From a virus, in IMG/VR virus record IMGVR_UViG_3300037961_002566, positions 1 to 52,250 of that record: DNA of 52,250 nt. One strand, written 5' to 3'. A model generated the notes under the pieces. That model saw nothing but the letters and a program-made list of their open reading frames with translations, had not been told where the DNA came from and did not search any database. The position numbers were made by a program, and so were the translations under genes. Each line of letters opens with the position of its first letter. The stretch's first letter is position 1. This document shows positions 1 to 52,250 of the stretch, one piece after another.

Positions 1-447
1 GGAGGACAGACAGCAGATGGTACTAATAGGTATGTGGTGCAAATAAAAGAAACGTCATTGTCCTCTGATTTTACTGTTAATAGCACGAGTGAAGCTGAAG
101 TTTTGTCTTTGGCTATTACACCTCAATTATCTACTAATAAGGTTCTTGTGATGGCTTATTTTGGAATGTACCTAGATGGTGGTGCTAGTACAAGTAGAGG
201 AGATTTTGTTTTAAAAAGAGATAGTACGCAAATACACACTACAGATGATGGTTTAGGTGGCTATGGATTTTTTAGAGAAGGAAGTGGTCATTTTAAAGCA
301 AATAATAACTTTTTATCTGTAATAGACAGCCCTAGCACTACGAGTAGCGTGACATATAAAATGTTTGTAGATGGACATACATTAGATTCTAATGGTTCTC
401 TTGGGGCAGGTATTACTAGATTAACCCTCATGGAGATTGCCCAATGA
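1..447 (+). CDS. Tail-fibre/appendage paralog, 5' end missing
   Basis: The reading frame is open from the first base of the window, so the gene starts upstream. GTG34 is only the first internal start codon. The visible 148 residues are Ser/Thr/Gly-rich beta-type sequence and end in TLMEIAQ. The block SPSTTSSVTYK (about residues 110-120) recurs in the next fibre genes as TPNTTSAVVYK, SPNTTSAVVYK and SPSTTSSVTYT, and the EIAQ-like ending recurs too. This marks it as one of a family of tandem paralogs. The stop overlaps the next start (ATGA). An exposed fibre or receptor-binding role is inferred from composition and from the neighbouring tail genes; no enzyme motif is visible. Confidence 0.7.
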   Translation, partial: GGQTADGTNRYVVQIKETSLSSDFTVNSTSEAEVLSLAITPQLSTNKVLVMAYFGMYLDGGASTSRGDFVLKRDSTQIHTTDDGLGGYGFFREGSGHFKANNNFLSVIDSPSTTSSVTYKMFVDGHTLDSNGSLGAGITRLTLMEIAQ

Positions 448-953
448 GTACACTATCAGTAGACACAATACAGGGCAAGACTACAGCAGGAACAGTGGCT
501 ATGCCTAGTGGCACTCCAGTACAGCTACAAACTACACAAGGTAATTTTAGCTATCAAGAAATAAGTTCAACAAGCATGGTTGAAGTTACAGATATGAACG
601 TAACAATCACTCCAAAATTTTCAAGCAGTAAAATATTAGTTTCTCTTCAAACTGCTTGGTGGCTTACTACTGATGCAAATAATTACATGATTACAACCAT
701 ATACAGAAGCATTGGTGGAGGGTCTTTTTCAAATCTTGCTGTAGATAATACTTATGATGCACTAAGATTTCATGCTCCTGCTAGAAATGCAACTTTGACA
801 GACGTTTGTAATATAGATTATATAGACACCCCAAACACTACGAGTGCAGTAGTATATAAATTGTACGCAAGGAGATATGATAGTTCAAATAATGTTAGAA
901 TTAAATATGCACAAACATCAAGTTTTATTATGGCAACGGAGGTAGCACAATGA
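444..953 (+). CDS. Tail-fibre/appendage paralog
   Basis: 169 aa, starting at an ATG that overlaps the previous stop. The N-terminus (LSVDTIQGKTTAGTVAMP) matches in pattern that of the gene at 2505 (LVDKIEGKSTSGTVQMP). Such a short N-terminal module followed by a beta-rich body is common in fibre and appendage proteins of marine phages. The middle carries ITPKFSSSKIL (also in the 2505 gene) and the TPNTTSAVVYK block; the end is EVAQ. These shared blocks show gene duplication with divergence. Its place in a chain of fibre genes supports a virion-surface role, but its function is not shown directly. Confidence 0.75.
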   Translation: MSTLSVDTIQGKTTAGTVAMPSGTPVQLQTTQGNFSYQEISSTSMVEVTDMNVTITPKFSSSKILVSLQTAWWLTTDANNYMITTIYRSIGGGSFSNLAVDNTYDALRFHAPARNATLTDVCNIDYIDTPNTTSAVVYKLYARRYDSSNNVRIKYAQTSSFIMATEVAQ

Positions 954-1363
954 CAACAATAGCCAACGCATTAACAAGTTTAGGAGTTACAGAGTGGGTT
1001 CTTAGAGGAGAGCCTACAAATGAAGAAGAGTTTAACCAGATGTTTCGTAAGGTTACTGGAGCAGATAAAAATGGTTCAGCAATAGAAAGTGCAGACCCAA
1101 AGGACTGGGGTGTAACATATGCACAGGTAGCAGGAGAAAAGACGTTACTGCAAAGCCGTGAGCCAATGCGATTGCTTCGTGTAGAACGAGACAGATTACT
1201 GGCAGAAACAGATTGGACTGCGTTAGGTGATGTAACTATGTCGAGTGCCATGAAAACTTATAGACAAGAGCTTAGAGACTTACCTGCAAACTCTGATCCA
1301 AAGCTAGATAGTAATGGTGGATTAGACATGAGCAGTGTAAAGTTTCCAACTAAACCAAGCTAG
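950..1363 (+). CDS. Tail assembly chaperone-like protein
   Basis: 137 aa, ATG overlapping the previous stop by four bases. The C-terminal half contains LRVERDRLLAETDWTALGD followed by a YRQELRDLP block. That is the signature of the small phage family often called 'tail assembly chaperone' (Phage_tail_APC type), which usually sits beside fibre or tail genes. The acidic N-terminal half (NEEEFNQMFRKVTGAD) is not recognised. It probably helps fold or assemble the fibre proteins encoded on either side. The family match is from memory of the motif; the chaperone role is an inherited label with limited experimental support. Confidence 0.7.
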   Translation: MTTIANALTSLGVTEWVLRGEPTNEEEFNQMFRKVTGADKNGSAIESADPKDWGVTYAQVAGEKTLLQSREPMRLLRVERDRLLAETDWTALGDVTMSSAMKTYRQELRDLPANSDPKLDSNGGLDMSSVKFPTKPS

Positions 1364-1372
1364 GAGTAGGAA

Positions 1373-2047
1373 GTGGGATTAACTAAAGTCGTAGGAAGTG
1401 GTTTGAGTGGTGCTACTGTTAGTTCTAGCAACGTAGTAAGCATTCCAAAACAAGCAGGTATGTATGAACATATTATGTCAAAGGTTAGCACTTCAGATGG
1501 ACAATTAGCTCCGTCAGCAGGTATACGTTTTAATAGTGTGTTTTCGTCAGATTACATTACTTATAAAGTGGTTATTGGTTATCTCAACTTTACTGGTGGA
1601 AGTGGAGACGATTTAACATTTAGGTTTCTTACAGGTACAGACACTGATATTAGCTCAAGTGATTACCAATACACTCTTACAAATCAAAGACATAATAATG
1701 ACAGTTATCTTGCTATATCTGGTAATAACCAATCAACAGCTATAATATACAAAGACCTTTGGAATAATCTAGCAGGTGGTGTTCATGGGGAGTTAAATAT
1801 TTACAATGTGGTTGCTCCAGTAATTGATGGTGCAAATACAGATAAAGGTACTTATTACAGACCTATGGTAATAAATGATCTGGTTGGGTATGCAGATGGA
1901 ATAGATCATTATACAAGACAATCTGGAATGGTTCGTTACAACCCAAACAATCAAGACACACATTATACTGGGTTTACGTTACAATTTGGTCAAGAGGAAA
2001 GAGCAACCACGCACATTCAAGTTTACGGATTAAGGGTACACGCATAA
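1373..2047 (+). CDS. Predicted tail-fibre/appendage protein
   Basis: 224 aa with a GTG start, preceded by a GGAGTAGG ribosome-binding site about 4 bases upstream. It is Ser/Thr/Asn/Tyr-rich with no Cys-based or catalytic motif and reads as a beta-sandwich surface protein (IGYLNFTGGSGDDLTFRFL, TLQFGQEERATTHIQVYGL). It does not share the EIAQ ending of its neighbours, so it is probably a different fold family within the same fibre operon. The stop overlaps the next ATG by one base. A virion adhesin or fibre subunit is inferred from context. Confidence 0.65.
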   Translation: MGLTKVVGSGLSGATVSSSNVVSIPKQAGMYEHIMSKVSTSDGQLAPSAGIRFNSVFSSDYITYKVVIGYLNFTGGSGDDLTFRFLTGTDTDISSSDYQYTLTNQRHNNDSYLAISGNNQSTAIIYKDLWNNLAGGVHGELNIYNVVAPVIDGANTDKGTYYRPMVINDLVGYADGIDHYTRQSGMVRYNPNNQDTHYTGFTLQFGQEERATTHIQVYGLRVHA

Positions 2048-2508
2048 TGCCATACATAGGAAAAGCACCAAACCAAGGGGTTAGAACACGCTTCATATAC
2101 CAAGCCACAGCAGGGCAGACATCGTTTAGTGGTTCAGATGCCAATGCAAACGTATTGAGCTACAGCGATGGTGAGTATGTAGATGTCTATCAGAATGGTG
2201 TTTTACTGAAACCTGCTACAGATTACACAGCTACATCAGGCACTACGGCTGTCCTAGTAACAGGAGCATCTCTGAATGATGTGATCGAGATTATAGTGTA
2301 TGACGCTTTTTCCATAGCTAACAGCTACACCAAAGCAGAATCAGATACACGCTATCCTTTTCTTGGAAACGACAGTATAATACGAACCAACGGCAACAGT
2401 ATCACGGCAGACATAACAATACCTAGTGGTACAAACGGATTGTCAGCAGGACCTATAACAGTTACAAATGCTACAATCACAGTTAACGGAGTGTATACAA
2501 TAGTATGA
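2047..2508 (+). CDS. Tail-fibre protein, short N-terminal-module type
   Basis: 153 aa. The N-terminus YIGKAP...GVRTRF, with ATAGQTSFSGSDANANVLSY, DGEYVDVYQNGVLLKP and DYTATSGTT, is a pattern recurrent in marine phage fibre proteins. There it forms a beta domain probably used for attachment to the particle. The C-terminal third (about 105-153) is a short beta tail (SITADITIPSGTNGLSAGP). It is shorter than most proteins carrying this module, so it may act as an adaptor on which the neighbouring fibres assemble. It overlaps the next gene by four bases. Structural role is likely; exact position in the virion is unknown. Confidence 0.7.
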   Translation: MPYIGKAPNQGVRTRFIYQATAGQTSFSGSDANANVLSYSDGEYVDVYQNGVLLKPATDYTATSGTTAVLVTGASLNDVIEIIVYDAFSIANSYTKAESDTRYPFLGNDSIIRTNGNSITADITIPSGTNGLSAGPITVTNATITVNGVYTIV

Positions 2509-2984
2509 CCAGTCGATTATTAGTAGATAAGATTGAGGGTAAGAGTACGTCTGGTACTGTGCAGATGCCTCAAGGTCATGTCATTCAAACTCAAAGCTCT
2601 GTAATTACCTCTGAAGTTCAAACAAGCTCTACATCTTATACGGACACTGGTCACAGCGTAACCATAACTCCAAAGTTTAGCTCCTCAAAAATATTTATTT
2701 TGTTTTTAGGGGGAAGAATAACTTATGGAACTTCAACAGCAAGTAGAATATCAGTACAACTTCATGCAGATAGTGTAAATATTGCTCAAGTGGTAGAAGA
2801 ACTTCAACAAGGCTCAAGTAATGTAGCTTATGGTTTTAATATGGCAAATAGTTTCACTCATTCACCTAACACAACGAGTGCAGTGGTTTACAAAACAGTA
2901 TTTAAATCGATTGGTGGAAATGCAATCTATTATAACTCCCAAGGAGTGCCTATTAATTTAATAGCACAGGAGATAGCACAGTAA
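2505..2984 (+). CDS. Tail-fibre/appendage paralog
   Basis: 159 aa, paralog of the 444-953 gene. It shares the N-terminal pattern LVDKIEGKSTSGTVQMP, the ITPKFSSSKIF strand, the SPNTTSAVVYK block near the C-terminus and the IAQEIAQ ending. It also carries GHVIQTQSS (about residues 24-32), matched by GHVIQTVVG in the following gene. The two ATG overlaps (ATGA at the start, TAATG at the end) place it in a tightly coupled translation chain. A surface or receptor-binding role is inferred from family and location; no enzymatic motif is seen. Confidence 0.75.
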   Translation: MTSRLLVDKIEGKSTSGTVQMPQGHVIQTQSSVITSEVQTSSTSYTDTGHSVTITPKFSSSKIFILFLGGRITYGTSTASRISVQLHADSVNIAQVVEELQQGSSNVAYGFNMANSFTHSPNTTSAVVYKTVFKSIGGNAIYYNSQGVPINLIAQEIAQ

Positions 2985-3526
2985 TGGCAAGTGAACTTCA
3001 TGTCGATGCAATAAAACATTCTGGTGGCACAAGTGCCTTGACGATAGATAGTAGTGGTAACATAGTTACTAATGCAAAGTTGCGAAGCACAGGTCATGTT
3101 ATACAAACAGTGGTAGGGTCAACAAGTAATAATAATACAGGTAGTGCTACTTTTTCTTCAATAGGGTCAGGTACAATAACTCCAGTAAGCACATCCAGTA
3201 AAATACTTTTGATAGCACAAATACACGTTTATGTTCGTGGTTATGCTAGTAACGCTTGGAGAGGAGGACAAATTAGATTTAAAAGAGATTCTACTGCTAT
3301 CTTTGGTGACATAGGTGCAGACCCTTATGGAAATGCAGGGCATTTTGACAATGATAATGATAGATACATGGAATATTCTACAAGAGTTTATTTAGATAGC
3401 CCTTCTACAACCAGTTCAGTAACTTATACAATAGAAGGTGCTTCCAGAGGAGGTCTTATAAATATTGAATTTAACAGTGGTGATTATGGAAGTAGTTCGT
3501 TTTATCTACAGGAGATTGCAGGATAA
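2984..3526 (+). CDS. Tail-fibre/appendage paralog
   Basis: 180 aa. N-terminus ELHVDAIKHSGGTSALTIDSSGNI is a known short N-terminal module of marine phage fibres. It is followed by GHVIQTVVG, a beta-rich body (FKRDSTAIFGDIGAD resembles VLKRDSTQIHTTDDG of the first gene), the block SPSTTSSVTYT and the ending LQEIAG. It is therefore a mosaic: an N-terminus close to the next gene and a body closest to the first gene of the window. This fits module exchange among fibre genes. TAATG junctions on both sides indicate coupled translation. Confidence 0.75.
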   Translation: MASELHVDAIKHSGGTSALTIDSSGNIVTNAKLRSTGHVIQTVVGSTSNNNTGSATFSSIGSGTITPVSTSSKILLIAQIHVYVRGYASNAWRGGQIRFKRDSTAIFGDIGADPYGNAGHFDNDNDRYMEYSTRVYLDSPSTTSSVTYTIEGASRGGLINIEFNSGDYGSSSFYLQEIAG

Positions 3527-4044
3527 TGGCATCAATACTTAAAGTAAATACCATACAAGACGCAACGAACTCTACAACGGCTATGAGTGTGGATACAGCA
3601 GGGCGAGTAAATTTTCCTACCTTACCAAGAGTAAGTGTTACACATAGCACAAATGGCACTGTAACTTATAGTGCTAATGACCACTATGTAACGGACTCAA
3701 CTATACAACATAGAATTACTATGGTGGGAATTACCTTTGGTGGAAGTAATGGTCGTTTTACTGTGCCTGTATCTGGTGATTATGCTATATCCTACTTTAA
3801 TATGATTAATGGTGCAGCATCTGGAACTGGGGTTGTGGAATGGAATATAAAAAAGAATGGGTCAGACAATTTGCTTAGAGCATATGCATCAGCAGATGGG
3901 AGTTATTGGAGTAATATGGGCTGTTCTGGAATTGTATCGCTTTCAGCAAGTGACTATATAACTATTGAATGTGGAGCTGCAAACGCAAGTTATGATGGTC
4001 ATGGAGGGCATTACTCTGGTTTTTCAATGCATTTATTAGGATAA
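3526..4044 (+). CDS. Tail-fibre/appendage protein with C1q-like look
   Basis: 172 aa. The N-terminus ILKVNTIQDATNSTTAMSVDTAGRV has the same module type as the preceding genes. The rest differs: VTYSANDHYVTDSTIQHRI, GRFTVPVSGDYAISYFN, VVEWNIKKNGSDN and GIVSLSASDYITIECGA follow the strand order seen in C1q/TNF-like phage domains (tight beta jelly roll, trimeric in known members). That fold assignment rests on motif resemblance only. It would give the phage a second type of adhesive tip beside the EIAQ-ending paralogs. TAATG overlap with the previous gene. Confidence 0.65.
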   Translation: MASILKVNTIQDATNSTTAMSVDTAGRVNFPTLPRVSVTHSTNGTVTYSANDHYVTDSTIQHRITMVGITFGGSNGRFTVPVSGDYAISYFNMINGAASGTGVVEWNIKKNGSDNLLRAYASADGSYWSNMGCSGIVSLSASDYITIECGAANASYDGHGGHYSGFSMHLLG

Positions 4045-4048
4045 CACC

Positions 4049-5113
4049 ATGAGCAAAGCAGCAGATTTAGCAAACCTTATAGGCAACATCAACGCAGGGG
4101 GTGGTGGAGTAAATAAAAATGTCATAATTAATGGCGATTTTAAAATTAAGCAAAGAGCAGGAACAGGGACTCAATCCACAGATTTAGGTGCTAGTAGTGG
4201 CTATCATTTACATGATAGATGGAACTTAGATTTTAGTTCAACAGCAGGACGTTTAACCATGTCACATGATAGCTCTGCACCTAGTGGATTTGCAAATAGT
4301 ATGAAACTTGCGTGTACTACAGCAGATACATCTATAGCGTCAGGAGAGTTTTTTCAGTTTGAACAACTTATAGAAGGTCAAAATCTACAAGCTTTTGCCA
4401 AAGGAACATCAGATGCTAAACCATTTGCTGTATCATTTTATGTAAAAGGTAATGCTAGTGCTACTTACATTTGTGAATTGTTTGATTCAGATAACAGTAG
4501 ACAAGTATCTAAAACATTTAATGTTACAACAGATTGGACACGAGTAAAATTAAATTTTCCTGCTGATACAACTGGTGCATTTAATAATGATAATGCAAGT
4601 AGCTTGGCTTTTATTATACACTTACACGCAGGTTCAAATTACACAAGTGGAACTCTCAATACTACTTGGGATAGTGTAACACAAGCAAATAGAGCCGTAG
4701 GTATATCCTCATTCTTTGACAGCACAGACAGAACCTTCTTCATCACAGGTATTCAGTTAGAAGTAGGGCAGAATCCAACAGAGTTTGAGCATGAGACTTT
4801 TGAGAAGACGTTGCATAAATGTTATAGATATTATTATAGGGAATCTTTAGGGGGTTTAGGAATTGGAAGCTCATATGCAAATGGTGCGTGGAATTATGTT
4901 GGAATGATAATGCCTGTTACTATGAGAGCAGACCCAACAGCATCATACTCTGGGGGTACTTCAAGTGGTACTTGGCACTCATCTGCTACTTCTAAGGGAG
5001 TAAGTGCTAAAAAAGGTGTTATGACAGTTTATCAAAAATGTAATGGAACAAACCTTGATATTTATATTGGTGGTTCAGACCCCTTAATCCCTATATTAGA
5101 TGCAGAGCTTTAA
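4049..5113 (+). CDS. Tail-fibre protein with carbohydrate-binding-like domain
   Basis: 354 aa. After a short N-terminal segment (SKAADLANLIGNINAGGGGV) comes NVIINGDFKIKQRAGT and YHLHDRWNLDF, then SVSFYVKGNASATYICELFD, WTRVKLNFPADT and FFITGIQLEVGQNPTEFEH. This order is characteristic of phage fibre proteins with a galactose-binding-like/CBM jelly roll; the LEVG..PTEFEH segment typically closes the domain. The remaining C-terminal part (about 255-354, starting LHKCYRYYYRESLGG) is probably the variable receptor-facing end. This is the largest fibre of the array and the best candidate for the main host-recognition protein. The fold is inferred from motif memory. Confidence 0.75.
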   Translation: MSKAADLANLIGNINAGGGGVNKNVIINGDFKIKQRAGTGTQSTDLGASSGYHLHDRWNLDFSSTAGRLTMSHDSSAPSGFANSMKLACTTADTSIASGEFFQFEQLIEGQNLQAFAKGTSDAKPFAVSFYVKGNASATYICELFDSDNSRQVSKTFNVTTDWTRVKLNFPADTTGAFNNDNASSLAFIIHLHAGSNYTSGTLNTTWDSVTQANRAVGISSFFDSTDRTFFITGIQLEVGQNPTEFEHETFEKTLHKCYRYYYRESLGGLGIGSSYANGAWNYVGMIMPVTMRADPTASYSGGTSSGTWHSSATSKGVSAKKGVMTVYQKCNGTNLDIYIGGSDPLIPILDAEL

Positions 5114-5115
5114 AA

Positions 5116-5283
5116 ATGAATATTACACAAGCACAATATTTTGATTTACTAGGGGAAACATACATAATTGCAACTATTGATGGTCAAGAAGTAACAGTGC
5201 CGTCAGACCCTGACAACAGACACTACGCAGAAATACTAAAACAAGTAAAGGAAGGCACCCTGACAATTAAGGAAGCTGACTAA
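5116..5283 (+). CDS. Small protein downstream of fibre gene
   Basis: 55 aa, starting MNITQAQYFD and ending VKEGTLTIKEAD. It starts 2 bases after the fibre stop and its own stop overlaps the next ATG (TAATG), so it is embedded in the translation chain and very likely real. The middle contains IDGQEVTVPSDPDNRHYAEILKQ split over a short hydrophobic strand (YIIATI). Small acidic proteins of this kind often follow fibre genes in marine phages. A fibre-assembly or capping role is only a guess from position. Confidence 0.6.
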   Translation: MNITQAQYFDLLGETYIIATIDGQEVTVPSDPDNRHYAEILKQVKEGTLTIKEAD

Positions 5284-5642
5284 TGCTTGGCTTTGGGGCA
5301 ATATCGGAAGTCTCTATTGCGGAACTTCCTGGTGCTTTTGTACCAGTATCAGGACAGGTAGGAACGTCAGCTTTAGGTAGTGTTGGGGTCACAAGTTTTG
5401 GCGCAGCCGATGCTATAGGCGTATCAGCTACAATGGCTCTGGGTAATATATCCGTCACAGGAACAGCCAACATATCAATCACAGGATTATCAGCTATAGG
5501 TGAATTAGGAAACGAAACAGTGTGGGGATTAATTATTCCAGACGTAGGAAACACATACACAAACATAACAACAGGTGCTTCACAGACATGGACAGAGATA
5601 ACTACAGGAGCATCTCAAACATGGACAGATGTCATACAATAA
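5283..5642 (+). CDS. Beta-repeat structural protein
   Basis: 119 aa, Ala/Gly/Thr/Val/Ser-rich with repeating strands of the type ALGSVGVTSFG, ALGNISVTGTANISITGLSAIGELG, and a C-terminal double repeat TTGASQTWTEI / TTGASQTWTDV. Such repeated 'ALG-V-V-G' proteins with a terminal SQTW repeat are common in marine phages near tail genes and look like elongated beta fibres. No other domain is visible. It is the last gene of the fibre chain; a promoter and the palindromic operator overlap its 3' end and the gap to the next gene. Confidence 0.6.
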   Translation: MLGFGAISEVSIAELPGAFVPVSGQVGTSALGSVGVTSFGAADAIGVSATMALGNISVTGTANISITGLSAIGELGNETVWGLIIPDVGNTYTNITTGASQTWTEITTGASQTWTDVIQ

Positions 5643-5667
5643 GGTATAAAAGTACCATAGAACTTTT
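5622..5667 (+). promoter_or_regulatory. Sigma70-like promoter with palindromic operator
   Basis: TGGACA (5622-5627), a 17-base spacer and TATAAA (5645-5650) form a plausible sigma70 promoter inside the end of the previous gene. The 20-mer AAAAGTACCATAGAACTTTT (5648-5667) starts within the -10 box and covers the expected start point near 5657. It is one of 13 copies of the dispersed palindrome. A GAGGAG ribosome-binding site and the collar-gene ATG (5680) follow directly. Protein binding at this site would be expected to block or alter initiation. Confidence 0.65.
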
Positions 5668-5679
5668 TGAGGAGAAGCA

Positions 5680-6843
5680 ATGCCAAGTACATATACAAGC
5701 AACGGTGGTATAGAAAAGATCGGTCTTGGCGAAAAGGCAGGAGCTTGGGGAACCACCACAAATAACAACTTTGATATTATAGATAGGTTAACTAATGGTG
5801 TTGTTGATATAACGCTATCAGGCACAACGCACACACTCACAACTAGTGATGGCTCAGTTTCTGATGGTATGTCAAAAGTTTTAGTTTTAGGAGGATCGCC
5901 TTCTGGAACAAACACAATAACAATCAGCCCTAGTGATGCAGATAAGTTATATTTTGTGCAAAATGGTACAAGTCAAACAGCTACATTTACACAAGGCTCT
6001 GGTGCTAACGTAAGCGTAGCAGCAGGAAAGCAAGCTATAATATATGCAGATGGTAAAGGTTCAACAGCAGCAGTAATAGAAATCAAGCCAAATACTGCTG
6101 ATGCAAGTGTAGTAACAGCAACCCTAGCAGATGATGCAGTAACGGCTGCTAAAATAGCAGATGATGCCGTTGGTGCTGATGCTGTTGCTGACAATTCTAT
6201 TGGAGCAGCAGCGATAAACATATCAGGAAACGGAACATCTGGTCAGGCTGTGGTTTCTGATGGAGATGGTAGTTTTAGTTACACATCTAATATTGTTCCA
6301 TCTGGTGCGTTGATGCCTTTTGCAGGAACTTCTGCCCCAACAGGATATTTATTATGTGATGGCTCTGCTGTTTCACGAAGTACTTATGCAACTCTTTTTG
6401 CAGCTCTTGATAACGGAAATATATATGGAGCAGGTGATGGTTCATCGACATTTAATCTTCCAGATTTGAGAGGAAGAGTTATTGCAGGTCAAGATGATAT
6501 GGGAGGTTCGTCAGCCAATAGACTTACCAATCAAACTGGTGGTCTTAACGGTGATGATTTAGGTGCAACAGGTGGTTCAGAAACGCATACATTGACGACA
6601 GCACAGTTAGCGTCACACACGCACAGTTTTAGTGATACAGATACTGTAAGCCCTGTTTCTATACCCAGAACTTTGATTGTAGGTGCTGCTGCTAATTCTG
6701 TAAACGTAGACGGTAGTGGAGTTCGTTCCGATTCTGGTTCTATAACTGTTTCAATTAGTGGAACTACAGGTAGTGCAGGTAGTGGTTCGGCACACAACAA
6801 CGTACAGCCTACAATAATCTTGAACTACATTATAAAAACATAA
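5680..6843 (+). CDS. Tail collar-domain fibre protein
   Basis: 387 aa. The N-terminus (PSTYTSNGGIEKIGLGEKAGAWGTTTN) is a common marine phage fibre attachment module. A DDAVTAAKIADDAVGADAV linker at about 150-170 is a collagen-like/heptad connector often found in fibres. The C-terminal half carries the tail-collar domain: GALMPFAGTSAPTGYLLCDG (about 210-230), then FNLPDLRGRVIAGQDDMG and SHTHSF, ending in a VQPTIILNYIIKT strand. In known proteins this domain lies at the distal fibre or baseplate. Preceded by a GAGGAG site and the promoter/operator at 5622-5667. Confidence 0.85.
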   Translation: MPSTYTSNGGIEKIGLGEKAGAWGTTTNNNFDIIDRLTNGVVDITLSGTTHTLTTSDGSVSDGMSKVLVLGGSPSGTNTITISPSDADKLYFVQNGTSQTATFTQGSGANVSVAAGKQAIIYADGKGSTAAVIEIKPNTADASVVTATLADDAVTAAKIADDAVGADAVADNSIGAAAINISGNGTSGQAVVSDGDGSFSYTSNIVPSGALMPFAGTSAPTGYLLCDGSAVSRSTYATLFAALDNGNIYGAGDGSSTFNLPDLRGRVIAGQDDMGGSSANRLTNQTGGLNGDDLGATGGSETHTLTTAQLASHTHSFSDTDTVSPVSIPRTLIVGAAANSVNVDGSGVRSDSGSITVSISGTTGSAGSGSAHNNVQPTIILNYIIKT

Positions 6844-6852
6844 GAGAATATT

Positions 6853-9177
6853 ATGGCTTTAACTAAATTACAGTTTAGAGCAGGAATAAACAGAGATTCA
6901 ACATCATACACCAACGAAGGTGGATGGTTTGACGGAGACAAAGTACGTTTTAGAAATGGCTTGCCTGAGAAGATAGGTGGTTGGACAAAGTATTCTGATA
7001 CACAGTTTGTAGGAACCTGTCGTGCCTTGCACACATGGACAGCACTAGATAACACAAATTTCATAGGCATAGGTACAAGTCAAAAGTATTATCTCAATGC
7101 AGGTGGTACTTACTATGACATAACGCCTCTAAGGCTTCCATCAACATCGGCAGGCGATGTTACGTTCTCTGCAACCAACGGAAGCTCTACTATAACTGTT
7201 ACAGACACAGATCACGGAGCAAACCTAAATGACTTTGTTACATTTTCAGGTGCAGTGACATTGGGTGCTAACGTAACAGCGAGTGTTTTAAACCAAGAAC
7301 ATCAGATAACATCCATAACAAGTAGCAGTCAATATGTCATTGACGTAATAAGTTTGTTAGACACAACGGCTATTAACGATACAAATGGTATAAACGAATC
7401 TGTTACTTCTGTAACTGTAGATGATACTAGCTCTTTTGCTTCATCTGGAACTATAAAGATAGATGACGAGTTAATCACTTACTCTGGCAAAACGTCAACC
7501 ACTCTTACAGGTCTTACTAGAGGTGCATTAAGCACTAGCGCAGCTACTCATGCCGATGATGCCACCGTAACGGAGATGCCCAATGCGTCAGATTCTGGGA
7601 ATGGTGGAAGCTCTACAGTGGGAGAGTATCAGATAAATGTAGGACTAGAAGATAACTCCTACGGAAATGGTTGGGGTGCAGGTATATGGGGTGGTATATC
7701 TGGTTCAGCAGCAACCACAGCCGTAAATGATGGAAGTGGTATGACAGCTTCAGACACTAGCGTAACAGTGGATTCATCAGCTAACTTTGAAACAACAGGA
7801 TACTTGTTAATAGATAGTGAGATAATTCAGTACACAGGAAAAACATCTACTACATTTACTGGATTAACTAGAGGATTATTTGGAACAACGGCAGCTACTC
7901 ATGCAGATAACGCTACAGTCACAGAGGCATTAGGGGGTTGGGGTGTGCCTGCCACTACAAACATAGCAGGAGCCTTGCTGAGACATTGGTCACATGACAA
8001 CTTTGGTGAAGACTTAATAATGAATGTAAGAGATGGTGCGATATACTATTGGGATAGATCAGGTGGCACATCAGCAAGAGCCGTAGAGATTACAACACTA
8101 GCAGGGTCTACCAACGCACCAACAATAGCCAAGAAGGTTATAGTCTCTGAAAGAGACAGACACGTTTTAGCTTTTGGTTGTGATAGTGAAACAGCAAGTG
8201 GTACACAAGACCCATTACTGATTCGGTTTGCATCTCAGGAAAGTCTCACAGCGTGGAACGCTTTACCAACAAATACGGCAGGGGAGTTGCGTATTGGTAC
8301 AGGATCAGAGATAGTTACAGCCATACAAACAAAGCAACAGACACTCGTTATTACAGATGTATCCGTACACGCTTTACAGTTTATCGGACCTCCGTTTACA
8401 TTTGGTATTACAGAGGTTGGTAGAAACACCACAATAATATCTGAGAATGCTGCCGTGGCTGTAGAGGAATCTGTGTACTGGATGGGATACAGAGAGTTCT
8501 ATGTGTACAATGGTAGAACACAAAAGCTCGTGTGTCCTGTGCAAGACTTTGTGTTTAGTGATTTAAACAGAGATCAGGATACTAAGATTGTGGCAGGTCA
8601 GAATAGTGCATACTCTGAGGTATGGTGGTTTTATCCATCATCAAGTGCAACAGCTAACGATAGATATGTAGTATACAACTACGAGCAAAACATTTGGTAT
8701 TATGGCACTCTTGCAAGAACAGCATGGGTGGACAGAGGTGTGTTATTGTATCCCATAGCTGCCTCGACAGATAACTATCTTTATTATCAAGAGTTTGGTT
8801 TCGATGATGGATCGCAGTCTCCTGCATCAGGAATTACATCATTTATAGAATCAAGTCAGGTAACAATAGGAGATGGAGACAATTTCTTTTTTGCAAGTAG
8901 AGTTATTCCTGATGTAACTTTTAGAAACAGCACAAGCACATCGCCACAGGTAAACTTAACGCTAAAGGCAAGACGATTTCCTGGTACTACATACGATCAA
9001 ACAGAGACAAGTTCTGTTACGCAGTCAGCAAGTACTCCTATAGAGTTATTTACTGAGAAGGCTGATATACGCCTTAGAGGTCGTTCTTTTGCTGTTAGGT
9101 TAGAAAGTACAGCAACAGGTGTTACATGGCGTTTAGGAACCACTAGAGTTGATCTGAGGCAGGATGGTAGGCGATAA
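6853..9177 (+). CDS. Tail completion/nozzle-like protein (P22 gp10- or T7 gp12-like)
   Basis: 774 aa, beta-rich. The N-terminus reads GINRDSTSYTNEGGWFDGDK, then VRFRNGLPEKIGGW, CRALHTWTALDN, IGIGTSQKYYL and TYYDITPLR. This matches the pattern of head-to-tail stabilisation or tail-nozzle proteins. The C-terminal half has propeller-like strands (SEVWWFYPSSS, RYVVYNYEQNIWYYG) and ends in FAVRLESTATGVTWRLG and RVDLRQDGRR. A roughly 65-residue domain occurs twice (about 172-241 and 289-359), both containing an S-x-T-V-D-x-S-x-x-F pattern, YSGK/YTGKTSTT, a GLTRG block and AATHAD. The domains may be decorating insertions in the propeller. It probably closes the particle in a podovirus tail; assignment is by motif, not search. 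Confidence 0.6.
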   Translation: MALTKLQFRAGINRDSTSYTNEGGWFDGDKVRFRNGLPEKIGGWTKYSDTQFVGTCRALHTWTALDNTNFIGIGTSQKYYLNAGGTYYDITPLRLPSTSAGDVTFSATNGSSTITVTDTDHGANLNDFVTFSGAVTLGANVTASVLNQEHQITSITSSSQYVIDVISLLDTTAINDTNGINESVTSVTVDDTSSFASSGTIKIDDELITYSGKTSTTLTGLTRGALSTSAATHADDATVTEMPNASDSGNGGSSTVGEYQINVGLEDNSYGNGWGAGIWGGISGSAATTAVNDGSGMTASDTSVTVDSSANFETTGYLLIDSEIIQYTGKTSTTFTGLTRGLFGTTAATHADNATVTEALGGWGVPATTNIAGALLRHWSHDNFGEDLIMNVRDGAIYYWDRSGGTSARAVEITTLAGSTNAPTIAKKVIVSERDRHVLAFGCDSETASGTQDPLLIRFASQESLTAWNALPTNTAGELRIGTGSEIVTAIQTKQQTLVITDVSVHALQFIGPPFTFGITEVGRNTTIISENAAVAVEESVYWMGYREFYVYNGRTQKLVCPVQDFVFSDLNRDQDTKIVAGQNSAYSEVWWFYPSSSATANDRYVVYNYEQNIWYYGTLARTAWVDRGVLLYPIAASTDNYLYYQEFGFDDGSQSPASGITSFIESSQVTIGDGDNFFFASRVIPDVTFRNSTSTSPQVNLTLKARRFPGTTYDQTETSSVTQSASTPIELFTEKADIRLRGRSFAVRLESTATGVTWRLGTTRVDLRQDGRR

Positions 9178-9473
9178 TGTCCACAAAAGTACCCATACCG
9201 TTCTTTCCATCGGCTCCAAACGAGTATGATGCAAACTACATAACACAGATCGTAAGAGCCTTTGCGATATATACAGAGCAACAAAACGCAGGGGGAGAGG
9301 GCAGAAACACAGGTCTAGTCTTAACTAATCTACAGGCACATGACGATAACCTAGAAGTGGGATCATTGTTTGACCACGATGGGTTTGTGAAAATAAGTAG
9401 AGCAGATAGACCACATCCAAGAGGCAGTTTGGGAACGACAGGACTAGGGTCGGTAACCATAACATTACCATAA
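9177..9473 (+). CDS. Small conserved protein after tail completion gene
   Basis: 98 aa; ATG overlaps the previous TAATG. It begins VPIPFFPSAPNEYDANYITQ, continues with an amphipathic helix (IVRAFAIYTEQQNAGG) and ends with a short beta tail (GSLGTTGLGSVTITLP). The NEYD...Y..QI.R.F..Y.EQQ pattern recurs in marine phages next to the same large tail gene. It is probably a small tail-interior or tip subunit. No catalytic residues are visible and the function is not known. Confidence 0.6.
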   Translation: MSTKVPIPFFPSAPNEYDANYITQIVRAFAIYTEQQNAGGEGRNTGLVLTNLQAHDDNLEVGSLFDHDGFVKISRADRPHPRGSLGTTGLGSVTITLP

Positions 9474-9474
9474 A

Positions 9475-10032
9475 ATGGGCAAGAGAAGTAATTTTGTCAG
9501 GTTTGACAGAGACTATTATACAACTCCAGTAGAGGGAGTTACACCTTTGTTACCGCATATAATGGGAAAGATACAAAGATTTGCAGAGCCGTGTGCAGGT
9601 AATGGTGCTTTGATAGATCACATAGAGGGGCATGACTTTTTTTCTCTTGAAAAAAACAATCCTGTTTGTGTTTACGCATCAGACATAGAGCCACAACGAA
9701 AAGACATAATTAAGAAAAATGCCCTTAAATTAACTAGGAATGATGCAGTAGGAGCAGAAGTGTTTATAACAAACCCACCTTGGGATAGAAGCATACTTCA
9801 TCCTTTAATATTTCATTTAACAGCCTTTAAACCAACGTGGCTTTTGTTTGACGCTGATTGGATGCATACTAAACAAAGCTCTATTTTTCAGAAAATGTTG
9901 AAGAAAGTAGTAAGTGTTGGTAGAATCAAATGGATTAAAGACAGTAAAAGCACAGGCAAAGATAATTGTTGTTGGTATTTGTTTGATAAATATTTTGATG
10001 GGAACACAGAATTTTATGGAAGAATAGAATGA
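9475..10032 (+). CDS. Small SAM-dependent DNA methyltransferase-like protein
   Basis: 185 aa. RFAEPCAGNGALI (about 38-50) is the SAM-binding motif I, SDIEPQRKD follows as motif II, and VFITNPPW (about 96-103) is the N6-adenine/amino-methyltransferase motif IV. Motif I precedes IV, the gamma/alpha-like order. At 185 residues it lacks an obvious target-recognition domain, so it may have relaxed specificity or act on something other than DNA. It sits among tail and lysis genes, well apart from the second methyltransferase at 28186. Self-protection against host restriction is a reasonable but unproven role. Confidence 0.75.
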   Translation: MGKRSNFVRFDRDYYTTPVEGVTPLLPHIMGKIQRFAEPCAGNGALIDHIEGHDFFSLEKNNPVCVYASDIEPQRKDIIKKNALKLTRNDAVGAEVFITNPPWDRSILHPLIFHLTAFKPTWLLFDADWMHTKQSSIFQKMLKKVVSVGRIKWIKDSKSTGKDNCCWYLFDKYFDGNTEFYGRIE

Positions 10033-10370
10033 AACAAAAGAAATTAGAAAAAGGTTCTGTGTGGGAAAAAGCTGATGCAAACGGTGATGGTGTGGTCACA
10101 GATCAAGAGATGGCTATGCGAGAGCGTATGGTTCTTTTGGAAAATAGAGACAAAAAAGAGGATCAACAAAGACACCTTGTTTGGTTTTCAGCATTAACGG
10201 TTACAGCTTTTATAGTTGTGTTGATGACACCATTAGTTCCTGTTGATAGAATTTCGCACCTTTCAGGAATCGCTGAAATTTGGGTATTATCTAACATGGG
10301 CGTTTTGGCGAGTTTTATAGGATTTAATCAGCTTGCAAAAAGAGGAGCAAAAGATGACAACAAGAGCTAA
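10029..10370 (+). CDS. EF-hand two-helix membrane protein, candidate holin
   Basis: 113 aa. An EF-hand calcium loop DANGDGVVTDQEM lies near residues 16-28. Two hydrophobic segments follow, HLVWFSALTVTAFIVVLMTP (about 49-68) and IAEIWVLSNMGVLASFIGF (about 80-98), with a charged tail (KRGAKDDNKS). Small EF-hand proteins with two membrane helices occur near lysis genes in marine phages. Position in the lysis block, with a three-helix holin type at 11196 and an endolysin at 11899, suggests a holin or antiholin. The calcium-loop link to lysis timing is an inference only. Confidence 0.65.
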   Translation: MKQKKLEKGSVWEKADANGDGVVTDQEMAMRERMVLLENRDKKEDQQRHLVWFSALTVTAFIVVLMTPLVPVDRISHLSGIAEIWVLSNMGVLASFIGFNQLAKRGAKDDNKS

Positions 10371-10644
10371 GAAAACTATTAAGAAAGTAGCTAGTAAGCT
10401 TACTAAAGCTAGTAAAGCACACGCAGGACAAGCAAAAGCATTGTCTGCAATTAAGTTAAAAAAAGGCGGTAAGGCAAAATCTAGAGTAAACGAAGCAGGC
10501 AACTATACAAAACCAGAGATGAGAAAAAGAATGTTTTCAGCAATAAAAGCAGGTTCTAAGGGGGGCAAGCCTGGTCAGTGGTCTGCTAGAAAAGCACAAC
10601 TACTAGCATCTCGTTACAAGAAAGCAGGTGGTGGTTATCGCTAA
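10354..10644 (+). CDS. Conserved small basic phage protein
   Basis: 96 aa from ATG10354, chosen over an upstream in-frame start because AGAGGAG (10341-10347) sits at the right distance and the upstream residues lie inside the previous gene. The N-terminus is Lys/Ala-rich (KKTIKKVASKLTKASKAHAG). The C-terminal core NEAGNYTKPEMRKRMFSAIK, KGGKPGQWSARKAQ and SRYKKAGGGY is a block I recognise as widespread in phage genomes but of unknown function. Strong positive charge suggests nucleic-acid contact, possibly with DNA, but nothing proves this. Confidence 0.75.
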   Translation: MTTRAKKTIKKVASKLTKASKAHAGQAKALSAIKLKKGGKAKSRVNEAGNYTKPEMRKRMFSAIKAGSKGGKPGQWSARKAQLLASRYKKAGGGYR

Positions 10645-10957
10645 AGACCCAAAAATAGGAACAGGAAAGAAACCAAAAGGTTCTGGAAGGAGGCTATATA
10701 CAGATGAAAACCCCAAAGATACAGTCACTATTAAATTTGCCACTGTGGCAGATGCCCAAGCAACTGCTCGTAAGGTTAAACGTGTTAATAAGCCGTTTGC
10801 TAGGAAAATACAAATCCTCACCGTCCTTGAGCAAAGAGCCAAAGTTGCAGGAAAAAACAAACAAGCCCAAATCGCAAAGAGGGCGAAAGAAGAAATCAGA
10901 GCCAAGCATAGAGGAAATCAAGCAACAGCTAAAACCAAAAAAAAGAGGAAGACCTAG
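10628..10957 (+). CDS. Conserved small basic phage protein
   Basis: 109 aa with a GTG start (10628 or 10631), overlapping the previous gene by 14-17 bases. KDPKIGTGKKPKGSGRRLYT, DENPKDTVTIKFAT and KPFARKIQILTV with EQRAKVAGK form a pattern seen repeatedly in marine phages beside the two basic neighbours. The last 30 residues are almost only Lys/Arg/Ala/Gln. It is probably cotranscribed with the genes at 10354 and 10963. No function is known to me; a nucleic-acid-binding role is inferred from charge alone. Confidence 0.75.
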   Translation: MVVIAKDPKIGTGKKPKGSGRRLYTDENPKDTVTIKFATVADAQATARKVKRVNKPFARKIQILTVLEQRAKVAGKNKQAQIAKRAKEEIRAKHRGNQATAKTKKKRKT

Positions 10958-10962
10958 AAAAA

Positions 10963-11196
10963 ATGAAGGAAAGTCAAAAAAGTCTTAAACGGTGGACGCA
11001 ACAGAAATGGCGAACAAAATCAGGTAAGAAGTCTGGTAAAACAGGAGAGCGTTATTTACCAGAAGCCGCTATCAAAGCGTTGTCACCACAGGAATACGCA
11101 GCCACAACAAGAGCTAAACGCAAAGGCACAAAGCAAGGCAAGCAGTTTGTTAAGCAACCTAAGAGCATAGCTAAGAAAGTCAGGAAGTATAGATAA
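10963..11196 (+). CDS. Conserved small basic phage protein
   Basis: 77 aa. Core: KRWTQQKWRTKSGKKSGKTG, ERYLPEAAIKAL, SPQEYAATTRAKRKGTKQGK and QFVKQPKSIAKK. The 'W-TKSGK-S-KTGERYLP' and 'EYAATTRAKRKGTK-GKQF' blocks are typical of a widespread small phage family. Highly basic throughout. Its start lies 5 bases after the preceding stop and its TAATG stop overlaps the holin start. Third member of the basic gene cluster; function unknown. Confidence 0.75.
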   Translation: MKESQKSLKRWTQQKWRTKSGKKSGKTGERYLPEAAIKALSPQEYAATTRAKRKGTKQGKQFVKQPKSIAKKVRKYR

Positions 11197-11591
11197 TGTT
11201 ACAGAACTTGATAGGACCTGTTACAGGTCTGTTAGATAAATTTATAGAGGACAAAGATCAAAAGGCAGCTCTCGCCCATGAGATAGCCACTATGAGCCAG
11301 AAACACGCTCAAGAACTAAGTCTTGCTCAAATAGAAGTAAACAAGGCTGAAGCACAGTCAGGGTCACTGTTTAAGGGCGGTTGGCGACCAGCAGTTGGGT
11401 GGGTCTGTGCGATTGCCTTCCTATATCATTTTCTCTTAAAAGACATAATTATATTCGTATGTGCATTTGCAGGTGTAGAAGTGCCAGACCTACCAGAGTT
11501 TGACATGAGTACGTTGCTTACAGTTCTAGGTGGTATGTTAGGAATTGGTGGACTACGCACATACGAAAAGCAAAAAGGATTAACAAAATGA
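11196..11591 (+). CDS. Three-helix holin-family protein
   Basis: 131 aa. Residues 1-60 are an amphipathic, charged helix region (KFIEDKDQKAALAHEIATMS). SLFKGGWRPAVGWVCAIAFL starts the first membrane helix (about 62-75), IIIFVCAFAGV gives a second (about 82-95), and a glycine-rich helix LLTVLGGMLGIGGL a third (about 108-121). The GGWRPAVGWVC motif is diagnostic for the holin family first described in gene transfer agents (GTA_holin_3TM type). It lies two small genes upstream of the endolysin, as in a lysis cassette. It would permeabilise the inner membrane to release the endolysin. Confidence 0.8.
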   Translation: MLQNLIGPVTGLLDKFIEDKDQKAALAHEIATMSQKHAQELSLAQIEVNKAEAQSGSLFKGGWRPAVGWVCAIAFLYHFLLKDIIIFVCAFAGVEVPDLPEFDMSTLLTVLGGMLGIGGLRTYEKQKGLTK

Positions 11592-11755
11592 ATTGTTGGC
11601 ATTGTAATAAAGAGTTAATATGGGGTGGTGACCATGATATTGAAGACAATGAAGAATATACAATGGTTACAAATTTATCCTGTCCACAATGTAATTCCTA
11701 TGTGGAAGTTTATCTTCCAAAGGATAAAAAGAATAATAACGCCACCATCAATTAG
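11588..11755 (+). CDS. Zinc-ribbon protein 1
   Basis: 55 aa; ATG overlaps the holin stop (ATGA). Two CxxC knuckles, NCWHCNKELIWGGDHDIED and NLSCPQCNSYVEVYLP, form a complete zinc ribbon, a small family I recognise from marine phages. It ends TAG at 11753-11755. Its last 56 bases overlap, in another frame, a second zinc-ribbon gene. Possible roles are binding nucleic acid or a host regulator; none is demonstrated. It is missed by any length cut-off above 60 residues. Confidence 0.75.
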   Translation: MNCWHCNKELIWGGDHDIEDNEEYTMVTNLSCPQCNSYVEVYLPKDKKNNNATIN

Positions 11756-11909
11756 ATGTGATGTCTGTGGTCACGATATGGAAAACGTAGAGGGAAGTAT
11801 GCGTTGTAAATACTGTCAATACTTCTATGATATGAACAAAGAGTGGATAGATTTTGTTCACAAGAGATCGACTATAATAAAAAAGGAGGAGGAAGACGAT
11901 GGAAGATAA
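11700..11909 (+). CDS. Zinc-ribbon protein 2, start uncertain
   Basis: 69 aa if it starts at ATG11700; an ATG at 11625 is possible but lies wholly within the preceding zinc-ribbon gene and adds residues without recognisable pattern. It contains IRCDVCGHDMENVEGSMRCK followed by YCQYFYDMN: two CxxC pairs of a zinc ribbon. The end is charged (KRSTIIKKEEEDDGR) and overlaps the endolysin start by 11 bases; those final codons also hold that gene's GGAGGA ribosome-binding site. No good ribosome-binding site is seen before 11700, so coupling to the upstream gene is likely. Confidence 0.55.
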   Translation: MWKFIFQRIKRIITPPSIRCDVCGHDMENVEGSMRCKYCQYFYDMNKEWIDFVHKRSTIIKKEEEDDGR

Positions 11910-12423
11910 TTATCACGATAGTTTAATAGCATTACTGCATCACGAAGGGGGATATGTAAATCACCCAAAAGACCCTGGCGGTGAAACTAATTTGGGAGTT
12001 ACTAAGAGAGTTTACGAGGAGTATCTGGGCAGAGAGGTTACTAGTGACGAGATGAAGAACCTTCAGCCATCAGATGTAAAGCCATTATACAAAAAACTAT
12101 ACTGGGATCGCTGTAAATGTGATGATTTACCTAGTGGTCTTGATTGGGCGGTTTTCGATTGGGCTGTTAATAGTGGTACAGGTAGAGCCGCTAAAGCAGT
12201 GCAAAAGATATGCGGTGCAGCTCAAGATGGAGCCATAGGACCTAAGACATTAGCCTTAGTAAACGGTCAGAACACAGAGTACATGATAGAGGAATTGGGT
12301 AAGATACGACAAGAGTTCTATGAATCTCTTAAAACATTTGATACATTTGGTAAAGGTTGGACAAGACGTAATAAAGAAACGACTGAGAAAGCCTTAATAA
12401 TGGTTGAGGAAGATGACGACTAA
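11899..12423 (+). CDS. Endolysin, glycoside hydrolase family 108
   Basis: 174 aa, no signal peptide, so export depends on the holins. LLHHEGGYVNHPKDPGGETN followed by LGVT holds the GH108 catalytic Glu (Glu16) and its typical surroundings. YWDRCKCDDLPSGLDWAVFD and WAVNSG continue the family core. The C-terminal half (about 95-145, AVQKICGAAQDGAIGPKTLA) is the PG_binding_3-type domain normally fused to GH108. Length is normal for the family. It cleaves the glycan strands of peptidoglycan at lysis. An excellent GGAGGA ribosome-binding site precedes it. Confidence 0.9.
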   Translation: MEDNYHDSLIALLHHEGGYVNHPKDPGGETNLGVTKRVYEEYLGREVTSDEMKNLQPSDVKPLYKKLYWDRCKCDDLPSGLDWAVFDWAVNSGTGRAAKAVQKICGAAQDGAIGPKTLALVNGQNTEYMIEELGKIRQEFYESLKTFDTFGKGWTRRNKETTEKALIMVEEDDD

Positions 12424-12721
12424 AAAAGACCCAAGGTTAGCTAGAGCAGGGGTTAGTGGGTATAACAAACCTAAACGAACCCCTAATCACCCCAAGAAAT
12501 CACATATCGTGGTTGCAAAAGAGGGTGACAAAGTAAAAACCATACGCTTTGGTCAGCAGGGTAAGAAAGTTGGCACTGTAAAAGGCACAGCAGGCAAGCC
12601 TAAAGCAGGTGAATCTCAGAGAATGAAGAATAAACGCAAAAGTTTTAAGGCTAGACATGGTAAAAACATTGCCAAAGGCAAGATGTCAGCCGCATATTGG
12701 GCAGATAAAGTCAAATGGTAA
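12413..12721 (+). CDS. Conserved small basic phage protein
   Basis: 102 aa from ATG12413; a TTG at 12404 would add three residues. The block KDPRLARAGVSGYNKPKRTP, NHPKKSHIVVAKEG, VKTIRFGQQG and KNKRKSFKARHGKNIAKGKM with SAAYWADKVKW is strongly reminiscent of a small phage family of unknown function found in many genomes. The 'RRKSFKARH...KGKxSAAYWADKVKW' ending is especially constant. Very basic. It closes the lysis block and is followed by an AT-rich promoter region. Confidence 0.8.
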   Translation: MTTKKDPRLARAGVSGYNKPKRTPNHPKKSHIVVAKEGDKVKTIRFGQQGKKVGTVKGTAGKPKAGESQRMKNKRKSFKARHGKNIAKGKMSAAYWADKVKW

Positions 12722-12760
12722 AAGGCATAAAATTCTTTTTATTCTTTAATTTATTCTATT

Positions 12761-12810
12761 TTGAACTTTTAGCTTACGAATTTATATGATAAAAGTACTA
12801 TAGTACTTTT
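12761..12810 (+). promoter_or_regulatory. Sigma70-like promoter with perfect palindromic operator
   Basis: The 101-base gap between genes is very AT-rich. TTGAAC (12761-12766), an 18-base spacer and TATGAT (12785-12790) make a good sigma70 promoter. Directly behind the -10 box lies AAAAGTACTATAGTACTTTT (12791-12810), a perfect 20-base palindrome and the best copy of the dispersed element, covering the expected start point near 12797. GAAAGG and the ATG at 12823 follow. This promoter would drive the internal-virion operon from 12823 to 28153. Confidence 0.75.
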
Positions 12811-12822
12811 GAAAGGTTATGA

Positions 12823-14130
12823 ATGGCACTTCCTTTAATTTTAGGTCTACTAGGGTCAACGCTTGGAACAACAGGGGCGTTGGGTACAGCTATAGGGGCT
12901 ATAGGGGGTGGAGCTTTAGGCTCTGGTATCGGTAGATTTTTAGAGACAGGCGATTTAGAAGAGGGTTTAAAGACAGGAGCTACTAGTCTTATAGGGGGTA
13001 AAGCACTAGGTGCAGTCTTTGGAGGTATGGGAGGTCAAGCAGCTACAGAAGGGGCAAAAGCAGTTCCCACGTTTGGTCAAGCAATAGCTCAAGACCCAAC
13101 TAAAACATTTGGTAGTTCTTTAATGCAGGTAGCACAAAACCCTATAACACAAGGACAGGCTATTCTGGCACAAGGTACAGTGCCACCACCTATGCCAAAG
13201 AAACCAGACCCTGTAGAGTTTGAGAACAGGCAGGCAGGCATACCAAGAAACGTAGATAGAAGACCTCCATCAGACTACAGACCAGGCTATGATGGTGAGT
13301 TTGACTACGGTATAACACCTAACTTTGGTGTTGGCTTGATGAGTGAAGATGATCCAAGATATATGAATATGGGAGGACTGGTTGGTCTTTTGGGCAATCA
13401 AAAAGTACAAGACGCTTTAAGTAATGTTGTGGGCATTTCTTTAAATCCTGCCATGCAAAGAGAAGCTAATAAGCTAATGACTGGAGAATTTACTCCAGAG
13501 GGCTACTCGCCATTAACTATGGCAGATGTAGGAATGAAAGAGGGTGGAGAGTTAAAACCAATACCAGAGGGTAACAAAGGCTTACCGAACCTACCTAAAG
13601 ATGTAAGAAACAAAATGGGTTTTATGCAAGAGGGCGGTGTGGCAGAGATCATGGCTCCTAATGTGGAAGACTCAAAAGAACTACAAACAATAATAATAAG
13701 GGCAGCCAGAGCGTTGCAAGGTGCTACAGAAAACCCAGAGAAAGATATTCAAGTGTTTGTTGAGAAGTTCGGTATGCAGGCACTAAACGATCTACGACAG
13801 AGGGTAGCGTCTGGAGAACTTAGTTTTGGTAGAGATGGTGGCATTAGAGGTATGATTAGTGGCGAAGGTGATGGTATGAGTGACTCTATAGAAGCAGAGA
13901 TAGTAGAGAGTGCAGGAGACCCATCAGGATCAGGAAGACCGCTACAGGTTGCTAACAACGAGTATGTTGTGGCAGCAGACGTAGTGTCAGACATAGGTAA
14001 CGGATCATCAGAAGCAGGAGCAGCGAAGCTAGATAGACTAATGAAAGATGTAAGATTAGCAAGGCATGGCACAACAGAACAACCTGATGAGAAAGATATG
14101 ATGAGTGTTATGAAAAAGGCAATATCATGA
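12823..14130 (+). CDS. Internal virion/ejection protein candidate
   Basis: 435 aa. The N-terminal 75 residues are Gly/Ala/Leu-rich and hydrophobic (IGAIGGGALGSGIGRF), suggestive of a membrane-active segment. The middle is Pro-rich and contains repeated 'M-x-x-GG' motifs (YMNMGGLVGLL, MKEGGEL, MQEGGVAEIMAPN). The C-terminal region GDGMSDSIEAEIV, VANNEYVVAADVVSDIGNGS and AAKLDRLMKDVRLARHG is a block I know from other marine phages in the same gene position. It is first in an operon of probable ejected core proteins. Role in DNA ejection is inferred. Confidence 0.6.
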   Translation: MALPLILGLLGSTLGTTGALGTAIGAIGGGALGSGIGRFLETGDLEEGLKTGATSLIGGKALGAVFGGMGGQAATEGAKAVPTFGQAIAQDPTKTFGSSLMQVAQNPITQGQAILAQGTVPPPMPKKPDPVEFENRQAGIPRNVDRRPPSDYRPGYDGEFDYGITPNFGVGLMSEDDPRYMNMGGLVGLLGNQKVQDALSNVVGISLNPAMQREANKLMTGEFTPEGYSPLTMADVGMKEGGELKPIPEGNKGLPNLPKDVRNKMGFMQEGGVAEIMAPNVEDSKELQTIIIRAARALQGATENPEKDIQVFVEKFGMQALNDLRQRVASGELSFGRDGGIRGMISGEGDGMSDSIEAEIVESAGDPSGSGRPLQVANNEYVVAADVVSDIGNGSSEAGAAKLDRLMKDVRLARHGTTEQPDEKDMMSVMKKAIS

Positions 14131-14543
14131 TGTTTAGTGCCGTACCAAAGCAAGTTATAGATATTGTGTGGGATGATGTAGTCAAAGTATTAAAGCCTGC
14201 TGTGGATACAGCAAAAGGTAAGCTAGGTATAAATGACATAAAAGATTATTTGTCTAAGGGTTTGTATGAATTATGGGTTGTTATGGACGGAACAAAGATT
14301 ATAGCAGCAATTACAACTAGGATTATAGAGTATCCAGAGCGTAGAGCATTGGCGATGGATTTTATAGGTGGTACTAGAATGAAAGAGTGGTTACCAGAAG
14401 CTCAAAGTACCATAGTACAATTTGCAAATGACAACAATTGCAGTCATCTAGAGGGCTACGGTAGAAAAGCGTGGAGTAGATGGTTAAAAAAGTATGGTTG
14501 GAAGCCAGATTACATAGCATACAGGATGGAAATAAATGGGTAA
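14127..14543 (+). CDS. GNAT-fold acetyltransferase-like protein
   Basis: 138 aa; ATGA overlap with the previous gene. LWVVMDGTKIIAAITTRIIE resembles the central strands of a GNAT acetyltransferase, followed by RALAMDFIGGTRMKEWLPEA and the C-terminal CSHLEGYGRKAWSRWLKKYG. Similar short 'ELWVV.D......A.TT.I..YP..R...I...G' proteins accompany internal virion genes of several podoviruses. The acetyl-CoA loop (R/Q-x-x-G-x-G/A) is not obvious, so activity is doubtful. An imperfect copy of the dispersed palindrome lies inside the gene (14403-14422). Confidence 0.6.
   Translation: MMFSAVPKQVIDIVWDDVVKVLKPAVDTAKGKLGINDIKDYLSKGLYELWVVMDGTKIIAAITTRIIEYPERRALAMDFIGGTRMKEWLPEAQSTIVQFANDNNCSHLEGYGRKAWSRWLKKYGWKPDYIAYRMEING
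14403..14422. promoter_or_regulatory. Intragenic copy of the palindrome (weak)
   Basis: CAAAGTACCATAGTACAATT matches the 20-base consensus at 17 positions; the inner AGTAC-CAT-AGTAC core is intact and only the outer A/T arms differ. It lies inside the coding sequence of the GNAT-like gene with no promoter boxes in register. Confidence 0.45.
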
Positions 14544-15426
14544 AGGATCAGCACCTACAGAGACAAAGTCAACGGTTACGCAAACTAACCTGCCAGAGTA
14601 TGTACGTCCATATTTTGAAAGACTTTTGCAAAGAACAGAGGCAGAGTCACAAAGACCCTATCAGCCTTTTGAGGGTCAAAGGATTGCGGATGTTAGTCAA
14701 GATTTATTAACATCAGAAGATAGAATTAGAGGTATTGCAGACCAAGGTTTGCCTGGCATGACAGATGCTATGGATCGTGTAAGGCAAGGAATGGATTTTA
14801 AGGCTCGTCAGTTTACAGGTGATGAGGTTAGCAAGTATATGTCGCCTTATATGGATCAGGTTGTAGCAAGACAAAAGCAGTCAGCTATAGATGATTACAG
14901 ACAGCAACTAGCAGGTGGTAGGGCTGACGCTATATCCGCAGGAGCATTTGGGGGTTCTAGAGAAGGTGTACAGAGAGCATTAGGAGAAGAAGCTTTATAT
15001 GATAGACTAGCCGATATAGATGCTACAGGAAGACAAAGAGCGTTTGATCAAGCAACAAGCGCATTCCAAGCCGATAGAGCGGCGGATGTAGACGCTGAGA
15101 GAATAGGTTTAGGTGCTGCAGGAAACTTGGCAGGTCTATCAGAGAGAGCAAGAGCAGGAGATGTAGAGGCAGCCAGATTGTTGGAAACTATAGGTAAGGC
15201 AGGTATGTCTAGAGACCAAGCAGGATTAGACTTAGCTTATAGTGATTTTAACAGACAGAGAGCGTATCCACAGGAGAAGCTTGGATTGTTTTCATCTGTT
15301 CTTAGAGGTATACCAGTGCAACCATCTACAACCGCAACACAATATGAGCCTTTTGATCCACTAGGTAGAGCATTAGGGTATGGTCTTACAGCACTAGGTG
15401 CATCTAGATACGGAAGAAGAATGTAA
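14536..15426 (+). CDS. Internal virion or tail protein candidate
   Basis: 296 aa, helical and charged. The start overlaps the previous gene by 8 bases. The N-terminus (GKGSAPTETKSTVTQTNLPE) is followed by YVRPYFERLLQRTE and long Ala/Arg/Asp-rich helices (QQLAGGRADAISAGAFGGSR). The end is LGYGLTALGASRYGRRM. The 'LP.Y..PY...LL.R...E...PY..Y.G.R' beginning is common in proteins coded between lysis genes and the large ejection proteins in marine phages. The function is unknown to me; a virion-interior role is deduced from the neighbours. The TAATG stop overlaps the next ATG. Confidence 0.6.
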   Translation: MGKGSAPTETKSTVTQTNLPEYVRPYFERLLQRTEAESQRPYQPFEGQRIADVSQDLLTSEDRIRGIADQGLPGMTDAMDRVRQGMDFKARQFTGDEVSKYMSPYMDQVVARQKQSAIDDYRQQLAGGRADAISAGAFGGSREGVQRALGEEALYDRLADIDATGRQRAFDQATSAFQADRAADVDAERIGLGAAGNLAGLSERARAGDVEAARLLETIGKAGMSRDQAGLDLAYSDFNRQRAYPQEKLGLFSSVLRGIPVQPSTTATQYEPFDPLGRALGYGLTALGASRYGRRM

Positions 15427-16664
15427 TGCTTAATATTTTACAGATAGAAGATCGTTTAAAAGATATGTCACAAGATGCTGTTATGGAAGCATTAAATAAC
15501 CCTAACCCTGTTATACCTCCTTTTATGGCTTTAGCTGAACTCAACAGGCGTAAAAGAATGAATGATGATTTAGCGATGAGGCAGGCACAAAATCAACAGA
15601 CAGTTAAAGATCAGGTAATAGCAGGGGCAGGTATGCCTATGGAAATGGCATCAGACATGGCTACAGCTATGGCTCCTAAATCAGATATAGCAGGTAATAC
15701 AGGATTAGAAGCAATGATGCAGAGCAACACTCTGCCATCAGAATATAATGATGATATAGCCATGATGGACACAGAGTTTGAAGATGAGCCTATGGAGATG
15801 GCATCAGGCGGTCTTGTTGCAGGGGGTATGAACAAAGCAGGTGCAGGAGCATTTTTAAGAGGATTAACTTCTTTTTTAAAGCCAAAGCCAAGTCCATCAA
15901 CAGGCACGAGTTTAGTGCCTAAAAGCACAGAGGTCGGACCTTACCTAGGTCCGAAAAAACCACCTAGTTTTAATGCTAAAGACCTAATGAGAAAGACAGG
16001 TATATTAGGGCTTGGTGGTTTATTTGCAGGCGATGATGATGAGGAGGATGAAATAGGTCCTGAACAAGGTCCTCCGTTTATGGAGCCAGAAGAGGATGAT
16101 AATCCAGTAGTTGATCCTGATCCAGACCCAACATATGCTCCAAGTTATATACCACAGCTTATGAAACAGTTGCAGGAAGATAGAGAAGCACTAAGAGCAG
16201 GTAGAGATCAGGACATGGGTCTAGCATTAATGACCGCAGGATTAAACATAGCAGACAGAGGTCAGCTATCAGCAGGTGTTGCAGGTGTAGAACAACTAGC
16301 ACAGGCTAATCAAGCATACAGAGAGAACCTCAGAAACCTATCTGGTCTAGGTGTACAGGCAGGTGTAGCAGGAGATACATTAATGCAGAAAGCAATGCAG
16401 GCTAGAATGAGCTACGACAAGTCCATAGAGCTTGCTAAGATGCTAGGAGCAGGAGATTTGATAAAAGGTATCGGAACAATAGGTGATCAGTTGGCTTTAA
16501 TAGAGCAGTCAATACAACTTGGTGTAGATGAAAACGAAATGCCCTTGTCACCAGAAAAAACAGCAATGCTAAATGCAAAGAAAGATGCTCTATCAGAAAT
16601 TTACAGTATGTTGATAGCAAGGACACAAGGAGAACTTGGTAAAAACGTGATTGCGAGTCCGTAA
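15426..16664 (+). CDS. Internal virion protein candidate with GG-tag motif
   Basis: 412 aa. N-terminal region: LKDMSQDAVMEALNNPNPVIPPFMALAEL split by helices, a pattern common in marine phages. Then METMASGGLVAGG-like motif (MEMASGGLVAGGMNKAG, about 125-141), a Pro-rich and very acidic linker (DDDEEDEIGPEQG), and a C-terminal helical domain (QLMKQLQEDREALRAGRDQD; LALMTAGLNIADRG; ELAKMLGAGDLIKG). The acidic linker separates two domains as in other ejected proteins. It directly precedes the giant gene (TAATG). Function unknown; interior location inferred. Confidence 0.6.
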   Translation: MLNILQIEDRLKDMSQDAVMEALNNPNPVIPPFMALAELNRRKRMNDDLAMRQAQNQQTVKDQVIAGAGMPMEMASDMATAMAPKSDIAGNTGLEAMMQSNTLPSEYNDDIAMMDTEFEDEPMEMASGGLVAGGMNKAGAGAFLRGLTSFLKPKPSPSTGTSLVPKSTEVGPYLGPKKPPSFNAKDLMRKTGILGLGGLFAGDDDEEDEIGPEQGPPFMEPEEDDNPVVDPDPDPTYAPSYIPQLMKQLQEDREALRAGRDQDMGLALMTAGLNIADRGQLSAGVAGVEQLAQANQAYRENLRNLSGLGVQAGVAGDTLMQKAMQARMSYDKSIELAKMLGAGDLIKGIGTIGDQLALIEQSIQLGVDENEMPLSPEKTAMLNAKKDALSEIYSMLIARTQGELGKNVIASP

Positions 16665-19600
16665 TGCCGTTAAAGTTAATTAGAAGCCCTGTGACTGGAG
16701 AATACTATCCAGTAAATATTGCAGGTGATACACCCACACCAGAAGAAAAAGAAAGAATAAGGCAATATCTTCTTATGAAAGAAAGAGAAGTGCCTGCCGT
16801 TCAAGAGGAGATACAGAAGAACTACGCTCCTAAATCTGGTTTTGGTGCTTTAGGTGTAGGTGTAGATCAGGCAAAACATCTTGGTTTAAGCTTCCTGCAA
16901 GGCGTGAATAGGATGGTGGGCGATGACGAAGATGCTGACGAATATCAAGAAATGCTAAATAAATTAGGCAGAAAGATACGTCAGGAAAGTGCAGGATTAC
17001 AGAAATTTAAAGAGATAGACAGCATTGGTGATGCGGCTCGATTTGCAGGTGAAACAATCTTGCAAACAATACCATCTACAGCCGTAGCTCTAACAGGTGC
17101 TGCAGCAGGTGTAGCAACATTACCTTTTTCAGGAACAGTATTGGGTGTTGGTGTAAGCGGTGCGTTGGGTGGTGCAGCAGCAAGTCTACCTTTATTTATG
17201 GGTGGAAATAGAGAAGCACAAAAAGAAAGTTTAAGAAGACAAGGTAAACCAGTAGAAGTCGATGAAGGGGCTGCGTTCTTTACTGCCTTACCCCAAGCAT
17301 TACTAGAATCTTGGGGAACAATTTTCATAACATCTATAAAAAAAGCAGGATTAAAAGTAAATCCACAGGCTTTTGAGAGCGGTGGTCTGTTTACTAGATT
17401 AGTGGATAAAGCTACAGGCACAGCACCAAGACGGATAGGTGGTGCTATCGGTACAGGTGCAGTAGCAGAATCAGTAACAGAAGTAGGGCAGTTGCTATTA
17501 GAAAGAAAGCAAGCAGGTATGTCTATAGATTTTAATAACCCAGAGGTATTAGACCAGGTGATAGAGGCAGCCGTAGCAGGGGGTCTAGTTGGTGGTGTGT
17601 TCAAAGGCGGTGTTACAGGCGTTAGTGAGTTTAGCGAAAGAAAGAAGAAAGCAGACAAGCAAACAGAGCTAAACAATGACCTAGAAGAAGAGTATAGACA
17701 AAATGTGGAAATGCAAAAAAATGCACAGCAATCATTTACAAATAACCCTGCATTACTTATGGCGGAAGAAGGATCACCGATCACCGATGGTCTTACCAAA
17801 GCAGGAGATGTACTGGCATCAGAAACGAGAGAGCCTAGACCTGTAAGACCAGACGAGCTAACAGCAAAACAATTAGCAGTCATAAGAAATGAGAGAACAA
17901 AGAAGGGTGTATCTCTGGATGAAACGCAGTTTCCTATTACACTAGAGGAGATAAGAGCAACGCTAGGACCTAGAGAAGCAAGGAGACTAGCATCAAAACA
18001 AGGCATACCAGTAAAAGATATTAACACTGCTACAGTTAATAAGTTTAGCTATGATCAATATAAGAAAGTATTAGAAAGCATCAGAAAAAATAAAGACAGA
18101 GATTTTTCTGAAAACAAAATTAACGCAATCATACAAAAGGCAACAGGATTTAAGTCAGGAGAACTGACACAAGCTATAAGAAACGAGCTTGTTGGTAGAG
18201 GTCATTTAAGAGCTACACAGGATCGTGCTTACCGAATGGAGACAGGTATGTCTATCCCTGTTGGTGAGGTCGAGTTCCAGAAAGCCAGAGAGTTTACAGA
18301 GGGAAGACTAGCAAAAGAATCCAAACAGCTAGACGACAGAATAATAGAAGCAGAAAAGCAACTAGAGACAGGTCAGGTAGAGGGCAGAAAAGAAAGAGGT
18401 AAGAAAAGATTTACCATGCCAACTCTGGCACAACAGTTACAGGACAAGATAGAGCTAGCTAACAAGCTAGAAACTATGAAGGACAATGTTACAGAGTCTG
18501 TAGTGCCTGCCATAAACAAACTTATAAAACCCTACATAGCAAACAAGACAGTCAAGCCTTTCAAGACACCGCTAGATGTGTTCAAGGGCATAAATACAAT
18601 ATTAGGTAGTGCTACAAGCAATAACACAAGAGGTGTACCCTATGGTCTTAGAAAAGAGATAAGAGACCTACAGGAAGAAGTTGCAAGAACAGAAAGAGGT
18701 ATAGAAGCAGATAAGCAAGCACATATGTTCTTACAGACAAGTGATTTTAGTGCTGACAATGTGAAGTTTGGAATGCGAGGGTCAACTCAAGCTAATGATC
18801 CAGAGATGTTGTTTGCAAGACAAAGACAAAAAGAAGAACAACTAAGAAGAAAAGAACAAGAATTAGAAACAGAGCAAGCGACCGCAAGAGAGTTAAAGAA
18901 AAACGTCAGAGTTCTAGCAGATCAAGAAGCATACGAAAAACAAGTAGATAAAATTAAAGGTATTCAAGAAGAAATACAAAAACTAAAAAGAGATGCAAAA
19001 GAGCTAGAAGACATTAGAAGGAAGCCAACAGCTAGTGTCACGCAAAATCAAGGTCAGAACCAATCAAACCAGATGAATGCCACAGCTAATCTGGGTGCAA
19101 AAAATCCTTTTGTTAATGAGTATCAACAGAACCTAAATGAGGTAGGCGATAGATTAAGAAGCTATCTAAAAGATGATCTAAAGCTAAACCCAGACAGGGT
19201 AGAGCTTATAACAAAGAACTACATACAGAAAGATGGCTTTGTCTTTGGTCAGGAACAGAGAGCAGGACACAACAAGAGAGCTATAACCCTAGCCATGCAG
19301 TTGTTTGATCGTGATACGATTGCTGATCCTACAAAGCAAGACATGATCCTAGACAGGATTAAAGGTACGCTAAATCACGAAGTGCTACACTCTCTCAGAG
19401 CGTTAGGATTGTTTACAGAACAGGAGTTCCAAACTCTTGTAAAGGCAGCCAACACAAGAAAGAAAGTCCTATGGCGTGAGGGCAAGGTTGTAGAAAGACA
19501 GTATACATATCTCGACAGAGTAAAAAGAATATACAGAAGAGATAGATTTCCTGACATGGACGAGAAAGCTTTCAACGACATGGTGCAGGAAGAGGCAGTG

Positions 19601-22600
19601 GCTGATCTATTCCAAGATGCTATGGATGGCAAGCTAAAGCTAGGTGGCGTACAAAAGACATTACTACAGAGAATAATAGATTTCTTCAAAGCTATATACA
19701 AAGCCAACATTGACAATGAGTTTGATGATATTAGCCAGATTATAGAGGACGTTAAGTCTGGTAAGATAGGCATGAGAAAACCACAAGAACTTAGCTCTGA
19801 TGATCAGGTTAGGTTCTCACTTGGAGAAGACGTATATAACAATGCCCGAAAAGAAAAAATAAAAATTGATGAGCTTGATGTTTATTCAAGGGTAGAAGGT
19901 GTAAATGCCAACAAGCCAGATACAGAATTTCTAGCTAACTATAAAACCAGAGTAGGTCCTTTGGGTCGTGATATCAGTAAGGTAGGTCATAATCCTGTAG
20001 GCTACAGACCTATCTACGAAGATGAATATGTAAAGACAATATTAGTTCCTACAGATCAAGCCGCTAAGTTGCTTGCCCCAATAGACATAGGAAGTGAGAC
20101 AATCGACTCTATAGCAGAGGGTATAGAGAAATACGATGTAAAGATAAATCCTCCTCAAATATCCGTTGAATTGTCAGAGGACGGAAAGTCCTTACTTGTT
20201 ACTTCAGGAGAAGGAAGGAAAAGAATACAAGCCTTAAAAAAGCTAGGATACAAAAATGTAGCTGTAGACCTTATGTCTAGAAAAGGAAAGGCTTACAAGT
20301 CAGAGTTAGAGGCTTATGCAAAGCCTAAAATACTTATAAACAGAATTGGGTATGACCCTACCAATCCAGACAAAGGTTCTAGAGGTGTAGTCTATAGTAT
20401 AAATGACAACAACTATGCCACCATAACTCAAGAAAGAGACATAGATAAGCTAGGTTTTTACTCCAAAGCCTTGGAAGTCATAGAGAAAATGCCACAGAAA
20501 AAAGGAACAGGAGAGCAGTTCCTTAAATATCTGGAGGGTAAAGTTAAGAAAGATGAGTTGTTGTGGACAGGAGTTCAGGATTATTTAGAGAATACAGATA
20601 AGGTTACTAAAGACGAACTATTAGCTCTTATGAGTTCTAACAGAATATATGTTGAAGAAACAGAATTGCTTGCTTTTGGTAAATCAGAACAGAAGAAAGA
20701 TTTAATCGATTTACCTAGAACGAACATGGAAAGAAATAATGCTACAGAAGATGTGATAGCAGATCGCATGGCATTTGGGCAAAAAAACTATAGAATATCT
20801 AAGAAAAATCTAAGATATCCTGACGAGTTATCAAGTAAAATAGAGCAGGGATCAGTCAGAGTATATGAAGGGGATGTCATATCTATTGCTGACCTTGTTA
20901 ATAACAGAAAATTGAATAATGAAACTTTGATGTTATTAGGTGATGCCGATATAGGATTTATAGAATCAGAGCAAGAAATAGACAAACTTTCAAAACAAGC
21001 AGGACTTAAATACCAAATAATAGAAGTAAGAGATGAAGCAGGTGCAAGAGATTTTGTAGAACGGGAGAAAATAAAATTAAGAGACAATAAAGAAGAGCTA
21101 GAAGAAAGAGAGGAGAGCGGTGGATTTATCCCTGAAGGTGTTAGGTATGAGATTGAAGACTTAGAAAACTCAGTAGCAGGATACGAAGACTTTTATGGTA
21201 ATTTAACTGGTGATGCGTTTGATGCATATGAAGACAAAGTAGAAGGAGTAGTAGGAAACAAGTTTTATGTATTACGATTTGAGGGAAACACAGAAGAAGA
21301 AATATTAGAGGACAGAAGTAAACAAAAATATGATCAAACAACACTAGAGAGACACGGCATAATTAAAAGAGAAGGAGAATCATATGAGCGTCAGACTCCA
21401 ATTATTGTGGAACTAACAGAGGATATAAGAGTTAATTCAGTTAAAAGAGGTGACTTTGGAACTGACGAGGATGTAAAGGCGTATCAAGAATTAAGAGAAA
21501 AACAAAATAATATAATACTCACAGAAAATTTTAAAATAAGAAAGAAACAAGAAGAAATTGATGCACAAAACAGTGAAATTAGAAGATTTAATCAAACATT
21601 ACTTCCTGCTGATAACGAAGCATCGACTGCAGCGGGTGGAACAAATTACAGAGTTTTTGAGATTGAACTGCCTGCTGAAGCGTTCCCAAAATTAAAATAT
21701 AATCCTGTACATTTTAAAGGTGAGAGACAATTAGTGTTTGCTTTGGCTAAAGACAGGATCATGCCTGATGGAAGAAAAGCGTTAACTATTCAAGATTTTC
21801 AAAGTGACTGGGGTCAGAGAGGAAGGAAGCTGGGATTTACAGAGCCAGTATTAAGACAGGATGTAGATTACAGTGTAAGACAGATAAGAGATATTATTAA
21901 AGGTCTTAGGGCATTGTTTCAACAAAGGTTAGACCAGTTGGCAGAGGGAATAAATGTAACCAAAGCAAGTGATCAATATTTAGAGAAGATAGTTAAAAAA
22001 CGGCAACAACAATTAGATGAATTTGAAAAAAACATAGAGGAGAATATAAAGCAAGTATATAAACGTGGCTTTCCTCTCAAAGAAGGCACAAAAAATATAG
22101 AGATGATTAATAAGGCAGGCTCTGAATTAGACAGGTTAACACAAATCTCCTCTTACGATTCGATATTTCCTGAGTTAGATGATGCAATGGAACCTGTTAA
22201 TGTTAGTTTTAGAAATCTTTCAACATCTAAACTAGATAGATTTAAGGGATTTGGTAAATATCCTAATGCTCCTTTTATAACACAGACACAGCACTGGTCT
22301 AAGTTGATGATCAAGCGTCTTCTAAAAAGAGCATCAGATGAGGGATATGACTATTTAGTATTTTCAGGTGGTGATGTGCTTGTTAATCAGTTGGGTCAGC
22401 CAGAAGGCAATAATAGTTTTTATGATGATCAATTACCAGGATTCGTAAGAGATGTATTAAAGCCTCTGGACAAAGAAGCTTTTATAGGAAGATACCAAGA
22501 TCAACTTAGAAAATTAATTAATAGGGGTATGGCAGAGCTAACTCAACAAGAGAGAGAAAGCATATTAAATGTTTACGATGGAATGAAATCAGATGTTAGT

Positions 22601-25600
22601 ATAGAAAGAGAAGACAGTTTTTCTAATTATACTCCAGAACAACGTCAAGAGATGGTTGATGCAATAGTCAAGTTAAGGCAAACCAATGGGGCTACTCAGG
22701 CTTTAGTGCTAAACGCAATTCAGCGTGATCAATTTGGAAAAATAAAACTACAGTACATGGCACGAACTATAAGAAATAGTAAGCCTCCACCCGATGCAGA
22801 CAGACTAGCTAAACTAAAAGCAGCTAACATAGATGTTACGGCTATGTTATCAAGACCATTAGCTGAAATATTTCAAAAGAGGTTGCCAACAGGTGAAGCG
22901 ATCCCTGTAACCCAAGAACAATTAGAAAAAGAATACAAAGCAATAATGTCACAAACGGTGTCATTTCCTAGGTATGATGGAGAAACAAATCCAAGAGGAG
23001 AAGTTCTTTCTACAACATCAAGATCATACAAAAAGTACTATGATACTTTTATAAGTCATGACGAAAACGGAAAACCCAGAGAAGGAACAGACCTTGGCTT
23101 AATGTATTATGATAATATAAATGATAAACCCTCTGCATTCAACTCACACGACACGGTTAAACAGGAAGCCAGGCGTGACTATAGAGCGTTACATAAAAGC
23201 TATGCCATAAGACTAACAAAAAAACTAAAAGAACAGTTAGAGTTAGGTCAGGAGTTATTTTCTCTTGGATACACACCTGAAGGAGACAAGGTTACTGGGA
23301 TAGATAAGACTCTTATGGAGAGAGTTATATCAACTCTTACAGAGAACCAGTATCTCATATCCTCACTGCCAGAACTAGAGGATGACCCAAAGGGCGATCC
23401 GACACTTAACTTTAGAAATCTAATACCGTCCACAGGAAGAAGAGATGTGGCTGTGGTCATGAGAGATTATCTCTCACACAGACAGAACAGAGCAGGTGAC
23501 TTTAGAATAAACCTAGATGACGTAACGGATGCAGATAAAGAAAGCATCGCTACGATAATGGCAGCCGAAGCAGAGGTTGCATTAGCCAGAGATGGCAATG
23601 CTCTTGGTTGGTATGACGCTAAGTTTAGAGCGGCTAAAAGTCTAATCGGTCTTATACGCCCAGAGATACTCAATAATCCTGAACACGATGCAGTGTTTGA
23701 TTATGCTTTGGCAGTTACATCCAATGGTGTAGCAGTAATGCAGAACTTTGAATATGCGTTGAAGCAATATGATTATTGGGTTGAAAACGGCAAGTTTGAT
23801 GAAATAGGGTATGGAAAATCAAAAGGAGCTATGGAAGCTCACTTTGCATTGTATAACGCTCTTACAGATATGATGAAGTCTGGTGACTATAAGAGACCAA
23901 AGAGACTAGACAACTACCCACCAGAAGCCATAGGCGTGGACATTGAGCATTTCTTAGACAGAGATATAAAAATAAGAGACCTGATAAATGACCCTGTGTT
24001 GAGTGGTATTGCAGAGAAGAGTGGCGTAAGTCTTGAATCTTTAGGATCACAGGAAAAGAAAGATACTGTGGTCAAGATGTCTACCATCATAGGATCGAAG
24101 ATAGGTGGTGGGTTCTATCAGAACCTCAGAGGTAACTACGATACCCTAACTATGGATATGTGGTGGATGAGGTTCTTTAATAGAATTACAGGAAACCCAT
24201 TTAAAACACCTCAAGACAAAACTCAGTTAAAAAATTACAACCAATTTCTTGAAGAAATTACAGTAAACAGAGCAAATCTTACAGATATAGAGAAGAGACT
24301 TCTAAAAGAAGCTAGAGACAACATAGGTAATGTTCCTCTGCGTAGAGACATGGTGGCAAGAACAACGCAAAGAATGGATCAAAGAATAATTGATCTGGCA
24401 AAAGAATACTCAGTAATACGAAATCGTTATTATAATTCTGTATCTAATCAGGGAGTGGTGGATGGTATGACAGCAGAGGAAAGGGCTGTCATAAGAAGAA
24501 GAAATAGAGAGCAAAACAATCTTCTTGTTAAGCCAAGGTCTGTTTTGTTAGCCGATAGCATAAAGAGAAACTTTGTTGACATTGGTCAAGACACCCCAAG
24601 AAGTGCCACTGATCGTGAGTTGATGAGAGAAACCACACAGATGGCTATAAGAAAATTAGAGCAACGTGGCGTAGTGCCAAAAGGAGCATTGACTAATGCT
24701 GATTTCCAAGCTGTTATGTGGTTCCACGAAAAGGAACTCTTAGATAAGCTAGGAGCAAGAAAAGGGAACGGACAACAAAATGATTTTGTAGACAGTGCTA
24801 TAGAAGCACTAAGAAAGGAAGGTATAGACGATGACACGATTGCGAAAACACTCCCCAATGCAGAGCGAGGCAGGATCATTCGTGGAGCAGATTCCGAAAG
24901 AAGAGTTGCCGAACCTAGCGAAGGCTCTATTGCGGCTAGGCAACAACTCGCAGCTTTCAAAAGCGTTAAAGAAAAGAACGACATCACAAGAAAACAAGCA
25001 GAAGACATCAAGAAAGAGCTAGATCAAGATCGACAGAAGTACTACAGCTTGGGATACATCCCAGAAGAAAGAGAAAGAGACAGAGCAAACTTTGAAAGCA
25101 CACTGAGAGCTAACGTGCAGGACTTCCAACACAAATGGAACTACAGTGCATCATCAGACTTTGTAGCTAAAATACTAGGTGGCATCAAGATAGGTCAAAG
25201 CTTTCAGCTAGGATACAGTGATGAAAAAGCCAAAGCATTATCTGATCTGTTTATTAGAAAGTTCCAAGACAGAATGATACCTGTGTCTAGAATGGTGGAT
25301 GAGTTACAGGAAAAAGGCTTTAAACTAACAGATGCTCTCAATCCTATCATGCAAGCTAGACTATCACAGGGTAAAGCAAATGAAGAAATACGAGACAAGA
25401 GAGAGACAATCCACAAGGATGTGGTCGAAGCTGTAGCAAAGCTTAACTTTACAGATGCAGAGTTTGAGCAACTCAAGAGCGTATCGAATGCTGCCACTGA
25501 CCCTGACCAAGGAGGTGAGGGCTACATAGAGGTGGTCATGAAAGATTTCATGCCATCGTTCTGGAGAAGGATGTTGTTTGGCACACCAAGCAAGAAGTTG

Positions 25601-28153
25601 GTCATGGCAGAAACATATCTCTATGCTCTACACGCTAAAGAGAGAAACAACTATGTCAGAGAGATTGATGTAAACAACATCAATCAATTTAAGGACAGAG
25701 GTTCTGGTATGTCTGACAGAGAAGCAGATGCCATATTGAACTGGTTTAGAAACCAGGAGAGAGAACTAGAAAACTTAAACGACATACGCACAAAGATACA
25801 AAGAGTAATAGACGATACCAACGAAGTGAGAAGAAACTCTGGTTTACAGGCTATGTTCTTACGAGGGTCAAACTGGACGAACTATATACCTTTGAGAGGT
25901 GCTTTCGATCCAGAAGATGAGACCGTTGACTTTAACAATGCAGGTCAGCGTAAAGCCCCACTGTTTGGTAGTAAAGGTAGAGAAGACCCTGTAGTCAAAG
26001 GTAGAATAGATTATGCTCCAAATCTAATTGTAAACACATTAACACAGAACGCTAATTCCATCATGAGAGCGGCTCAGAATAACGTAGGTCGTGTGGTGTT
26101 GGACATGATCAGAGAAGACCCTGTGATGCTCCAAGAGTTTGCAACCATACAGGACACAGTTCCAGAAAGAATGTTTGTGGATGCACGAACAGGGGTTCTA
26201 AGCAAGAGACCTGCCACAAGGGATGATGTTGCTAAAGACAAGCACATATTGATTGTGAAAGAAAACGGCAACGAAGTTGTCATACGGTTTAATAGTGCTG
26301 TGGTTGCAGGGGCGTTCAGAGGTGATACTGGTGCAGGAGATGCAGCAAGCAACTCTTACTTGATGATGGCTAACAAGTTTAACAGATACTTGTCTAGTAT
26401 TAACACCACGTTTAACCCAGAATTTATTATTCCGAACTTTGTCCGTGACATACAAACAGCGGCGGTCAACATCGATCAGTACGAGGGTGAGAGACTAAAA
26501 AGAATAGTTGTCAAAAGATCATTTGCTATGGCTAGGGGTATATATAGTGCTGTGCAGAAGAACGATATGTCCTCACCAGAGGCACAGATGTACGATGCTT
26601 TTGTAAAAGCAGGAGGTAAGAACGTAACCAACCAGATGACGACACTTGGTGATCAGGTTGCTGATATACAAAACACCTTGAATGCCATATCTGAAGGCGG
26701 AGCTAGGGGTGGGTTAGCCAAAATGAAAGACAACTTTGTAGGTAAAAAAGTTACATCGTTAATAAACTGGATAGAGAATACCAACACTGCTATGGAGAAC
26801 GCAGTTCGTGTATCCACATTTGAAGCTTTGTTAAATACAGGTCGATACACAGAGCAACAGGCAGCCCTAGCCGCCAGAGAGATTACAGTAAACTTTGCTA
26901 GAGGTGGTGAGTATAAAACATTCCTAAACTCTTTGTATCTGTTCTTCAACGCATCATTACAGGGAACATTCGCCCTAGCAGAAGCCGCCACACGATCAAA
27001 GAATGTAAGACGTTTGTGGGTGGGCATAGTTGTAGCAGGTATATTGTCTGATCAAATCAATGCATTCTTTTCTGATGAAGATGAAGATGGCATTCTTATT
27101 TACGATAAAACAACAGACTTTACATTAGAGCATAATTTTCTCATACCTAATTTAGCAGGTAAGGCTATGGATGCTGTAAGAGATGAAGAAGATAATGTAC
27201 TCCAGAAGAACTCTTTCTCTATCCCACTGCCCTACGGAATAAACTTAGCGTTTAATGTGGGTCGGTCTCTCAGCAGAAGAATGAGAGGGGCATACACTCC
27301 TGCACAGGCTACAAGTTCTATAATGTCAACAACATTGGAAGCTCTTAATCCTTTAGGTGGTTCCGAAAGCATTGCTAACATGGCAGCTCCTACGATTGGT
27401 GACCCATTAGTTAGTCTTTGGCAAAACATAAATTACGATAAAACACCCATAACAAAACAAGTATCGCAGTTTGCGGTGGGTACGCCAGATAGTCAGACAT
27501 ACTGGAATAGTGCAAGTCCTATGTCTATAAGCATCGCTCAGTTTTTAAACAGAGCATTAGGTGGGAACGAAGTAAAGAGCGGAATGATAGATGTCAGTCC
27601 AGATACGTTGGACTTCCTGTTCAACTATTTTACAGGTGGTGCAGGTATGTTTGTCCAAAGGACAGCCACATTTGGATATGACTTGTCTACAGGGAATGTC
27701 TTTGAAGCATTTGAAGATGGTCTCACGGGAGAAGCGGTTAGGGAACAGATTAGGAAAACACCAATACTTAGAAAAGCTATTACGTCCGTATCAGAAAGAG
27801 AAGATACAGGTAAGTTTATACAGAAAAGAAACGTCATATTCGGTGCGAAGAAAGAACTAAAAGAAGCCATAGCTAGTAGAGATATGGACGAGATTAGAAG
27901 AGTTAGAAATAAGTTTCCTAAAGAGTTAAGGATATATGGAATAATCAGAGCCATAAACACCAAGAGACAGAAGCTTACATCACTCAGAAACAAACTGATC
28001 AGAGCAGAAAAGACAGCCAAGAACAAAGATGTATACGAAGCTAGGATAAAGAGATTAGATAAGCAGATACAGGCTTTGATAGGCAGAGGTAATTCTCTAA
28101 TGAAGAATATCGAACTCGATTTCTTTACAGAGTATGGCTTAACAGGGTATTGA
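16664..28153 (+). CDS. Giant polyvalent/ejected virion protein, 3829 aa
   Basis: One intact frame of 3829 codons. Seen: a Gly/Ala-rich hydrophobic stretch (about 125-180); coiled coils (about 540-790); a metallopeptidase-like NHEVLHSLRALG (HExxH at 905-909) with a possible third ligand in EEAVADLFQD (about 976); a GEGRKRIQALKKLGYKN block, ParB-like in look (about 1185); the polyvalent-protein block NYRVFEIELP, TIQDFQSDWGQRGRKLG, QTQHWSKLMIKRLL (about 1660-1885); GNYDTLTMDMWWMRFFNRIT (about 2490); YLYALHAKERNN with GSGMSDREADAIL (about 2985-3020); FNPEFIIPNFVRDIQTA (about 3250, LPD38-like) and further membrane-prone segments. Such phage polyvalent proteins are thought to be carried in the virion and injected. 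No RNA polymerase motifs are recognised. Confidence 0.75.
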   Translation: MPLKLIRSPVTGEYYPVNIAGDTPTPEEKERIRQYLLMKEREVPAVQEEIQKNYAPKSGFGALGVGVDQAKHLGLSFLQGVNRMVGDDEDADEYQEMLNKLGRKIRQESAGLQKFKEIDSIGDAARFAGETILQTIPSTAVALTGAAAGVATLPFSGTVLGVGVSGALGGAAASLPLFMGGNREAQKESLRRQGKPVEVDEGAAFFTALPQALLESWGTIFITSIKKAGLKVNPQAFESGGLFTRLVDKATGTAPRRIGGAIGTGAVAESVTEVGQLLLERKQAGMSIDFNNPEVLDQVIEAAVAGGLVGGVFKGGVTGVSEFSERKKKADKQTELNNDLEEEYRQNVEMQKNAQQSFTNNPALLMAEEGSPITDGLTKAGDVLASETREPRPVRPDELTAKQLAVIRNERTKKGVSLDETQFPITLEEIRATLGPREARRLASKQGIPVKDINTATVNKFSYDQYKKVLESIRKNKDRDFSENKINAIIQKATGFKSGELTQAIRNELVGRGHLRATQDRAYRMETGMSIPVGEVEFQKAREFTEGRLAKESKQLDDRIIEAEKQLETGQVEGRKERGKKRFTMPTLAQQLQDKIELANKLETMKDNVTESVVPAINKLIKPYIANKTVKPFKTPLDVFKGINTILGSATSNNTRGVPYGLRKEIRDLQEEVARTERGIEADKQAHMFLQTSDFSADNVKFGMRGSTQANDPEMLFARQRQKEEQLRRKEQELETEQATARELKKNVRVLADQEAYEKQVDKIKGIQEEIQKLKRDAKELEDIRRKPTASVTQNQGQNQSNQMNATANLGAKNPFVNEYQQNLNEVGDRLRSYLKDDLKLNPDRVELITKNYIQKDGFVFGQEQRAGHNKRAITLAMQLFDRDTIADPTKQDMILDRIKGTLNHEVLHSLRALGLFTEQEFQTLVKAANTRKKVLWREGKVVERQYTYLDRVKRIYRRDRFPDMDEKAFNDMVQEEAVADLFQDAMDGKLKLGGVQKTLLQRIIDFFKAIYKANIDNEFDDISQIIEDVKSGKIGMRKPQELSSDDQVRFSLGEDVYNNARKEKIKIDELDVYSRVEGVNANKPDTEFLANYKTRVGPLGRDISKVGHNPVGYRPIYEDEYVKTILVPTDQAAKLLAPIDIGSETIDSIAEGIEKYDVKINPPQISVELSEDGKSLLVTSGEGRKRIQALKKLGYKNVAVDLMSRKGKAYKSELEAYAKPKILINRIGYDPTNPDKGSRGVVYSINDNNYATITQERDIDKLGFYSKALEVIEKMPQKKGTGEQFLKYLEGKVKKDELLWTGVQDYLENTDKVTKDELLALMSSNRIYVEETELLAFGKSEQKKDLIDLPRTNMERNNATEDVIADRMAFGQKNYRISKKNLRYPDELSSKIEQGSVRVYEGDVISIADLVNNRKLNNETLMLLGDADIGFIESEQEIDKLSKQAGLKYQIIEVRDEAGARDFVEREKIKLRDNKEELEEREESGGFIPEGVRYEIEDLENSVAGYEDFYGNLTGDAFDAYEDKVEGVVGNKFYVLRFEGNTEEEILEDRSKQKYDQTTLERHGIIKREGESYERQTPIIVELTEDIRVNSVKRGDFGTDEDVKAYQELREKQNNIILTENFKIRKKQEEIDAQNSEIRRFNQTLLPADNEASTAAGGTNYRVFEIELPAEAFPKLKYNPVHFKGERQLVFALAKDRIMPDGRKALTIQDFQSDWGQRGRKLGFTEPVLRQDVDYSVRQIRDIIKGLRALFQQRLDQLAEGINVTKASDQYLEKIVKKRQQQLDEFEKNIEENIKQVYKRGFPLKEGTKNIEMINKAGSELDRLTQISSYDSIFPELDDAMEPVNVSFRNLSTSKLDRFKGFGKYPNAPFITQTQHWSKLMIKRLLKRASDEGYDYLVFSGGDVLVNQLGQPEGNNSFYDDQLPGFVRDVLKPLDKEAFIGRYQDQLRKLINRGMAELTQQERESILNVYDGMKSDVSIEREDSFSNYTPEQRQEMVDAIVKLRQTNGATQALVLNAIQRDQFGKIKLQYMARTIRNSKPPPDADRLAKLKAANIDVTAMLSRPLAEIFQKRLPTGEAIPVTQEQLEKEYKAIMSQTVSFPRYDGETNPRGEVLSTTSRSYKKYYDTFISHDENGKPREGTDLGLMYYDNINDKPSAFNSHDTVKQEARRDYRALHKSYAIRLTKKLKEQLELGQELFSLGYTPEGDKVTGIDKTLMERVISTLTENQYLISSLPELEDDPKGDPTLNFRNLIPSTGRRDVAVVMRDYLSHRQNRAGDFRINLDDVTDADKESIATIMAAEAEVALARDGNALGWYDAKFRAAKSLIGLIRPEILNNPEHDAVFDYALAVTSNGVAVMQNFEYALKQYDYWVENGKFDEIGYGKSKGAMEAHFALYNALTDMMKSGDYKRPKRLDNYPPEAIGVDIEHFLDRDIKIRDLINDPVLSGIAEKSGVSLESLGSQEKKDTVVKMSTIIGSKIGGGFYQNLRGNYDTLTMDMWWMRFFNRITGNPFKTPQDKTQLKNYNQFLEEITVNRANLTDIEKRLLKEARDNIGNVPLRRDMVARTTQRMDQRIIDLAKEYSVIRNRYYNSVSNQGVVDGMTAEERAVIRRRNREQNNLLVKPRSVLLADSIKRNFVDIGQDTPRSATDRELMRETTQMAIRKLEQRGVVPKGALTNADFQAVMWFHEKELLDKLGARKGNGQQNDFVDSAIEALRKEGIDDDTIAKTLPNAERGRIIRGADSERRVAEPSEGSIAARQQLAAFKSVKEKNDITRKQAEDIKKELDQDRQKYYSLGYIPEERERDRANFESTLRANVQDFQHKWNYSASSDFVAKILGGIKIGQSFQLGYSDEKAKALSDLFIRKFQDRMIPVSRMVDELQEKGFKLTDALNPIMQARLSQGKANEEIRDKRETIHKDVVEAVAKLNFTDAEFEQLKSVSNAATDPDQGGEGYIEVVMKDFMPSFWRRMLFGTPSKKLVMAETYLYALHAKERNNYVREIDVNNINQFKDRGSGMSDREADAILNWFRNQERELENLNDIRTKIQRVIDDTNEVRRNSGLQAMFLRGSNWTNYIPLRGAFDPEDETVDFNNAGQRKAPLFGSKGREDPVVKGRIDYAPNLIVNTLTQNANSIMRAAQNNVGRVVLDMIREDPVMLQEFATIQDTVPERMFVDARTGVLSKRPATRDDVAKDKHILIVKENGNEVVIRFNSAVVAGAFRGDTGAGDAASNSYLMMANKFNRYLSSINTTFNPEFIIPNFVRDIQTAAVNIDQYEGERLKRIVVKRSFAMARGIYSAVQKNDMSSPEAQMYDAFVKAGGKNVTNQMTTLGDQVADIQNTLNAISEGGARGGLAKMKDNFVGKKVTSLINWIENTNTAMENAVRVSTFEALLNTGRYTEQQAALAAREITVNFARGGEYKTFLNSLYLFFNASLQGTFALAEAATRSKNVRRLWVGIVVAGILSDQINAFFSDEDEDGILIYDKTTDFTLEHNFLIPNLAGKAMDAVRDEEDNVLQKNSFSIPLPYGINLAFNVGRSLSRRMRGAYTPAQATSSIMSTTLEALNPLGGSESIANMAAPTIGDPLVSLWQNINYDKTPITKQVSQFAVGTPDSQTYWNSASPMSISIAQFLNRALGGNEVKSGMIDVSPDTLDFLFNYFTGGAGMFVQRTATFGYDLSTGNVFEAFEDGLTGEAVREQIRKTPILRKAITSVSEREDTGKFIQKRNVIFGAKKELKEAIASRDMDEIRRVRNKFPKELRIYGIIRAINTKRQKLTSLRNKLIRAEKTAKNKDVYEARIKRLDKQIQALIGRGNSLMKNIELDFFTEYGLTGY
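23031..23050. promoter_or_regulatory. Intragenic copy of the palindrome
   Basis: AAAAGTACTATGATACTTTT deviates from the perfect 12791 copy at two positions. It lies deep inside the giant gene, about 5 kb from either end, with no convincing -35/-10 pair next to it. Its codons read Lys-Lys-Tyr-Tyr-Asp-Thr-Phe. Intragenic placement argues for a roadblock or architectural role rather than promoter control. Confidence 0.6.
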
Positions 28154-28176
28154 TATGCTTGATATGATTGATATAT
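28150..28176 (+). repeat. Three tandem 9-bp repeats
   Basis: TTGATATGC, TTGATATGA and TTGATATAT follow each other without gaps, starting in the last codons of the giant gene. They lie directly beside a copy of the palindrome. They may be binding sites for a second protein. They also produce a weak rightward promoter (TTGATA 28150-28155, 16-base spacer, TATATC 28172-28177). Confidence 0.6.
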
Positions 28177-28178
28177 CA

Positions 28179-28198
28179 AAAAGCACTATAGTACTTTT
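28179..28198. promoter_or_regulatory. Palindrome copy between converging genes
   Basis: AAAAGCACTATAGTACTTTT lies in the 32-base gap between the giant gene and the leftward methyltransferase. It also supplies the methyltransferase stop codon and last codons. No terminator hairpin other than the palindrome itself is present here. With the upstream repeats it could mark a rightward antisense promoter starting near 28184. Confidence 0.65.
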
Positions 28199-29286
28199 AC
28201 CTTTGTAAACAGAGGTGTCTCTCCCATAAGTCTGTCTTCAGCTATCTCAACATAGTCTTTATTAAGTTCTATAATAGTAGCGTTCCTATTTAATCTGTCT
28301 GCCACTAACCCTGTGGTTCCCGATCCGCCAAAGGGGTCAAGAACGTGTCCGTCTTTTGGACATCCTGCTTTGATACAGGGTTCTATTAGATCAGTAGGGA
28401 AAACAGCAAAGTGTGCTTCCTTGTAGGGTTTAGTGTTTACTGTCCAGACAGACCTTTTGTTTTTAGTCTCTGGCATCATGTCACGCTCTCTTGTTAGACC
28501 ATTAAATACATTCTCTTTGTCTTTAGAGTTATCTACGTTGATAGGTGTCTTGCCACCCCATCGGTTTTGACTAGCCTCTTCTTGTATAGCTTCATGGTCA
28601 AAGTAGTAATGTGAGTTCTTGCTCAATAGAAAGATATACTCATGTGCTTTAGTGCATCTATCTTTTACTGATTCGGGCATAGGGTTTGGCTTATGCCATA
28701 TGATATCCTGCCGTAGATACCATCCGTCTTCCTGTAGAGCGAATGCCACTCGCCAAGGTATGCCCATCAAATCTTTCTCTTTTAGTCCTTGTATCTTGTT
28801 TGCCCTGTTAGGACTCACTTCTGGTTGATCATGTTTGTCTTTATGGAGTGTTTGCTTAACATTCATCCCATCTGCACGATAGTTGTGATATGTGTCGCCC
28901 AAATTTAGCCATACAGTGCCGTCTTCTTTTAGGGTATCTCTTACCCCACGGAACACCTCTACAAGCCGTCTGACGTAATCCTGAGGGGTCAATTCTAAGC
29001 CAATTTGCGAATCTTTACGCTCTGCACCGCATATTGGACACTTTTGCCTGTAAATGGCATCTCCGACTACATCTCCGTGGTCATACATATTTGCATGACC
29101 TGTAGCTGTATCTTTGGATATCTTAGTTAGTCTTTTGTGAGGACAGTTTGGGTCACCACCCACCCACGTTCCTGTATTGTAATCACGGAGTCCGTAGTAG
29201 GGCGGTGAAGTAACAACAGTATCAAAGTGATTCTTTGGTAATGTCTTTAGAACCTCTAGACAATCACCTATCTTTATGTTGATCAT
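28186..29286 (-). CDS. DNA methyltransferase, beta-class N4/N6 type
   Basis: 366 aa. Motif IV TSPPYYGLRDY (about 26-36) precedes motif I VLDPFGGSGTTGLVADRLNR (about 315-334), the order of beta-class amino-methyltransferases; TSPPY is compatible with N4-cytosine or N6-adenine modification. CPHK (about 48) and QKCPICGAE (about 83) suggest a small zinc-binding insertion in the target-recognition region. The C-terminus (TIIELNKDYVEIAEDRL) holds motif II. No restriction enzyme is coded nearby, so it is an orphan enzyme that likely protects or marks phage DNA. The start overlaps the upstream gene by 23 bases. Confidence 0.9.
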   Translation of the reverse strand: MINIKIGDCLEVLKTLPKNHFDTVVTSPPYYGLRDYNTGTWVGGDPNCPHKRLTKISKDTATGHANMYDHGDVVGDAIYRQKCPICGAERKDSQIGLELTPQDYVRRLVEVFRGVRDTLKEDGTVWLNLGDTYHNYRADGMNVKQTLHKDKHDQPEVSPNRANKIQGLKEKDLMGIPWRVAFALQEDGWYLRQDIIWHKPNPMPESVKDRCTKAHEYIFLLSKNSHYYFDHEAIQEEASQNRWGGKTPINVDNSKDKENVFNGLTRERDMMPETKNKRSVWTVNTKPYKEAHFAVFPTDLIEPCIKAGCPKDGHVLDPFGGSGTTGLVADRLNRNATIIELNKDYVEIAEDRLMGETPLFTKVKVL

Positions 29287-29758
29287 TCTTTAGCTCCCAA
29301 GCTTTCTTTCGTAAGTTTTTAAACTTTGCCTGTGCCACTTCATTCGTTGCTAACTCTTTTCTTGATTCTATGTTAAGAAAACCTTTCAAAGCTTGAATGC
29401 AGTTTTTTTCATTATCTATATTATCTGTGAACAAATAGTAACTAGACTCAGAGAGGAAGTGATTAGACTCACCTATCTCATCCATCAACACTTCCCAAAA
29501 CTCTGGCTCTTTGCAAGACATGATAGCACTCTTAACAAGACGTTGACCCTCTAGTTCGGTTGGTTTTATGTCTACCTCTTCATGCTCGTTTATCCTAACC
29601 ATAGCTACACCATATCTAGAACCCACCCAATCTCTGAGCAATCCGTCTGGAACATCATCAGGGTGTATGCACAAGCGTAAGTTAAAACCATTCTTATCTT
29701 TGTTCATTGACACCTGTACAGCTTCAAACTGATACGCTACATCTTTTACATTAGTCAT
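29264..29758 (-). CDS. Unknown early-region protein
   Basis: 164 aa; not assigned. The N-terminal half is beta-type (YQFEAVQVSMNKDKNGFNLR, LRLCIHPDDVPDGLLRDWVG, YGVAMVRINEHEEV) and the C-terminal half is helical and charged, ending in KFKNLRKKAWELKNDQHKDR. The 'F.A..VS..KDK.G..L.L.IHPDD.P..L..D..G.RY....V' pattern is familiar from phages with Erf-type recombination modules, but I know no function. It sits between the methyltransferase and small DNA-processing genes, overlapping both by 8-23 bases, so it is cotranscribed with them. Confidence 0.65.
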   Translation of the reverse strand: MTNVKDVAYQFEAVQVSMNKDKNGFNLRLCIHPDDVPDGLLRDWVGSRYGVAMVRINEHEEVDIKPTELEGQRLVKSAIMSCKEPEFWEVLMDEIGESNHFLSESSYYLFTDNIDNEKNCIQALKGFLNIESRKELATNEVAQAKFKNLRKKAWELKNDQHKDR

Positions 29759-29996
29759 TTGCTTTCTCCCCAGATGGTGTGGCTTTTATTGCACTAACAT
29801 TCTTAACTTCATACGCTATCTTATTCATCTTATCGTATCGTTTGCTTGCAACATTTAACTCTCTATCTCTTGCCATCTCTTTGGCTTCAAGTTTGTTCCT
29901 TGCTCTGATTCGTCTTGTTCTTCGATATACAACTTCGACAACGACATCAAACGACATCGCTCTAAGATAATCAGTTGTTCCTCTGTCTAGTTTCAT
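29751..29996 (-). CDS. Small charged protein, unknown
   Basis: 81 aa from ATG29996; the longer frame upstream is rejected because it lies in the HNH gene, and GGAGAAAG stands 5 bases before this ATG. Sequence MKLDRGTTDYLRAMSFDVVVEVVYRRTRRI (start split here) is followed by ARNKLEAKEMARDRELNVA, a strand-then-helix arrangement resembling small phage proteins that repeat an 'I-A-x-x-x-x-EAxxxA' motif. Highly charged. Function unknown; it is in the recombination operon. Confidence 0.55.
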   Translation of the reverse strand: MKLDRGTTDYLRAMSFDVVVEVVYRRTRRIRARNKLEAKEMARDRELNVASKRYDKMNKIAYEVKNVSAIKATPSGEKAND

Positions 29997-30252
29997 TGTA
30001 CTTTCTCCAATTTTCTTCTGCCCATTCGATTGGGTCAACTCCTTGGAATATCCACCATCGTTTCTCGTTGCCGTCATGATGTATTTCCATATGGTGGGTA
30101 TGGCAGATAGGCACTACCCAATTGTCGCCCACTTTCAATGCAACACCTCTAGGTTCTGCATACATAATGTGATGAGCCTCACTCTCTCTTCCACAGATCA
30201 AGCAAGGCTCTTTTCTAACTAAGGATAAATATTTTTTATCCCTTATCTTCAA
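29971..30252 (-). CDS. HNH-type nuclease (DUF968/Ref-like)
   Basis: 93 aa with a TTG start that overlaps the previous stop (TTGA). KEPCLICGRESEAHHIMYAE and VVPICHTHHMEIHHDGNEKR contain the zinc-binding Cys pairs and the HH/H residues of a beta-beta-alpha-metal (HNH) nuclease. WAEENWRKYNETRQ closes it. Proteins of this small type, beside Erf and SSB-like genes, are thought to act in phage recombination or to nick DNA in repair, like P1 Ref or lambda NinG-type helpers. The metal-ligand pattern is clear; the substrate is not known. Confidence 0.8.
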   Translation of the reverse strand: MKIRDKKYLSLVRKEPCLICGRESEAHHIMYAEPRGVALKVGDNWVVPICHTHHMEIHHDGNEKRWWIFQGVDPIEWAEENWRKYNETRQRNN

Positions 30253-30593
30253 GACAACAAGTCATCCAGAGTTGTTGTTTGTTGTGCAGGTTTACTTGGG
30301 ATAGGCTGTTCGCCATCTTTCCTATCTTTGTGAACACTCGCCCTAACCGTGATGTACTTCTGCTGTTTAGAGCCATCATCCCTTGGCTTGCTGAGATTAA
30401 CCCACCCTGCAATGCTGATCTTAGGCTTTGGGTCATCATTGCTGTGTATGTTATCTTTGTATAAAAGATACTGCTTGTGGATATTCTCACACAAATCTAA
30501 GGGAAGTTCCAAGTCACCAATCATATCTGGTTGACCGTCTTTCTGCTTAAACCTGTTTGAGTTTAAGATACCATTGAAATAGATTTTATTCAT
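30249..30593 (-). CDS. Possible single-stranded DNA-binding protein
   Basis: 114 aa. Strand-rich with ISIAGWVNLSKPRDDGSKQQ followed by KYITVRASVHKD, then a flexible Gln/Pro/Lys linker and an acidic end TTLDDLLS. A compact beta domain, a disordered linker and an acidic hydrophobic tip is the architecture of SSB proteins. The gene sits directly after the Erf gene (TAATG-type overlap), the usual place for a phage SSB. No OB-fold signature is certain, so this is an inference from shape and neighbours. Confidence 0.45.
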   Translation of the reverse strand: MNKIYFNGILNSNRFKQKDGQPDMIGDLELPLDLCENIHKQYLLYKDNIHSNDDPKPKISIAGWVNLSKPRDDGSKQQKYITVRASVHKDRKDGEQPIPSKPAQQTTTLDDLLS

Positions 30594-31321
30594 TAGCTTG
30601 CTCCTTGTAAGTTATCTAATTTGGTTTTGGTTTCTTGTTTAAATTTAGCCATCAAATCTGCATCGTCTTTGAATGTGTTTATGGCTTCTTGGTTTACCGA
30701 AATAAACTCCTTTAGATGGTTCACAGACCCTTGATCTTGCATGAAGTGTTTTAGTATTCTAAACACCGCTTGCGGATGGGTCTCACCCTCATTCTTCTTT
30801 ACTTGGTTATTCTTACCAGACAATTCTTTCACCACAGTTTTAATCTCTTCCTGTTTGCTGCCTGGCGGCGGATTAGTTCCATTTTGTACCATAGTACTTT
30901 TTGGTTCTACCGTGGTAGAATTACCATCGTCATCTGTTTCTGGATCGCATTCTAGGTTCAACATGGATTGAAGTAGATATCTCCTCATGTAGGTGATGCC
31001 ACTACCGATTGCTTGGCTACCCTTTTTCGTATCGTCAAGACAACTAACCTTGCTTTCTAGTTTCTCCCCAGAGGGCAGGTGGTACAAGGTACAAACCAAT
31101 AGGTTTTCTATTCTGTCATTCATATTCAGTACTTCCGTAGTAAAAGATATATGAACACCATTCTCTTCTAATGGCTTTTTACAAGCTTCAAAAACATCCA
31201 TAAGGGTAGAGTATTTACTACCGATATGAGGATTTCTCCCAGACTTTTTTAATTCTGAGAAGCCTTGCCCTCTTGCTTTCTCTATAGCTTCAAATATTTT
31301 TTCTTTAAGTGGCTCAACCAT
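30593..31321 (-). CDS. erf: ERF-family single-strand annealing recombinase
   Basis: 242 aa. The N-terminal 130 residues carry the ERF core: SKYSTLMDVFEACKKPLEEN, then VCTLYHLPSGEKLESKV, and the hallmark GSQAIGSGITYMRRYLLQSM followed by LECDPETDDDGN. The C-terminal part is a linker with acidic/basic helices (VNHLKEFISVNQEAINTFKD). ERF proteins anneal complementary single strands and, in P22, help circularise the genome. The RecB/Cas4-like nuclease at 32249 probably makes the strands. A palindrome copy lies inside the gene (30882-30901). Confidence 0.9.
   Translation of the reverse strand: MVEPLKEKIFEAIEKARGQGFSELKKSGRNPHIGSKYSTLMDVFEACKKPLEENGVHISFTTEVLNMNDRIENLLVCTLYHLPSGEKLESKVSCLDDTKKGSQAIGSGITYMRRYLLQSMLNLECDPETDDDGNSTTVEPKSTMVQNGTNPPPGSKQEEIKTVVKELSGKNNQVKKNEGETHPQAVFRILKHFMQDQGSVNHLKEFISVNQEAINTFKDDADLMAKFKQETKTKLDNLQGAS
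30882..30901. promoter_or_regulatory. Intragenic palindrome copy plus second palindrome
   Basis: TTTTGTACCATAGTACTTTT (30882-30901) has the complete core but one outer arm changed to T's. Three bases further, TTCTACCGTGGTAGAA (30905-30920) is a separate perfect 16-base palindrome. Both are in the linker region of the Erf gene, where protein sequence is loosely constrained. Confidence 0.55.
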
Positions 31322-31499
31322 TTTCTTTTCCTTTCATGTATGATTCAAATATCGAGTCTATTACTGCTTTGTATTGGCTCTGTGTTGTGAACTGAGAAAT
31401 CATTAATTCACCTACCAATTTCTGAAGATGCTTCACATCTTTCTGACTTATATTCCACATTATCTTATCGCTATAAGGGAATGTTTTTTTCTCACTCAT
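31314..31499 (-). CDS. Small unknown protein upstream of erf
   Basis: 61 aa from ATG31499 (GGAGAGAAT just before it); the longer frame upstream is rejected because it runs through the preceding gene. Starts SEKKTFPYSDKIMWNISQKD and continues VKHLQKLVGELMISQFTTQS. Helical, with no recognised domain. It overlaps Erf by 8 bases and the upstream gene by 8 bases, so it belongs to the same operon. Similar tiny genes often precede recombination genes in phages; function unknown. Confidence 0.55.
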   Translation of the reverse strand: MSEKKTFPYSDKIMWNISQKDVKHLQKLVGELMISQFTTQSQYKAVIDSIFESYMKGKENG

Positions 31500-31800
31500 G
31501 ATTCTCTCCATATATAGTTTTGGTTTTGAAAAACCCCTTATGTTGGGGGTATCTATGCATGAAGTACCTTGCATACATAGAAATAAAATCGTTACTAATC
31601 TTAAATGGGTTGCCGTAAGTCACTACGCTAGTCTCCCATCTCACTCTATTTATAATCATCCACGCTGACATCTTCTTGTGACCTCTCTTGATTGCATGGA
31701 AAGTAAACTTGTCAAACAACTCACATACCTCTGGATTTTTTAAATGCCATGCCCACCACTTTTCTTTGAGGTGTTCGTAATGATTAAAATATTCGGTCAT
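31492..31800 (-). CDS. Conserved phage protein of unknown function
   Basis: 102 aa. The blocks NPEVCELFDKFTFHAIKRGH, KKMSAWMIINRVRWETSVVT and PFKISNDFISMYARYFMHRY with PQHKGFFKTKTI are a pattern I have seen in many phage and prophage early regions, always without a known role. It is aromatic-rich and basic, with a helical look, and may bind nucleic acid. It overlaps neighbours on both sides by 4-8 bases, so it is part of the leftward recombination operon. Confidence 0.7.
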   Translation of the reverse strand: MTEYFNHYEHLKEKWWAWHLKNPEVCELFDKFTFHAIKRGHKKMSAWMIINRVRWETSVVTYGNPFKISNDFISMYARYFMHRYPQHKGFFKTKTIYGENHE

Positions 31801-31994
31801 CGCTTTCTGCCCTTATTGTTAAAAAGGTCTGGCTTTATAAAACTTTTGCTCATGTCTTCATGTATTTCTTTCATGATCTTTGCCTTACGCTTTCCTATCG
31901 CAGAAAGTTTCTGACTTTTCTTCTGCTCTGGTGTGATTGGCTTTAGTTTTAATGCATCCCAATCTATGTAAACTGACTTCTTCTTATCGCTCAT
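31797..31994 (-). CDS. Small basic protein, unknown
   Basis: 65 aa, SDKKKSVYIDWDALKLKPIT followed by PEQKKSQKLSAIGKRKAKIM and ending KPDLFNNKGRKR. Very basic helix-rich sequence without motif. ATGA overlaps on both sides support translation as part of the operon. Function unknown. Confidence 0.55.
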   Translation of the reverse strand: MSDKKKSVYIDWDALKLKPITPEQKKSQKLSAIGKRKAKIMKEIHEDMSKSFIKPDLFNNKGRKR

Positions 31995-32221
31995 AGCATC
32001 CCCTCTGGTTTTCTAAGTGGTATTCTTACTTGTATGTCAAAGTTTTCTACTTCAACACAGTTAGGCTTGCCAATAATTGGGTCTCTCAGTTGGCTAAGTG
32101 CTTGAGCAAACTCAATGCAATCCTGTTTGTAGCTGAAGACCATCCTGTGTACAGCATGATCATCTTTTTGAATGTCTGGTAAAGTTATTAGAAACAATAC
32201 GAAATACGTCACGGGGTTCAT
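31991..32221 (-). CDS. Small protein with hydrophobic N-terminus
   Basis: 76 aa. The N-terminal MNPVTYFVLFLITLPDI resembles a signal peptide or membrane anchor but has no basic n-region; the rest (VHRMVFSYKQDCIEFAQALS, FDIQVRIPLRKPEGML) is soluble. GGAGAA lies directly before the ATG, and a palindrome copy (32230-32249) abuts that ribosome-binding site. It is the first gene downstream of the site, so it and the genes to the left could be controlled from here. Confidence 0.55.
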   Translation of the reverse strand: MNPVTYFVLFLITLPDIQKDDHAVHRMVFSYKQDCIEFAQALSQLRDPIIGKPNCVEVENFDIQVRIPLRKPEGML

Positions 32222-32229
32222 AGGTTCTC

Positions 32230-32249
32230 CTTTGTACTATGGTACTTTT
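32230..32249. promoter_or_regulatory. Palindrome copy between two early genes
   Basis: CTTTGTACTATGGTACTTTT lies exactly between the nuclease gene (stop at 32249) and the ribosome-binding site of the next leftward gene (start 32221). The inner core is intact. A weak leftward -10 (GATAAC, 32256-32251) precedes it, without a good -35. Confidence 0.6.
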
Positions 32250-33136
32250 TAGTTATCGTTGTATTGGGAACAGAAATCAGCGACAGCACAATAATTTGAT
32301 TTACATCGTGTGTACTCACCCTTACGAAACTCAATGTCGTGATTTCTTTTATGTACGTCTGCGTCTATCTTATCTGACAGATCGTAAACTAAATCTTCTG
32401 CATCTTGTTTATTGTCGAAAACTCTAAATGCTTTCTTGTTACCCTTTTTAATTACTGCCCACTTATCTTCCTTTGCCCATCTCTCTTTGTCTGTGCATAA
32501 GACAAACTGATCTTCTAGATCAAACAACTGTCGAGCATCTTGATGCACAGTAACTCTCTCGTTTACATACTTGATTCGCTCTTTCATAGACCACAAAGGT
32601 ATGTCTATGTAGGCAACAGGATGCTGTGGATAGTCTGGTTTTAATTTAGCTTGTGTCCTGTTCCAATCTCTAAGTATTGCACATATCTTTATGTTTGTTA
32701 CAGGTCTCTTCTTGTTCTTCTCAAGCAGGTAAGCATACACATTTAACTGATTAACCCACTCTTGCTTATCAAACATTACTGACCAAACAGAAGTAACCTT
32801 GTAATCCGTAATTATTAATTGATCATCTTTTGATTCGTATTGATCTATTGCACCAGATATTTTCCAACCTCTCACCGTGTCATACAATCTTTGCTCTTTG
32901 GTTACGTTCTCAGACTCGCCACTCTCCAAAACAGAGTGAACTGCCGTACCAAACAAAGCAAAAGTCATGTCCATAACATCTGTGGATATCTCTTCCTTAT
33001 GTTGCTCTCGTAACAAAAGAACTCTGGGTGAATCAATAAGCTGAGTAACTGATATATCAGCATCACCTCTACTATATTTATCTGATGTTGCGTAATTTAA
33101 AAAAGAGTCTGGAAGACCATATTTATTAGTAATCAT
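32249..33136 (-). CDS. RecB/Cas4-like PD-(D/E)XK exonuclease
   Basis: 295 aa. FGTAVHSVLE (His67) is the RecB-type motif; WKISGAIDQYE (Asp98) and LIITDYKVTS (Asp111, Lys113) form the D-x(n)-D/E-x-K active site; EWVNQLNVYAYLLEK is the QxxxY motif. The C-terminus has clustered Cys (RCKSNYCAVADFCSQY, about 276-291) as in iron-sulfur Cas4/AddB-type nucleases, though the full four-Cys set needs checking. With Erf it would form a two-component exonuclease/annealing system for recombination. First gene of the leftward operon, behind the AT-rich divergent region. Confidence 0.85.
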   Translation of the reverse strand: MITNKYGLPDSFLNYATSDKYSRGDADISVTQLIDSPRVLLLREQHKEEISTDVMDMTFALFGTAVHSVLESGESENVTKEQRLYDTVRGWKISGAIDQYESKDDQLIITDYKVTSVWSVMFDKQEWVNQLNVYAYLLEKNKKRPVTNIKICAILRDWNRTQAKLKPDYPQHPVAYIDIPLWSMKERIKYVNERVTVHQDARQLFDLEDQFVLCTDKERWAKEDKWAVIKKGNKKAFRVFDNKQDAEDLVYDLSDKIDADVHKRNHDIEFRKGEYTRCKSNYCAVADFCSQYNDN

Positions 33137-33219
33137 TTTATACCTATGCTTTATTATTATTATATTACTATAATATTATTATTGATTATTTTTTAATTAT
33201 ATAATAATTAATACAATAT
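33137..33219. promoter_or_regulatory. AT-only divergent intergenic region
   Basis: 83 bases, almost only A and T, between the leftward nuclease and rightward resolvase genes. Many overlapping TATAAT/TATATT-like boxes exist on both strands (for example the ATATTACTATAATATT stretch). It is the likely divergent promoter for both early operons. Its place between recombination and primase-helicase genes also makes it a candidate unwinding element for a replication origin; no iterons are seen. Confidence 0.5.
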
Positions 33220-33630
33220 ATGTCAACTCAAAATAGAATAAAAGTTTTGTTTAATATAATTTTTACAATCGAGGGCGAACCTGCAAGCAAAGCGAATCAG
33301 CGAAAATTAGTGTTGATTAAAGGTCGAATGGTTCCAATAAAGTCTAAGAAAGCATTGGATTATGTGAAAGAATTTCAGAGACAAATTCCAAAGATTGACC
33401 CTCTCACAGAGGACTATGTCAAGGTGGAGATGATGATCTACTACGCATCCAGAAGACCAGACTTGGACGAATCACTAATCTTAGATTGTATGCAAAATTA
33501 TGTGTACTACAACGACAGGCAAGTAAAAGAGAAGCATATTTATTGGGGTCTAGATAAAGAAAGACCTCGTACAATAATTAGAGTGTCTGAGTATAGAAAG
33601 GAGGATACGCCAGACTACTTGACAAACTAA
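33220..33630 (+). CDS. rusA: RusA-family Holliday junction resolvase
   Basis: 136 aa. FTIEGEPASKANQRKLVLIK followed by IKSKKALDYVKEFQ, then YYASRRPDLDESLILDCMQN with YVYYNDRQVKEKHIYW matches the RusA fold. The conserved acids are the Asp residues of RPDLDES, LDCMQ and YNDRQV, which coordinate magnesium in E. coli RusA. It would resolve four-way junctions made during recombination-driven replication and prepare linear DNA for packaging. It is transcribed away from the exonuclease gene and together with the primase-helicase gene 40 bases downstream. Confidence 0.9.
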   Translation: MSTQNRIKVLFNIIFTIEGEPASKANQRKLVLIKGRMVPIKSKKALDYVKEFQRQIPKIDPLTEDYVKVEMMIYYASRRPDLDESLILDCMQNYVYYNDRQVKEKHIYWGLDKERPRTIIRVSEYRKEDTPDYLTN

Positions 33631-33670
33631 CTAAATAAAAAAATAATACAAACTTCATAGTGGAGATATC

Positions 33671-35419
33671 ATGCTAAACTCAAACATGAGCAACATGGTA
33701 CTCAGTTTAGGTAAAGGGCAACATAAACTACAATGCCCATCGACAGAGTGCCAACAGCGAAAAAAGAAAAATCTTAAAACATTATCCGTTAAGGTGGATA
33801 TGGATGGGGCAGTTTACTATTGCCACCATTGTAACCTTAGTGGTCAAGAATTTTATAATAAACATAGGGAAACTAAAATGACTTCAATACCAAAGATAGA
33901 GAAAAAACCATTGAGTATCAATGGGTTACAGTGGCTTAACAAAAGAGGTATCAGCGAATCAACTGCCGATAAGTTGGGCATTACCACTTGCACACATTAC
34001 ATTCAAGGAGTTGGAAGCGAGACCGAATGTGTGATGTTTCCCTACACAAACAGAGGTCAGGTATACGCATCTAAAATTAGATCGATAACTGAAAAAGGGT
34101 TTGCTTGTTCTGGCTCACCACAAAGCTTTTTTAACTTGGATAGGGTGGACACTACCAAGCCACTAATAATATGTGAGGGCGAGTTGGATGCTCTGTCATT
34201 TATTGAATGTGGTGCAGAGGATGTTGCTTCCGTTGTCAGCGTACCGAATGGAGCGGTGATGAAAGTAGTTGATGAGGAGTTTGCAAAGAAAGACGATAGT
34301 AAGTTCCGTTTCCTGACCAACGCAGAAGAGATGCTAGAAGAGGTGGAGAAAGTAATCATAGCAACTGATTCGGATACAGCAGGACAGGCTATGGCAGAGG
34401 AAATGGCTAGAAGAATAGGTAAGCATAAATGTTTTAAGATAAACTATCCGAAGGATTGCAAGGATGCTAACGATGTTATTCTTAAAAAAAGTACCATAGC
34501 ACTTTTTGAATTGATCGATCTTGCCTCCGCCTATCCAGTATCAGGATTGTATGATGCATCTCAGTTTTACAAAAACTTAGATAGTTTATATTCAGACGGC
34601 TTTGGGAAGGGGGAAAGCACAGGGTTTGATAATGTGGATGAGTTATACACAGTTGTTAAGTCGCAACTCACTATAGTTACAGGTCATCCGTCAAGTGGCA
34701 AATCAGAGTTCATAGATCAGCTCATGGTAAACCTTGCCGTCAATAAGGGATGGAAGTTTGCTGTTGCAAGTTTTGAGAATCAACCAGAGATACATCTAGC
34801 TAAGATTATATCCAAGTATAAAAAGAAACCTTTCTTTGATGGACTGAACCCAAGACTTACAAAAGAGGAATTGGATGATGGTAAGGACTTTATAAAGAAG
34901 CACTTCTACTTTGTGCATCAGCGAGATGGTAGCTTGAGTTCAATTGATTCCCTGCTAGAAAGGATCAGGATTAGTGTATTACGTTATGGTACAAACGCTG
35001 TCGTCATAGACCCATACAACTATATTATGCGACCAACAGATGAACAGGAGACAGCATTTGTGTCTAGCCTGCTTAGTAAGATACGAGTGTTTGCCCAGAC
35101 TTATGATATCCACGTTTGGCTCGTTGCTCATCCGACCAAGATGATGCGAGATAGTTCTGGTAAAGTGCCACCACCTATGGCTTACGATATCTCTGGCTCT
35201 GCTCACTTCTTCTCTAAGACAGATTGTGGTCTAACTATACACAGACCAGACCCTGCAAACAGTAATATCACAGAGGTGCATTGTTGGAAGTGTCGCTACT
35301 CATGGGTGGGTAAGCAAGGACAAACCATACTAAGCTACGATGGATTAACATCTACATACAAACCTTTTGAGCCTTACAAGGGCATAGACGAGTTGTTTTC
35401 TGATGCTCCAGACTTTTAG
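33671..35419 (+). CDS. Primase-helicase (T7 gp4-like)
   Basis: 582 aa. An N-terminal zinc finger has Cys22, Cys27, Cys51 and Cys54 (CPSTEC ... CHHC). A TOPRIM primase core follows: IICEGELDALS (about 165-175) and VIIATDSDTAGQAMAEEMAR (about 229-248) with DANDVI. The C-terminal half is a DnaB/RecA-type helicase with Walker A GHPSSGKSE (about 338-346), ASFENQP, and Walker B-like AVVIDPYNYI (about 443-452). Like T7 gp4 it would unwind DNA and prime the lagging strand. No phage DNA polymerase is coded in the window to work with it. A palindrome copy lies within the gene (34487-34506). Confidence 0.9.
   Translation: MLNSNMSNMVLSLGKGQHKLQCPSTECQQRKKKNLKTLSVKVDMDGAVYYCHHCNLSGQEFYNKHRETKMTSIPKIEKKPLSINGLQWLNKRGISESTADKLGITTCTHYIQGVGSETECVMFPYTNRGQVYASKIRSITEKGFACSGSPQSFFNLDRVDTTKPLIICEGELDALSFIECGAEDVASVVSVPNGAVMKVVDEEFAKKDDSKFRFLTNAEEMLEEVEKVIIATDSDTAGQAMAEEMARRIGKHKCFKINYPKDCKDANDVILKKSTIALFELIDLASAYPVSGLYDASQFYKNLDSLYSDGFGKGESTGFDNVDELYTVVKSQLTIVTGHPSSGKSEFIDQLMVNLAVNKGWKFAVASFENQPEIHLAKIISKYKKKPFFDGLNPRLTKEELDDGKDFIKKHFYFVHQRDGSLSSIDSLLERIRISVLRYGTNAVVIDPYNYIMRPTDEQETAFVSSLLSKIRVFAQTYDIHVWLVAHPTKMMRDSSGKVPPPMAYDISGSAHFFSKTDCGLTIHRPDPANSNITEVHCWKCRYSWVGKQGQTILSYDGLTSTYKPFEPYKGIDELFSDAPDF
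34487..34506. promoter_or_regulatory. Intragenic palindrome copy
   Basis: AAAAGTACCATAGCACTTTT lies between the TOPRIM and helicase parts of the primase-helicase gene, in the linker-coding region. One base departs from the inverted symmetry. No convincing promoter boxes are in register. Confidence 0.6.
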
Positions 35420-35490
35420 TTGGACATGGTGGACATGATGATAAGTGGCATATCCTGTGGCGGAAAAACCACAAACCACAAAATATAGCA

Positions 35491-35520
35491 TTGACAACAA
35501 ACCAAAATCGTCCGTATATT
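35491..35520 (+). promoter_or_regulatory. Strong sigma70-like promoter
   Basis: A perfect TTGACA (35491-35496), an 18-base spacer and TATATT (35515-35520). The predicted start is near 35527. No gene follows; an intrinsic terminator comes only about 50 bases later, so the promoter appears dedicated to a short RNA. Confidence 0.7.
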
Positions 35521-35526
35521 ATCGAA

Positions 35527-35597
35527 TGTGAATAGCACTACCTATGCGAAATCACTTCACTATGACAAACTTGGGTCTCTTCGGAGACCCTTTTTTT
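35527..35597 (+). ncRNA. Candidate small RNA, about 70 nt
   Basis: Bounded by the promoter at 35491-35520 and the terminator at 35573-35597. The 5' part can fold by pairing GTGAA (35528-35532) with TTCAC (35556-35560), leaving an inner GCA/TGC hairpin; a short single-stranded ACTATGACAAACTT stretch precedes the terminator stem. This is the layout of a bacterial regulatory RNA ending in a U-rich terminator. A 43-codon frame beginning at the ATG in CCTATGCG runs straight through the terminator and is not considered coding. Target and function are unknown. Confidence 0.55.
35573..35597 (+). terminator. Intrinsic terminator with TTCG loop
   Basis: GGGTCTC (35573-35579), loop TTCG, GAGACCC (35584-35590) and seven T's (35591-35597): a perfect 7-bp stem with a very stable tetraloop. 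It ends the small RNA and would also stop readthrough from the primase-helicase gene. There is no T-run on the opposite strand, so it acts rightward only. Confidence 0.9.
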
Positions 35598-35650
35598 ACA
35601 TCAGCAAAAAATAAACCGCTGGCTTTCACTTCCTGGGAGTCCATGTTTCA

Positions 35651-35670
35651 AAAAGTATCATGGTACTTTT
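35651..35670. promoter_or_regulatory. Palindrome copy in gene-free convergent region
   Basis: AAAAGTATCATGGTACTTTT lies between the rightward small-RNA terminator and the leftward operon terminator, where no gene starts. Just beyond it GATTTAAAT occurs twice (35681-35689 and 35693-35701). The position does not fit a simple promoter operator. Confidence 0.6.
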
Positions 35671-35717
35671 TATGAGATGAGATTTAAATGCTGATTTAAA
35701 TCCTGTTTCGATTAAGC

Positions 35718-35750
35718 AAAAAAAAACCCCCAGACATTTCTGTCTAGGGG
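35718..35750 (-). terminator. Intrinsic terminator of leftward operon
   Basis: Read leftward: GGGG, one mismatch, AGACA paired with TGTCT around a 4-base loop, then CCCC and a run of nine T's (A's at 35718-35726 on the given strand). It ends transcription of the operon running from 40887 to 35859. Confidence 0.85.
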
Positions 35751-35780
35751 CTGAGTTGGGAGGAAAGACCTGTTAAAGAA

Positions 35781-35843
35781 TGGGGCGGTGAAAGGAATAT
35801 AAAACCGCCCCAAGTACACAATAACCCACAGGTAAAGGTTATT
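35781..35843. other. Two further hairpins after the leftward operon
   Basis: TGGGGCGGT (35781-35789) pairs perfectly with ACCGCCCCA (35804-35812), and AATAACC (35820-35826) with GGTTATT (35837-35843). With the terminator at 35718-35750 they form a row of three hairpins in the 3' untranslated RNA. They may protect the messenger from 3' exonucleases or be a processing site. No gene is seen in 35753-35858. Confidence 0.7.
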
Positions 35844-35858
35844 GGTATTCATGTTAGA

Positions 35859-36053
35859 TTATTCTTCTAATAATCCAAGAATTTTTAATACTGCCTTTGC
35901 TAATTCCTTTCTGCCGTAATGAATAAAATCATCACCATTATTACAAAGAATAGTATCGTTTAATTCTGTGTTTTCCACTTCATGTTTACACAGGTCAATG
36001 ATCTCACCTAACTTAGATGTATCTTCGATGACCTCATCTTTTAATCTAGTCAT
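35859..36053 (-). CDS. Small acidic protein, unknown
   Basis: 64 aa, TRLKDEVIEDTSKLGEIIDL at the start and KELAKAVLKILGLLEE at the end, with two Cys (DLCKHE, ILCNNG). Entirely helical in appearance and acidic; no recognised family. It is the last gene of the leftward operon and lies just before its hairpins and terminator, with AGGATT-type Shine-Dalgarno sequence a few bases upstream of the ATG. Function unknown. Confidence 0.55.
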   Translation of the reverse strand: MTRLKDEVIEDTSKLGEIIDLCKHEVENTELNDTILCNNGDDFIHYGRKELAKAVLKILGLLEE

Positions 36054-36055
36054 AT

Positions 36056-36223
36056 CTAATCCTTTCTATCTAAAATATAACCAACGATAATTCCAAATGT
36101 CGCTACTGACATAAGGGATGAATATGCGGATAATAATTCTTTGTCATTATCCGCAACAGCGGATGTACTCAGTAAGCAGAGTACACCCATAAAAATTGAT
36201 GAGCCTATGAATAAAATTCTCAT
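36056..36223 (-). CDS. Small two-helix membrane protein
   Basis: 55 aa from ATG36223, chosen because it overlaps the previous small gene's stop (ATGA). MRILFIGSSIFMGVLCLLST is a first membrane helix or signal-like segment, SAVADNDKELLSAYSS a polar loop, and MSVATFGIIVGYILDRKD a second helix. With the 38-aa membrane protein just upstream it forms a pair of tiny membrane genes behind the MoxR/VWA operon. Could be an inner-membrane effector or superinfection factor, but there is no evidence for either. Confidence 0.6.
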   Translation of the reverse strand: MRILFIGSSIFMGVLCLLSTSAVADNDKELLSAYSSLMSVATFGIIVGYILDRKD

Positions 36224-36336
36224 GGTGCATACCATAAAACTACAAGTATCCATAAACCCACGATGCCACCTAAAAGAAGTACAAGTGATACCGCATCAAC
36301 AATTGTCTTTAAGACTTCTAACCAATTGATCTTCAT
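36220..36336 (-). CDS. Tiny single-helix membrane protein
   Basis: 38 aa, MKINWLEVLKTIVDAVSLVL then LLGGIVGLWILVVLWYAP: an amphipathic N-terminus followed by one long hydrophobic helix. The ATG overlaps the stop of the 36333 gene and its own TGA overlaps the next ATG, both by ATGA, which strongly supports translation despite its size. Size and shape fit phage membrane peptides such as small holin-like or inhibitory proteins. Function unknown. Confidence 0.6.
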   Translation of the reverse strand: MKINWLEVLKTIVDAVSLVLLLGGIVGLWILVVLWYAP

Positions 36337-37613
36337 GACGTTATCTCCAACTCGTTAGCAATCCTAGTGACAAGCTTCTTGTCTAGGTCTCTGTTAGCCT
36401 TACCTATGTCCTCATGAACTGCGTGAAGAACATCACCGCTTGGCAAAGTCTTAGCCATGAGGAAAAGATTAGGTATCACATTGGGAGTAAACTCATAACC
36501 TATAGGCATTCCATCTTTGTTAGTATACCCATTGGCTTCAGTTCTTTTAGTGAAAGCAAAGTCAACAAAGTCACCCTTGTATAACTTCTTGCCCTCTTTC
36601 TTGACCCAATCCAATTCAACATAAGAGTCTTTCTTTTCATCGTATCTTTTGTAGACACTTAGGCTCATAGGAAATAAATACCTATTACCCATTTGTGATT
36701 TGACAAAAGGAAGGCAACGTCTTTCCCACATAGGTGATACCTGCAATCTCCATTCTTTTCCCCCATCTGACTTAGTTGTCATTTGGCAGGTACGCTTCAA
36801 GAATGCTCTAGTAGAGTACTTGACCTTATCCTCTGGGTTCCAATAATACTTTTCGTTATAATGAGAAAAAGACATAGGCAATTCACGTTGCAAGTCTGAA
36901 TCGTTTTTAGCATCCTCTAAAAGACCCTCAGACTTTCTCAACAAATGAACATACTTTGCACCACTCTCAGATTGTATGTAAGTGTCACACTGAACATCTA
37001 GATGTTCATATGCTTTAGGAAAGTTAGTTGCTAATCCTCTATCAGCAGAATACTTGGCATCATATAAAAGACTATCAATTTTAGAAAAGTGTGAGGTGTA
37101 TCGCTCATCGAATCTAAGGTCTTTCAAAGAGTCTAACTGATGAACAAAACCCATAAGGTTATCCCCAACATTGTTACTAGAATATCCTTGAGAAAAGTCC
37201 TTAAAGTTTTTAGAGAAAACAAAAGATTGTCTAAGGACTCCGCCCTCAGTGGCTTCTCTAATATTTACTGATTTAGTGCCATCTTTTCCGCCATTACGAT
37301 GATAGTAATAGGTTCTGTTCTTTTCATTTGAAACATCAGCAATAAAATCTTTTGGAATATCTAATGTTTCTCTCTGAAAATTTATGCATTGTGCAAGCTT
37401 GATCTTAGCCATGTATTTCTTAACGGCTGTTTCTCTTTCTCTATCTGCTTTATCAAGGGCGGTCTTCCAGTACCATCTGGGTCTTCTGCTGTAGATATAG
37501 TCTTTAGCTTCCTGCTTAGTGTCAAATATCATTCCATCTGGCATAACCGTATAGGTATATTCTGGCGGTTCGCCTACAGACGTAGCCTGCTTTATGATTG
37601 TATATTTTTCCAT
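36333..37613 (-). CDS. Unknown protein of the MoxR/VWA operon
   Basis: 426 aa from ATG37613, which has AAGGAA about 6 bases upstream; a longer frame to 37715 lacks a ribosome-binding site and runs through the palindrome and a hairpin. It begins EKYTIIKQATSVGEPPEYTY with a signature of strands (TVMPDGMIFDTKQEAKDYIY), then basic helical regions and FVDFAFTKRTEANGYTNKDG near residue 350. No catalytic motif is recognised. Its place after the MoxR ATPase and VWA protein suggests it could be the complex's substrate, adaptor or effector. Confidence 0.65.
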   Translation of the reverse strand: MEKYTIIKQATSVGEPPEYTYTVMPDGMIFDTKQEAKDYIYSRRPRWYWKTALDKADRERETAVKKYMAKIKLAQCINFQRETLDIPKDFIADVSNEKNRTYYYHRNGGKDGTKSVNIREATEGGVLRQSFVFSKNFKDFSQGYSSNNVGDNLMGFVHQLDSLKDLRFDERYTSHFSKIDSLLYDAKYSADRGLATNFPKAYEHLDVQCDTYIQSESGAKYVHLLRKSEGLLEDAKNDSDLQRELPMSFSHYNEKYYWNPEDKVKYSTRAFLKRTCQMTTKSDGGKEWRLQVSPMWERRCLPFVKSQMGNRYLFPMSLSVYKRYDEKKDSYVELDWVKKEGKKLYKGDFVDFAFTKRTEANGYTNKDGMPIGYEFTPNVIPNLFLMAKTLPSGDVLHAVHEDIGKANRDLDKKLVTRIANELEITS

Positions 37614-37667
37614 TTCGATTCCTTTTCTTAAATGGTGTTTCTCTAGGGCAACCCTAAAGAGAATACA

Positions 37668-37687
37668 AAAAGTACCATAGTATTTTT
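37668..37687. promoter_or_regulatory. Palindrome copy upstream of the 426-aa gene
   Basis: AAAAGTACCATAGTATTTTT lies in the 114-base gap between the VWA gene and the 426-aa gene. Read leftward it stands 55 bases before the start codon, a plausible operator distance. Leftward promoter boxes are weak (GAGAAT at 37695-37690). Confidence 0.6.
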
Positions 37688-37706
37688 GCATTCTCACAAA
37701 GGTTGC

Positions 37707-37723
37707 AGGGGGCAATGCCCCCT
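37707..37723. other. GC-rich hairpin after the VWA gene
   Basis: AGGGGGC (37707-37713), AAT, GCCCCCT (37717-37723): a perfect 7-bp stem with a 3-base loop, 5 bases behind the VWA stop codon in leftward reading. No long T-run follows, so it is a weak terminator, pause or messenger-stability element rather than a strong stop. Confidence 0.65.
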
Positions 37724-37727
37724 ACAA

Positions 37728-38969
37728 TTAGTCATCGATGAATATTGTTGTGCCATAAGGTGGCAGGTAATAACTGCCAAGCTTTTCTTTAGATTGGCAA
37801 CATACCCAGATAATGTCACAAGGCTCATCGAACTGCGGTTCGTCACCGTAGTCACTAATCTCGCAATCAGTAAAGATCACAAGCTTCTTGAAATTAAAGT
37901 CCTGCCAATTCTCATCGATGTATTTGAAAGCAGGTCTAATTCTAGTACCGCCTGTACCATTGATCTTGAGAGACTCAATCTCCTCACCCTTGTCAAACCG
38001 CTTGATACCATCAACGTCAACTCTGGATGTAAAGGGTATAACAGTAATGGAGTCTGGCTTGATATCTTTAGATAAAGCATTCATCTCTGAGAAACCTCTA
38101 TCTCTTTGCTTCTTATCGACAGAAGCAGAGGTATCTTGAAGCACTCCAATATCACCGCATGACATACCCACGATTGTAGGTGTAATGGCATTCCAAGTAA
38201 GATGCTTTTTGTTAAGCTTCTTATATGTGTAGGTAGAGTCATTGTCACCGCCCTGCCATGCAAAGGTAAAGGCTTCCTGCCATTCAACCTTAGACTCTTC
38301 AACCCTGTTCAGAACGTCTTGAATCTCTTGGTTGATCGCACCTACCTGCTTTGCTTTGATACCTGCTTGAACGATCTTTCTGTCAATAGACTTGCTAAGT
38401 TTTTCTAACTGCTCTTGGTTCATCTCAGAGCCGTCTTCATTGGTAGGCTTCTCAATCTCACCGCCCCATGATTGTTGCGGTTTATCTTTGACAGCGTCCT
38501 TGTTCTGCTCAAGCACCGCATATATTTCTTCTGCGGTCATCTTCCTGCACTTGTCTCTGGTGAGACCAAAGTCTGGCATTTCAACAAGACCGCCTTTAGG
38601 TAGCTGTAACCGTAGGTCTGGTTTACGAAACGATGCCATGCCAAAGAAACGGTCTCTCTGATAGTCGTAGGTCTCTATCGTATTGTTGACCTTTAGGTCA
38701 CAGGCAAAGTTCCATAACTTAGGGTCTCTGTTTCCCATGCGGATATGGTGCTTGTCTACTATGTGCATAATCTCATGCACAAGTACGGTTGCATTTTCTA
38801 TAACAGTTAAGGTCTCAACAAACGGTAAAGAATAGAAAATGTTTTTGCCATCAGTACACATTGTCTCAATGTCATTGCGTTCTGTTGGGTTGCCTGCAAT
38901 CATCACTCCACCATAGAAGGTGAAGTGATTTGATACGATTGACTTGGCTAATGCTATTTTGTTTTCCAT
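37728..38969 (-). CDS. VWA-domain protein with metallopeptidase-like N-terminus
   Basis: 413 aa. The N-terminal part contains ATVLVHEIMHIVDKHHIRMG (HExxH: His65, Glu66, His69), as in the DUF2201-type putative metallopeptidase domain. The C-terminal part is a von Willebrand A-like domain: IGVLQDTSASVDKKQ (DxSxS-like MIDAS, Asp279), NGTGGTRIRPAF (about 337-348) and KLVIFTDCEISD (about 362-373). A basic/acidic helical linker lies between. VWA proteins of this kind work with MoxR AAA+ ATPases as metal-inserting or remodelling chaperones; the MoxR gene is immediately upstream. Phage copies are often labelled CobT by mistake. The phage substrate is unknown. Confidence 0.85.
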   Translation of the reverse strand: MENKIALAKSIVSNHFTFYGGVMIAGNPTERNDIETMCTDGKNIFYSLPFVETLTVIENATVLVHEIMHIVDKHHIRMGNRDPKLWNFACDLKVNNTIETYDYQRDRFFGMASFRKPDLRLQLPKGGLVEMPDFGLTRDKCRKMTAEEIYAVLEQNKDAVKDKPQQSWGGEIEKPTNEDGSEMNQEQLEKLSKSIDRKIVQAGIKAKQVGAINQEIQDVLNRVEESKVEWQEAFTFAWQGGDNDSTYTYKKLNKKHLTWNAITPTIVGMSCGDIGVLQDTSASVDKKQRDRGFSEMNALSKDIKPDSITVIPFTSRVDVDGIKRFDKGEEIESLKINGTGGTRIRPAFKYIDENWQDFNFKKLVIFTDCEISDYGDEPQFDEPCDIIWVCCQSKEKLGSYYLPPYGTTIFIDD

Positions 38970-38977
38970 GTTAACTC

Positions 38978-40078
38978 CTAAACATAAATATCATTTAAAT
39001 GTCCATCAGCGACTAACTGCTTGAAAGTATCTGATGATCGAACACCGCTACAAACTGCCATGCAATCCTGCATACAAACCTGCAATAGGTCTCTGTTATC
39101 TAATCGCACACAATATTCCGCAATAGCAGGGAACGTGTCCAATGTGCAACGTGCAGACAAAGAGCCTAACAATACGAACAGGATATCCGCTCTATCGCAT
39201 ATCGGAGCATTAGCAGGGTCATCCAGAATAGCATCCAAGTTAGTTAACTCTGGAGCGGTCTGAACTACCTCTAGAAATGCCATGAAGCTGTTAGTCGTAG
39301 CTTCCCCTAGTGTTCCAGATAGCAAAGCCTGTAAGCAGGTTAGATCGCCCTCAAGACCCATATCCAATATGGTGTTTGCTCTTTGCCATGCTCTGGGTGT
39401 AGAGGTTGAGTCCTGCGTAGGGTCTGAATGACAAAAGACCGTAGGGTCTTCCTTACCTTTGAACCGCATAAAAGCAGGAATATAGGGAGACCATCCGCTC
39501 TTAGTCGCATAGTCACAAAAGTCATCTAGGTCTGGTTCAACATAGATGAAAGTCACCCTGTCCTTAATATGCGTAGGAATGCGGTTAGTACCTGCCTTAT
39601 CTTTTAGGCGGTTACCTGCACACATAAAGAACCAACCGTCTGGAAGCTTGTATTCACCAACCATTCCATCATTCATGATAGGAGCGATAGCGTTCTGAGT
39701 AGGAACAGGTGCTTGCGGAAATTCATCACCAAACACCCAACCTATTTCGATACCTGCGGTCTTCTTAGCGACTACCTCTAGATACCAATGTGCCTTTAGG
39801 TTCTTAGTCTGATCATTAGCTAAGTCTGGCATTTGAATACCGTTAACCTCTGTAGGGTCTTTCTGTGCTAGAGCAACCTCAACCATACCCATATCCATAT
39901 CGTTGTAAGGCTCTTGAACTGATTGCCTACCGCAATCGGTCTTACCGATACCCTGCATTCCCATGAGCATAGGAACAATAGGTTTTGCTCCTGTACCTGC
40001 TTTCTGGTTTTCGTAGTTAGAAATTAGGCAATGTCTTAATATCTTGCCTGCTTGTCTTATGTTAACTGTTTGTGTCAT
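38978..40078 (-). CDS. MoxR-type AAA+ ATPase
   Basis: 366 aa. Walker A GMQGIGKT (40-47), Walker B VFGDEFPQA (Asp118, Glu119), sensor-1-like FMCAGNRLKDKAG and the IPTHIKDRVTFIYVEP region follow the MoxR/CobS order. The C-terminal 130 residues are helical (lid) with several Cys. It probably forms a ring that remodels a target through the VWA partner encoded 8 bases downstream. The upstream gap contains the 66-bp inverted repeat with a palindrome copy, so regulation of this gene is likely. Often mislabelled CobS; nothing else points to cobalamin synthesis. Confidence 0.85.
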   Translation of the reverse strand: MTQTVNIRQAGKILRHCLISNYENQKAGTGAKPIVPMLMGMQGIGKTDCGRQSVQEPYNDMDMGMVEVALAQKDPTEVNGIQMPDLANDQTKNLKAHWYLEVVAKKTAGIEIGWVFGDEFPQAPVPTQNAIAPIMNDGMVGEYKLPDGWFFMCAGNRLKDKAGTNRIPTHIKDRVTFIYVEPDLDDFCDYATKSGWSPYIPAFMRFKGKEDPTVFCHSDPTQDSTSTPRAWQRANTILDMGLEGDLTCLQALLSGTLGEATTNSFMAFLEVVQTAPELTNLDAILDDPANAPICDRADILFVLLGSLSARCTLDTFPAIAEYCVRLDNRDLLQVCMQDCMAVCSGVRSSDTFKQLVADGHLNDIYV

Positions 40079-40117
40079 TTTTTATTCCTTTCATAATGAC
40101 TTCATAAACTCACCATT

Positions 40118-40183
40118 AAGTTTATGAGTAGGGAGTCTCGAAAAATACTATGGTACTTTTGAAGACTCCTAACTGATAAACTT
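40118..40183. repeat. 66-bp inverted repeat centred on a palindrome copy
   Basis: The copy AAAAATACTATGGTACTTTT (40141-40160) is at the exact centre of a longer inverted repeat: AAGTTTAT (40118-40125), AGT and GGAGTC on the left match ATAAACTT (40176-40183), ACT and GACTCC on the right in register. In addition CATAAACT (40103-40110) can pair with AGTTTATG (40119-40126). The two foldings exclude each other, as in an attenuator. All lies between the 234-aa gene stop and the MoxR start. Confidence 0.7.
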
Positions 40184-40887
40184 TAGAACGATATCTTCTT
40201 TTGACCTGCAACATCGGATACAGGTGCTAGAGCATCAGCAATTGCGGTAACCTTATTGTTAAGCTTCTTAACTTCCGCTCCTGCTTTCTTAGCCTTAGAC
40301 ATTTTCTTTTTGGCTTGATCTTCAAAAGATTGTCTAGTCGCTATGGCTTCTTCTAGCCTGCTCTTTAGATCAAGAACAACATCCATATCTTTACCGCCCT
40401 TGTATTTAGTTCCGCACTTGGCAGGAACACCAACAACAGAGTCGATAACTTTCTGGACAAAGTCTCTGTTAGCTTCCTTGTTAGGGTTGCATATGTCCAT
40501 CAACTTAGCTTCAGAAGTGATCTTGTACCGCTCCATCACGTTTACGATATGGTCTACACTTGTATCGTTTTGACCTGCGAAAGCATCATTCTTGAGTACT
40601 AAGAACTGATGTAACCAACTAAGCTTTTCAGCTTTCTTCTTTTGTTGATTATCGTTTAAGCCTGCTTCCATGAGACCTTCTCTAATAGTCGCAAGATCGT
40701 CAGACTTTAGTTCTGTCTTCCTGCTTATGATCGCAGAGGTTGAAAGCATAGTCGCATAGGTCTGGCAATTTGAAAGATTGATCTTCTCAGAGTTCTTCTT
40801 GTTGTTGCCCTTTAGTCTATTGATTGAAAGATCAAGAGACTTGATAGAGGATATAGCATCCTGTGTAAGATTGATTTTAGTGTTCAT
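40183..40887 (-). CDS. Unknown helical protein, first gene of MoxR/VWA operon
   Basis: 234 aa, almost wholly helical: SSIKSLDLSINRLKGNNKKN, SDDLATIREGLMEAGLNDNQ, LKSRLEEAIATRQSFEDQ and a Lys-rich coiled coil (KKKMSKAKKAGAEVKKLNNK), ending GQKKISF. No recognised motif. It is preceded by a GAAAGGAA ribosome-binding site and by a long hairpin-rich leader. Being first in an operon with a AAA+ ATPase and a VWA protein, it could be the adaptor or the protein the complex acts on. This is inference from gene order. Confidence 0.6.
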   Translation of the reverse strand: MNTKINLTQDAISSIKSLDLSINRLKGNNKKNSEKINLSNCQTYATMLSTSAIISRKTELKSDDLATIREGLMEAGLNDNQQKKKAEKLSWLHQFLVLKNDAFAGQNDTSVDHIVNVMERYKITSEAKLMDICNPNKEANRDFVQKVIDSVVGVPAKCGTKYKGGKDMDVVLDLKSRLEEAIATRQSFEDQAKKKMSKAKKAGAEVKKLNNKVTAIADALAPVSDVAGQKKISF

Positions 40888-41230
40888 GATTAAGTTCCTT
40901 TCATAAATGTTAACACTATAAACAAAGCAGGTTCATCCTGCTTTGATCACAGTGTTACCTGTGATGCGCTGATAAAGATTTACGACTCTGTAAGTATTCC
41001 AACCTACTAAGCTACCACCATTATTTTAGACTAGGTGTTTAGATCAGCTATGGTCTCCACGTTAAAGGTCTGGATATCGTCAGTACGTTTTGCATCTAGG
41101 CTACGAGGGTCACAGGTGAGAACCAGAATTCCCCTAAAAGGGGAAGAGCGAATTCAACCCTTGTGCGTTCCGCATTGAACGTCACCTTATGTCTAATCTG
41201 AATTAATCCATGTGAACTCCTTTCTAAAAA
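40888..41230 (-). promoter_or_regulatory. Structured leader of the leftward MoxR/VWA operon
   Basis: About 340 bases without a convincing gene, but less AT-rich than other gaps and full of stems. CAAAGCAGG/CCTGCTTTG (40923-40945) is a perfect 9-bp hairpin, ATCACAG/CTGTGAT (40946-40965) a 7-bp one, and TTCCCCT/AGGGGAA (41129-41145) another. Read leftward the region begins with a strong GAAAGGAG ribosome-binding site before the two-codon frame ATG GAT TAA (41212-41204). Three stop-free stretches of about 30 codons lie in different frames. It may be a cis-acting RNA or a decayed gene; I cannot decide. Confidence 0.5.
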
Positions 41231-41336
41231 ATCATAAGTAAAATTATATATGTAAGTACTTTTTCAAGAATTACAATAGTAGTACAAAAAAAATATTCAA
41301 TAAAAGTAAACTTAATTATCTGATATCAAAAGGTTA

Positions 41337-41356
41337 AAAAGTACTATGGTATTTTT
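41337..41356. promoter_or_regulatory. Palindrome copy between the two divergent operons
   Basis: AAAAGTACTATGGTATTTTT is located in the gap from which the leftward MoxR operon and the rightward packaging operon diverge. A half-site, AAGTACTTTTT, lies at 41254-41264, just before a TATAAT-like leftward -10 (41248-41243). The pair could allow co-operative binding over the leader promoter. Confidence 0.6.
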
Positions 41357-41427
41357 CCCAGATGCAAATCTCACCTATGCCAACGGGAACGCCTGTAAGG
41401 GCTTGTAAGTGTGTCAGGTATATTGGG

Positions 41428-41457
41428 TTGAAAAATGTGCTAATGCCCTGTTATAAC
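41428..41457 (+). promoter_or_regulatory. Possible promoter of the packaging operon
   Basis: TTGAAA (41428-41433), an 18-base spacer and TATAAC (41452-41457), about 37 bases before the small terminase ATG. A TTTTGGAG ribosome-binding region (41479-41485) follows. Between 41357 and 41427 I see no other feature. Confidence 0.5.
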
Positions 41458-41493
41458 TAATTCTGAGAGGTCAATTTTTTTGGAGTTATTAAA

Positions 41494-41988
41494 ATGTCAG
41501 GTAAGAAACCGCCCAAGTTAACATTAGTGAAAGGTCAAGAAAAAGGAAAAGACCGCCCCTTAACTGCGAAGCAGTCTAGCTTCTGCGAAAGTATAGTAGG
41601 CATTAATGAGGATGAACCCTTAACAATAGTAGATGCATATAGAAAACATTACAGTACTGAGAATATGTCTATAGATGCTCAATATGTAGAGAGTAGCAGA
41701 TTATTTAATCACCCTAAGATTTCCCTTAGAATAGAACAGCTAAGAACTGAGCAGGAGAAAAGAAACATTGCACGAAACCAATCGAGAAAAGAGAGGGTAA
41801 TATTTAATCTGGAGTCACTTGCCTATGATAAAACTAATACAGGACATACAAGAGTTAAGAGTCTGGAACTGCTTGGACGTATGGCAGGAGTCGATCTGTT
41901 TAGAGATAACCATGTGATAGAAGATAATAGAAACTCACAGGATATTAAGGAAGAATTAGAGAAGAAGCTAAAATCTCTATTGTCATGA
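41494..41988 (+). CDS. terS: Terminase small subunit
   Basis: 164 aa. RPLTAKQSSFCESIVGINED followed by PLTIVDAYRKHYSTENMSID resembles the helix-turn-helix DNA-binding start of Terminase_2-type small subunits ('LT-KQ--F---------A--AY'). The middle SRLFNHPKISLRIEQLRTEQ gives the oligomerisation helices, and a charged C-terminus (KEELEKKLKSLLS) would contact the large subunit. It would recognise phage DNA for packaging. The large subunit lies 1.6 kb downstream, separated by unrelated small genes, which is unusual. Preceded by a GGAG ribosome-binding site. Confidence 0.75.
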   Translation: MSGKKPPKLTLVKGQEKGKDRPLTAKQSSFCESIVGINEDEPLTIVDAYRKHYSTENMSIDAQYVESSRLFNHPKISLRIEQLRTEQEKRNIARNQSRKERVIFNLESLAYDKTNTGHTRVKSLELLGRMAGVDLFRDNHVIEDNRNSQDIKEELEKKLKSLLS

Positions 41989-42066
41989 CCCCACCTACCC
42001 CCACCCCCCATGATAACAGCGTTGCGTTGGTCATGACTATATATAGTAATCCACACAAATAATTCT

Positions 42067-42219
42067 ATGGAATTTCTATCAAGGCTCAAAGTGGGTGAAT
42101 GGATGTGGTTTAGTGTTGTATTCTCTTATGTCATGGAGAGGCTTATAGAAGGCGATATAGAGGGTCTAATGGTTTGGTGGTACTTTGTGTTATATCTGGG
42201 TTCTATGTCCTCTGAGTGA
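42067..42219 (+). CDS. Small membrane protein
   Basis: 50 aa: MEFLSRLKVGEWMWFSVVFS then YVMERLIEGD, and IEGLMVWWYFVLYLGSMSSE. Two hydrophobic, Trp/Phe-rich segments separated by an acidic turn suggest a membrane-associated protein. It has no clear ribosome-binding site and its stop lies 3 bases from the stop of the opposing gene, so translation is less certain. Before it, 41989-42066 contains a C-rich tract and no clear gene. Function unknown. Confidence 0.5.
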   Translation: MEFLSRLKVGEWMWFSVVFSYVMERLIEGDIEGLMVWWYFVLYLGSMSSE

Positions 42220-42222
42220 GGC

Positions 42223-42453
42223 TTATTTTTGGGCTATGAGGCTATCAAGCTTTTGTTCAAGTCTCACTAAGTGTTCGACTACCCTGTCAATGTCATCTTT
42301 ATGGTCATTCTTATGAACATATTGTTCTCTGGTTTTATTAAGAAGTATCTGAACTCTTTTGAGTTCATCATTTTGAGATTTGATATACCATGCTATTGGT
42401 GCTACTATGACCGTGAGAATGATATTCCAGATGGTTGAGAGTTCTAAGATCAT
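42223..42453 (-). CDS. Small membrane/coiled-coil protein, reversed in late region
   Basis: 76 aa. MILELSTIWNIILTVIVAPI is a membrane helix; the rest is a charged helix with KNDHKDDIDRVVEHLVRLEQ and KLDSLIAQK. The ending 'H-K-DI--V-EHL-RLE-KLD-LIA' recurs in small phage proteins near terminase genes. It is the only leftward gene among the packaging and head genes, bordered on its 5' side by an AT-rich divergent gap. That is the layout of a 'moron'-like inserted transcription unit. Possible spanin-like or exclusion function is speculative. Confidence 0.65.
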   Translation of the reverse strand: MILELSTIWNIILTVIVAPIAWYIKSQNDELKRVQILLNKTREQYVHKNDHKDDIDRVVEHLVRLEQKLDSLIAQK

Positions 42454-42536
42454 CTTATAATGATTCTTTTTATTTTATTATAAATATATATTATTATAAT
42501 ACTAATATTATTATAATAACAAATGTAAAGGTAAAA
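42454..42536. promoter_or_regulatory. AT-rich divergent gap with inverted repeat
   Basis: 83 bases, almost only A/T except near the right-hand ribosome-binding site. TTATTATAAT is followed nine bases later by ATTATAATAA, a 10-bp perfect inverted repeat, and many TATAAT-like boxes lie on both strands. It probably holds divergent promoters for the reversed membrane gene and for the genes to the right. Confidence 0.5.
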
Positions 42537-43445
42537 ATGGCGAAAAGAAAATCAGGTGCATTGAAGACTGCCAAGATACCCACCCCCTTCCCCAGTGAGC
42601 TTCAGCCATATAACAAACCTTATAGTTTGGGTGATATAGAGTATTTGGCATTTTTAAAAAACTTAGCACAGAGAAGAGTGCCAGGTGGAAGCAAGACAAC
42701 AGAGCTTGCTATAGATGATATCGAAAGAGAGACAGGCGGTGACTTTGGTAAAGTCATACAAATGGTCACAAGTGACAAAGCACCCTCAAAAGCAGAAAAA
42801 GATTTTGTAGAGTATTACAAACACTTGGAGAGTATTGGGGCAGTAGAGCTTCCAAAAGATTTTAAAAGCATTTACGGAACTAATTTAAGAGGAACATTTT
42901 TTCCAAAATCAAGTGATGAAAGAAAGGTGTACAAAAGCAAGACGGATGAACCTCAAATACTTGTTCAAGATTTAGATAAGATAGAAAGGTTTGGTGCGAA
43001 ATACGATAAAAGAGATATAGACAGCAGAAGTTTTTTAGAAAGATTTAAAGCACTATTTGGATATGACAGAGATGATTTTAGTTTAGCTGAAGAAAGGGAA
43101 GAAGGAACTTTCCCCACAGCAGAAGATATGGAAAAACTAAAAATGATGCAAGGAATGGAGAGAACAAAAGGAGAGGAGCTTGACCACTATGCGATAAATC
43201 TTCTTAGAAACCTTGGTTACAAAACACCAGAGTCAATAGATAGACTAGGCAGTAAAGGTACAGGCGGTGAAGAGGGGTATATGGGAGAAATAAACGCACT
43301 TAGATACGGAAAAAAGTTAGAAGACTTTAGTGAAAAAGATTTTAAAACTCTTGTAGAGTTAGAAAATATGGCGGAAAAAGAGCTAAAGAAAAGGCGTGGA
43401 TATAAAGAAGGTGGCGTTGTTAATATGCTAAAGAGTTTTAAATGA
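42537..43445 (+). CDS. Unknown protein upstream of large terminase
   Basis: 302 aa from ATG42537 (AAAGG five bases upstream); a longer frame from 42435 reads AT-rich noncoding DNA. Starts AKRKSGALKTAKIPTPFPSE and has charged helices (DIERETGGDFGKVIQMVTSD). Near the C-terminus are TKGEELDHYAINLLRNLGYK and the ending RRGYKEGGVVNMLKSFK. That ending is a Lys-Gly-Gly tag similar to those on several other proteins here. Not recognised otherwise; possibly a virion or packaging component because of position. Confidence 0.6.
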   Translation: MAKRKSGALKTAKIPTPFPSELQPYNKPYSLGDIEYLAFLKNLAQRRVPGGSKTTELAIDDIERETGGDFGKVIQMVTSDKAPSKAEKDFVEYYKHLESIGAVELPKDFKSIYGTNLRGTFFPKSSDERKVYKSKTDEPQILVQDLDKIERFGAKYDKRDIDSRSFLERFKALFGYDRDDFSLAEEREEGTFPTAEDMEKLKMMQGMERTKGEELDHYAINLLRNLGYKTPESIDRLGSKGTGGEEGYMGEINALRYGKKLEDFSEKDFKTLVELENMAEKELKKRRGYKEGGVVNMLKSFK

Positions 43446-43648
43446 GCCAATACAGAAAATACCATGCTTCTAAAAAGATGAAGCAAGAGAGAGCTATGCG
43501 AAACAAGAACCGCAGGACGGCTTTGAAGAATGGTATTGTTAAGAAGGGTGACAAGAAACACATAGACCACAAGGATGGTAACCCCAGAAATAACAAATCA
43601 AAAAACCTGCGTGTTATCTCTGCCAAGAAAAACAGAAAAAAACAGTGA
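43442..43648 (+). CDS. Small HNH-type nuclease next to terminase
   Basis: 68 aa, very basic. KKHIDHKDGNPRNNKSKNLR followed by VISAKKNRKK is the HNH core (His-Asp-His, then Asn, Asn). The N-terminal 30 residues are a basic helix (ASKKMKQERAMRNKNRRTAL). HNH proteins encoded directly beside TerL are required for cos cleavage and packaging in several phages (for example HK97 gp74); this one is shorter than those. ATGA-type overlaps with both neighbours link it to the terminase. Role in packaging is inferred. Confidence 0.75.
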   Translation: MSQYRKYHASKKMKQERAMRNKNRRTALKNGIVKKGDKKHIDHKDGNPRNNKSKNLRVISAKKNRKKQ

Positions 43649-45156
43649 ACCTCCAATCAAAAGATATCAAAAAGAAGATAGGTATGCTCCCATTGGAGCA
43701 ACAAAAAGAAGTACTAGCTCTCCTAGAACAATACGAGCAGGTTAAAAGCAAAGAAGAATCACAAAAAGAGTTTATTCCTTTTGTTCGGGCTATGTGGTCA
43801 GAGTTCATAGGGGGAGAGCATCATGAGATTATGGCAGAAGCTTTTGAGAAAGTGGCAAACGGTGAACTAAAAAGACTGATAATCAATATGCCACCCCGTC
43901 ATACCAAGTCAGAATTTGCATCGTATCTCTTTCCTGCGTGGTTTTTAGGACAATATCCAGAAAAGAAAGTGATTCAGACAGCCCACACTGCGGAGTTGGC
44001 AGTTGGTTTTGGCAGAAAAGTGCGTAATCTCATACAGTCGGAGGAGTATCAAAAGGTATTTAGCGGTATAGAACTGTCCACAGACAGTAAGGCTGCAGGT
44101 AGATGGAACACAAACAAGGGCGGAGACTACTTTGCTATCGGTGTCGGTGGGGCAGTTACAGGAAAAGGTGCGGATGTTTTGATAATCGATGACCCACACT
44201 CCGAACAGGACGCACAGGCAGGGCAGTATAACCCAGAAGTATTCGATAAAGTGTACGAATGGTACACATCAGGACCTCGTCAGCGTCTACAACCAGGAGG
44301 GGCTATCATACTTGTGATGACCAGATGGGCAAAAAGAGACCTAACAGGTCAAATTTTAAAAAGTATGACCGAAAGAGAGGGTGCAGATGACTGGGAAGTC
44401 ATACAATTACCTGCAATTATGCCCTCTGGCAGCCCATTATGGGGCGAATATTGGCGATTAGAGGAATTAGAGAGCCTAAAAGCGGAATTACCCCTGTCAA
44501 AATGGAATGCACAGTACCAACAAGACCCCACATCGGAAGAAGGAGCGTTAATTAAGCGTGAATGGTGGCAAGAATGGACAGAACACGAGCTACCACCTTG
44601 TGAATGCATTATTCAATCATGGGATACAGCGTTTTTAAAGACACAAAGGAGCGATTACAGTGCCTGCACCACATGGGGCGTGTTCTATCACGCCAGAGAT
44701 GTGGATCAAAGCCGTCCTCACCTGATTCTTTTAGATGCATACAAGGAAAAACTAGAGTTTCCAGAGCTAAAACGTGCGGCATACGACAAATACTGGGAAT
44801 GGGAGCCAGATCAGATGATCGTAGAAGCAAAAGCATCGGGTGCGCCGCTTGTATTTGAGCTTAGAGCTATGGGAATACCTGTTACAGAGTTTACCCCCAC
44901 TAGGGGTAACGACAAAATTGCTAGGGTCAACGCAGTTACGGACTTGTTTTCTAGTGGAAGTGTATGGTACTATTCCTCTAGATGGTCTGAAGAGGTGATT
45001 GAAGAATGTGCATCATTTCCCACAGGTGATCATGACGACTTAGTAGATAGTACAACCCAAGCTCTTTTAAGGTTTCGTCAAGGGGGTTGGGTCAGAGCAG
45101 AAAGAGATGATTGGGATGACGAACCTAAATACAGAAGACCAGTGGAGTATTACTAA
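43645..45156 (+). CDS. terL: Terminase large subunit
   Basis: 503 aa with a GTG start overlapping the HNH stop (GTGA). ATPase: Walker A-like MPPRHTKSE (82-90), QTAHTAELAVGFGRKVRNL, and Walker B DVLIIDDPHSEQ (about 177-188); MTRWAKRDLTGQIL follows. Nuclease: IIQSWDTAFLKTQRSDYS (first Asp about 326), DQMIVEAKASGAPLV, and FPTGDHDDLVDSTTQALLRF (about 458-477). Length is typical. It pumps DNA into the procapsid and cuts it. Packaging type is not readable from the sequence, although the adjacent HNH gene is compatible with site-specific cutting. Confidence 0.95.
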   Translation: MNLQSKDIKKKIGMLPLEQQKEVLALLEQYEQVKSKEESQKEFIPFVRAMWSEFIGGEHHEIMAEAFEKVANGELKRLIINMPPRHTKSEFASYLFPAWFLGQYPEKKVIQTAHTAELAVGFGRKVRNLIQSEEYQKVFSGIELSTDSKAAGRWNTNKGGDYFAIGVGGAVTGKGADVLIIDDPHSEQDAQAGQYNPEVFDKVYEWYTSGPRQRLQPGGAIILVMTRWAKRDLTGQILKSMTEREGADDWEVIQLPAIMPSGSPLWGEYWRLEELESLKAELPLSKWNAQYQQDPTSEEGALIKREWWQEWTEHELPPCECIIQSWDTAFLKTQRSDYSACTTWGVFYHARDVDQSRPHLILLDAYKEKLEFPELKRAAYDKYWEWEPDQMIVEAKASGAPLVFELRAMGIPVTEFTPTRGNDKIARVNAVTDLFSSGSVWYYSSRWSEEVIEECASFPTGDHDDLVDSTTQALLRFRQGGWVRAERDDWDDEPKYRRPVEYY

Positions 45157-45383
45157 TGCCTAAATACAGAAAAAAAGACGGAACAATAGTATCATTTACA
45201 AAACCTGTTCCTAAAATAACACAAAGAATGTTAGGACTAAGACCTGCTAGAAAAACAATAACAGTAAAAGATATTGAGATGGCAGGTAAAAGAAGAAAGA
45301 AAGCAGGCGGTGTTATAAAAATGCGTGGTGGTGGAATAGCAAAAAAAGGAACTGCCAGTCTATCAGGTTATAAAGTCGTATGA
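45156..45383 (+). CDS. Small basic protein with KxMRGGG tag
   Basis: 75 aa. PKYRKKDGTIVSFTKPVPKI, then TQRMLGLRPARKTITVKD, and the C-terminal tag KAGGVIKMRGGGIAKKGTAS with LSGYKVV. The tag recurs on the next two larger genes. Overlaps TerL by one base (TAATG). Strongly basic. No fold recognised; possibly a packaged DNA-binding protein or one cleaved during head assembly. Confidence 0.6.
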   Translation: MPKYRKKDGTIVSFTKPVPKITQRMLGLRPARKTITVKDIEMAGKRRKKAGGVIKMRGGGIAKKGTASLSGYKVV

Positions 45384-45478
45384 CCATATCTAGAGCCAGT
45401 ATGAAATCACAACTGGTTAGAGGTAAGAAGAAGTTCGTAAAAGCTAAAAAGAAAAAATATAAAAAGAAGAAAAAATAA
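45380..45478 (+). CDS. Tiny poly-lysine protein
   Basis: 32 aa, MTISRASMKSQLVRGKKKFV then KAKKKKYKKKKK: 16 of the 32 residues are Lys. The ATG overlaps the previous stop (ATGA) and its stop overlaps the next ATG (TAATG), which supports expression. Protamine-like composition suggests binding to nucleic acid or to the acidic scaffold; no family is known to me. Confidence 0.5.
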   Translation: MTISRASMKSQLVRGKKKFVKAKKKKYKKKKK

Positions 45479-45720
45479 TGGCAGCCTTTAGCTCAGATGA
45501 ACTTAAATACATGAAAGCCATAGCTGACTATAGAGCAAAGAAGATAAGCTATTCAGAGTTTCTAGATAAAACTATTAAGCTTAGAGATATAAGAAGACAC
45601 ATTAAAGATAGCCACACTATGACAGGCAGAAAGTTTTCTCCTGGCTACAAAAAGGGTGGTAGAATAAAAATGCGTGGGGGCGGTGCTGTCCAAAAACAAT
45701 TGACATACAGGATTCGATAA
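45478..45720 (+). CDS. Small protein with KxMRGGG tag
   Basis: 80 aa. The first 45 residues are a helical domain (ELKYMKAIADYRAKKISYSE, KTIKLRDIRRHIKDSHT). The end is FSPGYKKGGRIKMRGGGAVQ followed by KQLTYRIR, the same tag as on the genes at 45156 and 45748. It begins in a TAATG overlap with the tiny poly-lysine gene. Function unknown; a head-associated role is inferred from position between terminase and portal. Confidence 0.6.
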   Translation: MAAFSSDELKYMKAIADYRAKKISYSEFLDKTIKLRDIRRHIKDSHTMTGRKFSPGYKKGGRIKMRGGGAVQKQLTYRIR

Positions 45721-45747
45721 ACATAATAACTTTAGAGGAGTACAGCT

Positions 45748-46590
45748 ATGGCAGAAGATAAAGACAAGAAACGAAAAGAAATTCGTGAAAGACTTGAGAA
45801 GTCTAAAAAGAGCGGTGGAATAGATCGGAGTATAAACCGACTTACTGTTAGTTCGCCAGGTGGTGACCCAACCAATAGAAACAAAGACGGCAGTATCAAA
45901 AGAACAAAACAAATAAGAAAAGAATTTTCTACGAAAGAAGGTGTTCTTCCTAAGAAGAGAGTTGTTAAGAAAACAACAGTTACGGCAGACCCTGCTAAAA
46001 AGACACCAAAGAAATCAGCACCAAAAGGTCAGGCAGAAAAGGGTGCAAGTCCTTTGGCAGGAAAGCCAAGAAGCATAGCAGAAGCCAAGAGAAGAGGTGA
46101 AGTATACTTCTTTGATAGCAAGGGTGTTAAGAAGATAGCGGCTACTGCTGCAGACTTGAAAAGAACAGGACTAACACTTAGACAGTACGCTAATAAGTTT
46201 GCTCCTAAAAAACAAACTAAGAAACACGCAGAATCATTAAAAGGTTTTGCTGCCATTAAAAAGAAAAGAGCAGGCGGCATGATGAAGAAAAAAGGCATGG
46301 CTCGTGGTGGCATGATGATGAAAAAGAAAGGCATGGCTAAAGGCGGTAAGCTTAAAATGGTCATGAAAGATGGTAAGAAAGTACCTTTCTTTGCCGCAGA
46401 CGGTAAAGGTAAAATGCGTGGCGGTGGCATGATGAAGAAGAAGGGTTACGCTATGGGTGGAGCCATGAAGAAAAAAGGTATGGCAAAAGGCGGAGCCATG
46501 AAAAAGAAGGGCTACAAAAAAGGCGGTAAAGTTCTTAAAATGAGAGGTGGAGGTCTAGCCACAAGAGGTACGAGCTTCACAATTAAATAA
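45748..46590 (+). CDS. Lys/Gly/Met-repeat protein
   Basis: 280 aa. An N-terminal basic region (KDKKRKEIRERLEKSKKSGG) is followed at about 130-160 by GEVYFFDSKGVKKIAATAAD with LKRTGLTLRQYANKF. From about 170 to the end come repeats of the type MMKKKGMARGG, MMMKKKGMAKGG, MMKKKGYAMGG, AMKKKGMAKGG and AMKKKGYKKGG, with KMRGGG twice, ending GLATRGTSFTIK. Low-complexity basic repeats suggest polyvalent binding to DNA or to the scaffold. Located directly before the portal gene with a GAGGAG ribosome-binding site. Similar repeats occur in marine phages, but I know no function. Confidence 0.6.
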   Translation: MAEDKDKKRKEIRERLEKSKKSGGIDRSINRLTVSSPGGDPTNRNKDGSIKRTKQIRKEFSTKEGVLPKKRVVKKTTVTADPAKKTPKKSAPKGQAEKGASPLAGKPRSIAEAKRRGEVYFFDSKGVKKIAATAADLKRTGLTLRQYANKFAPKKQTKKHAESLKGFAAIKKKRAGGMMKKKGMARGGMMMKKKGMAKGGKLKMVMKDGKKVPFFAADGKGKMRGGGMMKKKGYAMGGAMKKKGMAKGGAMKKKGYKKGGKVLKMRGGGLATRGTSFTIK

Positions 46591-48998
46591 TGGCAGTAGA
46601 CAAAACTCTAGAACCCTTTGAAGTAGAAGCAGAGGGTAACCCAGAAGAATCAGAACTTAAAGTATCTGTAGTAAATCCTGATGCTGTTGCAGTTGAGACA
46701 GAGGACGGAAGTGTTGTGGTTGATTTCGATGGGGGCATCACACAGGATGCAGAGGGTATAGGTCACAATGATAATCTAGCAGAGCATATAGAGGAACAAG
46801 ACCTAGAGGAGATGGCATCAAATCTAGTCGATGACTTTGAGTCTGATAGAACATCTAGAAAAGAATGGTCACGATCTTACATGAAAGGTCTTGATTTGCT
46901 TGGCATGAAGATAGAAGAAAGAACGCAACCTTGGGAGGGTGCGTCAGGTGTATTCCATCCTTTATTGTCAGAAGCCATTGTACGATTTCAAGCACAAGCT
47001 ATGGGAGAGATATTTCCTGCATCAGGTCCTGTTAGGACAAAAGTTGTTGGAAAAATGTCAAAAGAAAAGACAGCACAGTCTCAGCGTGTAGAGAACGAGA
47101 TGAACTATATGCTGACAGAGGAGATGACAGAATACCGTGACGAGATGGAGCAAATGTTGTTCCGACTCCCCCTTGCAGGATCAGCGTTTAAAAAGGTGTA
47201 TTACGATCCGATCATGGAAAGACCATGTTCGATGTTTGTGCCTGCTGAAGATTTTGTAGTGTCCTACGGTGCTTCTGATCTCATGTCTTGTTCACGGTAT
47301 ACACATATTATGAAGAAGACAGAAAACCAGATTAGAGAGTTAATGGTTAATGGTTTCTACAGTGACGTTGATTTGCCAGAACCTCATCAAGATCAGTCAG
47401 AGATACAAGAAAAGTATGATGAGATGGAGGGAAACGAATCAGTTTATGAAGACGATGAGAGATATACAATCTTAGAGATGCACGTTGATCTGGAAATGCC
47501 AGAGCCTTTTAACGATAAAGATGGTTTGGCAAGACCATACATTGTGACGATAGATAAGTCGTCAAAGACAATTTTATCAATAAGAAAGAACTGGTACGAG
47601 AATGATGAAAAGAAAACTAAAAGACAGCACTTTGTTCATTATAGATATCTTCCTAGCCTTGGCTTTTATGGTACAGGACTTATTCATCTTATTGGTGGGT
47701 TGGCTAAATCGGCTACGTCTATACTGCGTCAGCTTATTGATGCAGGTACTTTATCGAATCTTCCTGCTGGTCTTAAAGCTCGTGGTCTTAGGATTAAAGG
47801 GGATGAGTCGCCTCTCATGCCTGGTGAGTTCAGAGATGTCGATGTGCCTGGTGGTGCGATACGAGATTCCATTACGTTTATACCTTATAAAGAACCATCC
47901 TCAGTATTGTACCAGTTGTTGGGAAATATTGTCGAAGAGGGCAGACGAATTGGGTCGATAGCAGATGTGCAAGTGGGTAACATGAACCCTAACGCTCCAG
48001 TGGGTACAACCCTAGCGTTATTAGAGCGATCCATGAAAGTGATGTCTGGTGTTCAGGCTAGACTACACGCATCTCTTAAAAAAGAATTACGCATATTAGC
48101 TAAATGTATTCACGACTTTATGCCTGCACAATATTCCTATGAAATGGATGGTGAGTTTTCACGAACAAAAGATTTTGATAATAGGGTGGATGTTATACCT
48201 GTATCTGATCCTAACGCTGCAACGATGGCACAAAGAGTAACGCAGTACCAGTCAGCGTTACAGTTAGCTCAACAAGCACCACAGTTGTACGATATGGGCA
48301 AACTACACAGACAAATGTTAGAAGTGTTAGGAATACAAGATGCTGAAAGCATAATAAAACTACCAGACGACATAGCCCCTAAAGACCCTGTAACGGAAAA
48401 TATGGCTATAATGAAACAAGAACCTGTCAAGGCGTTCAAGTACCAAGACCATGAGGCTCACATTGCTGTACATACTGCTGCTGCCCAAGACCCGAAGATA
48501 CAGCAAATCATTGGTCAATCGCCATTTGCGTCTGCTATCCAGAATGCCTTGGCAGCCCACATCACGGAACACGTTGCCTTCCAGTATAGAAAAGAGATAG
48601 AAGACAGGTTGGGTGTTCCTATGCCTAATGAGGATGAGCCTTTGCCAGATGATGTGGAGGAGCAGTTGTCTAAGTTGACAGCACAGGCAGCAGGACAGGT
48701 TTTGACAAAGAGTCAGGCAGAGATGGCAGAACAAGAAGCACAAAAGAAAGCACAAGACCCACTTACACAGCTTCAGCAAAGAGAGATGGCTTTAAAAGAA
48801 GCAGAGTTTGAGCATAAGAAACAAATGGATATGGCAAAGATACAGGTAGATACTGATCTGAAAAAGAAAGACCAAGAGATAGAAGTTACCAAGGTAGCAA
48901 CAAATGCTATTCTTAGTGAGGCAAAATCTAAAAGAGATGAAAAAAGAAAAGGCTTTCAGGATGGTGTTAATCTAGCAAGAGAGTTTGTAGATGAGTGA
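46590..48998 (+). CDS. Portal protein
   Basis: 802 aa. An acidic N-terminal extension (about 80 residues) precedes the portal core: TRKEWSRSYMKGLDLLGMKI, RTQPWEGASGVFHPLLSEAI, VRFQAQAMGEIFPASGPVRT. Then FKKVYYDPIMERPCSMFVPA (wing), QLIDAGTLSNLPAGLKARGL and NMNPNAPVGTTLALLERSMK (stem/crown region) follow. The last 150 residues are Gln/Glu/Lys-rich coiled coil (QAEMAEQEAQKKAQDPLTQL). The length suits P22-like large portals with a helical barrel. It forms the twelve-part DNA channel and works with TerL. Identification is based on strong motif resemblance to marine phage portals. Confidence 0.9.
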   Translation: MAVDKTLEPFEVEAEGNPEESELKVSVVNPDAVAVETEDGSVVVDFDGGITQDAEGIGHNDNLAEHIEEQDLEEMASNLVDDFESDRTSRKEWSRSYMKGLDLLGMKIEERTQPWEGASGVFHPLLSEAIVRFQAQAMGEIFPASGPVRTKVVGKMSKEKTAQSQRVENEMNYMLTEEMTEYRDEMEQMLFRLPLAGSAFKKVYYDPIMERPCSMFVPAEDFVVSYGASDLMSCSRYTHIMKKTENQIRELMVNGFYSDVDLPEPHQDQSEIQEKYDEMEGNESVYEDDERYTILEMHVDLEMPEPFNDKDGLARPYIVTIDKSSKTILSIRKNWYENDEKKTKRQHFVHYRYLPSLGFYGTGLIHLIGGLAKSATSILRQLIDAGTLSNLPAGLKARGLRIKGDESPLMPGEFRDVDVPGGAIRDSITFIPYKEPSSVLYQLLGNIVEEGRRIGSIADVQVGNMNPNAPVGTTLALLERSMKVMSGVQARLHASLKKELRILAKCIHDFMPAQYSYEMDGEFSRTKDFDNRVDVIPVSDPNAATMAQRVTQYQSALQLAQQAPQLYDMGKLHRQMLEVLGIQDAESIIKLPDDIAPKDPVTENMAIMKQEPVKAFKYQDHEAHIAVHTAAAQDPKIQQIIGQSPFASAIQNALAAHITEHVAFQYRKEIEDRLGVPMPNEDEPLPDDVEEQLSKLTAQAAGQVLTKSQAEMAEQEAQKKAQDPLTQLQQREMALKEAEFEHKKQMDMAKIQVDTDLKKKDQEIEVTKVATNAILSEAKSKRDEKRKGFQDGVNLAREFVDE

Positions 48999-49179
48999 GA
49001 CAGCCTACACTCCCATATTAAAAAGAATTACAGATTATAAAGAAGACCTAAAAGAACACCTTGCAGGAGGTGGGGCTAAAACTATAGAGGAGTATGCTCG
49101 TTGTGTAGGTGAGTATAAGTGTCTCAAGAAATTACAGGAGGATATACTTGACATAGAGAAAAGATTTATAGATGATTAA
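48991..49179 (+). CDS. Small protein after portal
   Basis: 62 aa, SETAYTPILKRITDYKEDLK, then EHLAGGGAKTIEEYARCVGE with YKCLKKLQEDILDIEKRFID. Entirely helical, with a pattern ('L--G-A---EEY---VG----L') familiar from small genes after marine phage portals. It overlaps the portal by 8 bases. It may be a portal-bound or head-assembly accessory; unknown. A strong promoter lies in its 3' end. Confidence 0.6.
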   Translation: MSETAYTPILKRITDYKEDLKEHLAGGGAKTIEEYARCVGEYKCLKKLQEDILDIEKRFIDD

Positions 49180-49200
49180 AAAAAGTACTATGGTGCTTTT
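49148..49200 (+). promoter_or_regulatory. Sigma70-like promoter with palindromic operator
   Basis: A perfect TTGACA (49148-49153), a 17-base spacer and GATGAT (49171-49176) are followed by AAAAGTACTATGGTGCTTTT (49181-49200), which covers the expected start near 49183. It stands ahead of the GroES-like, scaffold and capsid genes and would let the phage make them separately from the packaging genes. Confidence 0.65.
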
Positions 49201-49248
49201 CGTATTAACGCAAGGAACTGTGATCCTTAATCACTGCATGAGGTAAAA

Positions 49249-49620
49249 ATGTATCAAGCTGTAAAGAAGGAAGGAGACCCAAAGGTCGCTTCCAAAATGC
49301 CCGAACCAAAGGGCTACAAACTCCTAATATCCCCAGTAGAAGTAGACGAGAAAACAGAAGGCGGTCTGTATATGCCTGACCAGATAAGAGATGCTGAAGG
49401 TATAGCGTCCATTATAGGGTTTGTGGTTAGTATGGGTGCTGATGCCTATAAGGATAAAGACAAGTTTCCAAATGGTGCGTACTGCAAAGTAGGTGACTTT
49501 GTGATATTTCGATCCTACTCAGGAACTCGTTTTAAAATACACACACAGGAATTTAGATTAATTAACGATGACACGGTTGAAGCCGTTGTCGATGACCCAA
49601 GAGGATATAAGAGAATATGA
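49249..49620 (+). CDS. GroES-like co-chaperonin
   Basis: 123 aa. EPKGYKLLISPVEVDEKTEG followed by GLYMPDQIRDAEGIASIIGF is the co-chaperonin start with its mobile loop (about 33-45). SMGADAYKDKDKFPNGAYCK, VGDFVIFRSYSGTRFKI and the final strands (EFRLINDDTVEAVVDDP) complete the GroES fold. The hydrophobic tripeptide that docks on GroEL is Leu-Tyr-Met (40-42) instead of the usual Ile-Val-Leu type. About 25 residues longer than E. coli GroES. No GroEL is present, so it should recruit host GroEL, probably to fold the capsid protein encoded downstream, as T4 gp31 does. Confidence 0.85.
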   Translation: MYQAVKKEGDPKVASKMPEPKGYKLLISPVEVDEKTEGGLYMPDQIRDAEGIASIIGFVVSMGADAYKDKDKFPNGAYCKVGDFVIFRSYSGTRFKIHTQEFRLINDDTVEAVVDDPRGYKRI

Positions 49621-50543
49621 ACGATACAGCAGAAAAGTTAGAAGAGAACATCGAAGACAGCAATCAAGCAGTTGAGCAAGATGATTTTGAAGTAGAAGTG
49701 GTTGATGACAGACCAGAAGAAGACAGGGTGGCAAAAAGAAACGAATCAGTAGAAACTCCTGTTGACGATGAAAGCCAAGAGGAAGTCAGAAACTATAGTC
49801 AGAACGCCCAAAAAAGAATATCTCAATTAAAATATGAGTATCATGAGGAGCGTAGAGCTAAAGAAGAAGCTGCTAGATTAAGGGAAGAGGCGTTAAAATA
49901 CGCAGAAAACCTTAAAAAAGATAACGAAAAGCTAAGAAAAACCCTAGCTGAAGGTGAAAATATGCTGATAGATCAAGCCAAAGGCAGGGTCGATGCACAG
50001 CTAGAGCAGGCTAAAAGTGATTACAAAGAGGCTTATGAGTCAGGTGATCCAGATAAATTAGTAGAAGCTCAAGAAAAATTATCACAGTTACACAATGAAA
50101 AATTTAGAGTGTCTGAGTATCAGCCCAAGAAAGAAGAGATACAAGAGACGCAAGCTCCACAGCCACAAAAACAACAGCCCTCTTTGTCAGACAGAGGTAT
50201 AGAGTGGCAAAAAAAGAACGATTGGTTTGATAAAGATATGCGTATGACAGGATTTGCTTTAGGTCTGCATGAAGAATTAAAGCGAAAAGGTGTTGTACCA
50301 GACAGCGAACAGTATTATAAAGAGATAGATGAGGAAATGCGTAGAGCTTTCCCTGACAAGTTTGAGACTGAGACAGAAGCACCTCAGTTACAAAATGGAA
50401 CCGTGGTAGCCCCCGTTGAAAGAAGCGGAAAAAAATCACGCACAGTGCGTCTAACAAGAACCCAAGTGGCACTCGCAAAGCGACTTGGACTCAGCAATGA
50501 GCAGTATGCAGCGCAATTAATGAAGGAACAATCCAATGGCTAA
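49617..50543 (+). CDS. Scaffolding protein
   Basis: 308 aa, acidic and mostly coiled coil. The N-terminus is very acidic (QDDFEVEVVDDRPEEDR without the preceding Glu/Val), the centre a long charged helix (RAKEEAARLREEALKYAENL; AKGRVDAQLEQAKSDYKEAY), then a Gln/Pro linker (QETQAPQPQKQQPS). The C-terminal part contains GIEWQKKNDWFDKDMRMTGF and a basic end (VRLTRTQVALAKRLGLSNEQ). Such 'W...N.WF..D......A' and 'LT..Q...A..LGL....YA' blocks are typical of phage scaffolds. It sits between co-chaperonin and capsid genes as expected. Confidence 0.85.
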   Translation: MNDTAEKLEENIEDSNQAVEQDDFEVEVVDDRPEEDRVAKRNESVETPVDDESQEEVRNYSQNAQKRISQLKYEYHEERRAKEEAARLREEALKYAENLKKDNEKLRKTLAEGENMLIDQAKGRVDAQLEQAKSDYKEAYESGDPDKLVEAQEKLSQLHNEKFRVSEYQPKKEEIQETQAPQPQKQQPSLSDRGIEWQKKNDWFDKDMRMTGFALGLHEELKRKGVVPDSEQYYKEIDEEMRRAFPDKFETETEAPQLQNGTVVAPVERSGKKSRTVRLTRTQVALAKRLGLSNEQYAAQLMKEQSNG

Positions 50544-50970
50544 TAGAGAACCAAGAGACACGCAAACTCGTGAAACAGAGATGAAGAAGAAAACGTGGGA
50601 AAGACCTACTCTTCTTCCTACACCGACTCCAAGGGAAGGTGTTAAGTTTCGTTGGATAGCGACAGCAGTTATGGGGCAACCTATGACTCCTAACGTATCC
50701 TCAAAATTCCGTGAAGGTTGGACTCCCGTATTGGCTAAAGATCACCCAGAGTTGCACGTTATGCCCGATATCGATTCTAAGTGGTCTGAAAATATAGAGG
50801 TTGGTGGGTTACTTTTATGTAGCAACGCAACCGAAACAGTAGAAGCCCGTAAGGAGTATCACAAAGAGCAGTCACAACGACAGATTGAGAGTGTTGATAA
50901 TTCTTACTTGAGAACCAATGATCCACGGATGCCAGTTCTGAAACCAGAGCGAAGCACCCGTACAACTTAA
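50536..50970 (+). CDS. Unknown head-region protein
   Basis: 144 aa; ATG overlaps the scaffold gene by 8 bases. RPTLLPTPTPREGVKFRWIA, then GQPMTPNVSSKFREGWTPVL and HPELHVMPDIDSKWSENIEV with GGLLLCSNATETVEARKEYH is a block common in marine phages between scaffold and capsid genes. The second half is a helical tail. It probably has a structural or assembly role in the head, but no function is established as far as I know. Confidence 0.7.
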   Translation: MANREPRDTQTRETEMKKKTWERPTLLPTPTPREGVKFRWIATAVMGQPMTPNVSSKFREGWTPVLAKDHPELHVMPDIDSKWSENIEVGGLLLCSNATETVEARKEYHKEQSQRQIESVDNSYLRTNDPRMPVLKPERSTRTT

Positions 50971-50983
50971 TGGAGGTAGACAT

Positions 50984-51586
50984 ATGTCTAGCACATCTGC
51001 TCCTTTTGGTTTGCGACCCGTAGGTACTTTGGGCGGCGAATACACTGGTGGTTTTCGTCAATACCCAATCCTATCCTCGTATTCCACAAGGATTTGTATG
51101 GGAGATGTCGTCAAGTTAAATGACGATGGCTCCACAGTCACCATCCAGAAAGATACAGGCACAAGTGCGTGTACACCTATAGGTATTTTTCTAGGATGTC
51201 GTTTCATCGATGTAAGCACCAGTCAGCTTACATTTTCACAACAATGGTCAGGTGCAGCCCACACAAGTGGGATGGCTTATGTAGCTGATGATCCAAACAT
51301 TCTGTTTGCTATACAGGCAGACGGAACAGTAAATGATGATGATTTGGGTGCTAACGTAGAGTTAGAGCAAACAGCATCAAGTGCTACGTTTGGTATCTCT
51401 CGTGTTAGTCTCGACATTAGCACGACAGCAGTTACTGCAGCCCTACCAGTTAGGATTGTAGATTTTCTTGGAGGTCACGATGGTGACGAAAGAGGATCAA
51501 ACTTTCCAATAATGGTCTGTAAATTTAACACAGGTCATCAATTAGGTGTCGGTGTTGTTTCTGGCAACGCACCAGGAGGTGGTTAA
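50984..51586 (+). CDS. Head decoration/minor capsid-like protein
   Basis: 200 aa. FGLRPVGTLGGEYTGGFRQY at the start, then MGDVVKLNDDGSTVTIQKDT, PIGIFLGCRFIDVSTSQLTF and YVADDPNILFAIQADGTVND. The pattern is beta-rich with 'FGLRPV' and 'P.G.F.G' turns. This protein type is regularly found directly upstream of the major capsid gene in marine phages, and resembles decoration or DUF2190-type proteins in composition. A TGGAGGTAGAC ribosome-binding site precedes the ATG. Head decoration is a reasonable inference, not proven. Confidence 0.65.
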   Translation: MSSTSAPFGLRPVGTLGGEYTGGFRQYPILSSYSTRICMGDVVKLNDDGSTVTIQKDTGTSACTPIGIFLGCRFIDVSTSQLTFSQQWSGAAHTSGMAYVADDPNILFAIQADGTVNDDDLGANVELEQTASSATFGISRVSLDISTTAVTAALPVRIVDFLGGHDGDERGSNFPIMVCKFNTGHQLGVGVVSGNAPGGG

Positions 51587-51588
51587 TC

Positions 51589-52250
51589 ATGGCAGTTATG
51601 AGTAGAGCAAATCTCTTAAAAGAGTTACTACCAGGTCTAAACGCATTGTTTGGATTGGAGTATGACGGCTATGAGAATGAACACGCTGAGATTTATGAAA
51701 CTGAAAACTCCGATAGAAGTTTTGAGGAAGAAGTAAAGCTCTCAGGGTTCGGTGCAGCACCTGTTAAGCAGGAAGGTGCATCCATCTCCTACGACTCAGC
51801 ACAAGAGTCATTCACTGCTCGTTTTAACCACGAGACAGTGGCTATGGGTTTCTCTATTACAGAGGAAGCTATGGAAGACAATTTGTATGACAGCTTATCC
51901 GCACGTTATACAAAGGCTCTTGCTAGAGCGATGGCTTACACAAAACAAACAAAGGCAGCGTCACTTCTGAACACTGGTTTTGATACGTTCACCTCTGGTG
52001 ATGGAGCGTTTTTATTTAGTGCTTCCCACGGTACTGTGGCAGGTGGTAATAACAGAAACCAACCATCAACAGCGGCTGACCTCAACGAAACATCTCTTGA
52101 GCAGGCAGTGATTGACATTGCGGCTTTCGTAGATGAAAGAGGTCTATTGATCGCAGCGAAGCCAAGGAAGCTGATTGTTCCACCTGCATTGATGTTTACA
52201 GCAACTAGATTGCTACAAACAGATTTGAGAGTGGGAACTTCTGACAATGA
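51589..52250 (+). CDS. Major capsid protein (Mu gpT-like), 3' end missing
   Basis: The frame runs from ATG51589 to the window edge: 220 codons visible. RANLLKELLPGLNALFGLEY is the typical start. Then SDRSFEEEVKLSGFGAAPVK, RFNHETVAMGFSITEEAMED, RYTKALARAMAYTKQTKAAS and FLFSASHGTVAGGN, and AKPRKLIVPPALMFTATRLL near the cut. This is the Mu gpT/HK97-fold family, common in marine podoviruses. The 'E-A-E-D-L-x...A-x-x-LA-A---K' arrangement corresponds to the spine helix. A GGAGGTGG ribosome-binding site is 7 bases upstream. It is the shell protein and probable substrate of the GroES-like co-chaperonin. Confidence 0.85.
   Translation, partial: MAVMSRANLLKELLPGLNALFGLEYDGYENEHAEIYETENSDRSFEEEVKLSGFGAAPVKQEGASISYDSAQESFTARFNHETVAMGFSITEEAMEDNLYDSLSARYTKALARAMAYTKQTKAASLLNTGFDTFTSGDGAFLFSASHGTVAGGNNRNQPSTAADLNETSLEQAVIDIAAFVDERGLLIAAKPRKLIVPPALMFTATRLLQTDLRVGTSDN

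Follow-up and report, generated by a model that had tools for sequence, protein, structure and literature searches.

The window, by which we mean the whole 52,250-base stretch of DNA that was analysed (IMG/VR virus record IMGVR_UViG_3300037961_002566), belongs to an uncultured virus of bacteria, and the small-RNA gene described here is common to it and dozens of its relatives. The locus is centred on a primase-helicase gene, which has a RusA gene as a neighbour and, on the opposite strand, genes for a PD-(D/E)XK exonuclease, ERF, a methylase and a DUF2201 protein. In a non-exhaustive look at the large open reading frames and ten scanned proteins we noticed no gene for a DNA polymerase, and the primase-helicase may therefore be the main handle that the phage has on its replication. 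A single open reading frame of 3829 aa (16664-28153) makes up over a fifth of the record. The features of the locus are the following:

33619-33647, plus strand: putative promoter of the primase-helicase gene, TTGACA-N17-AATAAT, from a consensus scan (11/12 matches) and with a predicted start site
33655-33665, plus strand: target site UCAUAGUGGAG in the leader of the primase-helicase mRNA, with 11 contiguous pairs to the sRNA
33671-35419, plus strand: primase-helicase gene, 582 aa, with Toprim_2 and DnaB_C domains; predicted target of the sRNA
35420-35446, plus strand: conserved element, a TTGGACA doublet and ATGATGATAAGT, between the primase stop codon and the sRNA promoter, kept in clades A-G
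35491-35520, plus strand: sRNA promoter, TTGACA (35491-35496), 18-nt spacer and TATATT (35515-35520), from the sequence and a consensus scan
35528-35597, plus strand: predicted sRNA of about 70 nt, delimited by promoter and terminator, with a presumed start about 7 nt past the -10 box
35555-35565, plus strand: seed CUUCACUAUGA, complementary to the ribosome-binding site (RBS) of the primase-helicase, identified by pairing and overlapping the conserved core at 35556-35567
35573-35597, plus strand: intrinsic terminator with a 7-bp stem and UUCG loop, GGGTCTC-TTCG-GAGACCC (35573-35590), and seven T (35591-35597)

The promoter layout in front of the primase-helicase recurs in relatives, and from its position in the window the leader of the mRNA is predicted to be only about 17 nt long and to begin almost at the target site.

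A first-pass annotation of this DNA had reported the TTGACA-N18-TATATT promoter at 35491-35520 and the TTCG-loop terminator at 35573-35597, and the letters are as it claimed. The promoter was called perfect, which is an overstatement, since the -10 box has five of six matches and the total, at a spacing of 18, is 11 of 12. The letters would allow the GTGAA/TTCAC stem that was placed between the two signals, but it is GUGA and UCAC that pair in the predicted fold, and the stem is not conserved in the other clades. The seed is predicted to be mostly unpaired in the free sRNA. It is correct that no gene fits between promoter and terminator: frames of 28 and 43 aa run through the terminator, and there is no conserved open reading frame. 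A small peptide coded by the unit is ruled out, as no frame is conserved. When 16 kb of the window (28-44 kb) were scanned, terminator-like sites were about twofold commoner than in shuffled sequences (19 vs 10.5), and promoter-like sites were no commoner (39 vs 45.9), which makes the unit by itself weak evidence and means that comparative support is required.

Relatives were found by searching IMG/VR with the primase, and those with the unit are metagenomic contigs. The search gave near-identical relatives (L002, L003, L004 and L008), a set at about 64% (L005-L007) and a further set at about 45%; clades C to G and a wider set at about 57% came from scanning for a pattern and from scanning once more with the primase. 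The unit is kept behind the primase in the near-identical and 64% sets, and in seven phage clades (A-G) a promoter, an RNA of about 70 nt and a terminator follow 50-160 nt past the stop codon of the primase-helicase. A strict promoter-plus-terminator scan of 82 loci matched only two conserved families, the window family and one in the 45% set. The -35 box is invariant in all ten units of alignment A4 (clades A-G), the 18-nt promoter spacing is kept in the same clades, and three of the seven pairs in the terminator stem show compensatory changes with the pairing kept. Together, the scan of 82 loci, the invariant -35 box and the covarying stem put the combination of promoter and terminator above chance. 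The distance from the -35 box to the last T is 103-118 bases in 28 of the 30 relatives' units that were measured; two units of clade E measure 72 from a second TTGAC inside the RNA, and their true distance is 106.

Between promoter and terminator only a 12-nt core is conserved (35556-35567, UUCACUAUGACA), with 10 of its 12 positions invariant in the alignment of clades A-G, and the stretch from the -10 box to the core has two invariant positions. The first-pass annotation had proposed to look for conservation of the RNA body between phages, and this core is what is kept, so that conservation is not confined to the terminator. A regulatory RNA gene of about 70 nt is thus well supported by the comparison. 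The conserved element at 35420-35446 is possibly an operator or an element of an origin. Two palindromes, AAAAAGTATCATGGTACTTTTT (35650-35671) and GATTTAAATGCTGATTTAAATC (35681-35702), are also conserved and lie between the convergent terminators, and the arms of the former stay paired through changes in other clades.

The target came to light when the complement of the core was searched for with one mismatch allowed, which gave a match at 33656-33665, directly before the primase start. The leader in the window reads ..ACUUCAUAGUGGAGAUAUC-AUG, and UCAUAGUGGAG forms with CUUCACUAUGA 11 contiguous pairs, one of them G-U, at -18.1 kcal/mol; an equal or better helix was reached by 7 of 2000 shuffled sRNAs and 4 of 2000 shuffled leaders. 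The target site holds the Shine-Dalgarno sequence GGAG and ends 5 nt before the AUG at 33671, and cofolding predicts the helix 33655-33665 x 35555-35565, extended over the AUG. ViennaRNA duplexfold over long regions gave long imperfect duplexes and was uninformative, and contiguous-helix energies took its place. For fit to the sRNA, the primase leader is the second of the 66 called genes in the window, where the better-scoring site (38906) lies inside the DUF2201 gene and is probably internal and not a start, and it ranks first in G003, G004, G009 and G010. Seen from the other side, the window sRNA has its own primase leader first among 35 leaders, and the sRNA unit comes first of nine when the terminators of the window are ranked by fit to that leader. 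Terminator-near sites also fit primase leaders better than they fit the leaders of other open reading frames (Mann-Whitney p = 8e-10), a comparison that uses no RNA alignment at all. A weaker candidate for a second target is the leader of the exonuclease gene (start 33136), where GCAUAGGUA on the minus strand (33141-33149) is complementary to UACCUAUGC in the sRNA (35539-35547).

It was an exploratory search that brought up the pairing, and other clades served afterwards to test it. The coevolution test comprised 35 loci in groups I, II and III. The matched helix energies sum to -649.7 compared to -430.7 +/- 21.3 for permuted partners (0/20000 as good, 35 loci), and permutations within groups were as good in 3, 4 and 1 of 20000 in groups I, II and III. 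When pairs were counted across the helix between sRNA and leader, 91.1% of the cells are paired in group I, with a covariation of 0.198 vs 0.072 +/- 0.029 (0/500), and 96.3% in group III, with 0.230 vs 0.092 +/- 0.039 (6/500). When the helix register is slid the paired cells fall to 20-65%, and no other register nears the true one. Neither the permutations nor the covariation controls correct completely for common descent. The pairing is kept with other letters in AUCAGAGU x ACUCUGAU (L156), GAUCAGAGUGGA x UCCACUCUGAUC (L206), UCGAUAGAG x CUCUAUCGA (L221), GUCUUUGGGAG x CUCCCAAAGAC (L214), AGUCGUGG x CCACGACU (L226) and GUUCUAUGGAGGA x UUCUCCAUAGAAC (L186). Compensatory swaps made by nature are seen here: where the window has seed CACUAUGA and leader UCAUAGUG, clade B has CACUCUGA and UCAGAGUG, and G-C has become U-A in the clade of the window.

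Group III (the 45% set) has its RNA gene upstream of the primase and on the opposite strand, and even there the core of the RNA is able to pair with the RBS of the primase: AGGAGGCUUAAU x AUUAAGCCUCCU (L020), GGAGGCUCA x UGAGCCUCC (L012 and L025) and GGAGGCUAA x UUAGCCUCC (L030). Neighbourhood alone is therefore insufficient to explain the pairing. The helix is weak in L168 and L171, at -10 to -12 kcal/mol ungapped, and the pairing in L030 has p ~0.17 with a shortened leader. No matching RNA unit was found for the leader types L163/L166 and L205/L212, and relatives of the L032 type gave no sRNA match at the primase. L045, L078 and loci like L032 have RNAs with ACUCUCCUCC ahead of a terminator, without a primase match, and several of their genes, the exonuclease among them, have RBSs of the GGAGAG type.

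Computation shows that the unit is conserved, that its RNA can pair, that the pairing falls on the RBS and that the two sites coevolve, and we consider it very probable that the unit encodes an antisense sRNA of the phage which acts in trans to repress translation of the phage's own primase-helicase. The earlier suggestion that the RNA acts on host or phage messengers is narrowed by pairing and coevolution to the phage's primase-helicase mRNA as predicted target. From sequence and comparison, the unit has its own promoter and intrinsic terminator and a predicted short non-coding transcript, the complementarity is limited to an 11-bp helix at an RBS whose gene starts about 1.9 kb upstream, and seed and target co-vary. 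A cis-antisense RNA would be on the opposite strand and overlap its target, whereas this one is on the same strand and downstream.

From the sigma-70-like promoter we infer that a host-type RNA polymerase would start at TTGACA/TATATT and stop at the UUCG terminator, which would give an RNA of about 70 nt. Its seed would pair with the Shine-Dalgarno region at 33655-33665, the first 11 or so nucleotides of a very short leader, and pairing over the Shine-Dalgarno sequence and the start codon should keep 30S ribosomes off. Blocking of the 30S subunit by pairing over the initiation region is established for many sRNAs, and because such a block is expected here, repression is the likely effect rather than activation. 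The U-rich 3' tail would suit help from Hfq. As the sRNA gene adjoins its target and has its own promoter, its dose should follow the genome copy number, and with a constitutive promoter the enzyme driving the replication of the phage could be held back by a negative feedback that depends on dose.

The most serious alternative is a repressor of many early genes, in which an anti-RBS RNA shuts off those genes that share a private RBS, the primase being just one of them. Each record of clades B-G contains GGAGTGA 6-9 times, and 4-7 of these copies are RBSs (4/9, 6/8, 7/9, 5/6, 6/8 and 6/9), mostly of leftward genes; this stereotyped RBS, GGAGUGA, is matched in the core by its 5' half (UUUUUUCACUCU). 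In the window, G009 and G010, GGAGTGA is never an RBS and the sRNAs are without the matching stretch, and in the group III phage L020 GGAGGCT is the RBS of five genes (5/6 occurrences) and the sRNA has UUAAGCCUCC. On this reading the anti-RBS RNA changes with the RBS dialect from lineage to lineage, as GGAGUGA/UCACUC and as GGAGGCUUAA/UUAAGCCUCC. Against this, GGAGUGA may be nothing but an ordinary strong RBS of the B-G lineage, and the plus-strand sRNA of the window has no repeated RBS matches, only the primase and, weakly, the exonuclease start at 33136. We regard the multi-target reading as possible but somewhat short of an even chance. The corresponding general model, where a private RBS and a complementary anti-RBS sRNA would shut off an early-gene set including the primase-helicase, as an RNA counterpart of T4 RegA, we put forward equally tentatively.

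The remaining readings do without repression of the primase. Cores resembling an anti-Shine-Dalgarno sequence pair with many RBSs, host sRNAs of the alpha-R8 family use such a core (PMC12559287) and lambda PreS acts on the host dnaN (PMC12197685), so the RNA might be a conventional sRNA acting mainly on host mRNAs, with the primase match as a by-product; the compensatory changes outside the Shine-Dalgarno core, however, track the primase leader lineage by lineage, and we find a conventional host-directed sRNA improbable. The target site coincides with the predicted transcription start of the primase, and other conserved repeats are found nearby, as could be expected if one sequence, present at the promoter of the primase and in inverted form within the sRNA gene, were a DNA operator bound by a phage regulator, with no RNA pairing involved. 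But in 35/35 loci the match has the antisense orientation relative to the RBS and a terminator directly on its 3' side, it lies at a different place and strand in group III, and it tolerates G-U pairs and covaries, all of which make operators highly improbable. An origin transcript or a replication primer, which is an old idea for lambda OOP, would suit a unit that adjoins the primase-helicase among conserved repeats and palindromes; we give it just as little credence, since a strong terminator follows directly, the location of the gene varies by group, and a coevolving seed would be left unexplained. Convergent genes require terminators at this locus, yet promoter, spacing, length and core are all conserved, and that the unit is a mere terminator of the primase operon with a fortuitous promoter is hardly credible.

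Compared with Rfam, the window unit had no match at gathering scores and only chance-level ones below them, and the covariance model of RF00519 (suhB/mmgR; gathering cut-off 41 bits) did not match the plus-strand sRNA. Group II units reach 22.9-38.8 bits with this model, below 41, the best being L199 (38.8, E 1.4e-4), L174 (32.7) and L214 (32.0). RF00519 corresponds to alpha-R8 (Caulobacter SisA-D, Sinorhizobium MmgR), alphaproteobacterial RNAs with a single-stranded anti-Shine-Dalgarno core UUUCCUCCCU upstream of the terminator and a proposed pairing with RBSs (PMC12559287), likewise short and with their own terminator. The core of group II is UUUCCUCCCA, and UUUCCUCCCU is absent from the window sRNA, which differs further from alpha-R8 in having a phage replication gene as target and a target-specific extension of the seed. 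The likeness of group II to RF00519 is a hint that the hosts are alphaproteobacteria and that the RNA perhaps derives from an sRNA of the host; the window unit has neither the match nor the core.

Phage lambda encodes PreS (LPR1), a trans-acting sRNA of ~88 nt that targets host dnaN and bears on replication (PMC12197685), but the window sRNA would act on the phage's own primase-helicase and coevolves with it across many phages. Lambda OOP, lambda aQ and P22 sar are short cis-antisense RNAs controlling phage genes (PMC12197685); they overlap their targets, whereas the window sRNA is encoded on the strand of its target, at a distance of about 1.9 kb, and has a short seed. The T4 RegA protein competes with ribosomes on early phage mRNAs, with about 30 targets (PMC3014915). 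It is a protein that occludes initiation regions, while the agent here would be an RNA, the unit having no conserved open reading frame. With the plasmid antisense RNAs CopA and RNAI, too, gene dose feeds back negatively on a function in replication, but they come from the opposite strand of their target and are fully complementary, and the window sRNA differs in both respects. In the literature searched we found no phage sRNA aimed at its own primase, which does not prove that there is none. A phage BLAST of the intergenic region gave only short matches at the terminator and T-run segment, a scan of a genome collection for the core of clades B-G gave one match that looks like chance, and primase relatives in isolated phages, plasmids and prophages (Planktothrix phage Pag-Yong1, PJN03, Cellulophaga phi10:1, Azospirillum, Microvirga) had no convincing unit.

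Phage sRNAs are usually found singly and with host targets. In the present uncultured phages the prediction of a target comes from the coevolution of sequences alone, and a mutation made by nature exists for each test. Should the proposal hold, RNA would be the means by which these phages throttle their own replication, and the anti-RBS logic would allow early regulons to be predicted for phages from metagenomes.

Other structured RNAs were observed at these loci. A known one, Rfam RF02932 (Betaproteobacteria-1 RNA), adjoins the sRNA gene of group III (L010 4483-4604, L013 4471-4592 and L025 339-461), and as these are phage contigs RF02932 is at least partly phage-borne. In the window, a second RNA converges on the sRNA unit from the minus strand, at about 35855-35717, ahead of a leftward terminator. 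Its 3' part is weakly like Rfam suhB/mmgR (24.4 bits, below the cut-off), and ACCUGU and ACAGGU may form a pseudoknot in it, for which L005 and L118 have matching changes. Near 7497 on the minus strand of L228 (Planktothrix phage Pag-Yong1, an isolated phage), UUUCCUCCCAAC stands just ahead of an intrinsic terminator, as in this minus-strand RNA. A hairpin loop of the window's minus-strand RNA contains UUCCUUUCA, and its complement TGAAAGGAA is found in the window only there and in the RBSs of the genes starting at 40887, 40078 and 31321; the dialect of the window would then be UGAAAGGAA, on three leftward genes, set against the loop of the minus-strand RNA.
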